Source: Nymphaea colorata
Taxonomy: Eukaryota > Streptophyta > Magnoliopsida > Nymphaeales > Nymphaeaceae
Assembly: GCF_008831285.2 (NCBI RefSeq)
Contig: NC_045139.1
Location: 788,204 to 852,203, forward strand
Length of the DNA: 64,000 nucleotides
Direction: 5' to 3'
Shown: in pieces, positions 1 through 64,000 of the stretch
Numbering within the stretch: position 1 is the stretch's first letter
How the letters are laid out: the number at the start of each line of letters is the position of its first letter
The notes under the pieces: generated by a model
Told to the model about the DNA's origin: nothing
Databases searched by the model: none
The model's input: the letters and a program-made list of their open reading frames with translations, nothing else
Made by a program: the position numbers and the translations under genes

Positions 1-225
1 AGGGAAAACACTCAGATGAGATTTTTTTTTATCTCAAGCAAGTTCAGCAGCCATGTGAGGCTTGAGAAACTTTTGCAGAAGAAAACGACCGCAGAGTGGG
101 CTACTTTTCTCACGTGAATCCTCCCATTTTTGAATCTTTGGGACCACGCCTCTTTATAGGGGAATCTGCGCATGGAGACAGTCAAGTCCAACCTCTTTTG
201 TCGTGCATCTTTATGTTTGCTTCAG

Positions 226-300
226 GCGAGGCCATCTCTGGAACTAGATGAATTTGGGGCGATGCGTTATTTTGCAGAAATTGTTTACTTAGATGTTTGA
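226..300 (+). other. possible 3'-terminal exon fragment
   Basis: A pyrimidine-rich tract ending in ttcag (221-225) is followed by 24 open codons and a TGA. The peptide contains LELDEFGAMRYFAEI, which looks more like real protein than random translation. If it is real, it would be the last exon of a gene that begins left of the window. I do not recognise the family, and there is no second exon to support it. The rest of 1-1440 shows no convincing coding sequence. Confidence 0.2.
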
Positions 301-1486
301 CTTCGATATTTTCGACAGTACGAAGTCCCCAGAGGCCAAGCAGAGAACTGACGCTTAGAGTCTCGTTATTCTGGCAGAAGGGTTCGTGGGATCGAATATC
401 CCTTCAGCGCATTCTAAAAAGTTTAACTTAAATGTGTAAATGAGATCCAAGATCCATAAGCAAATATGCATTTTCTAGGGGTGCTAAGAGGTTTGCATTT
501 CCTGGTATGTTCTCCAAATGGTGATTTGAGGGGCCTGTTTGTCAACAGATGAGGACAACAATGGTGAGGGAAATTGTTAAAATTTGGACATGGTCAGTCG
601 TTGAAGTACATTTTACGAGCTCTACTCTGGTTTTCATGTTTGTTGGTCCACTGTGCCTGCAACTTGGCTTTAAGCTTTTCAAACTGAACATGGACGGTTG
701 GTAAACTATGGATGCTAATAAGCCTTTTAAGATGGATTTTGGAGGGTGCAGTGTACTAAAGATTTTACAATCATGAAAAGCGATTGTTGAAGAGCGCTGG
801 TTGAGATTGAAAAATCATGGATGCAAACAGAGTGTTTCCTTTCTCGAAACGAAAAGAGGGGTGGTCTTCTTCCTGCCGCTGTTTGTAACACCTTGGCTTC
901 GTACAATCCCTGCACAATGCTCTTAGGGCAAGCCCAAGGACATAGGAGGAAGGGGGTACGTCTTCCTCTAATTTAATTGCTTGAAACCAATACGGCTGCA
1001 CGGTCAGGAGGATTGCCATAAGGTGCTTTAGAGGCAGAGTTATCTAAAATAAAAGTGAACAAGAAAGAACCAACAAACTAATGCCAAAATAAACACCTAA
1101 TCTTTTATTAGAAAGCTTACAATGGGAGAGAAAACCATGAAAAGAAGGTTGTCATACAACAACTTGTGAACATGCAAGTGTCTTCTAAGAGGGAGAGAGA
1201 GAGAGAGATTCTCCTGTGGGGAAAAAAAAAAAAAGAACACTTAAAATGGATTCCACAACTTTATGAGTTTGTTCCTTCAAAAAAAGGACTGAAGGAAACT
1301 TCCCCACAAAGAACGCTTCTAATTATGGAAGATCCATAAACTTATCATTCACGGGGACATAGCATTGATAAGTGGATCAATAAACTCTTCGGTGCAGTCT
1401 GGTACTTCAAATCCCTCGTTATCTTTGAGTTTTAATCAGTTGGAGTTGAGCACTCTTCCTGTCTAATGTCCACCGTTGAAGATGTC

Positions 1487-1609
1487 TTAGCAGGCTTGAG
1501 CCTCTAATGGAGTTTTGGCAAACGGCCATATTCCTTCATCTTCTTCTGACGCCTCCACTGCCTTCTTTTCCTTCAGTTTCTCCTTTAAGCTCTTTTCTGC
1601 TGTCGCCAT
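1487..1609 (-). CDS. small hypothetical ORF or first exon, 40 aa
   Basis: Reading the minus strand from ATG at 1609, 40 codons run to TAA at 1487. The peptide starts MATAEKSLKEKLKEKK, continues with an acidic stretch (EASEEDEG) and then IWPFAKTPLEAQAC. The charged N-terminus and the Trp/Pro segment look protein-like, but the length is small, no second exon is evident and no family is recognised. It could equally be a chance ORF in an intergenic region. Confidence 0.25.
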   Translation of the reverse strand: MATAEKSLKEKLKEKKAVEASEEDEGIWPFAKTPLEAQAC

Positions 1610-1643
1610 AACCAGAAAATACTGGTTTTTCTAGGAAGGAAGC

Positions 1644-1860
1644 AAAGTTACGGAAGGCGGCAAAGTTGGAATTTTAGGATTAGAGAAGAGAACCACTAGA
1701 AAAAGTTACGGGAGGCGGTAAGTTAGAAAACTTGGATTAGAGAACCGCTAGAAAAAGTTACGAGAGATGACAAAGTTAGAAAATTTGGATTTGGGAGCCA
1801 TTAGAAAAATTTATGGGAGGCGGCAAAGCTAGAACATTTGGATTTTCGAAGCGCTAGAAA
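1644..1860. repeat. short tandem repeat, ~4 units of 52-57 bp
   Basis: The phrase aaagttacgggaggcggcaa recurs with variation near 1644, 1702, 1753 and 1805. Each time it is followed by an A-rich segment, ggattagag-like text and a ctagaa ending. The units have diverged by substitutions and small deletions. There is no reading frame across them. Confidence 0.7.
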
Positions 1861-2146
1861 TCGAAAGATCAAATAGTAAGTCCTTAGAAATTAGCTGCTT
1901 CTTCCTTTTCTATCAATGTTATAATCTTAGCTTTTAATAGAGGTGTAGGGAATAGCTTCTGGCCCATGCCATTCTACAAAAATTGTTGCATTTATATATT
2001 ACTACCTTCTTAATTTTTTTACTTATTTGCATATGGTTGCCCCATAAAATTTAAAATTTAAACTCTTAGTACCCTTTAGCTAGAAATTTCTAGCTCCTCC
2101 ACTGGTTTAGATTAGTATTTTTTTCTTTATAGGAAAGTGCAGTTAG

Positions 2147-2770
2147 CTAGATTTTTACAAATTTAAGATAAAAATGCAGTCCTTATAATGAATCTTGACT
2201 TCCTCCTACTTGAAGTTCTTTAAGCCTAACCCTATAGCCAGGTGGATGGTGTTTCTTTTTATCACTGGGTTCAACATGATTTGATCATGGTTCATATGTG
2301 CAGCTAGGAATAGCTAATTAGTCTAGCTTTATTGGAGGTGCAGTTCAATTGGTTTCTAGTTTTAACTGGAACTATGTTCTTTATTGGCAAGCAGGTTTAT
2401 GCTTTCCAGTTTAGCTAAGAGGTGCAATCTTGAAATTGAACTCCAAGACTTCCTTTAACTTGGAGGTCATAAGTCTAATATCCTATTTAGGTGGATGTTA
2501 TGGCTTTTAGGTTCAACATGATTATGCTATGACCCATGTGTTCAACTTGGAATAGCTGAACAATCTAGCTTCTACTAGAAGTGAAATGAATAGGTTTCTG
2601 GTTCTAATTGGTGCCAATATTGACAAGGAGGTTTAGGTAGATTTTTACCTGTTTATGCTAAAACATGAAATCCTAATAAATCTGGACCTGCTTCAACTTG
2701 AAGGTCTTAAGTCTAAGGCCTTTAAGTGCCCAACACGTGGACAGTGTTGCCAAAGGTGTTTTCTACAACT
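2147..2770. repeat. degenerate tandem repeat, ~245-bp unit, about 2.5 copies
   Basis: Three blocks start near 2147, 2395 and 2638. Each has, in order, a tagatttttac-like or tatgctttcc-like start, a variant of 'cttcctcctacttgaagttc', 'aagtctaa..cc', 'aggtggatg', 'ggttcaacatgatt', 'gctaggaatagct' and 'ggtttctggtt'. The copies are diverged but collinear. No ORF runs across them. They may be remnants of a transposon's internal or terminal region. Confidence 0.6.
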
Positions 2771-3846
2771 CATTTGTCTTGAACTGCAGTCATTGCAAGT
2801 TAAACTTGTTCTTCTGAATGTGTAGGTGAATTTAGTCAACCTCATCAGGTGGTCTTGAATTATTAATCCACAATTTTTTGGGACAATGCCACTAGGAAAA
2901 AGAAGACTTCAAATATTTTATTGGTGTCCATTTTAATCCCTCCATTAATAAGTAAACTTGTGGTAAGAGTAGAATATTAGAACCTTAAGGGAACAATGTC
3001 CAAGCAGGAGATGTAGATTCTAGTCAGTGATCATCTAAGAACTTTTCTTGCTTGATACTTTTGTCTTTTAATTGATTAGATCATAAACATTTGTTTTTCA
3101 CATGTAACTGCTAGGAATTGCCAAAAGGATCTCACGTTCCAATGAATGTAAACCTTTAGTTTTACTCGCCCTTTTACAACGCCTAATGTTGCCATGTAGT
3201 GTTTCAAACGGACATTTTGGACAATCATAAAAAATAGATATAACAAGTTTTCTCTTGCTCTTAATGCATCATGTGGCAACCATACCATCAAGAGAAACAT
3301 GAGCCCACCCCATTTTCATTGAACCCTTTTTGTGCCAAACAACTCATCCATTTTAAAAAGTTGCGAGTAAACTTCCAAATTTGTGGATCTTGTTTACTCA
3401 TATTCTTGTTTAAGCCAAACCTTTTCTGTAAAGAGAAAGTGATATCTGGGAAAATGTGGCAATTTTGGAGAGTGCACAATAAAATCTTAAAGATATTCCC
3501 AGAAAGCAGATAGGACTGGTGACATGTCCGGCAGGTACCTACTTAGTCACTGTTTTATACTTTTCCCGGGAAAGATGCCTTTGAAAACCAAAGTTGGCCT
3601 GTAGCAAAATGTTTTGCTTATGGGCAATTACGGGTGCTTATTTTCCTATGATGCATAAGGGATATAGGAATAAGTTACAGAGAAACCATAGATTCTCTTA
3701 TGGCACAATATGTTGTTTTCTTTACACGCTTCGAAAAGTAAGAAAAGGAGAAGGCACTTTTAGAAAAGTTGGTAAAATAGCAACAAGGAACCAAGACTAT
3801 TGACACTTATAAGTTTCCTACTCGTGTTAATGCTAAGAATTCCCAT

Positions 3847-3889
<43 letters not shown>

Positions 3890-6800
3890 GAGTAGATTCT
3901 TCATCTATATTATCACTGTTCATCTTTTTCCTGCAGGAAAATTGTTTTCGGATCCACGTACAACTAACATTCAAAAGGAGAAGACCAACATCATACTTGC
4001 TTTTCTGGCAACTAGTGCAGTCACTTTCAAGATTTTGATACCATTCATCTCTTTCGTCTTCTTGATAGATTATATGTCATTCTTGACGGTAATGGTCCTA
4101 TTGAACATCTGTCTTCATCAAAAGATAGTCTTGGATGAGTTGATTAATATTTGTCAGCAGAATGGGGATTTGTTAGGCAAGGAATAATGGCAATCTAGAA
4201 ACTGACAAGACCAAAAACTTGATCTTAATCCACCTATAGTTAAATTTTGTCTGTATAAGGTAATTTGATTAGGCGTGAACTGGTTTTTACTAATTTAAAA
4301 ATAAGATGAGATCGAAAGAACTGGCTAAGTCTAACCTACCAATTTGCTAAATTGCAGCGAATTCATCATCGGTTGTCTCAAGGCGTAACTTTTTAGTTTT
4401 TTCTAGTGTCATATTAGATTATTTCTTCTTCAAAGACTATTAGTTGTGAGCATATTTTATAGCTCAAAAGTTTCACAGCTAGACTCATTACTATACCAAA
4501 TTACATCAATAATTGACATCAATAATTTTTCTTCAAAAAAGTAGGCTTCTGATTTCTGGTTGCACTGAAAAAGGATAATTGATGATGATATTGCCCTTCT
4601 CCGCTCTTGCAGCAGGGATCATTTTCTGCACGCACTCTGAACAAGAAACTTCTTATCTTGGAGCCTATGAGGGCCAAAAGAAAAACATCTTTTTGAATCT
4701 CGTGCTTTCAGTCTTGCTTGTTGTATGATCAACACTGCAACTCTTTGGGCACATATTGAAGTGGAAAGAAACGAATCTGTTCATCATATATGTTCTCATA
4801 TGAGAAGTATTCCCTTTGTTGGTAGTAAAAACGGAAAGGAGGAAGAAAGGAAAAGGAGGAAGAAGGATACTGCAATTTGTCGTATCAAATCTTGCAGAAA
4901 TGGGCATTTTCACTTAAAAACTTGAACTTAAAAAAATACGAGAAATCCTCTCATTTAGGGTGACACTCCTACCTTCCCCCATTTCCTATACTGAAGTTCA
5001 ACTAAACCCCGTAATACTATAATCCATACACACACACAGAAAGAGAGAGTGTATATATATCTTTCTTGAGATATGCAAATTAAATAAATATGATGACTAT
5101 ACTTACTAATGATGAATCATCCAATCAACTTACTTAGTCGTTTAGCAGGTGCCACATCCATTTCTAAAAGGTTGAATGGCAATTATTATTCTAATTTTGA
5201 AAAGTTAATTTACATATAGCGCTTTATAAATCATCGCTAAGTTATTTAAACAACTTATTACGCATAGTTTTCATACTTATTTAGTATGCTTATTCTGACG
5301 GGCACAAAGCATGCTTCATCCCGAGAAGAAATGAAATATGTGACATTCAGGACTGAAATCATTGATACCACAATTAAAATGTTTGAATAAGATGATCTAT
5401 GATTGAGGTGCAGCCAACTGTGAAAAGAGGAAGCCACGGAGGCATCGACACCTGTCCGGATAACCGCCATGCCGGCAATGAGGTGACTCACCATGGATCT
5501 TCTTGCATCACCCACAAGCTTCTTTCAAGTTGGCCAACTCACATCCACATTGACAGCTCAATCATGGAAGGACAGTGTCACTCTCTCTCTATCCTTTCCC
5601 ACCACCTCCATGTGCTTCCACACCGCCCCATGTCATGAATCTCAATCTCTCACCCATCTCATGTGCTTCCAAACCGCCCATCCATCAGACTCATCCTCCT
5701 TCTCAATCCTCTAGTGATCAAGGTCAGATCTTCTTATCCAATGGCTTTTAACTATGCTACCTGCATTTGTCATGATGTCGACATTGATTGAGAAACATAT
5801 GCGATCTACTTGGACTATCAGTTGGAAGTTTGCATTTGCTTTGAATGGTGGTTTTGATTTTTCCAATTTGAATTGAGTTTTTAGTTGAGTCTTCGCCATA
5901 TCTTGGAGCTGTGTTTAGAACTTTTGGGGTTCCCATTAACCTAAAGATAATCACCATGAAGAAGTTGCAGGAGTTTTCTCTTGGTTCTTTTTGTTTTGTA
6001 GATCTTTCATGGATCATACATTAAAGGTCTCATACCTACCGTTCTCTTATATATATATATATATAATTCACGTGCTTCTACACCATATCATGATAATCTA
6101 ATATAGGAATCATGTCCAGTCACTTACTGGGGCCGTATCTTCTGATACAATAAATATAACTATAACAGTTGCATTAAAGCTAGATGTGATTGCGATGCAT
6201 AATATTTCGTGTTCAACATTTGTCTTTTGAATTTTTTCATGTTCTTAACGTGAATGTTTTCCTTCCTACTTTTTCTGTTGTTCAAATTTGTTTCTTCAGC
6301 ATTTAAGTCCATCTTGCACCTACACTGGACCTAGGGTTGCTGTAGTCCTGAACAAATATCGAAATACCTCTCTCTCTGTTTTGTACACTCGCGTACGCGC
6401 CTGCAGGCTCACACACACACATTCTAGTGGTCAGTACTGAATAAACCATGCAATCTTTTTCCGGCATTTTGCAGCGAACCCAGAGATCCTGGTTCAGCCA
6501 TGCTTCTTTTTCCAACTTGAACAAATTTTAGCACCCTCGTTTCTTGATTAAAAAGAGGAGAAGGGAGTGGCGTTTTCTCTCTGATCTCATGTTTACCCCC
6601 ACCTTCTCGCCTAAATAATGCTCTATGAATCCTGCTCTTGTCTTTTCAGCTTTTATCATGCTTTTTTTAATGCTAATGTGGTCCAAGTTCGGAGGGAGAT
6701 GGAGAAAGAGAGGTTGCTTGGGAACGAATCTTGCCAAGTTGGAAGAGAGATGGAGAAAGAAGAAGGAATCTCACCAATTTCAGAAGGCCACCACAATATG

Positions 6801-7404
6801 GAAATTTCTGTAAGGTGCAAGCAAATTAATAGGAATCATTTTCTGGATAAGCCCGGAAGTTTAACATAGGTCACGTAAACAAGTAGTTTTGTGTTTGATC
6901 TAGGTATTACCAAGTTCCATCGCCAGATCTGGCTTAATTGAGCTCCACCCAAGATTTGAAATTGGATGAACTGACCCCCAAACCGAACCCAGATCCAACC
7001 GATCAAGAAACTGAGCTTTTATACGCATACAGGGATCAGATTCTTGGTTAATGTTCATATGCAAAAAACTTCACATAGAACTCGAAGTCCGGATATGTTC
7101 TGTCGATCCAGTTTTGTTTGCGACATTCAACCAAACATTCACGGATGCAGTCAAATACCAAACCTGAACCGTTTCTGTAATCAAAAAGTTTGAAGGTAGA
7201 CGGGAAAAAGTGGATTTATTTTTCCCGATAGTCTTCCTGTACCAAACAATTTGCACAGAGTTGTTCATAGTTGGGGTGAGACCCACAAAGGTGTTGTACG
7301 TTATCACAGATTCTTCTGCCAGGCAGGCATGGGCGGCGGTACAAGACAAGCGCATACTGCCTGTTCTTTGTTGGATACTGCAAATACAGAGGAATGCACA
7401 ATTC

Positions 7405-7473
<69 letters not shown>

Positions 7474-8696
7474 GTGAAACTGGTGCCCTAAGTCCTAATC
7501 AATAAACTTGACAGAATCATTGCAACCAAGTCATGTGCAGAGTGCGATGTAAGGAGTAGCTACTAAAAAAACTAATGAAAACAAGAAGCATGGAAACGTA
7601 GCTCCTTACTATTAACGCTAGTCTGGAGCTCCAATTCTAAATAAGGGAAAGGTTGGCATCGACCACAACCAACCTTGAAACAAACCCACATCCTACCAGA
7701 ACAGTAACGGCCCTATTTTATGTGTGTGTGTGTGTGAAAGAGGAGAGAGACTCTGACGTGACATGCTTAGTGGGAATCACTGTAGTCAAATAACCATGTT
7801 CCAGGTGATGCCAAACTTGTCTTTGTCAGACAATTTAATTTTTCAGTGATTGCATCATTACGATAGACACTGTTCTATATAAACTGTCCACAGGAAAATA
7901 CCATAAAAACCATGGGTTATTAACTGTGTCGCATCTTGTCTCTTGCTTTTCACTGGATCAGCTTGCTCCATGAACCACAGTGAAAAACTAAGTTGCATTT
8001 CCTGACAATTTATGATCACAAGAAAGTGGAATGCATAAAACTAATGCATGAAGACATTAACAAAATTTAGATTAGGATATATGGGACTGCTTTGGACTTG
8101 GAATCAGTGGCACACGTTATTACTGTATGTTTGAGAAACATATCATGATATTCTAACTAGAAAAACTTGCTGAAATCTACCTATAGTCTGCCAAGTATGC
8201 AATTTGCAGAACAGATGGACAAACACGATCCTGACTGACTCAGCACAGGTCCTGCTTCAGCTTTAACAGATGCATTAAACCTGATGAAACGTTTCATGGA
8301 CTTCAACTATGTACAACATGCATCTAAGGGACAGTTTAGTCATTTCTGATGGTTTGGAAGAAATATTCGAATCCAGGTTGGTCAAGTTGGTATTTAGCAA
8401 AGAACAAATGGGCATTGAATAACAAGAGAATCAGCAATCATACACAACGCAGAACATATAGTGAGATGAAAAGAAAAGTAGCCTTTTTACATGAAAACCG
8501 TAGTACCATCTCATCTTTATGATATTGTTCTATCAGCTATCCAACCATAATCCAATATTGTTTTATATGAGTTTCCATCTCTTGAGATGGTGTAATGTGC
8601 AGCCTGAACGACAATCTGCAACTTAAGATTTTCCCCTTCTGAGATCTCTCAGCAACTCAATTTCTGCATACTGCATCAAAAACTGCTGGACAGAGC
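2771..8696. other. intergenic stretch without a supported gene
   Basis: Only short overlapping ORFs on both strands are present, none with recognisable motifs. Simple repeats include a CT tract at 3850-3889, a TA tract near 6050-6065 and a CT/TA compound tract at 7404-7470. Short ORFs that cross the last one translate to Ser-Leu and Tyr-Ile runs and are artefacts. An 80-codon frame at 3942-4187 is preceded by a good acceptor (cctgcag) but has no recognisable homology. Confidence 0.5.
7404..7470. repeat. compound (CT)n(TA)n microsatellite
   Basis: A CT run of about 13 units passes directly into a TA run of about 21 units. The same arrangement recurs at 30351-30415, inside an H+-PPase intron. 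Confidence 0.9.
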
Positions 8697-11600
8697 ATGG
8701 AAGCTGAAACAACAGTCTCGGGAATTGGACATCAAAAAGTAAGTAAAATCGCAATGTATTCTGCTTCCAGATATGAATCAATTTGTTTTTCCACGACGTT
8801 ATGATCGTCTTCCATGTTTATGGACTTTCTGTCTGTAAACTGTAAAGTATGATATATCTGCATGTTAACTTATTTGAAGAGGAGCAGATTATAGTCTTAT
8901 AGATGCACCATTTTCTTCTTTACGGTCATTTTGGATCCCAAAACATATTTCATTTTTCAAGTTAAAGTAGGTTAAGCTAATAATACTGCACGAATTTCCG
9001 TTTGTCCTTCATTTTACTCCATTGAATGTTACAAGAGACAAGAAGTGTTTTTTTTTTTTTTTTTTTAGCAGCATGCTATTTCATCTGGCAATCATCATAA
9101 AGCCTCCTGATTATATGAAGGACAAATTCTGGGTTGTCTTATTTTCCTGTGAATTTTTTGTGCAAAAAATGATCAACAAATATCAACTTTTTAACTTTGT
9201 ATCATGATCCGGGCAAATGAAAGCACTCCTTTTACATGTGCTACCTTTTTTACTCTATAAAGAACAAGCATCAATGTTTAGAGATTCTTCAGGTGCAGGA
9301 TCATGATTAACATTATGAAATCTTGAAACTCCATAATGGAAAGAAAATTCTCCTTTCAATTTTCCAAATTCGATCTGTCTAACTACTTCCAGCTCAATGT
9401 AAACTACAGCATTTAATCAGGTGTCTTGAGACATCAACCAATCGGATTTTTTATGATATGTTGGAAAGATTGACAGCACAGAAAGCAGGATGAGCTCTAC
9501 CAGTTATACGGTAGAACTTATACTCCTTTCTTCTGTCTTGCTGTCAAGTATCTGAAGATGAAAAGGACTACCACTATCTGGATTTCTGGTTAAACCAATG
9601 GGTAGTAAAGGAAAATAAGAGGAATATTATATTGTCATAGATGATGAACTTCAACCTGTGGTTAATGTACTCATAAATATTAGGTACTTCTAAACTGTGA
9701 GAAGTAGGACTTTAAAGCTTACAAGCAACCTTTTGATTTAACTAAATCTTGATGAATGTCATGAAAACTCCAAATCACCACAAAAGTTAATGGACAACCC
9801 ATCTTTTTCTTCAATTGTAGTGTCAGTTGTTTCAGTGTCATTCAGGACAGATATTTAGCTAGTCTGGATTTGCCTAGCAAGAATCAGAAAGTAAAGGAAA
9901 TTGGTTTTAGTTATAGTATCAGTTTCTCCATGCTCATCTGAGTATGAACCCACACCGGATCTGTTTAGATCTCAATCTGGATACATGTAAATATCGGGTT
10001 TTAAGTTAGATCTGGATATGGGTTCTACTTCAGTTTATTGTATCTAATTCAAATCCAATTAAATTGATCTGATTATATCAGACATGGTAATGACTGCAAT
10101 CTGATGCTACATCCCTATTCTCCCACTGGTCTTTTTGCACAAATGCTTTCTCATTGATGCTTTTTCACTGACGTGATTATTTCACGTGCATAAATATGTT
10201 ATGATTTGGTTTTGTTTTCCACTTAATAACATTTTGTATTTTGGCCAGATTATATCTATGAAAGATGAGAGTGAAATTAAGTGGGGACTAGTATTAGTTT
10301 ACAGAGCAGCCACTGAGTTTATGTCACATGGATGCTTTAGGCTGCCACACCCAAGTCAAGTGCACATCAGGTGTCAGTGTGCGCTAGGTGCTTTTTGGAT
10401 GCCGCTGTTAATAATTGATAGTTATTATACTTTATGTGCATGTATTTCTTTTGTACTGCGAGAGCCACCAATATTACTGCTTCTGCAAGATTTCCATGTT
10501 TCCAATGTTAAGAAAACAGATATTTAGTTGTACTTTTTTTATTCAGGAAAACAGAAAGGTTTTGATTTGTGAAGAGTCGGCTGTTGACAAGTTCCATGAA
10601 ACACTCCTAGAGTTGACATCATCAATAACAAAACAAAATCCAGACGAAAAAATTCAGAGTCCTCAACCTGATGTAAATGATTCTTTTGACTTGGTTAATG
10701 TTGCTAAAGATACCGAAAGAAACTCTAGCTTGGAAAATGTAAAAGTTGAGACTAGTGAAAAATTCATGGAAGCACAAGCTGTAATGAGTACAGAAGTACA
10801 AACTGAGGTTGAGAAAAAAAAAATTGAAGGTGAAGAATTTTGTGGAACACCTTCTGAAGCAAAGGTGGTTTCTGTCATCAGTTCTGATGAATATGGTCCA
10901 GCAGAAACTCTGGATCTAAACTTGGAAGAAAATAATGAACATGAAACGTATGCATCCACATTAGCTACCAGGCGGACCCCAAGGATGCAGATCCAAATAC
11001 AGAAGGATCGAAAAGAATGTGCAGCAGAGACTTCTGAAATCTTAGCAGATGAATTTCCACAAAAGGCACAGGCGCAGCACGGAAATGTCAGCAGCATACT
11101 CATCAAAGAGAAGTCAGCAGTGACAGGCTTGTTTGTGACAGCAGAAGGTGACAACCTTATGAAATGCTCCAAGCCAACATATAGCAAGCAAAGTGAGAGT
11201 GAGATCAGAAGGAATGAAGACCAGAAAGAAGCAGAACAGGAAAATATCAGCTCAATACCCTTCCAACAGAATTCCACAATTCCAACAAATTTACCACATA
11301 GCTTGATAAAAGGTGAAGAATCTAATTTTTTTGAATTAGTAGAAGCAATCCATGAAATTAGACAGAAAAGTTCAGAAGATGAGAAACCTGAGGATGTGGG
11401 TTTGTCTCCTCCAGGGAACATAATAGGGGCTATACCAGTTGAAGAACAACATTTTTGCAAAGAAATTAGCTCCATATATGAGAATCCTACACCAGAAAAT
11501 GATGATAACAGAGAGAACATGGATAGTGGGGATTCAACCTTCTCAAAGAACCTGATGTTGGTGACACAAGAAAAGTGTGAACTAGATGAGGCCAACAAAG

Positions 11601-14600
11601 AATCTATCCAGATGCTTAACAGACATCCCCATGAAGACATCAGAAGTGTAGCAGATGAATGGATATGGAATGCTACAAAGGAGCTTGAAGAAGCACAAAT
11701 TGTTGAAACAATAGAAGATGGATTAAATGAAAAGAAATTGATAGGGACAGAATATAAGAAAATTTGTGAATCTCTGTCTGAAGAGGGGAATGCTGAACCT
11801 ATTAATCAAGGCAATACCATTACTAAAGAAATTCAATTGACCAAAGAGACAATGAATGAGAAGCTGAAGACTCCATTCTATGCAGAGAAAAAAGAAGAGA
11901 GGAGCTCACTGAATGCCAAAGAAGGTGAGTACTCTGAAGAATCCCACTATTTGTCATCTGAATCTTCAGGCTGCAAAGACATAAACAGCCTTGAAAATGT
12001 GACAGATGGAAAAAGCCGTTTCCCCTCTGATAAAGGAGTGAACGAAAAAAAAATTAAAAGTGAGGAATTACGTGAAGCTCACTTACCTTCCATGATAAGT
12101 TCAACAAAGGAGCTCCCAATAAAGGAAGGCCAAATTCAGGAGACTGGCGCAGAAATATGTGATAGTGCAGAAAAACAATTGAAAGAGGTACTTCAAAAGT
12201 TAGATAAGGAAACTGATGATTTGTACCTACAACAGCCATCAGCTGATGTAGACCTACAAAAGACAAGCATACGAGGTGGAGGCAAGGAGAAAGCCTCAGA
12301 AACTGAGTACGTAGAGGAGGATATCGAAATGGATGGTGTAGACAAAAGACTCAATGAGGAAGTGGCACAATTCATCAAAGAGGAAATGACCAGTGAAACC
12401 ATTGACTCTTTATCAACAGAAGGGAGCAACATGAAAATAATTGGAGTAATAGGGAAAGGAAACATAGATGCATCAAAGTTTTCACATGAAGAATTGATGT
12501 CTCAAAATCAAGATATTACAAAGAGTATGAACAGGGTTCACAATGATGACCTGGAAGAAGTTACAGAGATTCTCATCCCAGACATAGAAAAAGAAAGAGA
12601 AAACAATGATTTATGTGTTAAATGTGCTTCAGACACAATAAGAGACAATCCAGAGCAAAAACAGACAATTTTTGTCGAAGAAACTGAGAAGACCATCTGC
12701 TCAGAACTGAAGGATTACAAACATGGAGCAGATGACATGAATGAGAAAAAGGTCCTCACTGATGATGGTACCTCACAACAGGCTATTTGTGAACAAAAAA
12801 TGCAGAAAGATGGAACAGCTTGCAAATTTGTTCCAGCTCAATCAGTGCCTCAAGCCACAGCAGAAAGCTCTGACGAAGGTATCTTACCTACTAAAGAGGA
12901 AGCAGTTGAAAATATAACAGCTGACAATGAAAAAGATGGCGAACTACTAAAAGGAGTCAAAGATTTGAATGCTGAACAAGCTCTTGAATTGATAAGCTTG
13001 TCTCATGAAAAACTGCAAAAAAATATCCAGTTTTCAGAAACAGAAGCATTAAGCAGCAACATGAATGTGGATGATGATGTCAATGAGGAAATCAGCATCA
13101 CTTCCTCAACCAGTGACGCTTCAACTGGAGAGATGGTAGACAAAGAAAAAATGGAAGAAGTTGATGAACATTTTGTTCTAGTTTCTAGTGAGAAGGCTCT
13201 GGAAAAGATTCCCAACCCAACCAGTGCAGGCATGAAAGAAGAGGTTGTAGAGGAAAATGAAGGACAAGGGGATAACCAAGAAGTATTGTATGCAACTCCA
13301 TCAAAAGAAGGGACAACATCACAGCAAGAAGTAAAAAACAAAAAGCTTGATGATGGCCCTTCACAAGAAGCAACTGAGAAGCAGAATCAAACTATAACAG
13401 ATGTTGGGTACATACATAAGGAGACATTCCTGCAAAATGAAGATGAAAATGTCACTGTTTTCCAGTCTTCGATAGAAAGTTTTTATGAAGTTGAAAGGAT
13501 TGATGGTAGCCCCAACTCCCCGGCCCCTATTTGCACCAACTTGCATGAAGCAAGTTCTGAGGTGCATGAAGAAATCTCCAACTTCGTGTCTGAGAAAAAT
13601 TATCTAGAAATAGTCAATGAAAGAACTGCCAATAACCTGGACACTGAAACAGTACAAGAGACAATAGAAGGTTGTGCTGAGCAGAAAGAAACAACATTTG
13701 CTGAAGAACATGTTGAAACAACCAATTCAGCACTAAGAGAATATGACCCTGAACAAGATGCTTCAGGACAAGCTATTGATGAAGTGAGCTTGAAGAAAGA
13801 TGGAACCAATTCCCAAGAAGTTCCATATGAACTAGAGTTTCAGGATGCCAATGAAAGCTCACTTGTCAGCTTACCAGCTCAAGAGGAAATGGATGGAAAT
13901 TTGATACAACATGATGAAAAAAATGATGAATTAGTAGAAAGATCCCAGAATTTGGATGCTGAACTGGCTCTTGAAAGGACAAGCTTACCTGATACATGTC
14001 TGGAAAAGAATCATCAACCTTTGGAGACAGAACCATTGAGCCAGTACGTAACTTCTGATCATAAGGAAGATGATGAAAGCACCATCACTTCATCAAACCT
14101 TCAGGATTCAATAGGAAAGAAGGTAGACAAGGTAAAACAGGAAGAATTTGATGAAACAGTTATTCTAGTTTCTGAAGAGAAGGCTCCAGAAACAGCCAGT
14201 GGAAGCATGAAAGATGCAGTCATAGAGTCAAACAAGGAGCAAGACAGTAACCAATATGCATCATACATAACTCCATCAACAAAAGAAGCATCATCACAAC
14301 AAGGCAAAATAGAAATCAAGATTCATAATGTCCCTAAAGCTGCAACTGAGGAACAGACTCAAGCTACAACAGACAAAGGATACAACTGCAAGGAGAAATC
14401 CCTGCAAAATGAAGATGAAAACATCACTGCTCATCAGGACTCCTTAACAGAAAAATCACTAAAAGGGCCAAATAGTGATGGTTACCCTGTCTCCCTTGCC
14501 TCAGTGGACAACAACTTGCAAAAAGATGAAACAAGCTGCCAGATGCATGAAAGAAGGTCTAACTTCATGTCTGACAAAAGGGAACTTGAAAATGCTGATC

Positions 14601-17600
14601 ATGATGAAGCTGCTGCAGATGAGGTCGCAGGAGAAGAGGGTGAAACTGATCATAAAAATCATGAAGAGCACATAAAACAGGCTGATGAAATGAGCACCCC
14701 AGAAGTAGAAAGTGAATATAAGATGACAAAGGAAGAAACACTCGATGTGGTTCCAGAGGAGCAAGACACTGAAGCTGGTTATCTGAAGTATGGTAGAATA
14801 CATGAAAGCCTGGAACAAAAACATATTCCAGATGAGAGTAGTCATAGAGACTACCTTGAAACTGTCATCAAGAACAATGAAAGTGCTACAAATGAAAGTA
14901 AGCATAGTGACAACCTGAATAAAGAAGAGATTATCAATGAGGTCCTTCTTGATAAATCAATTCCAGAATTTCAGAGTCAGGAAGATTTGAACATTGTCAA
15001 AGAAATTGTAAAGGGTGCCATAGAGTTGGGGCCTGAAGGACAGGATCATAAAAGTTGCAATGAGAACTGGACTATTGCTTCTGAAAATGATACTGTAAAG
15101 TGCAAGAATCTGAATGAACTAGATATCCTAGATGAGACTGTACATTTTGAACCTGTTGTACATGTGAAAAGTGAACAGAACTTGAAGGTTGTGGACGATG
15201 GCAGTGGACAAGGTTTGGTTTCCTCTGAACCGCTGCCAATAGAAAAGAAGTTTCCAAATGGGATAGAAGCCTGTGAAATTAGCTCAATAAGTGATACTAT
15301 TCAGTGTGAAAGTCCAAAGAAATCAGACAACAAGGACGTCACTTGTCATGGTCAACCTGTTTTTCAGGCACAAACTGAGGAAGACATGCATCTTATCGGT
15401 GAACACAATGGAAAACCTAAGGATGACTCTGAGACAGTGTCTAAAGAAGAGACATCTGAAAGTTGTGCAAAGATGACAGACATCAAAACTTCAAACATTC
15501 AAAGAAGCATGGATACACAGAGAGGAAAAGATACTCTGGAAGATGAAGTGCCATCAGAAACTGACTCTTCAGCCTTGTGTGCTGCACAACTAGCAGATCA
15601 ACAGCAACGAGAAGATTCTGAAAATGTGCATAAATCAAACTTTGATGAGCAACAAGTCGACTACATTATTACTGGCACTTGTGCAGAAGAACTTGCAGTT
15701 TTGGTTAAAAGGACAGAAGCATACAGCAGTTGTCATGAAGACAAAAGAGTTGATGAGGAACTCGATGGAAGGAATAAAACAGTGTATACAGGGAACAACT
15801 GTGAGACAAACTATACACAAGTACCCACTCACCAGGAGACATTACAGATTGCAACTCAATATTATGTTGAAGAAGCTGAAAGACCAGATACAGTTCCCGA
15901 ACCAGCAAGCTTAGATCAGAGTTCATGTGTAATGTGCAATGCTCACAATGAGACAACTGAAATTGTCAATGAAACTTCACTTGATGCTATGGAAACAATA
16001 GAAAGCAACACAAGAAATGAAGGAGTGGAAGGTCTCAAACAAGAGGAGACTCTTAAATTAGACATTGAACAATGGAATCATGAAATAGGAAGCACGTGCG
16101 AAGGAAGCATGAAACAGAAATTTACTGCATCTCCTATCAGTAAGGAAAGACTAGAATCGCCTGTAAAAGCCAGCAGCATAGACGGTGATAACACAGAGGA
16201 AGCCAGATTCTTGAATGACAGAAGCACTTATTTTGCACAAATTTCTCAAGATTCAAAAGATGAAGCGGTTGTAGGTGACCGTGTGAATGTTGATAAATCT
16301 TCCATATATCTAGATAGGGAATCCCCGAAAATTACCCCAAGTACGAATGAGGAAAAACTTTATGATTCTACAGGACAAGAAAAAGAAGTGAACGGGAACA
16401 TCTCGGACACATCTGTTATGGGGGGTCAAACACTATCATGTGTTGATATAGCAGAAGCCTGTGAACTTCAGGGTGCTAATGAGTCAGTTTCTGAAGATAA
16501 GCAACAGGTGACAAACACCAAGGCCACCGAAATCCATACTTCACCTGATGAAAGAATGGAAGAGCAAAATTTTGAGTCCTCGACCATTACACTGGAACCA
16601 GTTGAAGGACACTTGCAAACAGCAAATGAAGAGAAGGTTGAGGAAGACAGAACTACAATCTCTGAAGAGCATGCTCAAGAACATACAAGCAAAAAAGAGA
16701 ACATAGAAGATGACACTTACCAGTATGAACAAGGAACAGGTTTATCATTTGTTCCAGCGACAGGAGAGTGTGAAGCTAATTCGTCCATAAAAGAGGAGGA
16801 CATGGTAGCTATAGTTGAAAAAAGGAAAAGTGAATTGTCAGAAGATGAGGAAAATGCCAACAAGAACCTTGAACAACTATCTATAGAGAAAGAGTCAATT
16901 GCTCACATACTACAGAACAAAATCAGTGAGAAACTTATCAAGATGGAAAGCACAGGTTCAAGTATACAATTCTCACAAGAAACTATGGAGAAGCTAGAAG
17001 GCAAGAATCCAGAACAAATGTCTTCAATTCAAGATATCCCACTTGTGGAATCCAAGGAAGAAGACAATTCTCTTCTAAAAATGATGCAGACTGAAGCTTG
17101 CACAGACCATGTAAAAATTGAAGGTACAGACAGTCATATCCATTGTCCTACTATGGAGAAACTGGTAGAACACTCCAATTTGGAGATTGTGAAGATTCCA
17201 GAAGACACCAATTCAGTTGTTCAAGATATTCCACAAGTGGAAGTTGACAAGCAAGAAGATTCAACTAAAAAAATATTACAAACAAAGGATAGCAAACATC
17301 ATTCAAAGGATATTGAGGATATTCCATCCAGTACACATGATTCAATTGGAGAGGTATTACAAGAGGATATGAAGCTAGAAGACTGCTCGATCAAGGAGCA
17401 TGAAAAGGAGACTCCAAAAGAGGCAACTATTTTTGAGGACAAGTCAAAAGTTGAGGTAGAAAAGAAACAGGACTCAATTGTAGGACTGGCACATAGAGAA
17501 AGTACTGATACACAAGATGAGAAGGTAAGCACAAATAGAATCCAAGATTCAAATGAAGAGACATCACGGGGACATGTGGGCAAACTAGTAGAAGCCTGTG

Positions 17601-20600
17601 GACTGAAGCTTCAAGAAGGAACTTTAGAGCAGGCTGCTTCACTTATAGACATTCTTCAAGTGGAAGCCAGGATGCAAGACGATTCATTTGAAGTACAGGA
17701 AGAAAGGACCAAGGTTTTTATCAAGGATGGCATGGATATCTTGTCCACCAACCATGAAGCGCTTAGAGTTATCTCACAGGAGCATGTGAATAGCCCAACA
17801 GATTCTTCTCCTATAGAACATCAAATGGAGATTCCAACAGAAGCAGTTCACAATATTCAACCACTGGGAGACAATTGGCACGAGTATGCAAGTCAAAGCA
17901 GGAAAAGCAGCAATGATCTTGAGGTGATCCAAGATTTGATTCAAGAGAGCGTGCAAAAAGAAATGGAAAATAAGGACCACCCACATTCAGAGATACAAAA
18001 GGTGACTCTAAAGGAGCCAACCGCAGCTGAAGACACACGATGTCTGGAAGGTGAAAAGCGAGAACATGCAGTTGTTAAAGCACTAAAAGAAGAAAGAACT
18101 CAAAATCTTGTGAAGAAGGAGACTGCAGATCTTTGCAGTTTTTCTGCCACTATGGGTTCAACTGAAGATATCATACAGGATTGCAAGGACAACCCAAGTA
18201 AGCCTTCCAATTTGAAACTTCAAGAAGAAACTCCAGAAAAGAAGCCTTCGGTTGAAGAAACTAGTCAATTGGAAATTGAAAATGAAAAGGATTTAACTAA
18301 AGAAACAATAGAAATGGTTAGCGAAATCTTACAAGAACACCCAGATCTGTTGCAAGAGGCTCCCAACAAGGAGCTTAGGTTGCCTCCAATTCAAGACAGC
18401 CTACAAATGGAAGAACAAGAGGAAGAGTGCTCAGCACTTAACATGAAGGTTCACAGTGATCTAGAACATGATAATCAAAAACGTGATGAGCTCCAGCCAT
18501 GCTTCAAGATAACAATTGAAGAGGGAAACATACATGGTGAGAAAACTGAAATGGATCATGAGAAGCACGTAAAATCACTAGAACTAGAATCTGAAGAAGA
18601 AACTTCTAAAATAATAGAGATTTCCAGAAACACAGATATAGAGGACCAACCAGGAGGAGAAAGCAATCTGTCGTCAATGCAGGCGTCTACAGATGCAAGC
18701 ATAAAAACAGAAGAAAGTGAAAGAGAAACTCAAGGAGAAGTACTCGAGGCAGATCCATTGGGACCGAGTCATTTAACAAACAAGAACAATGAAAATCATG
18801 ACATGGAAATCCTGAGAGAGAGATTCACTCCAGAGAATGTTCAAGAGGCACAGAATGAGAATGGTGAAAAAGAAGAGTTAAAAGGACCAGCAGCAGACCA
18901 GGTATGCAACATCTAATAATACAGCATAGGCAATGTAAGCCATTTGATAGACATGTTCAACCTCATCTCTGAAACAGAGAGAGTTCAGAGTTCATCATGT
19001 AAGTGACCTTTACCTAACCCAAGGAAAGGTGGGTTGCACCAGCATTATCAGCTAATATTGAGGCTTAGGAGAATTCACATTGGACTAGGTGGCTCATCCC
19101 TTTAATTATCTAATTCAAGATTATCTTGTCGCTTCTCAAGGTCCCAAAACTAGGGAGGGTGTGAACAGGTTTTAAACGTTGAATGGCCCTTGATTTCATG
19201 GCCTATTGATATATATTATTCTACAAAATCTCAAACTTGAATCAGCTACTGAATTAATAAATTCAACTTTGTTTTTTACAATAAACATATTATAGAACCA
19301 AGAAAAGATAGGAATGTGGACTATTTAACGACCTCCCCCCCCCCCCCCCCCCCAAACCAACTTCCCTAGCAGCTTTAATTTCAACCCCAAAAAAGCTAAG
19401 AACCTGGACAATTTAACCATTTGGTCAGCTCCCTTATAAGTCCCTCAAGATTACTCACAACCTTAGATACGGACTAATTTTTCCGGGTGTTACAGACAAA
19501 GTGGTCAACCAACACCCTAATTGATAGTACACCCATGGCCAGTCACGAACTGGTAGGTTGCATAATTGTATTACAAGCTTGAGCAAAATACTATGATCAA
19601 GGTTTTCATCATGAATTTTTTCTTTGCAACAAAAAAATTCAAAATATTTATCTCACTTTATCTAATGAATGCTGATTCATTTGACGCACTTCTCAAACAG
19701 GTTGAACTTGGAAGTTTATCCTCTGACAAAATAGAAGATGAGAAAAAAAATAGTTTCTCATTCTTGGTATCTGAACAACTAAAAGATGAAATCCTTGAAG
19801 CAAGTGAAACCAAAGAGATCAAGACAACGGGTACTAATCACAGGTCAGGTGAAGTGGCAGAACAGGATTCATCTGTAGTTCTCTTGGAAGAAGAGAAGAA
19901 AATTGAGGAACCTCTTTCACCAACTCATGACAAGATCTCTACAACTGTTCGTTCACCAGATGTGTCTGTCAACCAGGCAAAATTTGAAACAGCATCTCTT
20001 GACAAAACAGAAGATGAGAAGCTTGACAAGACTATCTTAGTCCACGACGAACAAAACAGTGAGATCCTTGAATCCAGCAGTAGCAGAACAAATAAGACAG
20101 TAAATGGCATAGATGAAGACATTCTAGTACAAGATTCAGGAGTGGAAATCTCCTCAGAAGACAAGAAAATTGAAGCAACATATCAAACAGAGCATGGAGA
20201 TCCAAATCAGGAAACCTTGAAAGTGAATAGAGAGAGTCATGATAGCTTTAAGGATGAGGCAAATTCAGAACCATCGCAACAAGAAACAACAGTGTCATTA
20301 AGGGCCTCAGGATTCAAGTTGGAAGATCAGCTGCTTCTTGTACCCATATTAGTGCAGGACGAGAAGGTTCAGGAATCAAGATCCCTAGAACTAGATAAAG
20401 AAGATGGAACTTCTGACACAACCAAAAGTTCCAGAATCACACAGAAGAAAGCTCAAAAAGAAGCAGAAAATAATATGTTCACAACTCAACCTTCTTTGGA
20501 TGCAGGCTTAAAAGTAGACAAAAGTACAACTCAAGTACAACAAAAGGTACTCAATGCAGACTCAATGGAGCAAGGTTTTCCAACAATTGGTGATAGTGAA

Positions 20601-23600
20601 ACCCCTAATGAAAATGCCCTCATAGAAGAACTCACCTCCAAGAGCATGGAAGAGAGAAGCACTCAGCATGATACAAGTAAAAGAGAAGAGTCTGAAGGGA
20701 TTGCACTAGAGCAGGTACATAACAGTTAATAAACAAGATAAGCAGTTGCGAAAAGACAAAATTGCTGAAACTCAGGTGGGATAGTTGACTTAGCTTTGTT
20801 GAACAAACTTGTACTTAACCCAGAAAAGTAGGGTTCACAGATAACAATTGATTTTGAGATCTGTCAGGATCAGGTTAGTCATAACCTAAACTTTTACTCA
20901 TCAAAGCCAAGAAAATAACCTGTTCTTTGCCGATTCAATGCAAGACTGAGAGAGAAACAAATCCAAGCAGCTTGTTGAGTAAAGCCACGAAAATAAAACT
21001 GTTTGATGGTTCAACACAAGATTGGGAGAGAACACAAACCCAAGCAGCATATGAACAATCTTATTCTAACTGTCACCTCATTCCCTGGCTTGTAGACTAT
21101 GCATTTTATTACTGAATTTCAAACTTGACCCAACCCTAGTCTCCAAGGGGTTTGTGTAGTGGACTAGGCCTCAATTGTTTGATGGGAAGTTATGCACTGA
21201 AACTTGAATTCCATGGGTGTCAGTCCCCTATGTGAATTGAAGCATGCATAGGCCCTGGGGTAACTAGCCTCAGAGTTTTATGCTGCAGACTGAGAGATGA
21301 AATCTCTCGACTAGAGTACCTGGTTTTCCATGTAATAAATAGAAGGAAATAAAGACACTTGAATTAAGGCTCAAACCAAAATTTGCTTAGAATTTTTTTC
21401 TCTTTTATTTTCTGCTTCTTTCCCTTGCATTGAGCATCAGCAAATGCATCATTTTTACAGTGGTTCTAGATATAGCAGCATAATACAATTAAAAGGATCA
21501 TGAGAAAAATATCATGTGGTAATCCATTGTGAATATCTCAGTAGTGCATGCATGTCTAGCCAACAAGTAATTGAGCATATTAGAGGCACTGCATATCTAG
21601 CCAACCACTGGTAAAGCAGATTGGGTGCTTCAGCAAACACTATTGTGAAATCAGATATGATCTTTTCTTGTCACTCACAAAAAATTATTAGTGTCTCTTT
21701 CATCTTTTAAAGACTGCTGAGTCGCTGACTTATTTTGCCTATTTGTATTTGTCAAGCAGGTTCAATTTGAAATAAGTCTATCCCATGAGAAAATAGACAC
21801 TATGTCAATCTTGGTGTCTGAAAAACCAAAAGGTGAATCACCTGAAGCAAGTTTTCAAGATCCTGTGCCAAACCAGGTAAGTGTCAGTTAATAAAAAATT
21901 ACATGCATGAATCATTCAAAGACTGAGTTGTCCTGGGTGCACTTTGGATGCAGCTATTAGTATTGATGGTTACATAATTTATGCTCTAATTCAAAGGAAC
22001 ACATTTTTTTTAATTTGTAGTTTTGCACACATAAGCTTCTTATGTAAGTGTGTCTATTATATGTGTATATATACACACACACAGACTCTCTCTCTCTTCC
22101 ACACTCACTCACACTCACACCCTTGCAGCTCCCACACAGTTTCTTTCAGAAAATGGTCTACCAGATCCACTTATGTAATATAGTTTGTAACTTGGTTAGT
22201 TGTTGAACAAATTTGGGTTTTAAAGCCTTAAAACAAAAAAAAAGTGAGTTGAATCTATACTAATTGATATAAAGTCATACTGGACCAAGTGGACTATGAT
22301 ATAAAAATTGACCCTTTGTTTGACCTAGGAAAATGATATTCCTGCCAATTCAATATAAAGAGTGGACAATCACAACGAACCACAGGCTCAATTGGTACTC
22401 TGTGACCTAGCCACGCAATAATGATGTAATGGTAGCACCTTTGCTTGTCAGTACCTCTTAACTTGACTAGATTTTGCTACAAAACCACATCCATGTTAGG
22501 AGCTATTCCTGTAGTACCTTTGCCTGACCCACTGAGACACCAAGACTTGGTTAGATCCCATTACAGACACTGTATCAATGAATCATCTGACTGAGACAAC
22601 GAGGGTTGACTGACAATTGACAATGCATACCAGCCATACTCAGACTATTCTCGGTCGTCAAAATTATCAGAAATAATTCATTTTATGCTATCCTCAGCAC
22701 CTCAGATGTGAGCATGAACATTGGCCATTTATTCTGCCATACAGGTTGAGCTTGAAGAAAGCCAGACAGTAAAAGAATTACAACCACAAGCTGGAGAAAT
22801 GATAGAAGTAAGAGTGAAGGCTCTCAATAGCTGCTAATCATACATCATGAAACTGTGATGCTAGCAAGAGTTCAACATTTAATTCCTGGACACTTGTTTT
22901 TTTCATATGTATCAACTTAAAAGCAATGGTATCTGTATGACCACATATTGATAAGTAAAATTGATGGAACGCAGGCTGAACTTGAGAAACAGAATGAACA
23001 GATAGAAGATGAGAGAGCTGAAGGCAATTTGAAACCAAGTCTTGATCCAGAGACAGCCTTCAAGGAGGTAAAAGCAGTAGATGCAAGTGTTCATGGGCAT
23101 ATGGAGTTAATAATGCCCACGGACTTATACATGCTAAAAGACTTGACAAATTTCTGGACATCAACTATTTCATAGGCCTATCTTGCAGGCAACCTTTTCC
23201 AACAGAAGAACTCTTGTGTAGAAAAAACACATGAACCTACAATTATGATGAAAAGAGATCCTAAACTTTTTTTCCCTTTCCATGTATAAGCATTCATGTA
23301 ACAAAGATTTAACTTTTTTCCACAAAAGGCAGTCTTCACATCAGTGGAATTACTAAGAAGAAATACATGTCGTACAGGCTGAACTTGAGCAGCTTGATTC
23401 TGAGATAAATAAAGTGGAACTGCAACTACAAGGGGAACAGCAAGCTGAATCTGTAATGGATGCTGGAGACCATATTGTGAGGATATCATTCTCTCTTCTC
23501 CCTTACCTTTTCTCTTTTTTTCTTATTTTTCTCCTTTTAAATTTTTTCTGTTGTATACTAAAAATAAGTGGCATGAAAAGTTTTGGTTGTTAATTGGATA

Positions 23601-26600
23601 GTAGTCAAGTAGGTACAAAAACCCAGGATGACTGGATTTCATTTCATCCACAAATAGACCCTATAACTTCTAGCCTGTGAATCTGTGACTAACCAAAAAC
23701 AGCAAAATAATGAGCTTGTGATCTCTGGTTAACCAAAAACAGAAAAATACTGAAGTGACACTGTCTAACATACGCTAATAATTTTCCTGACACAGTGGAA
23801 GGTTCATCAAAAGCATGGCTGGAAATTTTCTCGCCCAGCCATGGCTGGTTTAGCTTGCAGGACAAGAAAGAAAACAAACAAATAGAAATAACAAAGAATA
23901 GACTATTGATTCTGCAATTACCAAAGTGCATGTTTTCTCTTTCATGACGTTTTTTGTAATTATACAAGGGCAAGCTAGTAGTAAATAGAAACCAATAACA
24001 ACCACTAACCAGAAAGAAACTAAATACATTTGTGTAGGTTAGTACAAAGTAAAGTTAGATGTTTGCATTTGTTGGATTTTCATACTCCACAATTCAAATA
24101 TTCACAGGAATACTTATTGTACAGGCTCAGATTGGACAAGTAGCATACAGTGATGGAATAAAGAGAGAGACAGGAACAAAAGCTAGTGAAGAGGTGAGGA
24201 AAAAAAATAATAACAATTTTTTTGTCCATTTCGTGCACATATATAGCTTTTGTTACCTTAGGACCTTACCTAATATCTTTTGTGCATATTAAAAGCATAA
24301 TAGTTTCAACTTTCAGGTATTTTTTTTATAATCTTCAATATTAATGTTAGTTTAATCCACATGAGATTACCTTTATTAGATTATTTGCTGACAATTCCTT
24401 GCTTGGTATCACTACTTCATGTGGAAACTAACAGGTTTAAAAAATCAACGAAAATGGCAAAAATAAAGGCTGTTCCTTCAGTTTTTTTTTTTTTTACCAA
24501 AGCAAATACATGCCAAAAACAAGCATGCATATCATTGCAGGAACCACAAAAAATATATGTATCTGACAAAGATAAAATAAAATCTTTTGCTTAGTTTTTC
24601 ATTCCATAGTCTATAAAAGGTATACACGTCCAATGTAGTACCTTCTTCATCTATCTGTTCAAGAGCCTCCAAAGACAAGTTTACCTCTAGTCATGTCAAA
24701 CCACCAATTATGGATACTTCATTTCTGCAGAGCACATGCTCATGACTTTTCTGTACACATGTGCTTACAGTTAACCCATAGTTCATCATTCAGGTCGGAT
24801 AAAATGAAGATTTTTTTCTGTTGTTTGAAAAAGCTGAACATTAAGAAGCAGAAATAAACTGTAACAAAAACAAATCCTTGCTGCTTATTAACAGGAGACA
24901 ACTGTGGAAGTCATGTCAAAAGAGGATAGCAAGAAACATGAGCATGCACCAAACCCAGTGTCCAATGAGCAGATTCACATCCTTACAGATGCAAAGGAAC
25001 ACAAAATCTCAAAGGACGACCAAATGGCAGCTTTGATATCTATGACACATGAAGAAGAAGAGAAAGTACAAGATTCAGGAAATAAACTTCAAAAGAACTC
25101 TGAAGGTGCAGATTTAACAGAAGAGGAAATCCAGAATGCTTCAGGTACAAGAAAGAGCATAGATCTTGGTTGTCAGAATGAGGAGAATCCAAGCTATACA
25201 AAAGTCATGCCACTGATACAAGCTTCAATCAAAGAAATGTTGCCCATAGAACTTGAAGAAAGCCCAGCAGGCATCTCTAATCTAGTTTCTGAAGAAGAAA
25301 TCAATGAATTGATTGGTGCAAAAGATGACACCGACATCAAGTCTGACATCACAAAGGACAATGAATGTACTGATTTTCAAGTAGAGGAGGATGAAATAGA
25401 CATTCAAGTCGTGAAAGAAGATATAATAGAAATCCAGAGGCCCATGACAGTGCCAGAGGTGGCTATAGACAAGCAAAGTTTAGATGGGATTGGTCCTTCA
25501 TTTACTAAGGAAACTATGAAAGTGAAAGATGGAGAAATTAATGTGGAAAAGGACCTTAACATTGATAAGCTGACTGACAGTTCATCTGAAGAACAAACTA
25601 CAGGCTCTAGCTTGGGAATTGAAGAACAGGATCAGGAAAGAAGCAAGGTAAACAATCATGTTGAACTTATGACCATGAAAGATGATGAAAATGATAATTT
25701 ACCATTTCCATCAGAAACCACTATCGAGTCAGGTATCAGCACAGAAAAAAACAAGGAGGCAGTTCAAGAAGTTTCTCTTCCAGTAAATGAAGAGCATACT
25801 AGAGAAAGGGTTGAAGTAAGCAAGAAAATAGAAATTCAAGATTTTCAAAATGATGAAGCCTTGCATAAGTCTGCCACACAACTTGCAACTAAAGAAGTCT
25901 TGCTGGTTGAAACTGAAAAGGTGCTGGAGATTTCCAATTTGGTGACGGAATTGCAGCAGAATGAAAATGATAAAACCAATTTGGAGTACGACAATCCAAT
26001 GGGTGGTGAATCCAAGAACCTGTCATCAAAAATGCAGGTAATGTCACAAAGAAGTAGTCAAGATGAAGAAGCAAACGATGTTAAAACTCTGGATGCTAAC
26101 TTACCAGCTGAAATACTCCAATCAAGTTATGGAGAATCTCTGGATTCAACAATTTCTAAAGAAGAAAAAAGATCAGATGAGAATTTATTTTCTTTTTCAG
26201 ATATGCATGCTTCAACAGACAAAATCAGCCTAAAGCATGCAAAAGATGAAGTGCCACCAAGTCCACTACCAGAGCCAGAAATAGCAAGTTGTAGATCAAT
26301 TTATGAAAGTGAACACCTGAAGACCTGTGTCCAAGATGAGATTGATTTACAAGAGGAAGCTGTGGTAAGTACAGAAAAGGAGAAAAAGTATGGTGAGGAA
26401 TTTGACAGGCATCCTGAAGTATTGACAAAATGTGTTGCAATGGTTGATGGAAATCAAGAACTGAATAGTTGGACTGAAATAGCAGCAGAGACACAGTATG
26501 AACAGTCAGATGACCAACCAGCAAGAGAAATAAAAATGTCTTCCCAAAAAGTTAATGAAAACAGAGAAGGGAAGCCTCAAACACAAGCTGATCAGGCATG

Positions 26601-27357
26601 CTTTGAGACCATAGAAGGAAGACAGGTTACGGATAGCGGCTTCAAGGATATCATTTTACAAAAAGAAGAAAATGAGGTTGACCAACAAGGTCTTGTGCAA
26701 GAGGTGGTTGAAAAAATAGAAAAAGAAGATGCATCAGAAGATAGGAAGCCTGAAGAAATTGGACGAACAATTATCCAGGAAACAAAAGCTACAAGAAAAG
26801 ATTTGGAAATTGTTGATAATGTGTCTGAACAAGCACAGTCAATAGATTTAGGCAAAACATCAGGTGAAGAAAACATGAAGATGGGAGCACATTTCATGGA
26901 AGGGAAGCAATGTGCAGTTGATGACTCTTCCGACAATAAACCTACTCTTTGCACAGGACTTTTGTGTGCAGATAAAAGTGCTGAAGAAAGAGAAGAGGAA
27001 GAACATAAACATGAGGAATCAGGTTTTGAAGCTCCTGCTGGAGAAGTCTCACTTAAAATGAAATCCATGGCAGATGTCAAAGATTATTCTCTACAATATA
27101 AGACTGACATTGTTCAAACGGATTCAGTGCATCCAGAGAAAAGTGCAGGATCAGATGAGGAACAAAGTAAACAAGAGTCAGGTTCTGCTTCACCAGTTTT
27201 AGAGGAACCCTCAGGGGCCACGGACCACAAGCCAGCCCATAAGAAACATAACATTTTGTCAAGTGTTGGATCAAAGGTGAAGCACTCCATCGGGAAGGTG
27301 AAAAAGGCAATCACTGGTAAGTCCTCACACCACAAGCCACATTCACCAAAAGCGTGA
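8697..27357 (+). CDS. giant Glu/Lys-rich acidic protein with basic C-terminal tail (~4,104 aa, 9+ exons)
   Basis: Function is unknown. My model joins 8697-8738, 10547-18901, 19701-20714, 21760-21876, 22745-22807, 22975-23067, 23378-23476, 24125-24193 and 24895-27357. Every join is GT-AG and phase 0, giving 12,315 nt. The start (MEAETTVSGIGHQK, then gtaagt) is the least certain part; the 8.36-kb exon has an open frame back to 10415 but a clear acceptor (ttttttattcag) at 10546. The protein is almost wholly low-complexity, rich in Glu, Lys, Ser and Asp, with no membrane segment or globular domain visible. It ends in a basic, His-rich tail containing NILSSVGSKVKHSIGKVKKA and ITGKSSHHK. Proteins with this composition and tail occur in plants, usually under uninformative names (futsch-like, titin-like, myb-X-like). 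Several exons start with the same V/A-E/Q-L/F motif, so the gene appears to have grown by exon duplication. Further small exons may have been missed. Confidence 0.75.
12640..14450 (+). repeat. in-frame internal tandem duplication, ~325-340 codons per unit
   Basis: Within the 8.36-kb exon two blocks align in order. One runs ~12640-13470 (EQKQTIFVEET, DGTSQQ, LNAEQALELISL, TPSKEGTTSQQ, LQNEDENVT). The other runs ~13670-14440 (EQKETTFAEEH, DGTNSQE, LDAELALERTSL, TPSTKEASSQQ, LQNEDENIT). The offset is about 1,026 nt at the start and 972 nt at the end, both multiples of three, so indels between the copies kept the frame. Confidence 0.75.
19335..19353. repeat. poly-C tract of 19 bases
   Basis: An uninterrupted run of C lies in the intron between the 8.36-kb exon and the next exon of the giant gene. 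Its length may be imprecise because homopolymers are hard to sequence. Confidence 0.85.
20903..21060. repeat. ~78-bp tandem duplication in an intron
   Basis: Two copies start at about 20904 and 20982, each reading aagccaMgaaaataa, then ttca-acaagaYtg, gagagaa and ccaagcagc. They lie in the intron after exon 3 of the giant gene. An ORF across them is not supported as coding. Confidence 0.6.
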
Positions 27358-29110
27358 TCAAAAAATGGATGAAAAGACAAAATGGGTCAGAGGTACTTGA
27401 CTTGTGTTCTCTTTTAAAGACACTAGTTATTGAAATTAGTTTGACATTTCATAAAGACTTGGAAAACCATTTATTTTGTCTGTGTAGTCATATAGAAGAT
27501 TGTTAGGCATCGAAAATTCAACATTCATAGCCCAATGGGTGGTGACTCGTTTTGCAAGATATTATCCTTCATGATGGCAGTAAAACAGCATCACCAAATA
27601 TATAGCCAAATCCATCCATGTCATGCGTTAGGAAAAGATTTAGGGGATAAAATGAGGAAATAAGACATAAACTGAAGTGACCTAAGAGGATGAGCTATTT
27701 GGAAAACAGTCAAGGCCATCACCAAGTACAAGTAAGTCTCAAGGAAGCAAAGCAAGACATCTAAAACTATAGAGTTTGTAACTTTCAGTCACGCCGTTCA
27801 CTCTCCACAGATATTGCAGATGTCTCACACATTTAGTGGTGCAACCTTTCTCACAATTTCCATAAAAATCATGCAGAGTTACTGGACCTGGTTTTTCCAG
27901 CTTTTAAAACAATAAAAAAAACAGTATTGCCATAACCCCCCCTTCCTTCCCAATTTGCTTTCTACTACCAAAATGTATCGACTTTTCCAATGTAACATTT
28001 TCTGAAACATTAGCTTCCTCCAATTTTGTGTATCACTTCCATAACCTTTTCATTTCTGGCAATCGTGGGTTACACTATCTTTCCTCAGCATGTTCCCTCT
28101 TGCATAACACTAACCAAGAATGCATCAGTTCAGTTCAGTTCAGCAGACCAGACAAAATCACCTTCCATGTTCATGAAATGAACACTCCTTTTCCTTGTCG
28201 TTACATATTTCTGAACTGCAGATTATAGCATTTATGATCTAAGTAATTGCCACAAACTTGAACAGTTTGATCATATAAAGTTCTTTCATACCATAAGTAC
28301 TTTCAGTTAAAATGTGAGCGGGAACTTTATCAAGATCGACTTAGAATACTAATTGTAAGATGATCATTACATATCAAAATTCAAAAGTAGCACACTTGAG
28401 GCTCTGTGAAACAGGGGAAAACAGGTGTAAACTCGAAGCACCTTTCTATGTTACCTTGAGGTGACTAGGATATTTTTGTAGACAGGACTTGTACAAATAG
28501 GAAACAGATTGCACTTAGGGATTCAGTATTTAATTTGGATAAGCAGACCATAGATTTAATTTGAGTCATCACCAAACTCAATGATGTAGCAATTACAATA
28601 AAATCCTTAAGACAATTATATTTTTACATAAACCCTTGAAATTAATAGTAAGTCAAAGCCAAATGCAGCCTTAAGAGTTAAGAGGTATCTTTGGAAAATG
28701 ATACTATCAAACTTCAGAAGTACAACAGCACCCAGCACGACATACATTTAAAGTAAGGACAGAGGGTGAACTGTAACATCTACTACAAAAGCCTAGTTGT
28801 TGCAGGAGGTAACATGTCCAATTAAAAATTAGTGAACCATTTCTTTCTACTTACTTTAAGCGATGAAGACAATACAATGTTTCTCAAATGGAAGAACACT
28901 TGCACTTATCAACACATGGCAATGCCGCATAACTCCGTTACTTTTTTATCAGTAGATACATTAAAAGGTACAGGACTCTAAGGACAATGATAATGCAGGC
29001 CTTCTAACCAACACAAACGACAAAAAAATCACTCTTCTTCTACCCAACCAAAAAAAAATTACAAACACAGGACTCTTATTGGGCACAACAAAAAGGTGCA
29101 GAGACAAAAT
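27358..29110. other. intergenic stretch between convergent genes
   Basis: This holds the 3' flank of the plus-strand giant gene and that of the minus-strand H+-PPase. No ORF with recognisable features, RNA gene or mobile-element terminus is seen. There is a short cagttcagttcagttcag direct repeat near 28127. Confidence 0.6.
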
Positions 29111-30350
29111 CTAAAGATATTTAAAGAGCAATCCTCCATGTGCAGCAAAGAATGGTGCAAACACCAATGATTCAACTGCCATGAGCTTGATCAAGATGTT
29201 TAGAGAAGGACCAGAAGTATCCTTGAGTGGATCACCAACCGTGTCACCAATCACTGCTGCTTTGTGTGCGTCAGACCCCTTTGGGCCCAAAGCTCTAGCA
29301 TGATCAGTTGAACCAGCCTGCACACAGAGAATTACATATAAGAATCTCAGAGAACTTTTCAGATGGAAATAGAAAAATAAGGAAAAAATTAGTTTAAAAA
29401 AGACAGGATGAAACAAAGCATATTCAGTTTATTGCTAGAGTTAAGGAGGTCATGGAAATTAAAAACATGAGATTTTCCCAGCTGAGTTACACCTAGAAAC
29501 TCAAAAAACCAAAAATGGAAGGTGATATCTATTCATAGTTTCACCATAAGATGCATTTTCAAGTAAATCACAGTTCCATTAAAAGAACGTTAACAGGAAG
29601 TGAACTAGACACTTGAAGTACATAGCACAAAACTAACAGGAAAGCAATATAAGCAGGGTAATGATGGATCAACATCTTCAATGTGAAAACAGTTGAAAAC
29701 ATTGGCATGTACAATGCATTCCACTACATCTATGAACCTTTGCTGAAAGCCGAAAAAATGAAGCTCGATAGTTTATCAAGAAGGAACAAAAATATCTCAA
29801 GGTAAATTTCAGGTGTCAATGTTGGGGAGTGATCACATAGACCTGATTCAAGTGTCCAAAATCCAGATAAGAAGAAACCAAAAGGTTACCTCTATATATT
29901 TCTTGGCATTATCCCAGGCACCGCCTGTGTTAGAAGCTGATATTGCAACCTGTATTTTGAATAACACAATATGTGATTACCTCAATAAAATTAACAAGAA
30001 AGACCACAATTTATCTGCTAGAAGAATGTTAATAATGTTTCCATCTCTATGAGAGATCCAAATTGCATCAACCAGATGTATTTTACAAATCTTGTTCCAA
30101 TGATCATAGTTGGCAAACTCGGCGATCTGACTCGGGAACCGCCCGAACCAGATCGAGATTGTTCACATGCTGGGTCACGGGTTAGGACCCAAGTGATCCA
30201 CATCAAGACTCAGTTGACTCAGCCAAGTCAAGCACAATATGAGTTTTGGTGATATAAAACTAAATTAATGATAAAAAATTATTTTGATCCAGTTTTCTTA
30301 ATCGGTTAGAAAGGCCAAAAAAAAGAGGGGAGGAGGCTGAATTGGTTGGT

Positions 30351-30418
<68 letters not shown>

Positions 30419-33400
30419 TTGGCATTCATGACAAGACAATGATATGAATATAGACACCTTATTTATCCAACAAAAAAGTGGCATTCATATGTATGTACCT
30501 GCACACCAGAAACAAGGGCACCAGCCAAAAGGCCCGACAGAGTTTCAACTCCAAAGAAAGTGCCAGCAATCAATGGTGATAGCAAAACCAGTGCACCTGG
30601 TGGTATCATTTCTCTAAGTGAAGCATCAGTGGAAATTCTCACACAGTTCGCATAATCAGGCTTTACATGGCCTTCCATTAGTCCTGGAGTGGTGTTAAAT
30701 TGTCGGCGAACTTCTTCAACCATTTTTAAAGCAGCACTCCCAACACTCTTCATCGTCATGGATGAGAACCAGTAAGGAAGCATAGCACCCACAATTAAAC
30801 CAATGAAAACCTTAGCAGACAGCAGATCAACTGTTTTCAGGCTAGCTCGGCTCACAAAAGCTCCAAATAGAGCAAGGGATACAAGGGCAGCTGATCCAAT
30901 AGCAAAACCCTGAACCCATTGAGCAAACCTTATGTTATTTGGTGAAATTCAAATCAGCAAAGTTGATTTAGTCATAGAAAGATGAACAAAAACCAAAGGA
31001 AACCTATACACAAACTTTTTATTTAAAAGTTAACAGCTGAGGCATTAAACTGTTCACCTTCCCAATGGCAGCAGTTGTATTACCAGCTGCATCAAGTGCA
31101 TCAGTACGACGGCGGATTTCTCGGCTCATTCCAGCCATTTCTGCTATCCCACCAGCATTGTCACTTATTGGACCATATGCATCGATTGTGAGCCCAATAG
31201 CAATTGTGCTGAGCATCCCTAGAGCAGCCATGGCAACTCCATACATTGCAGCCAAAGTGAAACTAACATAAATTGCAACTGCAATTGCAAAAATTGGAAT
31301 GATTACTGATTTGTAACCAAGAGCCAGCCCAAAAATTACATTTGTTGCTGCTCCTGTTCGGCATGAATCAGCCACATCACGGACAGGCCTGAAAAAGTTT
31401 TGCCACAAAAGGATCACCAAATGCCAAATACATACTAGATAAGTCCAAATAAAATATTTCTCCATAAGTCCATATGCTACAGCATTTTCGTTTGAGACAT
31501 GCACAGGACAAGGTGCAGCTATGCTCAAAACAGGAAAGGAAATAACTGCAAAATTGACATAAAAGAACCCTCCCTCCTTCTCAAAGCTACCAAGCATTGG
31601 CTTTAGCCTTGTATGATTAGGTCAATAGGCTATAGACTTCTTTGGAGCACGATAACCTATATTCCTTATAACTTGCTTTGCATACTGACTGAGATATGAG
31701 TCCTTGTATTCCAACCATGCCAGGTATATTCTCCATATGTAAACAGACAACTGCTGAGTAAATGTGGAATTTTATTAGTGGATCAGAAACCTGAATAACT
31801 GATAAATGTAGCCAGTATGTCACTCTCCTTCATAATCAAAATGTGCCAGCTGACACGTTCTCTATACATGCCCAAATCAGAACTACAAGACTCCACTGGG
31901 CGGCGTTTGATAATCCAGAACTGAGTGATCTTGACATCTCAGCTGTTCCCAAAATGAGCATATACCTACCTAAATAGGCAAACAAAAAGGGGTTTAGCAG
32001 CTTTTACCTGTAAGCATTGCTTGTGAAGTACTCTGTTATGTACCCGATAATTAAGCCCATCCATAATCCAATGGAAACAGCAAAGAACAGATGCCTGAAA
32101 ACCACAGGAACAAAACAATGTTCAAGAGATCACCAGAAGCCCTTGTAGAACTACATCATCCAGCTTCTGTAAAGCTATCTTGTCAAATTTAAAGAGAGGT
32201 CCAACCACAGCTTACCAGTTCTTCACAGTCTTTTTGGCACCAAGATCAAATAATTCAAAAGTTGATGGCAGAGCAATAAGGCAAACTATGGCAATGCCAA
32301 TAGTCATCAGCACAGTGGATATAATAAGCTGACGCTTCAACATAGGTTCAATTTCTTTTTCAGTTTTTATCTCAAATAACTGTGTGGTAAGCAATGTGGT
32401 GATCATGCAAACCAGGATACCCATAGAACTGACAAGCAATGGAAAGGACATAGCAGTGAAGTCATGGTCAACACCAAATGATGATATTGAGGCAACAAAA
32501 AGGGCAGCACAAGACGATTCCGCATAAGAGCCAAACAGATCTGAACCCATCCCTGCGATATCTCCAACATTGTCACCAACATTATCTGCAATAACCTGCA
32601 TATCAATAGCAAAGAAAGTCCGTTAGATGCAGGGCCACAGCTCAAAGTAATGTAAAGCACAACGAAGCTATGTGTAGCAACAAAATGCTTCCATCAGAAA
32701 CCAAACGGGTGCTAATCACAAACTGAGAGATCCTGTCTTTTCATAAAAAACTAAGTGCAAAAATAGGAGTGGACTCATAACCCAAAAAAGCTGAGAAACC
32801 TTTTACAACTAAAGAAGACTGCCAAAAATTGACAGGCTTCCATGAACCATCAAGCTCTGTTTAGTTACAGGTTTGCAAAACTAAAAATTTCACAAAAGAA
32901 CTTACAGCTGGGTTACGTGGATCATCTTCAGGAATATTTTTCTCCACCTTGCCAACAAGGTCAGCACCAACATCTGCAGCTTTAGTATATATCCCACCAC
33001 CTACTCTACCAAATAGGGCCATTGAAGAACCACCAAGGCCATAGCCAGTAATTGCTTCATAAAGGCCCTCCCAGTCATCCCCGTAGTACAATTTAAACAG
33101 ATAAATTGCAACAAAGAGTACCAATAGTCCATTGGCAGCAAGCAGGAAACCCATGACAGAACCAGACCTGAAGGCCACAACAAAAGCTCTGTTAACCCCC
33201 TTTCTTGCTTCTAGTGTAGTCCTTGCATTTGCATATGTTGCAATCTTCATGCCAAGAAAACCAGAAAATACAGAGGTTAAGGCCCCGAGAAGGAACGCAA
33301 TGGTGCTGAATACAGCATTTGCAAGTGCAGGTTTGCACAGCTTCTGTTCATCATAGGCACACGGTTCTGGCTGTGTGCTAAAGCCTTTCACTGAACCGAG

Positions 33401-34589
33401 GAACAAGAATATAATTGCGCCAAAAACAACCATGAAAACACCAAGATACTTGTATTGGGTGAACAAGAAGGACGTTGCTCCTGCAGACAATAGAGAAGAG
33501 CCAGTCTCAGCCTCGCAGGGAGAGGTATAAGCTATCCCAGAAGTGCTTCACATTATACCAGTTATGGAGATACCAGGGGAATAATGATCAAAAGAACTAA
33601 TTTACTCTTCAACAAACATTTAATATCCCAATCAAGAAACAGGAACGATCTCATTCTCACCTCAATAGATTCTGTAAAGTTGATCCTGGTGATGTACCCT
33701 TCACAAGGACTTCATGTATGAACATGGCATAAAGGAAAAGCAAGTAGCTTATTCCTTATAAAATTAGCATATAGCATAATAGGTCATCAATCATCATTAT
33801 CTTCGTGTCATACACCACCAACACGGTGGCCAGAATGAGAAATAAGTAACTAGATAGTTTGAACTCTATAATGGTAATTAGCAGGAGACTAAGTAAAGGT
33901 TGGTCTGAGTTAAAGAACAGCATCTAAACACGAAACTGAGGTTTGTGTTCACTCTTTTGCCTGCTTTATGCATAATTCTATAAAATTTCCTTGGAAATCT
34001 AGCAGCGATCACCAAACCTTGTTGTCATTGCATCGTAAAGGAAAAAGATTAATCAGTCAACTACAAGTAAAAATAAGAAATTCAGAGACCAGGAACTATA
34101 AAAAAGTTGAAGACAATGGCTTTTTTTATTTATGTATAAAATTAAATTAAACAACTCAAACACGTGATTTAAACATATCAAATGTGTGATCGACTATATG
34201 AGTTCCGCCTCGAATTGGCTCATGAAACCGACCCCAATTCAAGGACATAAAAACAAAGAACTTGCAAATCATTGACACGATGAACAGTAATGCCCCTCAC
34301 GAACCCAACCATAAGAGCGCGCTAAATTACTCATACCTATGGAAATGGCATTCTGAATCTCACAGCACTTAGTCACGACCACGCTGGCATCGACACCCTC
34401 TTCCTCTTCGTGTCCCAACAACGCCTCTGCAATCCCTCCTTCCGATGGTTGGCGGTCCAGAGAAAGCCTGATTCGGGACACCAGAAACCATTGGTACAGA
34501 GCAAACACAATTCCGATAACCGCAATCACCGGAATGAAGATATACGCAAAGAGTTCGCCAACTAGAGCAGAACCCATTTCCCCAAACAT
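29111..34589 (-). CDS. vacuolar-type H+-translocating inorganic pyrophosphatase, type I (K+-dependent)
   Basis: The protein hydrolyses PPi and pumps H+ into the vacuole lumen. Eight exons, read high to low, are 34589-34337, 33480-32906, 32595-32216, 32094-32008, 31388-31058, 30909-30499, 29949-29890 and 29317-29111. All are GT-AG and frames join cleanly to 2,304 nt (767 aa), close to the 770 aa of Arabidopsis AVP1. Family signatures are [11 protein letters not shown] with EDDPRN at the end of exon 2, DNVGDNVGD at the start of exon 3, DNAGGIAEM in exon 5 and [12 protein letters not shown] in the last exon. GNTTAA at about residues 534-539 has Ala where K+-independent enzymes carry Lys, so it is the K+-stimulated vacuolar class. 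The chain is hydrophobic throughout, consistent with a multispanning protein. The first ATG (34589, [10 protein letters not shown]) has a weak context. ATG 34577 (MGSALVGEL) has a better one and aligns better with relatives. No defect is seen. Confidence 0.97.
30095..30250. repeat. dispersed-repeat-like segment in H+-PPase intron 6
   Basis: A moderately GC-rich block (gttggcaaactcggcgatct, gactcgggaacc, gggtcacgggttaggaccca, gactcagttgactcagcc) is flanked by AT-rich intron. Text like this is common in plant repeats, but I found no second copy in this window and no clear terminal repeats. Class unknown. Confidence 0.35.
30351..30415. repeat. compound (TC)n(TA)n microsatellite in H+-PPase intron 6
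   Basis: About 11 TC units run directly into about 21 TA units. The tract is intronic and does not disturb the exons. Confidence 0.9.
31617..31720. repeat. dispersed repeat copy in H+-PPase intron 4
   Basis: The text ttaggtcaataggc, then gacttctttgga, cttataacttgc, catactgactgagatatga and ttgtattc matches, in the same order and orientation, the block at 53212-53315. The two copies are diverged but collinear over about 100 bp. Confidence 0.6.
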
Positions 34590-35403
34590 CAAGAGACAGC
34601 AAAACCAATCAAAGAAGCAACGCCCTCATGGTAGAATTTATAGAACGTGCACAGAATGTCAAATGGCTACGCCAAGGGTGACTCAAACTAATAAACAACT
34701 AAGTTAGTGACCATCGACGAACATCAGAAGAGGTAGAAATGCAAAACCAGGAGTATTATAACCTGTGTGCCCTTGAAATTGACTTACCCAATAGATTTTT
34801 GAGGCGGGCCATCCTGCAGTAGCCAAAATAAGAAGAAGAAGAAGAAGAAAATGACTTTTTTCAGGATAAATTTTGAAAGAAATCAAAAACGAAAAATGAA
34901 AAAGAGGAGGACAGGTGACCTTAAACGATCTAGGGTATTCCAGATGGGCCCCATAATAATTAAAGTTTCAGGAGATTCGCCAAAATGGAGAAGAGAAACC
35001 ATTGACTTCAGAGCAGGAAGGAAGAAGGCGGCAGATCCCCGCGCCCCGTTCAAAAGGCCGGGAAAGTAAGCAATGTTATTACGGAATAAGCCCTAGATTT
35101 TAAAAATACTCCACAATAAGCCATATGCATAACATTTTTGTAAGTTTAACCTCTTTTACTTAACCACACCATGCGTTAAGGGTTGAAAATTAAAAGTGGC
35201 CATAGTTATTTTACTCGCCTATGGTCAACACTTAACAGATCATCTCGTAGGCAAATCAGTTCTTAATTATTTTATTTCCATTATGCACATTAATTCTTTT
35301 ATTAACATTTGGTACAGCAATTTTGAAATGTACAAACTTAATAGGTTTTTAATAAAAAATTGAAAAAAAAAAAAAAAACATTTCTCTCTTACTGTTAAAG
35401 CAG
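34590..35403. other. H+-PPase upstream region and leader
   Basis: On the minus strand this holds the leader of the H+-PPase gene. A purine-rich GAA run (34830-34850) and a possible donor (ggtaagtc near 34785) suggest a 5' UTR intron. A 6-codon upstream ORF starts at ATG 34629 and stops at 34609, about 20 nt before the first main ATG. No other gene is supported. Confidence 0.4.
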
Positions 35404-35475
35404 GGCATTGGGCCGGACTCGTTATTGGGCCGGTTGGGCCGGTCTGGGTTGGGTCGGCCCGATGTCCAGGCTTAC
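35404..35475. mobile_element. GC-rich hAT-like relic related to the 48-kb element
   Basis: A short GC-rich island in AT-rich DNA begins cagggcattgggccgg and ends ggcccgatgtccagg. The reverse complement of its right end, CCTGGACATCGGGCC, matches the terminal motif of the element at 47960-48466. The flanks cttactgt and cttactta agree at six of eight positions, as an old 8-bp target duplication might. It is probably an internally deleted remnant. Confidence 0.4.
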
Positions 35476-35738
35476 TTAGGGCCGAGAGAGCTGTAAATAA
35501 TTTTTCCCTCTATCATATTGAATAAGAAATTAAAAGCTTCAACTACACAATTTTGTCTAAAAAACTAAAAAGTTGGGGAGAAAATTTTTCTTACTATCTT
35601 GTTATTGGGATGGAAACCCTGTCTAAGCCTCCTTTTAACACTTGGTTAAGAAAAGCAAAGGCCTTGGTCGAGCTTCACCCTGGGATCTTAAAAGTGAACC
35701 TAAGAGCTCATAACTAAATTTTTTAGGTCTTTCATATA

Positions 35739-35783
<45 letters not shown>

Positions 35784-38700
35784 AATTGAAATACTACCTT
35801 TATAGGTAGATAGTTATTTTTTATATTTTGTATCATTAAAAACCTTAACTGCAATGATCACTTGCTTGGCTATGTTTTTTAGTGTCAAAATGCATCTTTT
35901 TTGAGACAGATTTTAGCTACACAAAATGAAATAACAGTTCGGCATGGTATAGGTAACAAAAGCAAGCCTTATACCTAAAGAAATAAGAGGTTGGGTAGAT
36001 GCTTCAGCCTTCAGTAGGTCTTTCTCGCTCACCTGAAAATACTCTGGAGATTTTTTTATACTAGAGAGAGAAAATCTGGCCTCTAATAAAAAATTCCCTC
36101 CATTAATTAATGTGCCCATATTAGTCCAATCATCAAATAATTATGCAAGTAATGATATATTTCATATTTAAACCACAAGCATGGAGAAAACCTCCAAACT
36201 TTGGATAAAGGTAAATTTTTCATAAGATACAGAAGCATAAAGATTCAAGTCCGATTGATCAACACCACTACCAGGAAGAATTTATATTCCCAAGATAACT
36301 ATATATGGAAACTACAATTTTGATTTGGTGCACATGATTCTGCTTCTGAATTTCTCAAACTACCTTAGAGCTTTGTTCTCTGTCTTGCATATAGTAGTAT
36401 GATACAAGTAAGGGGGTTTGGTCTAGGAGTAGAGCCAGAAATTTTTTTTACGAGACAATAAATATATAGTTAACAACCAAATGTATCTAAGTTCATGAGC
36501 CAGTAACCTACGTCCGTGGGGCTGCCCTATATAATCGGAACCAAGTTCACCTAAATTCAAGTATAAAAAATTATAAATTTAATTTCAAAGTATCTCCATC
36601 GAGATTGTGCCCCACGGACACCTCACCTAACTTGGTTCGGTCATGTCATGAAACCGTGTTTCAAGTTGTTGAAACTGAAACATGCGTGCATAAAACTTTT
36701 TAAGCACCCAGTATTCATATGGGCAGCACCCAGCATTAAGCATTCTTAAGGCAAACATTGGATTGCAAGCAGCTCCTTCAGATAAGATAAGGATCATATA
36801 TATATATATATAAAGCACCCAGTATTCTTATGCGCAGCACCCAACATTAAACATTCATAGAAGAAACGTTGGATTTCAAGCATATCCTTAAGATGAGGAT
36901 CATTATTCATGTGTGTGTGTATATATATATATATATATAATTAGATTTCTCTACTCCAGTTTATTGAGTTCTTTTGAGGCTCTATCCTTTACCACCTACC
37001 AGATCTTATTGTGTTTTTTTCTATAAATTATTCGGTTTTTCCGATACCTTACAGTAAAAATCTACAAATTAATCAAGTTTGTCAGTGACTGCTTTTCTAG
37101 AAGGGTAATTAGATCACCTGATCGGCTCTTCTTGGCAACTGAGTTTTATGAAAACCAGGGTTCTTGTAAAACCTGGTTCCGGCATGGCAGAAAACTTGGT
37201 TTTGGGTGTTTGGGAGATAACTCCAAACTTGGTTTTCTCATATTTTAATGAAGAACAAATCTAATAATAAACTGTGTGTATTAGATCTAAGCATCACACC
37301 AACAAAAGGATTTTGCCGCAAACTGCTTCATTAAATTACTATTAGGTGCTTTCATTTATAGTTGCTGGGTTGAAGCAAAGCTGGCCAGTCATAAGCAAGA
37401 GTGGACTCAGCGCCACACACACAATGGTCTCAAAAGAATGTGCTTCCATGTATGCTCAGCACAATCCGATCATAAGGAATTATATTCGCAGTCACATGTC
37501 AAGATCAGATGAACGAAGATACTTGAACATCCTTACATATTTTTATATTATGTGAAAAGTCAACAATAATAAAATAACAATTGGCTGGTATGTTAGTCTC
37601 TATCAACGTGACAAGCACCTTGACATACATATTTTATATATACATGTGTGTGTGCACGCGTGCATGTACGTGAGTTTTTTAAACGTGAAAATTCAATGGC
37701 CGGAAAAAGCACTTGAGAATGACAACTGCCTCCAATTAGTGAAGAAAATCAGCTTTACCTTTTTCTCACACTTGCAGATGCCTAATTCAAAGGGATGCGA
37801 AAATAAAATAGATTCTCTTTTCTTTTTCTCTCTCTCGCTCTCTACACACAATATATATACATACATACATATATATATATTATTTATTTATGCAGTATAC
37901 TATACAAGTATGTGATGGTACGTACGCATTTAATTAAATTGAATGGGTTTGATTTTTAAATACACAAGCAATCTTTGGATCAAGGTTGGCATATTCTTCT
38001 TACTGTTTTCGTGTGCTTAAGTTGACAAATAACAACCATTTTAAATCCAAATCAGTCCATCCTTTTTTGCCATGATATCGTAATATATATATAAAGGGAT
38101 TATTTATGGCTAAATTCTTCACAACTTATCAATCGGATATAAGCCTTTCGATATATATATATATATATATTCTGTTTAACAAGCAAATTTTTCGTTTGCT
38201 GACTCATTGATTAAAAGTTCGAATTAATAAATCATGTCTACACGCTCTTACCTATTATATCAACACACGTGAATTGAATATTCTGTGCAGTGAATATAAT
38301 TTTTTTATAAAGATCGGCTTAATGTATAAAACAAAGCCCATCCTCCCAGCAGGTTTGCATTGGGATCTTCTCTATTAGATATGTATCGCTGGCAAATAAT
38401 TATAGGAAAAATGAAGTCAATCAATTAAGATGTTGCTCATGAGGAGATTAGAGAAGCCATGAACAGTGCATATATAAGCGGTTTTGGGAGCCCATCGCTT
38501 TATACCTACAGGAAATCCTGCAAAACATCACCAAGTCCAGTCAACGTTTGCCAAAAGCTTTTTCATTTTCTTCCAGTAGCCCATGCGGCCGCAAGCCGTT
38601 TCTGATAACTTTCTCAATGAGCATTAGGTCCCATCAAGAATTTTTTTCATTAGCTCTTATACCTGTCTGAGTTATTTGGCAAAATCATCAAGCCGCATTC

Positions 38701-39568
38701 CTCTGTTCAATAGTCAACACGCCAACCACACCCGAAGCCAAATGATTTAGTAACCAATCGTCGCCGATTCTAAGACAATTTGAATATAGAGACAAAAATC
38801 ATGCACTCTCAGTTTCTTCCATCTGGTTGTCTTGTTATTTGTATCGAAAGAAGTTTCACTACAATTAGCTGCAGAATCGTTCACAAAAACACTGTTTGCT
38901 TCCTGTACTTTTCTCTTGAAAGGGACATACCTGCAGATTGTGGCGTTCTAATGACCTGCCTCAACTGACCTCAGCACCGAGTTTGATGGATCTCAACCAC
39001 CTGATCATCTGCTTCGGTTTGGCACATGAAAGGTCAAGAGCCATGACACAAATCTGGTGATTAGGTCGAGACATATAACAATACTATTGACTAGAAACTT
39101 AACAGCTGTGAGATTATCTAAGTTATTTCCATGTGCAGAGAGATGTTGCAGATGGAATCTGTGATCAACCACAGAATATCCTGTGTTGAGAAGTCGCAGA
39201 CTCTTGAAAATGACAGGAACAGCAAGATTATTTGGCATTCATGAATGTAGGATGAAGAATCGTCAGCTTTATAACCTCAATCTTTATGAACAAAGTAAGT
39301 TCATATCAACATTTACTGTACCCAAGACCAAACCTTGATAATTAAACCTCATTGGGTTCAATGCGCTGAAAATGAGTCGAACTCGAACAGTGACTACTAC
39401 CTTGCAAGTGAAAACTGAGTTGAGCTCAAGCTGCTGCAATCAGGCATGCAGTGGGGCTAATTTTCGAGCCTTAGTCCAGTTCATGAAGCCATTCCAGTCC
39501 AACAAAACCTTGGTCTTTCATGGCTATGAACTTCCAATAAATTCTTTCATGTCCTTCTATAAGGTAAA
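35476..39568. other. intergenic stretch with simple and short repeats
   Basis: No gene is supported. It contains a TA/GA microsatellite at ~35738-35783 and TA tracts near 36800, 36920, 37850 and 38150. An 11-bp inverted pair, gtccgtggggc (~36512) and gccccacggac (~36608), could be the core of a small inverted-repeat element. Short ORFs lack recognisable features. Confidence 0.5.
36700..36925. repeat. ~111-bp tandem duplication
   Basis: Two copies start at 36703 and 36814, each reading agcacccagtattc, then gcagcaccca-cattaa, ttggatt-caag and gaggatcat or aaggatcat, and each runs into a TA tract. Confidence 0.7.
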
Positions 39569-40842
39569 TCACGAAGTGGGGGTGGTGCTCACCCAACTAC
39601 ACCCTGCCAATTTCTTGACTCCTTTACCGGCCATAACTTCTCTCAGTTCTACGGCTTCCTGCTACCTACCACAACCAGAATAGATATTTGGCAATACAAC
39701 ATAAGCTCCACACCTCTCTGGCTCTAAACCAAGAAGCCTCTGGCCTGCGGACTCACCTAAACCTAACTCCCCATGCAGCCTGCAAGCCCCCAACAAGGCA
39801 CCCCAGACTGATCCCTCAACATCCACTGGCATCCTCCTTATAAACTCGCTAGCCTCCTGTAAGAGACCTGCTGCACCGAGAAGATTAACCATGCAGCTAT
39901 AATGCTCAGTCCACGGTGAAATGTTGAATTCCGTATGCATAGAATCAAAATATTTGATGCCTAATTCAACACAACCAGCTCGTGCACATGCTGTGAGTAC
40001 TCCAAGAAAGGTGATCCCATTTGGTTTCAGACCAGCCTTCAGCATATCATTGTAAGTGGACATGGCCTCATTGCCACAGTCATGTGCTGCAAACGTCGAG
40101 ATCATGGCATTCCAAGTGCACAACTGCTTCACTTGCATACTCCCAAATACTATAATGGCAGACTTTAGCAAACCACATTTTCCATACATGTCGATTAGTG
40201 ATGTACCAAGAAATGGAGTAATCATAATGCTTCTTCTAATCACATAACCATGGAGAGATTTCCCTTCATTAGCAGCCCCTAGACCTCCACAGGCAGAAAT
40301 AACACTAACCAGAGTGGCTTCATGAGGCGATAAACCCACATCCACCATAGACTTAAAGAAATCAAATGCTTCTCTACAGCGCCCGTTCTTGGCGCAACCA
40401 TTGACCATAGTGGTCCAAGAGACGACATCCCGCCAAGGCATTTCAACAATCAGTTGGCGTGCAGAAGCCATCTTCCCATTTTTGCAGTATGCGTCGAGCA
40501 TCGCGTTGTGAGACACTTTATCTGGCTCGGATATTTCAACAAAAACCTGGCGCGCATCGTCTGTTTCCGCAAAAATACCATAGAACCGTCTGAGGCAGCT
40601 GTGTATGAAATTATCAGATGCTTGATAATGAGCCCATGGATGGTCTGGCCTATTGGCTTTGAGGTGGAAGAGGCCTTGATCAGTGAAGGGAAGGTGAATT
40701 TATCAGGATGGATCTGGTTTTTGAGCATTTGGGTGAAGAGGACGAATGGATTCTTAGAGCATTGTTGAAGGGTGTAGGTGTGGATTAAGGTGTTCCATAA
40801 GAAGGGATCCTTGCTCTTGTATAGAAGTCCCGTTGTGATCAA
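39569..40842 (-). pseudogene. disrupted PLS/E-class pentatricopeptide repeat (PPR) gene
   Basis: Intact relatives are organelle RNA-binding proteins. PPR motifs are clear: LWNTLIHTYTLQ, PDKFTFPSLIKA, VSHNAMLDAYCKNGKM, VVSWTTMVNGCAKNGRCREA, SLIDMYGKCG, CTWNAMISTFAAHD and an E-type end (SVWGALLGACRLHGE, LLGLEPERCGAYVVL). Three defects are visible. First, there is no ATG in frame at the N-terminus; a stop lies upstream. Second, a frameshift at about 40617-40627 makes the reading switch from TIHGLIIKH to ASDNFIHSCLRRFYG. Third, after NIYSGCGR a TAG (39662-39664) stands where relatives usually have Trp; beyond it the frame continues 30 sensible codons (EAVELREVMAGKGVKK) to TGA at 39569. No intron is seen, as is usual for PPR genes. 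A sequencing error could explain one break but hardly all three. Confidence 0.85.
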
Positions 40843-42205
40843 AACGCAGTGGAATTGGCTTCACTGGTCACAAATCCTGCAAAATTGGGAAATTTGGAGG
40901 AACGATCTAATGTTTCGGGCCGTTTTCTGAAGCAAGATGTGGCAGACCATGCTCATGAACTAAGTGCCGGTGGAGCTGAGTCCATGCAACGTTAGCAGTT
41001 CATACGCAAAACAACTGCCAAAACGATTGCACCAAACTTTTAAGTGCGAGTTTGAAACTTCAACTTCACGAATATGGATTTTCATCGTAGCAAGTCAAAT
41101 AAAAGCTTTACGGGTAGTTTGTCAATAGCAAAAGTATGTGATAGTTCCATCCATCATCTGCTCCAATACTTGAGAAAGTAACATTCCGCTACCATCGCCC
41201 AACGACGTACAAACGTGCAATTGAAGTCTCACTAATTTAAGGAACTACCAGCAATTTGCATCATGCGATTCTCACAAGAGCAAAAAACATAAAGAACATA
41301 AAACAGGAGGAGAGAGAAAATGAGAGGCGCATTAAGGATAATTATTGAATAAGCATTAGATTACATGAATATTCTTATTTTTTATACTTAAGTTATCAAT
41401 TGATATAAAAGAGTGTATCTTTTCAATTATTATTGTTAAATTGTTGTAACCATTATCTCGTACAACGTGTTTAATGGACAATTGTAAATGTAAACATGTA
41501 GTCGGTAGTCATACATGTAGGTGTGTAAGTGTGAGGATTATTACCAATGGCTCCAATCTTATGGGATGGGGCTCACTTACACCCCCTCCATTTTGCCTTA
41601 TATTGTATGACATGAATGCTGTATTCACATTGAGCTGCTCTCACCTTAAAAATTTTGATGCCCTGCCAGCTCAACTCAGCGGACTTTAATAACAGATTTG
41701 TTAGACATTTACTTGTAAATATCGGTCTTTTTATGTTTCGTTGAAAGTTAGGGTGAACAACGGACTAGTTGAAGTTTGACTTGTTAAAGAGTTCGAGCCC
41801 AGTCATTTGTTGAACGTGTCGAGCTCGCGTTTAGAATCGACTGGTTTAACTAATCCAGTTTAAAGTGTTAAACTCCCGGTTCGAAAATTATGTGTATCGA
41901 TTTTTACCGACTCGTTTTTTTTATAAACAAACCGGTTTCCCGGACCCTTTTGTGAGTTTGTCTCAGGCGAGAAACACTTTGCCTTTTTGTTTTCTCGTTT
42001 CGAAAAAATTTTCCCCCAACATTGAAACCTAAGTTCGTTGCTCCGCCTCCGCAGGACCGCAGCTCTGCTTCAGTCTTCAAGGTTTCAGGAGGCGAGGCGA
42101 TATCTGCCTGCAGCAGAGAGGGCAAGCTTCCTGCCTGCGTGTAGTCCAGCACCAGAAGCTTCTCATCTTTGGAATAGTAGTAGGCCCAGATTGGCGGCGA
42201 GGAAT
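40843..42205. other. intergenic stretch with dispersed-repeat matches
   Basis: The segment at ~41240-41275 (aactaccagcaatttgcatc, then atgcgattctcac) matches ~58317-58352. The segment at 41621-41735 (tgtattcacattgagctg, cagctcaactcagcggactt, taacagatttgttag, catttacttgtaaatatcgg) matches 53308-53440 and the tails of the repeats at 50690 and 57670. A frame opening at 42038 (MLRLRRTAALLQSSR...) has an Arg-rich start like an organelle presequence, but I cannot assign it. Confidence 0.45.
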
Positions 42206-42233
42206 GGGGGCAAGTTCGTGGAGGGAGCGCTGA

Positions 42234-43018
42234 GGGTTGATAACCTTTCTGAAGGAATTCTGGCATGCGTATTCAGAGACTATCTCAAGCATTCAGTGCA
42301 AGGAGGACCACGAAATCTTTTTAGCCAATCAAGGATCTGGGGAGGCAATCAAAGATGTAGCAGCGGTATCCTTGGTAAGTGGCAGTTTTTGTTGATTGCC
42401 ACCCTAATGTATTGTCTTGCTGCTCAGAAGTTTCTTGAACATGATAAGCAAAAACTAAATGGCTTGAAAATATGAAGGATAATACTGCTGTGAAATTTTG
42501 GACCTCCTTCATGTTTGATGAAACGTGAATAGGTGCAGAAATTCCAGTGTCATTATTAAACCAAAACACTCAATTCGTTTTGTTTTTTTCCCATTTTAAT
42601 ATCAAGTTGTTTGTTCATTATGTGCTCTAGAATGATGAAACTTCAGTATTGCAAAGACAGCGTGAAGCAGAAAAGATTATTGTTGAGGCTTACAGTGCTC
42701 TTCTTCTTGCCTTCCTCTTAATTGAAAGGTTTGCTTTGTCTTTCCGTTTTAAATCTTGAGCCACAATCAGATCTATGATTTGGCGACAACTATTTTTTTT
42801 TGTCTTTGGACATCCTTCCTGTTTAATGAAACGTGAATAGGTGCAGAAATTTCAGTGTCATTATTATATCCAAAACACTCAATTCGTTTTGTTTGTTTTC
42901 CATTTTAATATCAAATTGTTTGTTCATTTTGTTCTCTAGAATGATGAAACTTCAGTATTGCAAGGACAGCGTAAAGCAGGAAAGATGATTGTTGAGGCTT
43001 ACAGTGCTCTTCATTTTT
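42234..43018 (+). pseudogene. WAPL (wings apart-like) gene fragment with duplicated exon
   Basis: WAPL removes cohesin from chromosomes. Exon-like block 42234-42374 ends EIFLANQGSGEAIKDVAAVSL, then gtaagt. Block 42631-42728 follows ctctag and reads NDETSVLQRQREAEKIIVE, AYSALLLAFL, then a donor. The two join in phase 0. From memory, plant WAPL has an EAEKMIVEAYAALLLAFLST-like segment near its C-terminus. A ~309-bp tandem duplication repeats the second exon at 42940-43018, with changes, where it ends early in TGA. Nothing of the large N-terminal part of WAPL is present. It sits directly before Pescadillo fragments in the same orientation. Confidence 0.5.
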
Positions 43019-43080
43019 GTTGATTTTTTTTCCCAGATACTTCTAGGATTTTTCCACTTCCCTGTCATTTCATTGGGGTA

Positions 43081-44282
43081 GCCTGCCCACCAACTCCTGA
43101 AACTCAACTGGAAGCTATAGGAGAAGGTACGCAAGTTCTTCAATAAACACAGTCAGTCACTTTCTTGAAAATGCATTGCAGAGCTTTATGCAACATTAAA
43201 GTGTGTCTCTACTGCAAGAATGGCAACTGCTTTCTTGACAATGCGTTGCAGAGCTTTATGCAACATTAAAGTGTGTCTCTACTGCGAGAATGGCAACTGC
43301 TCCTAGCTGTGGACATGGATCCTTATCATATCCCACAAAGGAAACCACGGATGAGGGTTGGAGTAGAACATTATTCAAGAATCTGATGTTTTTCCTAAGT
43401 CATGGCGTGGGTAAATCCGTTTGAGTTTGATAGCTTGTCATCGTCATAACTTTTTTGCTAAGAAAATTTGTCTAGTACTTCATGATTTTTACAAAGTTGT
43501 AGGACGTGAATAATTTAGACTTGCCTTTGTCAATGAAATTTTGTGTCGCCAAATTCTACTTCCATGTTGCTAACTTATTTACATTTTAAATTTCTAGGTA
43601 CCTAAAGATTCCTTGCTTTTCATAATTACCGCTTTTGGTGGTGTCGTTTCATGGGAAGGTGAAGCATCTCCTTTTAGCAAAGCTGATGAAAGTATCATGC
43701 TTCAGGTGTGTGGTTTATCAAGTAATTATTGTTAATTGACTGGGTCGTGATCTTAGTTGTCTGATATGTAGTTTACATGCTTGTCCAAGGGTCCTTACAC
43801 ATGCAAACTATCCTTCAAAATTGCAATATCAACTTTTAGGTTTTAACAACTGAAGAATCACCTCGTAATTAGAAACAATTAAAATGACTTGTACATTTTC
43901 ATGTTTTAACACATGAAAAATATGCATAAAAGAAGAAAACTAGGTTCTTTCAAAGTAGGGTGCTCGGACTCAGTTGCTGATTTTAACAACCAAGATTCAA
44001 CTAAAACTAGTTATTTTTTTGAGTGCTTTGCAGTTTACATTGTCAGCCTTTTTTTTTACTTTTACATATCTGCGTATCTCTTTTTTTTATTTTTACATAT
44101 CTGTGTATCTCCATGCAACATGTTTTACTTTTACATTGATGGATCTTAAATAAAGGATTTTGTTCAACTTCTTGCTGCCTAATTGCAGATAGCTGAAGAA
44201 CAACCCCAGTCCAACATGTTCCCTTCTAGAAGATACGTTCGACTGACGTGGGTGTATGACAGTATATTGCTTCAAATTTCTC
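43081..44282 (+). pseudogene. Pescadillo homologue (PES) fragment, middle region with BRCT domain
   Basis: Intact Pescadillo acts in 60S ribosome biogenesis (PeBoW complex). Exon-like blocks are ~43081-43126 (TPETQLEAIGE), 43252-43406 (ELYATLKCVSTARMAT, WSRTLFKNLMFFLSHG), 43598-43705 (VPKDSLLFIITAFGGVVSWE, ADESI) and 44189-~44280 (PQSNMFPSRRYVRLTWVYDS). Each has plausible GT-AG borders and the phases join without a break. The FGG..SWEGE and W-Y-D positions fit the family's single BRCT domain. The N-terminal half of the protein is missing. After WVYDSI the frame runs into a large inverted repeat and stops. A 70-bp tandem duplication (43161, 43231) copies one 3' splice site. This is a truncated copy or captured fragment, not a working gene. 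Confidence 0.75.
43161..43301. repeat. 70-bp tandem duplication carrying a 3' splice site
   Basis: The text from tttcttgaMaatgc to ggcaactgc occurs at 43161 and again at 43231. Both copies include ttgcag followed by agctttatgcaacattaaag, so the start of a Pescadillo exon and its acceptor exist twice. Confidence 0.85.
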
Positions 44283-45270
44283 CTCTTTCTTCTTCTCACC
44301 AAACTACAACGTAAATGAAAGAATTTGATAAGCACTTCTGGGTTTCACTTTTTTTTTAAATATAAAAGAAAAAGCTAGATATGCATAGCCTAAGCACAAA
44401 TACATGAAAAAGAATCTAGTTTAACAAAGAACTAATAAAAACAGTTCATACTAAAATTTTCTCAAAATGCTTCAGCTCCTCCTCTTTTCAAATGTCCAAT
44501 TTCAGGAAAGGTTGCTCCTCAGAACTCGGGGCTTTTTGGTCAGAATTATTGGCTTTCTTTGCCACCATATAGTCAGTGCAGCTGATGCCTTTTAATTCCA
44601 TCTTCAGTTCTTTGAGGTATTGTTTCTCCAGCCTTGCATTATAAAAGATGAGCGAATTTTCAATAATTGGTTTAAGCATTTACTTTCAGCCGTTTGTTTT
44701 GCATCAAATTTACTTGTCAAATATTCGAGGACAAATGTATAGTAAGGAACGTGACTGCAAAGCCTTCAAAAGGAGAAAAATAAAGCGAAAGGAGGTAGAA
44801 TAACAAAACCAAGTGCATGATTGTGGATTCCTTGTTTTTCAATGGTTGTCTATGAGATTTGTTTTTCTTGGACTGTAAATGCTTACACCAATTATTGAAA
44901 ATTCGCTCATCCTTTTAGGGTGCAAGGCTTGATAAACAATATCTCGAAGAATTGAAGATGAAATTAAAAGACATCAACTACACTAACTATATGGTGACAA
45001 AGAAAGTCAATAGTTCTAACCAAAAAACCTAGAGTTTTGAGGAGCAACCTTTCTTGGAATTGGACATTTGGGAAGAGAAGGAGCTGAAGCATTTTGAGGA
45101 AATTTTAATATGAACCGTTTTGATTAGTTCTTTGTTAAACTAGTTTTTTTATGTATTTGTGCTTAGGTCATGCATATCTAGCTTTTTCTTTTATATTTTA
45201 AAAAAGTGAAACCTATGGGTGTTTATCAAATTCTTTCATTTAAGTTGTAGTTTGGTGAGGAGAGGAAAGA
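44270..45270. repeat. large inverted repeat of Pescadillo-derived sequence (arms ~400 bp, loop ~175 bp)
   Basis: The left arm (~44270-44695) is the reverse complement of the right arm (~44870-45270). Matches extend from the loop side (gaaaattcgctcat; its reverse complement is at 44650) to the outer side (ttgtagtttggtgag; reverse complement near 44297). The right arm in plus sense encodes ARLDKQYLEELKMKLKDI. The left arm in minus sense encodes ARLEKQYLKELKMELKGI. Both fit the Pescadillo segment just C-terminal of its BRCT region. A transcript across the region could fold into a long, imperfect hairpin. Confidence 0.8.
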
Positions 45271-47646
45271 TGAGAAAGCTGCTCTTGATGAAGAGGAGAG
45301 AAAGTTCAAAGAAATTGGCAAAGGAGAAGGCTCTTCTTGAAAAATAGTGTTAGTCTCTTCTAAAATATCCTTCATTTTCCATTTTGAATGCAAAGGAGAA
45401 GGCTTTCTGCAAAGCCAAAGTACTCAAATTGTCAGGGGATTCAAGTTTTAGAGAAGATGGCTCTTTAAAGACAGGTTAATGTTCAGTGGATTCAAGTTTT
45501 ATGAAGGTGGCTCTTTAAAGGCGGGTTAGTGTGTCGACTCACCATGGTAGCCTGGAAAACCCTGAAAGGCAACCACTTCAAGAAATAACGATAATCACAA
45601 GCTTAAATGCTTAATGTGTTGGATGTCTCCATACAAAAGCGCTTTGGCAGTCCCTCGCTGCAGTTTAACTTGTGAGACCATGGTACAGTTGCTTTGCTTA
45701 AAAATGGCTGTTAACTTAAACATACAAAAACAGTAAACGAATACGCTAACTGTGATCCAGATTCGAAAGGCTACTCATGTATTTAAAATTAAAACAATGT
45801 AATAAATTGTGTGCAGTGGAGTGTAAAAATAAATTGTCATATATATATATATATATATATGTATAAGAGAGTATAATCTTTTTGGGATAGTTGAAGTTTG
45901 TAATTTATCCCTTTTTTTAAATGAATCTGAATAGTTGAAGTTTGTAATTTTTTTATTCGTTTTCTTTCAAAGTTAATCTTTTTGGGATTCAAAAACCTAT
46001 AAAATTTTAGATAAAATCACCTCCTTTTTAGTTGTATAATCATAATAAGAGAATCTCCTTAATTTCTCTAATATACCTTGATAAGAAAAACTTAGTGTGC
46101 ACAAATGCGATAAAAGAACTATAAATTAATTAGCTCTTCCGTTCCCCAAAGTCTAAGGACTGAAGGTCGTCCCTATCAATCTGACCGACGGCCTCCTTTA
46201 TCAGCTTTGCACCGTATTCTATACCCCGCTGATCGAAACTTAATATATATATATATATATATATTCATCCTCAAAAGTGTCTCAAACTAAAGAAAAATGG
46301 CACGAACATATAGAATCATGGTGGAAGAGAAATTAAAAAGAATGGAAAAGTCAAAATTAAGGAAAAAAAGTTTAAAAATATAATTTTTTATCTCAACGTA
46401 CCTGTATACCGACATGGATATGTGGGCAGATCACATATACCCGTGTGACTTAGGTAGCTTCTCGACTATACAGATTTTCCAAATGACTGTAAGCAATGTC
46501 ATGCCAGCATGTATTTCATCAAGTTGGTTAAGGCTGACTTGTCTGAACTAATGTATGACCCTCTTCCCATTTCTTAGATAAAATCTTCTAACATGAATTT
46601 TACTGTACATATTTCCATATAATAGCAGAAAATTAACATTGAAAAAATATGGTCTGCTAATTTGTTCATATCACTTGCCTTCTCGATGAGCAAATCATCA
46701 GTATATATTTGAGCTAACATAGTTGATCTAAGCCCAAGTATGAATTAGAATATCAACTAAGTACTAAATAAAGACCAGTTATACCAAAACTACCGTCACG
46801 ACCCAAGTTTTTGACACAATTTTTTTTTATCCACAATAATTATGAACATCAAGTCTGTAAAAACCAAATCACGGTTCGAGTATGACCAGTACAAGACGAA
46901 CAAAAACAAAGCATTCAGACCCACAAAACTCAATCAACAAAGCCCAGACTCAACACATGCCTAGATCGCTAACGACGGTCCATTTCAATTGAGGATGTCA
47001 ATCCTGGAGCTTATGATCTATCAATAACTACCTATAAAGACAAGAGGAAAGGTCAGATTTCTCCGAGTATGGCAACATTTAGCCATGGGTGGAACATGAT
47101 CCGACAAAATAAATACACAATTATGTCAAACAAATCTATATCATGATTCATGGCCTACATCTATAAGTCCGTTTGATTCATAATGCCTTGTTGAGTTAAA
47201 ACTTATAACCATAAGTGAGTTACATTATACGTTTATGTATTGTAAGGTTACAATGGTGGTCCATTAACAATAAATATTGTCATTATGTCGAGCATTCAAT
47301 AGAGGACCCTGTGGGTACAAAACACATGTAAAACAGAACAAATCTTTACCAAATGATATACAAAAATTGAGGGTAACCTACAATAAAGCCTCTTGAGATA
47401 TTTCAGATCACCGCAATAGAGCCATACAACTGGTATCACCCAAAGTGGTAGATCAACCCATCTAGGCACCCGAGTTCAGAGACTAAGAGTTGCCTTGCGC
47501 TCCAATCAAAGTTATAACTGAATCTTAAGCCCTTATGCCGTTCGATACCCGTGGGCAGTTTAGTGCATATGCAGTGTGCAACCACAGTGAGCACATACCA
47601 CACTACTACCTCTCGAAACAAAACTATCCACTGGACTTAGCTCATA

Positions 47647-47730
<84 letters not shown>

Positions 47731-47959
47731 GCGCTAGCCGTCATTTGTGTTCAAATCTGTATATATATATTTATATACATGCATATGCATTTATATTTAG
47801 AACCCACACCTTGTGTCCTTCCATTCCTAATTTATTATATTGTCATAGAGATAACTATCTAAAAATGAAAAGTCAATTTGTTGTTGGAAAGTTCGCTAGA
47901 TGCTAGTGTATTTATAAAAACGGTGTGCTCAATGTTGAAACTTATGGGTCCTTCACTTG
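45271..47959. other. intergenic, AT-rich, no supported gene
   Basis: A short direct repeat, 'aggggattcaagttttagagaa' like, occurs at ~45436 and ~45488. TA tracts lie at 45839-45860, 46240-46264 and 47650-47728. The last is about 39 TA units and gives rise to a false Tyr-Ile ORF. Nothing else is recognised. Confidence 0.55.
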
Positions 47960-48466
47960 TAATCCTGGGTGTCGGGCCGGGCTGCCGCCTGGCCCGGTCG
48001 GACCCGGTTCGGGCCGGGGAAAACCTGGCCCGAGCTGGGCCCAATAGGCCAGCCCGACTCCCGCCCTCTGTCTCCCTCTCCGCTCCCCCTCTCCCTCTCT
48101 GCTCCCGCTCCCTAAGGCTGGGCGTCGGGCCGGCTCGGTATGGGCCGAAAAAATCCCGGGCCGGCCCGATAACTACCCCTACCGCTCCCCCTCTCCCTCC
48201 TCCTTTGTTTCCCTCGCCGCTCCCACTCCTCCTGCGTCTCCCTCCCCCTCCCCCCTCCTCCTCCATCGGAGGGCGACGGGAGGGCAGGGGGAATGGGGGT
48301 CGAGAGGGTAGGGGACGGCAGGGCGGGCCGGGTTCGGCTGAGCGGCCCAACGGGCCGGGCCGAGAACTGGGCTATCGGGCTGGCCCCGGGCTGGGCTGAG
48401 CGGGCCGACGGGCCAGATCGGGCCGACCGTTACCCGACCGGTCCGGCCCGATGCCCAGGCCTATTA
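47960..48466. mobile_element. non-autonomous hAT-like element (GC-rich MITE), 507 bp
   Basis: A sharply GC-rich island in AT-rich DNA. The left end reads taatcctgggtgtcgggcc. The right end, reverse-complemented, begins taataggcctgggcatcggg, so the termini share a CCTGGGYRTCGGGCC-type inverted repeat. The flanks are ttcacttg (47952-47959) and ttcactgg (48467-48474), an 8-bp target duplication with one mismatch, as expected for hAT. The interior is built of ggccgg and ctccctctcc motifs. A second start-like motif (ggctgggcgtcgggccgg, ~48117) suggests nesting or internal duplication. No transposase is encoded; Gly/Pro/Arg-rich ORFs in it are compositional. Confidence 0.65.
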
Positions 48467-48474
48467 TTCACTGG

Positions 48475-49590
48475 TGGTGGCAGTCTGCTTAAATTAACTA
48501 GAAGCTATCATATCGGTTGACAGATTTTGATATGCACATTTTCTTATAAATTACACTCAGAATGTGCAAGGTCACACATTTTATGATGAGGGACCTTTGA
48601 AGAAAGAAAACCTAGGTGAGCCCCATTTGGCCATCTACCACGCCTTAGGAAGACATGGGAATCTTCAACTTGACGCTCTTCATGTTCCCTGCTTACCAAA
48701 ATGATATTATTATGTGCATGATCTGGACAACATTTTCGTCCACTTTTGAAGTACTACATAGTCATCAATTATAATGTCTAGCAGGTCTCTTCCCAAACCT
48801 TGCCAGTTATAATGTCTAGCAGGTCTGACTCTTCAGCATATTTATACATTTTGCTGGGCCTGTTCACGACGCAAAACACTCAGGCCATATTGCAAAAAGT
48901 CGGCCAGGATTTCAGCCGGCTGAGAGATGGAGAGACCCCGTACCTCGCCTGTCGCTGCGTGTTGATGGGTTACTCTGCCATCGCCGGTTGCTGCCTGCCG
49001 ATGGCGATGGGTGCCCGTCTGCGTATATGACAGTCTTTACCGGTTGGTTGATTGCCGCCGGCGATTCGAGTGGATATGGATCCAAATGAAGGCATTTCCA
49101 ACCCAATGAAAGATCGAACATAACCAATTAATGCCAGACGCAGCGTCCATCAGCAAAAGAAATTGAGTTTAAGAACATCAAGATCGAACGAGATGAATAC
49201 CGATTAATCATGACCCTGATCTCGCACAAAAATAAGCATCAACGTTATATGCAGCATGATAGAAAGAATTTGAATAGGCATGTCATCGATTAAAGAAGCA
49301 CAGCCCCTTTTATTATGGAGCAGATTGAGTGAGTGAAAGCACCTGATACTTTAGTTGAACATTTGCATAAGCCTCCTTTTATGCGGCAGATTAATTTGCA
49401 TGGCCATGGCTCCATTAATCGCCAGATTCGTTGCTGAGGTCCCAGAATGACTCACAAAGTCGCATTGGAATCAGGACTCTTAGTTCTAGATATTGGTGGT
49501 AGCACAATTGATTGATCTAAATAAATCTTATGAGCAAATGCAAATTCATGAATAGTTTTTTTTTTATTGGATGGATTTTAAAGCAAAGAT
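48475..49590. other. intergenic stretch without a supported gene
   Basis: A short direct repeat (ataatgtctagcaggtct) occurs at about 48770 and 48812. The GC-richer patch 48900-49080 has a 76-codon frame without recognisable features. Confidence 0.5.
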
Positions 49591-49599
49591 CTTCATATT

Positions 49600-50720
49600 A
49601 TGAGTTTGATAAAAAATAAAACACTCTCCTCCTTCTCGTGCTACTTTTCTTCCTTTTGCTCTCGGTTAACTTTATTTGAAGAGGTCTTTAAGGGTCTCCT
49701 GTTGGTGTTCATTCACTTTCATTCCAAGAAGTCTCAAGTGATGCGTCCATCGAGATCTAGGTTTCTTTTCTATCATGTTCTTTTCGTGACATGCTATTGC
49801 TTAATTTATAATAGAAATATAAACAAAATGCATATCCAAAAAACGGTAAATGGATTCAGCTGTAAATCCGGCGATCCTAAGTTGATAAAAATGAACTGAA
49901 AATCCAAGAAAGAAAAGAATAAACACACACACACACCCAAACACAAAAATAAACTTTTACGAGCTTCAGTGCATCAGGTTCTGTTTTTCTACGTTCATTC
50001 AACGACCGTGTTGTGTTTTAGTCACTCCTCTTTGTGTAGATAAGGACTTGTTTTATCTATATTGCAGGACAAAAGCTAAAACCCTTGTTGATATGCTTTT
50101 AGAACGATCGAAGAACGGGGAACCCTTTGACATTTTCTCAAAGAATGTGAAGATTTCCCTTCATTTAGTTTTTTATAGTTTTAAGATGTTTACTTTTTTT
50201 TATTGCAGTAACATGGATTCTATGTCATATTCATTCTATGCAGATGTTTAGAGTTCTCTGGTGCATTGCACCTGTTGCATGATTATCTGATTCGGTGTTC
50301 TTTTTTGTTGCACAACCTCTCAGTCAATACTGAGATAAATAATATATATGTACATGTTGAATGTCACTTTTCTAGTTTTTCATTTTTTGTAACCTACTAC
50401 TTAGGCTTTGAATATAATTATGTGAAGGTTTATGTTTTTTTCCTTTTTGCATAGTGTTTTTTAGTGATATTATTGTACTCTGCCAGCCTAGTAGCCATTT
50501 TTGAAATATGACATTTTATCTTTGTTTAGGTTAAGTTTCGAATGGCAGACATATGTTTGTAAAACTAATAATGTAAGAAAGATCTCCGTCACTACTGAAG
50601 GCATACAATATCATGTAATTATTTTTGGTCCTCATGAATATAATGTTTTAATAATTGACATATAAGTTTGCATATACGTGTATGACATTTACTTGTAAAT
50701 ATCGGCCTTTTTATTTTTAC
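49600..50720. repeat. repeat-family copy A (~1.1 kb)
   Basis: It starts gataaaaaataaaacactctcc. It then shares with copy B and with the 53-57 kb array the segments 'aagaagtctcaagtgatgcg', 'gagatctaggtttcttttct', 'ttttatctatattgcag', 'aaagctaaaacccttgttga', 'gcatgattatctg', 'cacaacctctcagtcaatac' and 'taataattgacatataagtt'. It ends near catttacttgtaaatatcgg. It holds one exon-like segment (TLVDMLLERSKNGEPFDIFS) after an acceptor. No transposase or reverse transcriptase frame is seen. Confidence 0.7.
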
Positions 50721-50799
50721 ACTGGGAGCTCCACAGGAAACGTGTCGACCTAGTTAGTTATGCACTCCCTAACGATTAAACGATCCGTACCTAAGTGGG

Positions 50800-51770
50800 C
50801 GTTCGATAAAAAATAAGATACTTTCCTCCTTCCCCTACTACCTTTTCTCCCTTTTGCTCTCAGTTCGCTTCACTCGAAGAATTCTTTTAGGGTCACCCGT
50901 TTGTGCTCATTCACTTCCATTCCAATAAGTCTCAAGCGATGCGTCCGTCGAGATCTAGGTTTCTTTTCTATCTTGTTTTCTTCGTGACATGCAATTGCTT
51001 AATTTAGAATAAAAAGATAAACAAAATGGTTATTCAAAAAATGATAATTGAATTTAGATGTGAATATGGCGCCTAAGTTGATAAAACTAATCTGAAAAAC
51101 CAAAGAAGAGAAGAACAAACACGCACATGGACACAAACACAAAAATAAACATTTACATGCTTTAGTGCACTAGGCTTTGTTTTTCTACGTTCATTCAATG
51201 GCCATGTTATATTCTTCTTCATCCTTCTTTTAGGTGTAGATAAGGACTTGTTTTATCTATATTACAGGTGAATCACGGCAAAAGCTAAGTCATTTTCTTA
51301 AAGAACATGTAATGATTTTCCTTCATTTTGTTTTTTATAATTTTGAGATGTTTACTTTTTATTTCAGTAACATAGATTCTATGTCATATCCTTTATGTGC
51401 ATATGTCCACTCATGCATTGTACATGTTGGATGATTGTCTGGATTGTGTTCTTTTTTGCTGCACAACCTTCGAGTCAATACTTTGACAAATAAAAATAAT
51501 ATATATGTACATGTCGAAGGTCACTTCTCTTGCTTTTCATTTTCTGTTGCCTACTACTTAGGCATTGCTCTTACCTACTAGCCATTTTTGAAATATGACT
51601 TTTTATTTTTGTTTAGGTTGAGCCTTGAATGGTAAACATATGTTTGTGAAACTAATATTTTAAGAAAGATTTTTGTCACTACTGAAGGCATACAATATCA
51701 AGTAATTATTTTCGTCTTCATTAATATAAAGTTTTAATAATTGATATATATGTTTGCATATACGTGTTGA
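50800..51770. repeat. repeat-family copy B (~1.0 kb)
   Basis: Collinear with copy A from gataaaaaataagatacttt to taataattgatatatatgtt. The exon-like segment is shortened: after attacaggtgaatcacggca only aaagctaag survives before the text jumps to the downstream cttaaagaacatg. Confidence 0.7.
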
Positions 51771-51904
51771 CATGACCTTCCAATGGAATGCTCCAGTAAT
51801 GAACCTCAAGCAATTTTACATAGAGAATATCTTATTTAAGGCATGCCTCCTGAATTTCTTGGCGGTACCGGCACTAAATATTGCCCAAACAAACTCCACA
51901 AAAG

Positions 51905-52850
51905 TTTTTTATTTTCATTTTGCTTTAAAATATTTGTTCACTTATATAGTGGTGCCTCTTTGAGGTTTTTGTATTGCATGACCCACCATGTCAAGTCCAC
52001 CATATTTCACACAAATAATGTTGAGGAATTCTTATATTTGAAATCGGCAATGTTTGATATTTCTTATACAATACATTTGACATAGTGAACCGTATTTGAG
52101 CCAAACAAACATCTTCTTCGCATATTGAATTATATTTTTGGGTGTTTGATTGCTGCCGAATTCAAATAAGAGGTTGCGTAAAACTAAGATTTCAGAATTT
52201 TTCATTTAGAAAATGTATTAAAATCATGGGTGCCGAATCGATTCAAGACACAAGCTACTAAATTCCATTAACAGACTTAAATTTAGAATACGTAGTAACT
52301 TTAATTAATGCGTATAGGCTTCCGTTCATTATAAAATTTGGGTTGTTTAATATGTAGTTATGATGCAATAAAAAAGGCGGAGGTTAACAAATTCAAATAC
52401 AAAAAACCATGACAATATTTTCCATGTGACATTTTTCAGGAATAGACAAAGCACTTGAGAGGCACGTGTGGGTATATGTGGATACATAATTGTTCCCATA
52501 AACGTACAAAAATATTTATTTAACAATTTTTTTCATTTTCAAATTTTATTAAAAAATTAGTATTTTATATTACTAGTGCACCTTAGCAAATGGACTCAGC
52601 AAGTAACGAAGCTTCCACACGATTTTAGGAGCTTAATGGGTTGCTTGAAAAAAACAAACATGTAAATTTTACAAAAATTTATTTAGTTAAAAATTTTAAA
52701 GTATAATTTTGCTCCCTTCATGAAAAATTACTGGTTCTGTGCCTAGTAGAAGAGGACCGGCTTATTTTGTTTTGTTTATACCGGTAGAGCTAAGTTTGAC
52801 GCTCTGCATTCTATATATATTTTTCTTTCTTGTACACATTATTTTGTTAG
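51905..52850. repeat. segmental duplication, left copy (partner 57810-58285)
   Basis: The shared order is ttgctttaaaatatttgttc, tgcatgacccaccatgtc, tcacacaaataatgttgag, gaaccaaacaaacat-like text, attgaattatatttttgggt, 'aagaggttgYgtaaaactaa', and attaaaatcatgggtgc (to 52231). The partner then resumes at sequence matching ~52795-52850 (gctctgcattctatatata, ttcttgtacacattattttg). About 560 bp present here are absent there. Confidence 0.7.
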
Positions 52851-53211
52851 AATAAAAGGGTGAAGAGCTTAAATTCCAGCCGCCATTTATTGGCATTTTA
52901 ATGCATTATAGTCGTGCTTCTGTTTAATTATGTTTTTAGGTGCTTAATCACTTAAAAAAAATATACATGAGGTGAAATACAATATCAGGACCTTAAAGCA
53001 TGTGATATAGTATCTTTTGTTCATAACAAAACATATGCAATCCTTTGTTCCAAAGTTGCAACGGTTGCACCTTATGTTAAACTCAAGTTTAAACTTTTAC
53101 TTCAAGAATATTAATTTCAAAGGTTTTATGACAATAGTAAAGACGCATTACAATTCCATAACATGTCCCAACATTTCAGGTGGCATATTCATAAAACAAC
53201 AACATAATGTA

Positions 53212-53450
53212 TTAGGTCAATAGGCCAGAGACCCCTTTGGAAGGAAAAATAATCTCTACAATACTTATAACTTGCCTTACATGCTGATTACCACTGAGAT
53301 ATGACGTTGTATTCACATTTGCTGTCAGCAATTACTTCCGCCTTAAATAATTTAGATGCCGAACCAAGTCGCCAACTCAACTCACCCAAACCGAGTTGCC
53401 AACTCAACTCGGCGGACTCCAATAACCGATGTGTTAGTAAGGTGAAGTTA
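53212..53450. repeat. dispersed repeat copy (matches H+-PPase intron 4 and 41.6 kb)
   Basis: The left part (53212-53315) matches 31617-31720 inside the H+-PPase gene. The right part (53308-53440: ttgtattcacatttgctg, cgccaactcaactc, ggcggactccaataaccgat) matches 41621-41705. The phrase cgccaactcaactc also begins each later unit, at about 54781 and 56262. Confidence 0.6.
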
Positions 53451-53460
53451 GTTATACGCT

Positions 53461-53850
53461 GAGAGCTCGATCAAAAATCAAGAAACCCTCTTCTTTTTTG
53501 AGCCATGTTTCTCCCTTTCGTGAGCTCGATCAAAAATAAAAAAACTTTCGTCCTCCCCAGGCTACGTTTCTCCCTTTCATGAGCTCGATCAAAAATCAAG
53601 AAACTCTCATCCTGCCTGGGATACGTTTCTCCCTTTCGTGAGCTCAATCAAAAAACAAGAAACTCTCGTCCTCCCCGGGCTACGTTTCTACCTTTCATTA
53701 GCTCAATCAAAAATCAAGAAACTCTCTTCCTCCCCGGGCAACGTTTCTCCCTTTCATGACATCGATAAAAAATCCAGAAACTCTCGTCATCCACGGGCTA
53801 CGTTTCTTCCTTCCGTGACCTCGATCAAAAATTAAGAAACTCTCGTCCTT
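53461..53850. repeat. ~60-bp minisatellite, block 1
   Basis: The unit reads roughly gagctcgatcaaaaatcaag, aaactctcgtcctccccggg, ctacgtttctccctttcgt, repeated about six to seven times with substitutions. ORFs through it (KKQETLVLPGLRF) come from the periodicity and are not treated as genes. Confidence 0.85.
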
Positions 53851-54860
53851 CCTTTCGTTCACTTTCACTCGAAGTCTTTCAGGGTCTCCCATTTGCTCTC
53901 TACTTCCATTTTAAGAAGTCTCAAGCATGCCACCATCGAAATCTAGGTTTCTTCTCTATCTCATTCTCTTCGGAGACGTTTGATGATAAAGAAATTTCGA
54001 ATTGAAAAAATAAACATTTACGTGCTTCAGTGCATCAGGCTCTATTTTTCTACATTCATTCAATGAGCATATTGTGTTCTTCCCCTTTCTTGTTGTTTGA
54101 GTAGATAAAAACTTGTTTTGTCTATATTGCAGGTGAATCATGGCAGAAGCTAAGACCCTTGTTGATCAGCTTTCAGGGTCTCCCATTCGCTCTCTACTTC
54201 CATTTTAAGAAGTCTCAAGCATGCCTCCATCGAAATCTAGGTTTCTTCTCTATCTCATTCTCTTCGGAGTCGTTTGATAACAAAAAAATTTGGAATTGAA
54301 AAAATAAACATTTAGGTGCTTCAGTGCATCAGGCTCTGATTTTCTACGTTCGTTCAACGAGCGTATTATGTTCTTCCCCTTTCGCTTTTAGAACGCTTGA
54401 AGAACAGAGAACCCTTTGACATTTTCTTAAAAAACATGTGATGATTTTCATTCATTTCGCTTATTATAGTTATAATATTTCTACTTTTTATTTCAATAAC
54501 TCAGATTCTACGTCATATCCTTCTTGTGTAGATGTCTAAGTTCTCTGATGCATTGTACCTATTGCATGACTGTTTGGATTTAGTGTTCTTTTTTGTTGTA
54601 CAACCTTTGAGTCAATAATTTGACAAAATAATATATACGTACATGTCGAATGTCACTTCTCTAGCGTTTCGTTTTCTTTTGTTTACTACTTAAGCTTTGA
54701 AGATAATTCAACGAAGGTTTACGTTATTTTCTTTTTTACATATAGTGTTTTTTAGTGACATTAACTCACCCGAACCGAGTCGCCAACTCAACTCACCCGA
54801 ATTGAGTCGCCAACTCAACTCGGCGGACTCCAATAACCGATGTGTTAGTTATACGCTGAG

Positions 54861-55250
54861 AGCTCGATCAAAAATGAAGAAACGAGAAGTCTCATCCTTC
54901 CCACACTACGTTTCTCCCTTTCGTGAGCTCGATCAAAAATCAAGAAACCCTCTTCTTTTTCGAGCCACGTTTTTCCCTTTCGTGAGCTCGATCAAAAAAC
55001 AAGAAACTCTCGTCCTCTCTGGGCTACGTTTCTCCCTTTCATGAGCTTGATAAAAAATCAAGAAACTCTCGTCCTCCTCGGGCTACGTTTCTCATTTCAT
55101 GAGCTCAATCAAAAATCAAGAAACTCTCTTCCTCCCCGGGCTACGTTTCTCCCTTTCATGATATCGATAAAAAATCAAGAAACTCTCGTCATCCGCGGGC
55201 TACGTTTCTTCCTTCCGTGGCCTCGAACAAAAATTAAGAAACTCTCGTCC
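54861..55250. repeat. ~60-bp minisatellite, block 2
   Basis: Same unit as block 1, located in the second 1.48-kb unit of the array. The repeat number is similar, and its substitutions are closest to those of block 3. Confidence 0.85.
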
Positions 55251-56340
55251 TTCCTTTTGTTCACTTTCACTCGAAGTCTTTCAGGGTCTCTCGTTCGCTC
55301 TCTACTTCCATTTTAAGAAGTCTCAAGCATGCCACCATCGAAATCTAGGTTTCTTCTCTATCTCATTTTCTTCGAAGTCGTTTGATGATAAAGAAATTTC
55401 GAATTGAAAAAATAAACATTTACGCGCTTCAGTGCATCAGGCTCTATTTTTCTACATTCATTCAACGAGCATATTGTGTTCTTCTCCTTTCTTGTTGTTT
55501 GAGTAGATAAAAACTTGTTTTGTCTATATTGCAGGTGAATCATGGCAGAAGCTAAGACCCTTGTTGATCAGCTTTCAGGGTCTCCCGTTCGCTCTCTACT
55601 TCCATTTTAAGAAGTCTCAAGCATGCCTCCATCGAAATCTAGGTTTCTTCTCTATCTCATTCTCTTCGGAGTCGTTTGATAACAAAAAAATTTGGAATTG
55701 AAAAAATAAACATTTACGCGCTTCAGTGCATCAGACTCTATTTTTCTACATTCATTCTACGAGCGTATTGTGTTTTTCCTCTTTCTTCTTGTTTGAGTAA
55801 ATAAAAACTTGTTTTATCTATATTGCAGGTGAATCATGGCAGAAGCTAAGACCCTTGTTGATATGTTTTTAGAACGCTTGAAGAACAGAGAACCTTTTGA
55901 TATTTTCTTAAAGAACATGTGATGATTTTCATTCATTTCGCTTATTATAGTTATAATATTTCTACTTTTTATTTCAATAACACAGATTCTACATCATGTC
56001 CTTCTTGTGTAGATGTCTAAGTTCTCTGATGCATTGTACCTATTGCATGACTGTTTGGATTTAGTGTTCTTTTTTGTTGTACAACCTTTGAGTCAATAAT
56101 TTGACAAAATAATATATACGTACATGTCGAATGTCACTTCTCTAGCGTTTCGTTTTCTTTTGTTTACTACTTAAGCTTTGAAGATAATTCAACGAAGGTT
56201 TATGTTATTTTCTTTTTTACATATAGTGTTTTTTAGTGACATTAACTCACCCGAACCGAGTCGCCAACTCAACTCACCCGAATCGAGTCGCCAACTCAAC
56301 TCGGCGGACTCCAATAACCGATGTGTTAGTTATACGCTGA

Positions 56341-56735
56341 GAGCTCGATCAAAAATGAAGAAACTAGAAGTCTCATCCTTCCCACACTACGTTTCTCCCT
56401 TTCGTGAGCTCGATCAAAAATCAAGAAACCCTCTTCTTTTTCGAGCCACGTTTCTCCCTTTCGTGAGCTCGATCAAAAAACAAGAAACTCTCGTCCTCTC
56501 CGGGCTACGTTTCTATCTTTCATGAACTTGATCAAAAATCAAGAAACTCTCGTCCTCCTCAGGCTACGTTTCTCATTTCGTGAGCTCAATCAAAAATCAA
56601 GAAACTCTCTTCCTCCCCGGGCTACGTTTCTCCCTTTCATGACATCGATAAAAAATCAGGAACTCTCGTCATCCGCGGGCTACGTTTCTTCCTTCCGTGA
56701 CCTCGATCAAAAATTAAGAAACTCTCGTCCTTCCT
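56341..56735. repeat. ~60-bp minisatellite, block 3
   Basis: Same unit as block 1, located in the third unit of the array. It is nearly identical to block 2, with a few base changes, which suggests a recent duplication. Confidence 0.85.
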
Positions 56736-57809
56736 TTCGTTCACTTTCACTCGAAGTCTTTCAGGGTCTCTCGTTCGCTCTCTACTTCCATTTTAAGAAG
56801 TCTCAAGCATGCCTCCATCGAAATCTAGGTTTCTTCTCTATCTCATTCTCTTCGGAGACGTTTGATGATAAAGAAATTTTGAATTGAAAAAACAAACATT
56901 TACGCGCTTCAGTGCATCAGGCTCTATTTTTCTACGTTTATTCAACGAGCATATTGTGTTCTTCCCCTTTCTTGTTGTTTGAGTAGATAAAAACTTGTTT
57001 TGTTTTTATTGCAGGTGAATCATGACAGAAGCTAAGACCCTTGTTGATCAGCTTTTAGAACACTTGAATAACAGAAAACCCTTTGATATTTTCTTAAAGA
57101 ACATGTGATGATTTTCATTCATTTCGCTTATTATAGTTATAATATTTCTACTTTTTATTTCAATAACAGAGATTCTACATCATATCCTTTCTGTGTAGAT
57201 GTCTAAGTTCTTTGATGCATTGTACCTATTGCATGACTGTTTGGATTTAGTGTTCGTTTTTGTTGTACAACCTTTGAGTCAATAATTTGACAAAATAATA
57301 TATACGTACATGTCGAATATCACTTCTCTAGCGTTTCGTTTTCTTTTGTTTACTACTTAAGCTTTGAAGATAATTCAGCGAATGTTTACGTTATTTTCTT
57401 TTTTACATATAGTACTTTTTAGTGACATTATATGCTCTTCCAAAATTGTGGAGAAAGATATTCATTATTTAACCAATGGCCATTTCTGAAATATGACTTT
57501 TTGTTTTTTTATATGTTGATTCTTGAATGACAGACATATGTTTGTGAAACTAATAGTTTAAGAAAGATCTTTGTCAATATTGGATGCATACAATATGAGG
57601 TAATTATTTTTCATCATCATTAATGTAAAGATTTAATAATTGATATATACGTTTGCATATATGTGTCAAACAGTTTACTTGTAAATATTGGTCCTTTTAT
57701 CCTTACAGTCAAAGCGTCTCCGCCAAATCTGGACAACCCGCTCTCTCCAATCCCTCCCTGCAAACTCTCTCGGTTGAAAGCCTATCTGTCTCTCCCTAAT
57801 CCGATTTTT

Positions 57810-58285
57810 AAACTTCCACATTGCTTTAAAGTATTTGTTCGTTTATATATAATGGTGCTGTGTGAGGTTATTTTATTGCATGACCCACCATGTCGAGTCT
57901 TCTATGTTTCACACAAATAATGTTGAGAGATTATTGTATTTGAAATAGAAGTTATTCGATTTCTTACACAATAAAGTTGACATGGAGACCAGTGTTTGAA
58001 CCAAACAAACATCGTGTTCACATTTGCCTTGCAAAAGAATTCCCATGAAATAAAATGTTGTTCGGAAAAAAAGAAAATTAAAGCACGGTATTCTATTGAA
58101 TTATATTTTTGGGTGTTCGATTGCTTCCGAATTTAAATAAGACTATAAGAGGTTGTGTAAAACTAAGATACTAAATCATAGGATTTCAAAAATTTTCATT
58201 TAGAACAAATATATTAAAATCATGGGTGCTCATGATGCTTTGCATTCTGTATATATTATGGTTTCTTGTACATATTATTTTGTTT
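57810..58285. repeat. segmental duplication, right copy (partner 51905-52850)
   Basis: Collinear with the left copy from ttgctttaaagtatttgttc to attaaaatcatgggtgc, then jumps to sequence matching ~52795 onward. A ~60-bp insertion after caaacaaacatcg is absent from the left copy. Immediately downstream, ~58317-58352 matches ~41240-41275. Confidence 0.7.
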
Positions 58286-58529
58286 GTGTATAGAAACATG
58301 CAACTGGAAGTCTTTAAAGAGCTACCAGCAATGTACATCATGCGATTCTCACTTCTTATATAATCTCATTTTCACATACAAAAATAGATTTGCATCTTCC
58401 CAACTAATCGAGCTTACAACTGATCCGTTAAACAATAAAAAAAATACATATTAATTAAATATATAATTATATAAAAATATAGTTAATTAAATTGCATGCA
58501 CGGGATCCTTTTCCCATTCTGTTGGAGAC

Positions 58530-58537
58530 GCGCCAAA
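58530..58537 (-). promoter_or_regulatory. E2F-type site upstream of CDT2
   Basis: The plus strand reads gcgccaaa, so the minus strand reads TTTGGCGC, which fits the E2F consensus TTTSSCGC. It lies about 330 bp before the proposed CDT2 ATG. Confidence 0.5.
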
Positions 58538-58636
58538 ACCGAGCCGGCGGGCCGAGTCGGTCGACCCGGCTAGGTCCGAACTAGGCTGGGCCGGGCGTGA
58601 CGGGAATGTGGACTCCCGCCTTTTCTTTCGTTGCTT

Positions 58637-58645
58637 GGCGCGAAA
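58637..58645 (-). promoter_or_regulatory. E2F-type site upstream of CDT2
   Basis: The plus strand reads ggcgcgaaa, so the minus strand reads TTTCGCGCC, a strong match to the E2F consensus. It lies about 225 bp before the proposed ATG and may be in the promoter or the 5' UTR. Two sites together suit a gene expressed at G1/S. Confidence 0.55.
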
Positions 58646-58869
58646 GGCAATTTGAGTTTTTGAAGATAACAAAGAACTTCGCGTTTTCGCTCCATTTTTT
58701 TGTCTCCCACATTTTTTTTGTTCTCCTCGTTAATGCAGAGGAATCCAACGCTCGCAATCGTCGCCTGGAGAGAGAGACACACATTGAGAGAGACGGATGG
58801 CGTGGTCGAATCGCTATTGCTGTTCTTCTTCCCGTTCCCTTCACAGTGAGATCAGGAGCAGAGAGATCA

Positions 58870-61800
58870 ATGGATTCAGAGGTGCACCCACATCTTCTTT
58901 TCATTTGTTCTCTCTCTGTTTTTAAACGCGTGTTCATGGTTTTTCCTCTAGTGCGAAATTGAACTGCCGTAGTTTGTTTCTGCTTACTCATCTCGTCTGT
59001 CTCTTTGCATTTAGTCGATCTCTGCGTTTGGTTTGAAGAATCTGATCAGGGTTGTGTCTGTTCTCCTTCTCAAACTTTTACCCATTTATCTGCATCTGTT
59101 TCTGTTTCGATGCGTGTTTGAAATAGGTTGCAAAATGTCGTATCGATTGCTTGCATGCGTTAATGATTTCTCTGTTGCCATGTTATAGTGCGGAAGAGGC
59201 CGTATGTGCAGGGGGGAGAATCGGATTCTGGTGGCAGAGGTGCAGGGATATTGGCGATCGACCACGACGATGCGCCCAGTCCGCCCCTTGCCCTTTCCTT
59301 TGGCAAGGTATCAATCCCTTAAATTTTCTGTTCTATCAGATTTCCCTATCGTTCATCCATTTGGAAGATCCAAAGGTTTTTCAGGATTTCATGTCGTGGG
59401 GATGACCACCACCACAATTTGTGATATAACCCCCCCTTATTGGTTTCAGACTCTGAGAAGTGGGCACCTCCTTGCTGTGGCTGATGAAGATGGATTCATC
59501 GCTTTGTATGATACTCGGCGTCCGCTTCCTTCATCCCGATTTCCCATTGAACAACCAGGTCCGGCTTACAATTTTTTTTTTTTTTTTTTTGGTTGCTCTT
59601 TCTTGGTTTAGTAGGAATTGATCATACAGACAATCGAAGTCGAGAATGCTAGAAATCCATGGATATGCTTTGCCGTCATGCCCCGGCTGTAGGGAATCAC
59701 AAGAAACCATGTAAGCTAGTAGTAAGGTCTTAGGGGAGGTGGTCGATTTGTACTAAGAGGAATAAGACGCTCCAAATGATGCAAATATGGTATCTATAGA
59801 ATTTAAGGCTATAGTACGGAGAAAAATGAGAGGAAAGAAACATGCAAAGGGAAAGATGAAGCCTGCTGCTATTTCTGCTAGCTTTTTAGAAAGCAGTGAA
59901 GTTGCAAATGTTTTGCTGACAATGACTACTTATCCCGATGGTGTTTACTGTTAAATGTAGTGTTGTGGATAGATTTGCAGCGCTAACTCCATAGCGCACC
60001 TCAAGCATTAGAATAGTGCTCGCGCACATCGGAAAGTGTTGAGAGATCTTCTCTTTGCCTGTAGGGCCCTGTTATTGAGGAGTGCACCAAATTACGACTC
60101 TAAATGAGAAGTTACTCCTAAAATCCGACAGGGGGAATTCACATTTTGATTTCTCTCTTGGCTTAATTGCAGTTGAAGCAAAGGTGTCCGAGTGGTCGGC
60201 TCATTCTAATGCTGTTTTCAATACTTGCTGGGCAAAGGTAAGCATGCATCTTATAGTTATGATCAGTTGTCTGATGTTGGTGGCTGATGGCAAGTGTTCG
60301 TTTCGAACCATGGCTCGCCACTAGTTTGAGGATCTTTGGGGTTAGCTATAATTGATAGTTTGCTCAGTGATTTTATTGTGTACCAAACATCATGCAGGAG
60401 GATTCTGTGCTCATGACAGCTTCAGGAGATCAAACGGTATGGCCAGTTATTTTGGCAAATTATTGTTTACGAAAAATATGTCCAGTTATTATTCCCTCTG
60501 AAAATCAAAAAGTCCTAAAGCCACGTTTGTTTACTGGTACTGGGTTTTGAATCAACAATTGATGAGTTATCTTCTGTAGCTGAAATTGTTTCTCTTTTTG
60601 TCAGATAAGGGCATGGAATGTGGAGACAACGCAACTTCTTGATGTAATGTGGGGCCATTCGGGCAGTATAAAGACGCTGTGCTCGCACCCACTGAATCCT
60701 GGTAGGACCCTTATATCTATCCTCTTTGTTTGTAAATCTGACTGTTACGTTGATAGGCAGTCTAATTCTAAAATTGATTGATTCATGCAGATCTTCTGGT
60801 ATCTGGTTCAAGGGATGGATGCGTTGCGCTTTGGGACAGACGTTGTAACTCAATTTCGAGAAAAGTCCTCGGCAAACCCTGTTTGATGTAAATTTCCATA
60901 TCAACACATTTAGCGTTCATCTTCTTAATGATGATATTCCGCACATCTAAAACGTGTATCCCCCCTTTTCAGGCCAATTGCCGTGATCCACAATGCGCAT
61001 CCTCCTAAAGACTACCATACAAGGTATGGGAAGCATTTTCATTTTTTTTTTTCAGTTTCTCTCCGTGTGCGGTCGTCTTTTAGTTTTGCAATGGCATCGA
61101 TAAACTTACCATCACAATTGTGTCTGCTTTAGGCCAACTGTCATGTTCAATAATCCAAATACTTGCACCAAAAGAAAATCTAGCAAGCAAGCCAAGGTAC
61201 GAACTGTGTAGTCAGTGTCATGTCTCTCGTTTAAGTATATTAGTGATCCTGAATGAAGAGGCTTCTTTTTGGTTTCTCCAGACAGCATCCAAAAGCATAA
61301 CGTCGGTTCTTTATCTTAAAGATGGATTATCAATCGCTAGCGGAGGGGCTGTTGACAGGCAAGATTACTTCATCTATTATCAAGCATCGAATTTACTTGA
61401 AATGAAGCTGTTCTTGGTCTCGAGTTCTATTTGAAATTTCTGTAAAGCTTTATATGAAATATCGCAATACCCAGCTCTAACTTATTTTCTCCTCCTCCCG
61501 TCTTCCTTCAGTGTCATAAAATTCTGGGATTCTCGTAATCTGAAGACCAACACAGCTCAAGCTCAACCCCATATCGAGACATATAGCGTAAAGGTCAGCC
61601 TCAAACTTGCAATTCTGGTTGTGTTGTTTCATGTTTGCGAATTGCGACAAGCTAGGTTATCTATCTCTGCCTGAAGTAAGCCATTGGAATTAGATGGTTG
61701 CCTACAAGATAGAGGACTTCCAAGCATGGAGGCCAATTAGGCTATACAATTTAACGCACTTGGTTAGCCACTTGATGTTATAGTGCCCTACATTCTCAGT

Positions 61801-63473
61801 GTGCTATCTCGTGACTGAGCATGTTTTCCTGCCTGCAAGACCTCATTCTTTTCATGTACAAAGCCATATATATCAATGTTTGAGACAAGTTGGACGTCTT
61901 TTTTTATTCATAGCTTGACAAGTTTGAACTTCCTTTTCTGCTTTCAGAAGAAAGGAGCGCATGGAGTTACGTGCTTGTCTCAAGTCCTAGATGGCAGCTC
62001 TCTTGCGGCTTCCTGCATGGATAGTAGGTAGGAGCCTTGTCTCGGTTTTTATGCTCCCAATCGAGTAATTGCAAATCCCAGCACACACAAGAGAGTAATC
62101 GGCGGATGTCACCGTTGCAAGAAGAGCTTTCGTTGCTCCTCTGTTCAGCTTTACGTATTTGGTTCCCCCAGTGTTATTTCTCAAGTTTTGCTGATATGGC
62201 AGCTGTACTTTTGTGAAGCATCAAATTTTCCTACACCCGCTAAGCGTTCTTGTTCACTGCAACAGGATTTACTTGTACAATGTGCTTCAACCAGATAAAG
62301 GACCAGTAAAAACTTTTTCAGGCCACCTGATAGAGTCGTTCTATGTAAAGGTACATTTAGGATGTTGTCATCCACGAATAGCATATATAATATATTTCTT
62401 TTCTAAATTCTTTATTCTCAGCATTTCATCGTGCAACTGCAGTCTGCTATAAGTCATGACGGTGCTCACTTGCTCAGCGGTTCCACAGATGGTCATGCCT
62501 ATGTGTGGCAGGTAGGCTTGCTTCTGCTTACGTTTTTAAAGTAGTGACTTCGCTAGCAGGCGCTGCCGGCGTGCTTATATCAATTCCCTATGTTCCTGGA
62601 TCGTGTTAGCAAGCATAATTTGCTTGGAGTTTTTTCTTGGCATTTTGGCAACTGGCAGTGATGCTGAAGGATACTCTTTGATAAATCTTTTAATATGCTA
62701 AGTTTTACTGTTATAACTTAATATACACGCAAGCATCCCTTGAATACTATTTGGATAATCACACCTAAAATAATTTCAGGTGGATGAGCCTGAGGCTGCA
62801 CCTGTGATGCTGGAAGGCCACGAAGCAGAAGTCACGGCCGTAGATTGGTACATGCTTCACCATGTCCGTTGAAAATGCCCCGTTGATAGACGTCTTTTAA
62901 ATCTCGATTTACACATATGTGCAGGTGTCCCTCGGAGATTGGGAAAATTGCTACTGCTGCTGATGATTACACGGTATGTGCTCAAGCATGCACCTGAAGT
63001 TATGGTTGGACGGTCCTTTGCTGGCGAAGGGTTGTTTACCAGTCGATCGTGTCAACAGGCACAAACCTGGAACCACTTGGCCTAAGACTGATGTTAGTTT
63101 TCATTGACAGGTTCGAATCTGGAGGAGTAAGACTGGCAGTTATTTGAATCATAAATCGGCTTCTGTCACTCGAACAGAAGCTACATGTTCTAGCCTTGAA
63201 TATGGACAACTGTGTGGTGATGTCCCCTCAACTGAGCAAACAGAATCACCGCAAACTTCACCTGCCCATTGCTCTCCACCTGACTCTACCAACCTTCAGG
63301 CGTTGACTCCGGAAGCAACAGTAAAGATGAGCTCTTTTCAATCTTTTATGGAAGAGGCACGGTTGCAGAAGACCTCAGAAGACAATATGACGAGCCCGTC
63401 CTCTGTTTTGAACCCACCTTCCTCCTTGAAAAGGAGGAGGACCATTCGAGATTATTTTGTTGCCGCTTCCTGA
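58870..63473 (+). CDS. CDT2: CDT2/DTL-type WD40 substrate receptor of CUL4-DDB1 ubiquitin ligase
   Basis: CDT2 recruits PCNA-bound substrates such as CDT1 to CRL4 for ubiquitylation in S phase and after DNA damage. The model has 17 exons: 58870-58881, 59197-59307, 59450-59558, 60173-60237, 60398-60436, 60605-60701, 60791-60887, 60973-61023, 61133-61196, 61282-61358, 61512-61593, 61948-62027, 62266-62350, 62443-62511, 62780-62847, 62925-62973 and 63111-63473. Frames join to 1,518 nt (505 aa). WD repeats run from [19 protein letters not shown] to [18 protein letters not shown] (159-162) and WDSR (246-249) are WDxR motifs of the kind that bind DDB1. The C-terminus [10 protein letters not shown] resembles a PIP box without the usual Gln. 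Intron 10 (61359-61511) begins GC, not GT. The first exon (MDSE) and the acceptor of exon 2 are the weakest joins: the only acceptor keeping the frame with MDSE is gaag at 59196, and an additional N-terminal exon is possible. Confidence 0.92.
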
Positions 63474-63531
63474 AAATTGGGCCATTCATCCAGTTTCAGA
63501 GGAAAGTGGCTCACCTAAAGCGTTCTTTTAA

Positions 63532-64000
63532 AGGATACAACTTGACAATTTTTCTATTCAGTCTTCACCAGTAAAAGGTGACGGATGTTCCAACCAGAGA
63601 ATAAGCTCCTTGGTGCCAGAGGGTGAAAAAGTGTTCACCTTTGCTGCCGCAAGCATTCCTTTACAGACTACAACTCGACAATTTTCTGCTCAGTCTTCAC
63701 GAGGAAAAGGTGATGGATGTTCCAAGTGGAGGATAACCTCCTTGGTGCCAGAGGGTGAAGAAAAAGGTATATGCGCATACAAGCGCAAAATTCTCACGTG
63801 CTGTGGCTGTAGATGCAGGAAGGCTTCTGCGCTTGCGAGGTTTACAGCATGTCAAATACTGAGGGAGATATTGAACAAGAGTAGAGTACTCTTGCGATAT
63901 CCCCTTTTCTATAGCATATTCATTTTTCTCCTTTCTAATTTGTGCTTGGGGAGGATTTCACCACTTCCAAGGCCCGAACCGAAGCTCAAACTATCACAAT
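63532..64000 (+). other. open frame with 132-bp tandem repeat in CDT2 3' flank, runs off the window
   Basis: After the CDT2 stop, one frame stays open for 156 codons to the window edge without an ATG at its start. Two units align, from about 63531 and 63664. Both carry CAGTCTTCAC, then KGDGCSNQRISSLVPEGE in the first and KGDGCSKWRITSLVPEGE in the second. The offset is 132 bp (44 codons) across the shared part. Downstream are Cys/Arg-rich and hydrophobic stretches. A splice-acceptor-like ttctattcag precedes the first unit. It could be 3' UTR, an alternative CDT2 end, or an exon of another gene; I cannot decide. Confidence 0.4.

Follow-up and report, generated by a model that had tools for sequence, protein, structure and literature searches.

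We found that a 64-kb stretch of DNA (C2:788204-852203, referred to here as the window) contains a long inverted repeat derived from the gene for Pescadillo (PES). The sequence relationships described below make it very probable that this repeat is an inverted duplication inside a partial, decayed duplicate of PES, that its potential to form a hairpin is a by-product, and that control of PES by the repeat is unlikely.

Two Diverged Arms Form a Long Inverted Repeat

Comparison of the window with itself by BLAST identified two arms in opposite orientation (407 and 403 bp; Table 1), which are separated by a spacer of 191 nt and are identical at 359 of 402 aligned columns (89.3%; 6 gap columns; E-value 2.5e-141). 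An earlier, sequence-only reading of the window had described two opposed arms of approximately 400 bp, which is confirmed, and a distance of approximately 175 bp between them, which is too short. The repeat falls apart into several pairs in an ungapped search. With the low-complexity filter on, the window contained no other inverted pair in which arms of at least 150 bp are separated by no more than 2 kb; with the same limits on arms and spacer, a sample of 20 stretches of 10 kb from the genome (199,900 bases) held no such pair, and neither did loci L009 to L012, two of which are described below. Given its absence from this 200-kb sample, a long inverted repeat of this type may be uncommon in this genome.

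Fold-back chimeras yield inverted repeats with short spacers, and so we considered whether the repeat arose as an artefact, either in assembly or by fold-back during sequencing. In an artefact of this kind the arms are nearly identical, however, whereas these arms differ at 43 aligned sites and 6 gap columns, and the changes that could be polarised are divided between them (15 and 16). The divergence of the arms rules out an artefact for practical purposes, and the probability that we leave to it is negligible.

Table 1. Parts of the PES-derived copy and its inverted repeat, in window coordinates
Feature	Position	Strand	Description
PES copy, 5' part	43024..44266	+	truncated, intron-retaining, sense; holds exon 43598-43705
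Left arm	44277..44683	-	flipped copy of the segment in the right arm, from a PES intron through an exon and an intron into the beginning of the last exon
Spacer	44684..44874	+	44776-44874 is sense PES: exon end with donor, then intron
Right arm	44875..45277	+	collinear sense PES segment
Decayed rest of last PES exon	45278..45330	+	blastn homology to PES ends here

A Putative Parent Gene and a Second PES Fragment

When the genome (407.8 Mb in 783 contigs) was searched with the repeat, three places emerged among the best-scoring candidates: the repeat itself, a locus on C2 near 32.008 Mb (L009), and a locus on C12 near 21.1306 Mb (L010). The Pescadillo_N profile matched a single place in the genome, on C12; there were six exon matches, none with a stop codon, and open frames in their vicinity can be read as consecutive PES exons. 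A splice model joined the last five C12 PES exons into a 259-aa product, which matched solved Pescadillo homologues (best E 1.6e-26). A Pfam scan of this product at a cut-off of 0.001 found no families, contrary to expectation, and its identity as PES was assigned because of its match to the solved homologues and because the Pescadillo_N exon matches lie in the same gene. On these similarities, L010 is putatively the one intact PES gene found.

L009 is a second PES fragment, which aligns with L010 in two blastn pieces (93.2% and 94.5% identity) and lacks one exon region between them. Like the copy in the window, it is a PES fragment in the same genome that has introns and lacks the N-terminal domain (the Pescadillo_N profile had no match at L009). 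Unlike in the window copy, no inverted repeat was found in it, and it is, judging from its identity to L010 (506 of 526 aligned bases around the arm region), much the younger of the two.

The Arms Lie within a Truncated, Intron-Retaining PES Copy

Open reading frame translation placed EKQYLKELKMEL on the minus strand of the left arm and DKQYLEELKMKL on the plus strand of the right arm, and these two peptides bear out the earlier claim that both arms encode the same Pescadillo segment. The description of the arms as a coding segment was correct with respect to PES and incomplete in other respects, as by the splice model each arm runs from one intron through an exon and the next intron into the start of the last exon.

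The surrounding sequence (43024-45330) is collinear and in sense with the PES gene on C12, in exons and introns alike, in blastn pieces of 67-79% identity. The part upstream of the repeat (43024-44266) aligned with the minus strand of L010 in four pieces (72.6-79.2%), and positions 45097-45330 aligned with L010 4728-4511 at 67%. The copy starts in an exon that matches positions 217-255 of the 273 positions of the Pescadillo_N profile, so nearly all of the N-terminal domain is gone. The exon at 43598-43705, which presumably belongs to the BRCT region of PES, has an open frame and is identical to L010 at 93 of 108 bases. As the arms are less well kept than this exon, its sequence allows for an earlier period during which the copy was a working paralogue.

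Sense homology to PES breaks off at 44266 (L010 5960), before the flipped left arm, and resumes clearly at 44776 (L010 5152), or possibly, in a weak alignment, from 44712 (L010 5224). Some 0.7-0.8 kb of PES has therefore been lost, and a flipped copy of the downstream segment stands in its place. The part of the spacer at 44684-44775 showed hardly more similarity to PES than did shuffled sequence (alignment score 34.8, compared with 30.0 +/- 4.0 and a highest score of 47.1 in 300 shuffles), and a genome search with the spacer returned only the spacer itself. The copy thus has the features of a duplicated, non-processed pseudogene: homology to the parent that includes introns and is collinear with L010, and disabling lesions in the form of the N-terminal loss, stop codons, a lost splice donor, and the missing 0.7-0.8 kb.

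We rejected a MITE or other terminal-inverted-repeat transposon as the source of the repeat. No target-site duplication was seen by eye in the outer flanks (CTTCAAA and GCTGCTC), the only other places among the best genome candidates were L009 and L010, and PES homology lies on both sides of the repeat, continuing past its right end.

Upstream of the hairpin, the decayed PES copy also contains a 72-bp tandem duplication (96% identity, 43160-43301).

Decay of the PES Copy Appears to Have Preceded the Flip

We aligned both arms with L010 and L009. Relative to these two loci, the arms have in common seven deletion blocks (1-31 columns), the 31-column block taking an exon end and its splice donor, and one 19-column insertion; another three gap blocks are not the same in the two arms. 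Of the substitutions at sites with the same base in L010 and L009, 84 are common to both arms and 31, which could be polarised, are specific to one arm (15 left and 16 right). Left out of the polarisation were ten sites where neither arm matches the outgroup and one where the two outgroups disagree.

Because the seven deletions are common to both arms and one of them removes the splice donor, the PES copy appears to have been dead before the flip. This order of decay and flip holds unless gene conversion between the arms spread later lesions, and such conversion could also lower the apparent age of the flip. The stop codons, on the other hand, are different in the two arms: the left arm exon has one in LDI*KEEE, and its intron acceptor AG is also gone, and the right arm exon has one in QKT*SFEE. 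Judging from their restriction to single arms, these stops arose after the flip. Read from the alignment, then, the order of events is gene copy, decay, and flip.

We propose that a partial genomic duplicate of PES, consisting of the 3' half with its introns and without nearly all of the N-terminal domain, landed in the window and decayed into a pseudogene, and that an inverted copy of the pseudogene's 3' segment would later have arisen within it, in the place of approximately 0.7-0.8 kb. DNA repair, in which the template is switched or sequence is copied into a break, would most simply account for the flip; no plain microhomology was seen by eye at the breakpoints. The hairpin capacity would then be a by-product of the flip.

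The Predicted Hairpin Could Act on Its Own Locus

The predicted RNA fold of the repeat has an energy of -580.9 kcal/mol for the plus strand and -543.4 kcal/mol for the minus strand. Thirty dinucleotide shuffles of the plus strand gave -223.7 +/- 7.2 kcal/mol, which places the repeat at a z of about -50. In this fold the arms form 379 pairs with each other, of which 23 are G-U; three Watson-Crick runs reach 21 bp or more, the longest 29 bp. The earlier proposal that the PES-derived repeat would give a long, imperfect hairpin if transcribed is therefore upheld by the arm alignment and the predicted fold, and the locus has the long inverted repeat capable of forming dsRNA that marks a hairpin siRNA locus. 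At 89% identity and with up to 29 consecutive Watson-Crick pairs, the arms would in principle be good Dicer substrates. A read-through transcript, if there is one, would form dsRNA that would most likely be diced to 21-24-nt siRNAs silencing the locus of origin; the locus, if transcribed, would most likely work like an endogenous hairpin siRNA locus that acts mainly on itself.

A reading that is compatible with the preferred explanation of a by-product of inverted duplication is that the locus is indeed transcribed, that the hairpin is diced, and that the resulting siRNAs direct methylation of the pseudogene in cis. The predicted fold and its three long runs argue for this reading, as does a precedent in rice, where Guo et al. 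(2009; PMC2708354) give two inverted pseudogene pairs with small RNAs (Table 3 of that paper). We searched the arms for a methylation scar, which would have hinted indirectly at siRNAs, but C:G to T:A changes account for 15 of the 31 polarised arm-specific substitutions and 30 of the 84 common ones (Fisher p 0.28), which is no clear signal. We regard action in cis as possible, though less likely than not.

The rice pairs have 185-nt arms at 83% identity and arms of about 155 nt at 96%, and the first case has a 1,283-nt loop (PMC2708354). Like the arms in the window, the members of each pair are pseudogenes of the same parent gene that lie close together in opposite orientation, and their transcript can form an imperfect duplex. 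At about 405 bp the window arms are longer than these, and their spacer is shorter; the rice pairs, in contrast to the predicted window hairpin, have mapped small RNAs. For the one rice pair that the authors describe, no small RNAs were seen from the parent gene, and action on their own locus was suggested for the inverted pseudogenes (PMC2708354).

The Arms Are Distant from the 3' PES mRNA

The sequence-only reading had taken the hairpin to be a trans-acting small-RNA locus that lowers expression of the intact PES gene. The arms are derived from PES, which speaks for this reading; they are identical to the C12 gene at only 270 of 385 (left) and 269 of 383 (right) bases, or approximately 70%. 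We compared all 21-mers of the arms with the spliced 3' PES mRNA, which consisted of the five last exons and the 3' flank according to the splice model (~1.1 kb). None of the 387 left-arm or 383 right-arm 21-mers matched it with three or fewer mismatches, and the best had four (11 left and 6 right). When G-U pairs were given half cost and the core was not weighted, 1/387 and 0/383 reached a penalty of 3, and 27/387 and 14/383 reached 4. We then doubled the penalty at positions 2-13, a scheme used in plant target prediction; 1/387 left-arm and 0/383 right-arm 21-mers reached 4, and 5 and 1, respectively, reached 5. The earlier reading had named too low an identity between the arms and the mRNA of the intact PES gene as grounds for its refutation; over the 3' half of that mRNA this identity was low, and near-perfect 21-mer complementarity of the kind expected of a trans-acting silencer was not found. 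With blastn, the arms did not align with the 5' half of PES (L010 only).

The remaining similarity to PES is nevertheless above chance. No 21-mer from five shuffles of the left arm came within four mismatches of the 3' PES mRNA, so the homology between arm and PES is still visible, and the single match at a core-weighted penalty of 4 (1 of 770 21-mers) is, by comparison with the background rate, more than is expected for a target of ~1.1 kb, as homology predicts. Core-weighted penalties of 4 or less were reached, however, in 14 of 40 sampled 10-kb strand-stretches of the genome with the left arm and 12 of 40 with the right (lowest 1.5 and 1.0), and in these stretches there are matches better than that to PES. 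The closest match between an arm and PES is 20 nt, exact, and inside a PES intron according to the splice model. Against unspliced PES (L010), 5/387 left-arm 21-mers had one mismatch, the best of them in the intron; none of the left-arm 21-mers that nearly match unspliced PES is within three mismatches after splicing.

In addition to the lack of close matches, the sequence was apparently already a pseudogene before the flip, and taking both sides together we consider it very improbable that the locus lowers expression of PES in trans. The 21-mers that reach an unweighted penalty of 4 leave weak targeting of PES a slight chance on sequence grounds. The chance is also very slight that siRNAs from the pseudogene hairpin, despite their mismatches to the PES mRNA, act on PES through a few best sites, or through the 20-nt intron match in the nascent transcript; if they did, a dead gene copy would tune ribosome assembly. 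The sequence distance makes regulation of the working PES gene unlikely.

The usual miRNA stem is far shorter than arms of ~400 bp, which counts against the reading of the locus as a young miRNA-like gene. A search of 41000-48000 with Rfam at the gathering score matched no known RNA family, including any known miRNA family (a new family would still be possible), and the 3' PES mRNA contains no target match of miRNA quality. The point in favour is one of origin: Zhang et al. (2011; PMC3237417) update the inverted duplication model for the origin of plant miRNAs and link pseudogene-related miRNAs to inverted duplication. In that model, as in the window, a flipped gene segment beside another copy gives a foldback; the source in the window is instead a decayed copy, too unlike the working gene to supply a ready-made target. 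A miRNA-like gene therefore seems to us a scarcely credible reading.

An inverted pseudogene duplication capable of forming a hairpin is of a kind that is already known, and the feature looks like ordinary genome debris of that kind; we infer that the hairpin locus lacks a function. Among the papers listed in a literature search on a Pescadillo inverted repeat with small RNAs, none had a title on this subject. The locus illustrates that a long hairpin can originate in a gene copy after that copy has died and diverged far from the parent gene; regulation of an essential gene therefore does not follow from the fact that a hairpin is derived from it. If small RNAs were found, the locus would be a good natural test of the mismatch tolerance of such siRNAs.

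Surroundings of the PES Copy

Upstream of the PES copy, at 39609-41011, lies a gene region with a frame that we take to be PPR-like; gene content of this sort suggests that the genome is that of a plant. Both of the other PES copies are followed just past their 3' ends by decayed matches to this region (L010 3883-4191 and L009 2603-2790), which have the opposite orientation relative to PES.

Elsewhere in the window, positions 10415-18916 form one open frame of 2833 codons, which is E/D/K-rich by eye and contains an internal repeat (12883-13598 and 13870-14579, 67% identity); E/D/K-rich frames of the same sort continue to 27357. At 49604-58229, direct repeats (about 71-97% identity) form a nested block in which RELDQK..SRN-like frames recur.
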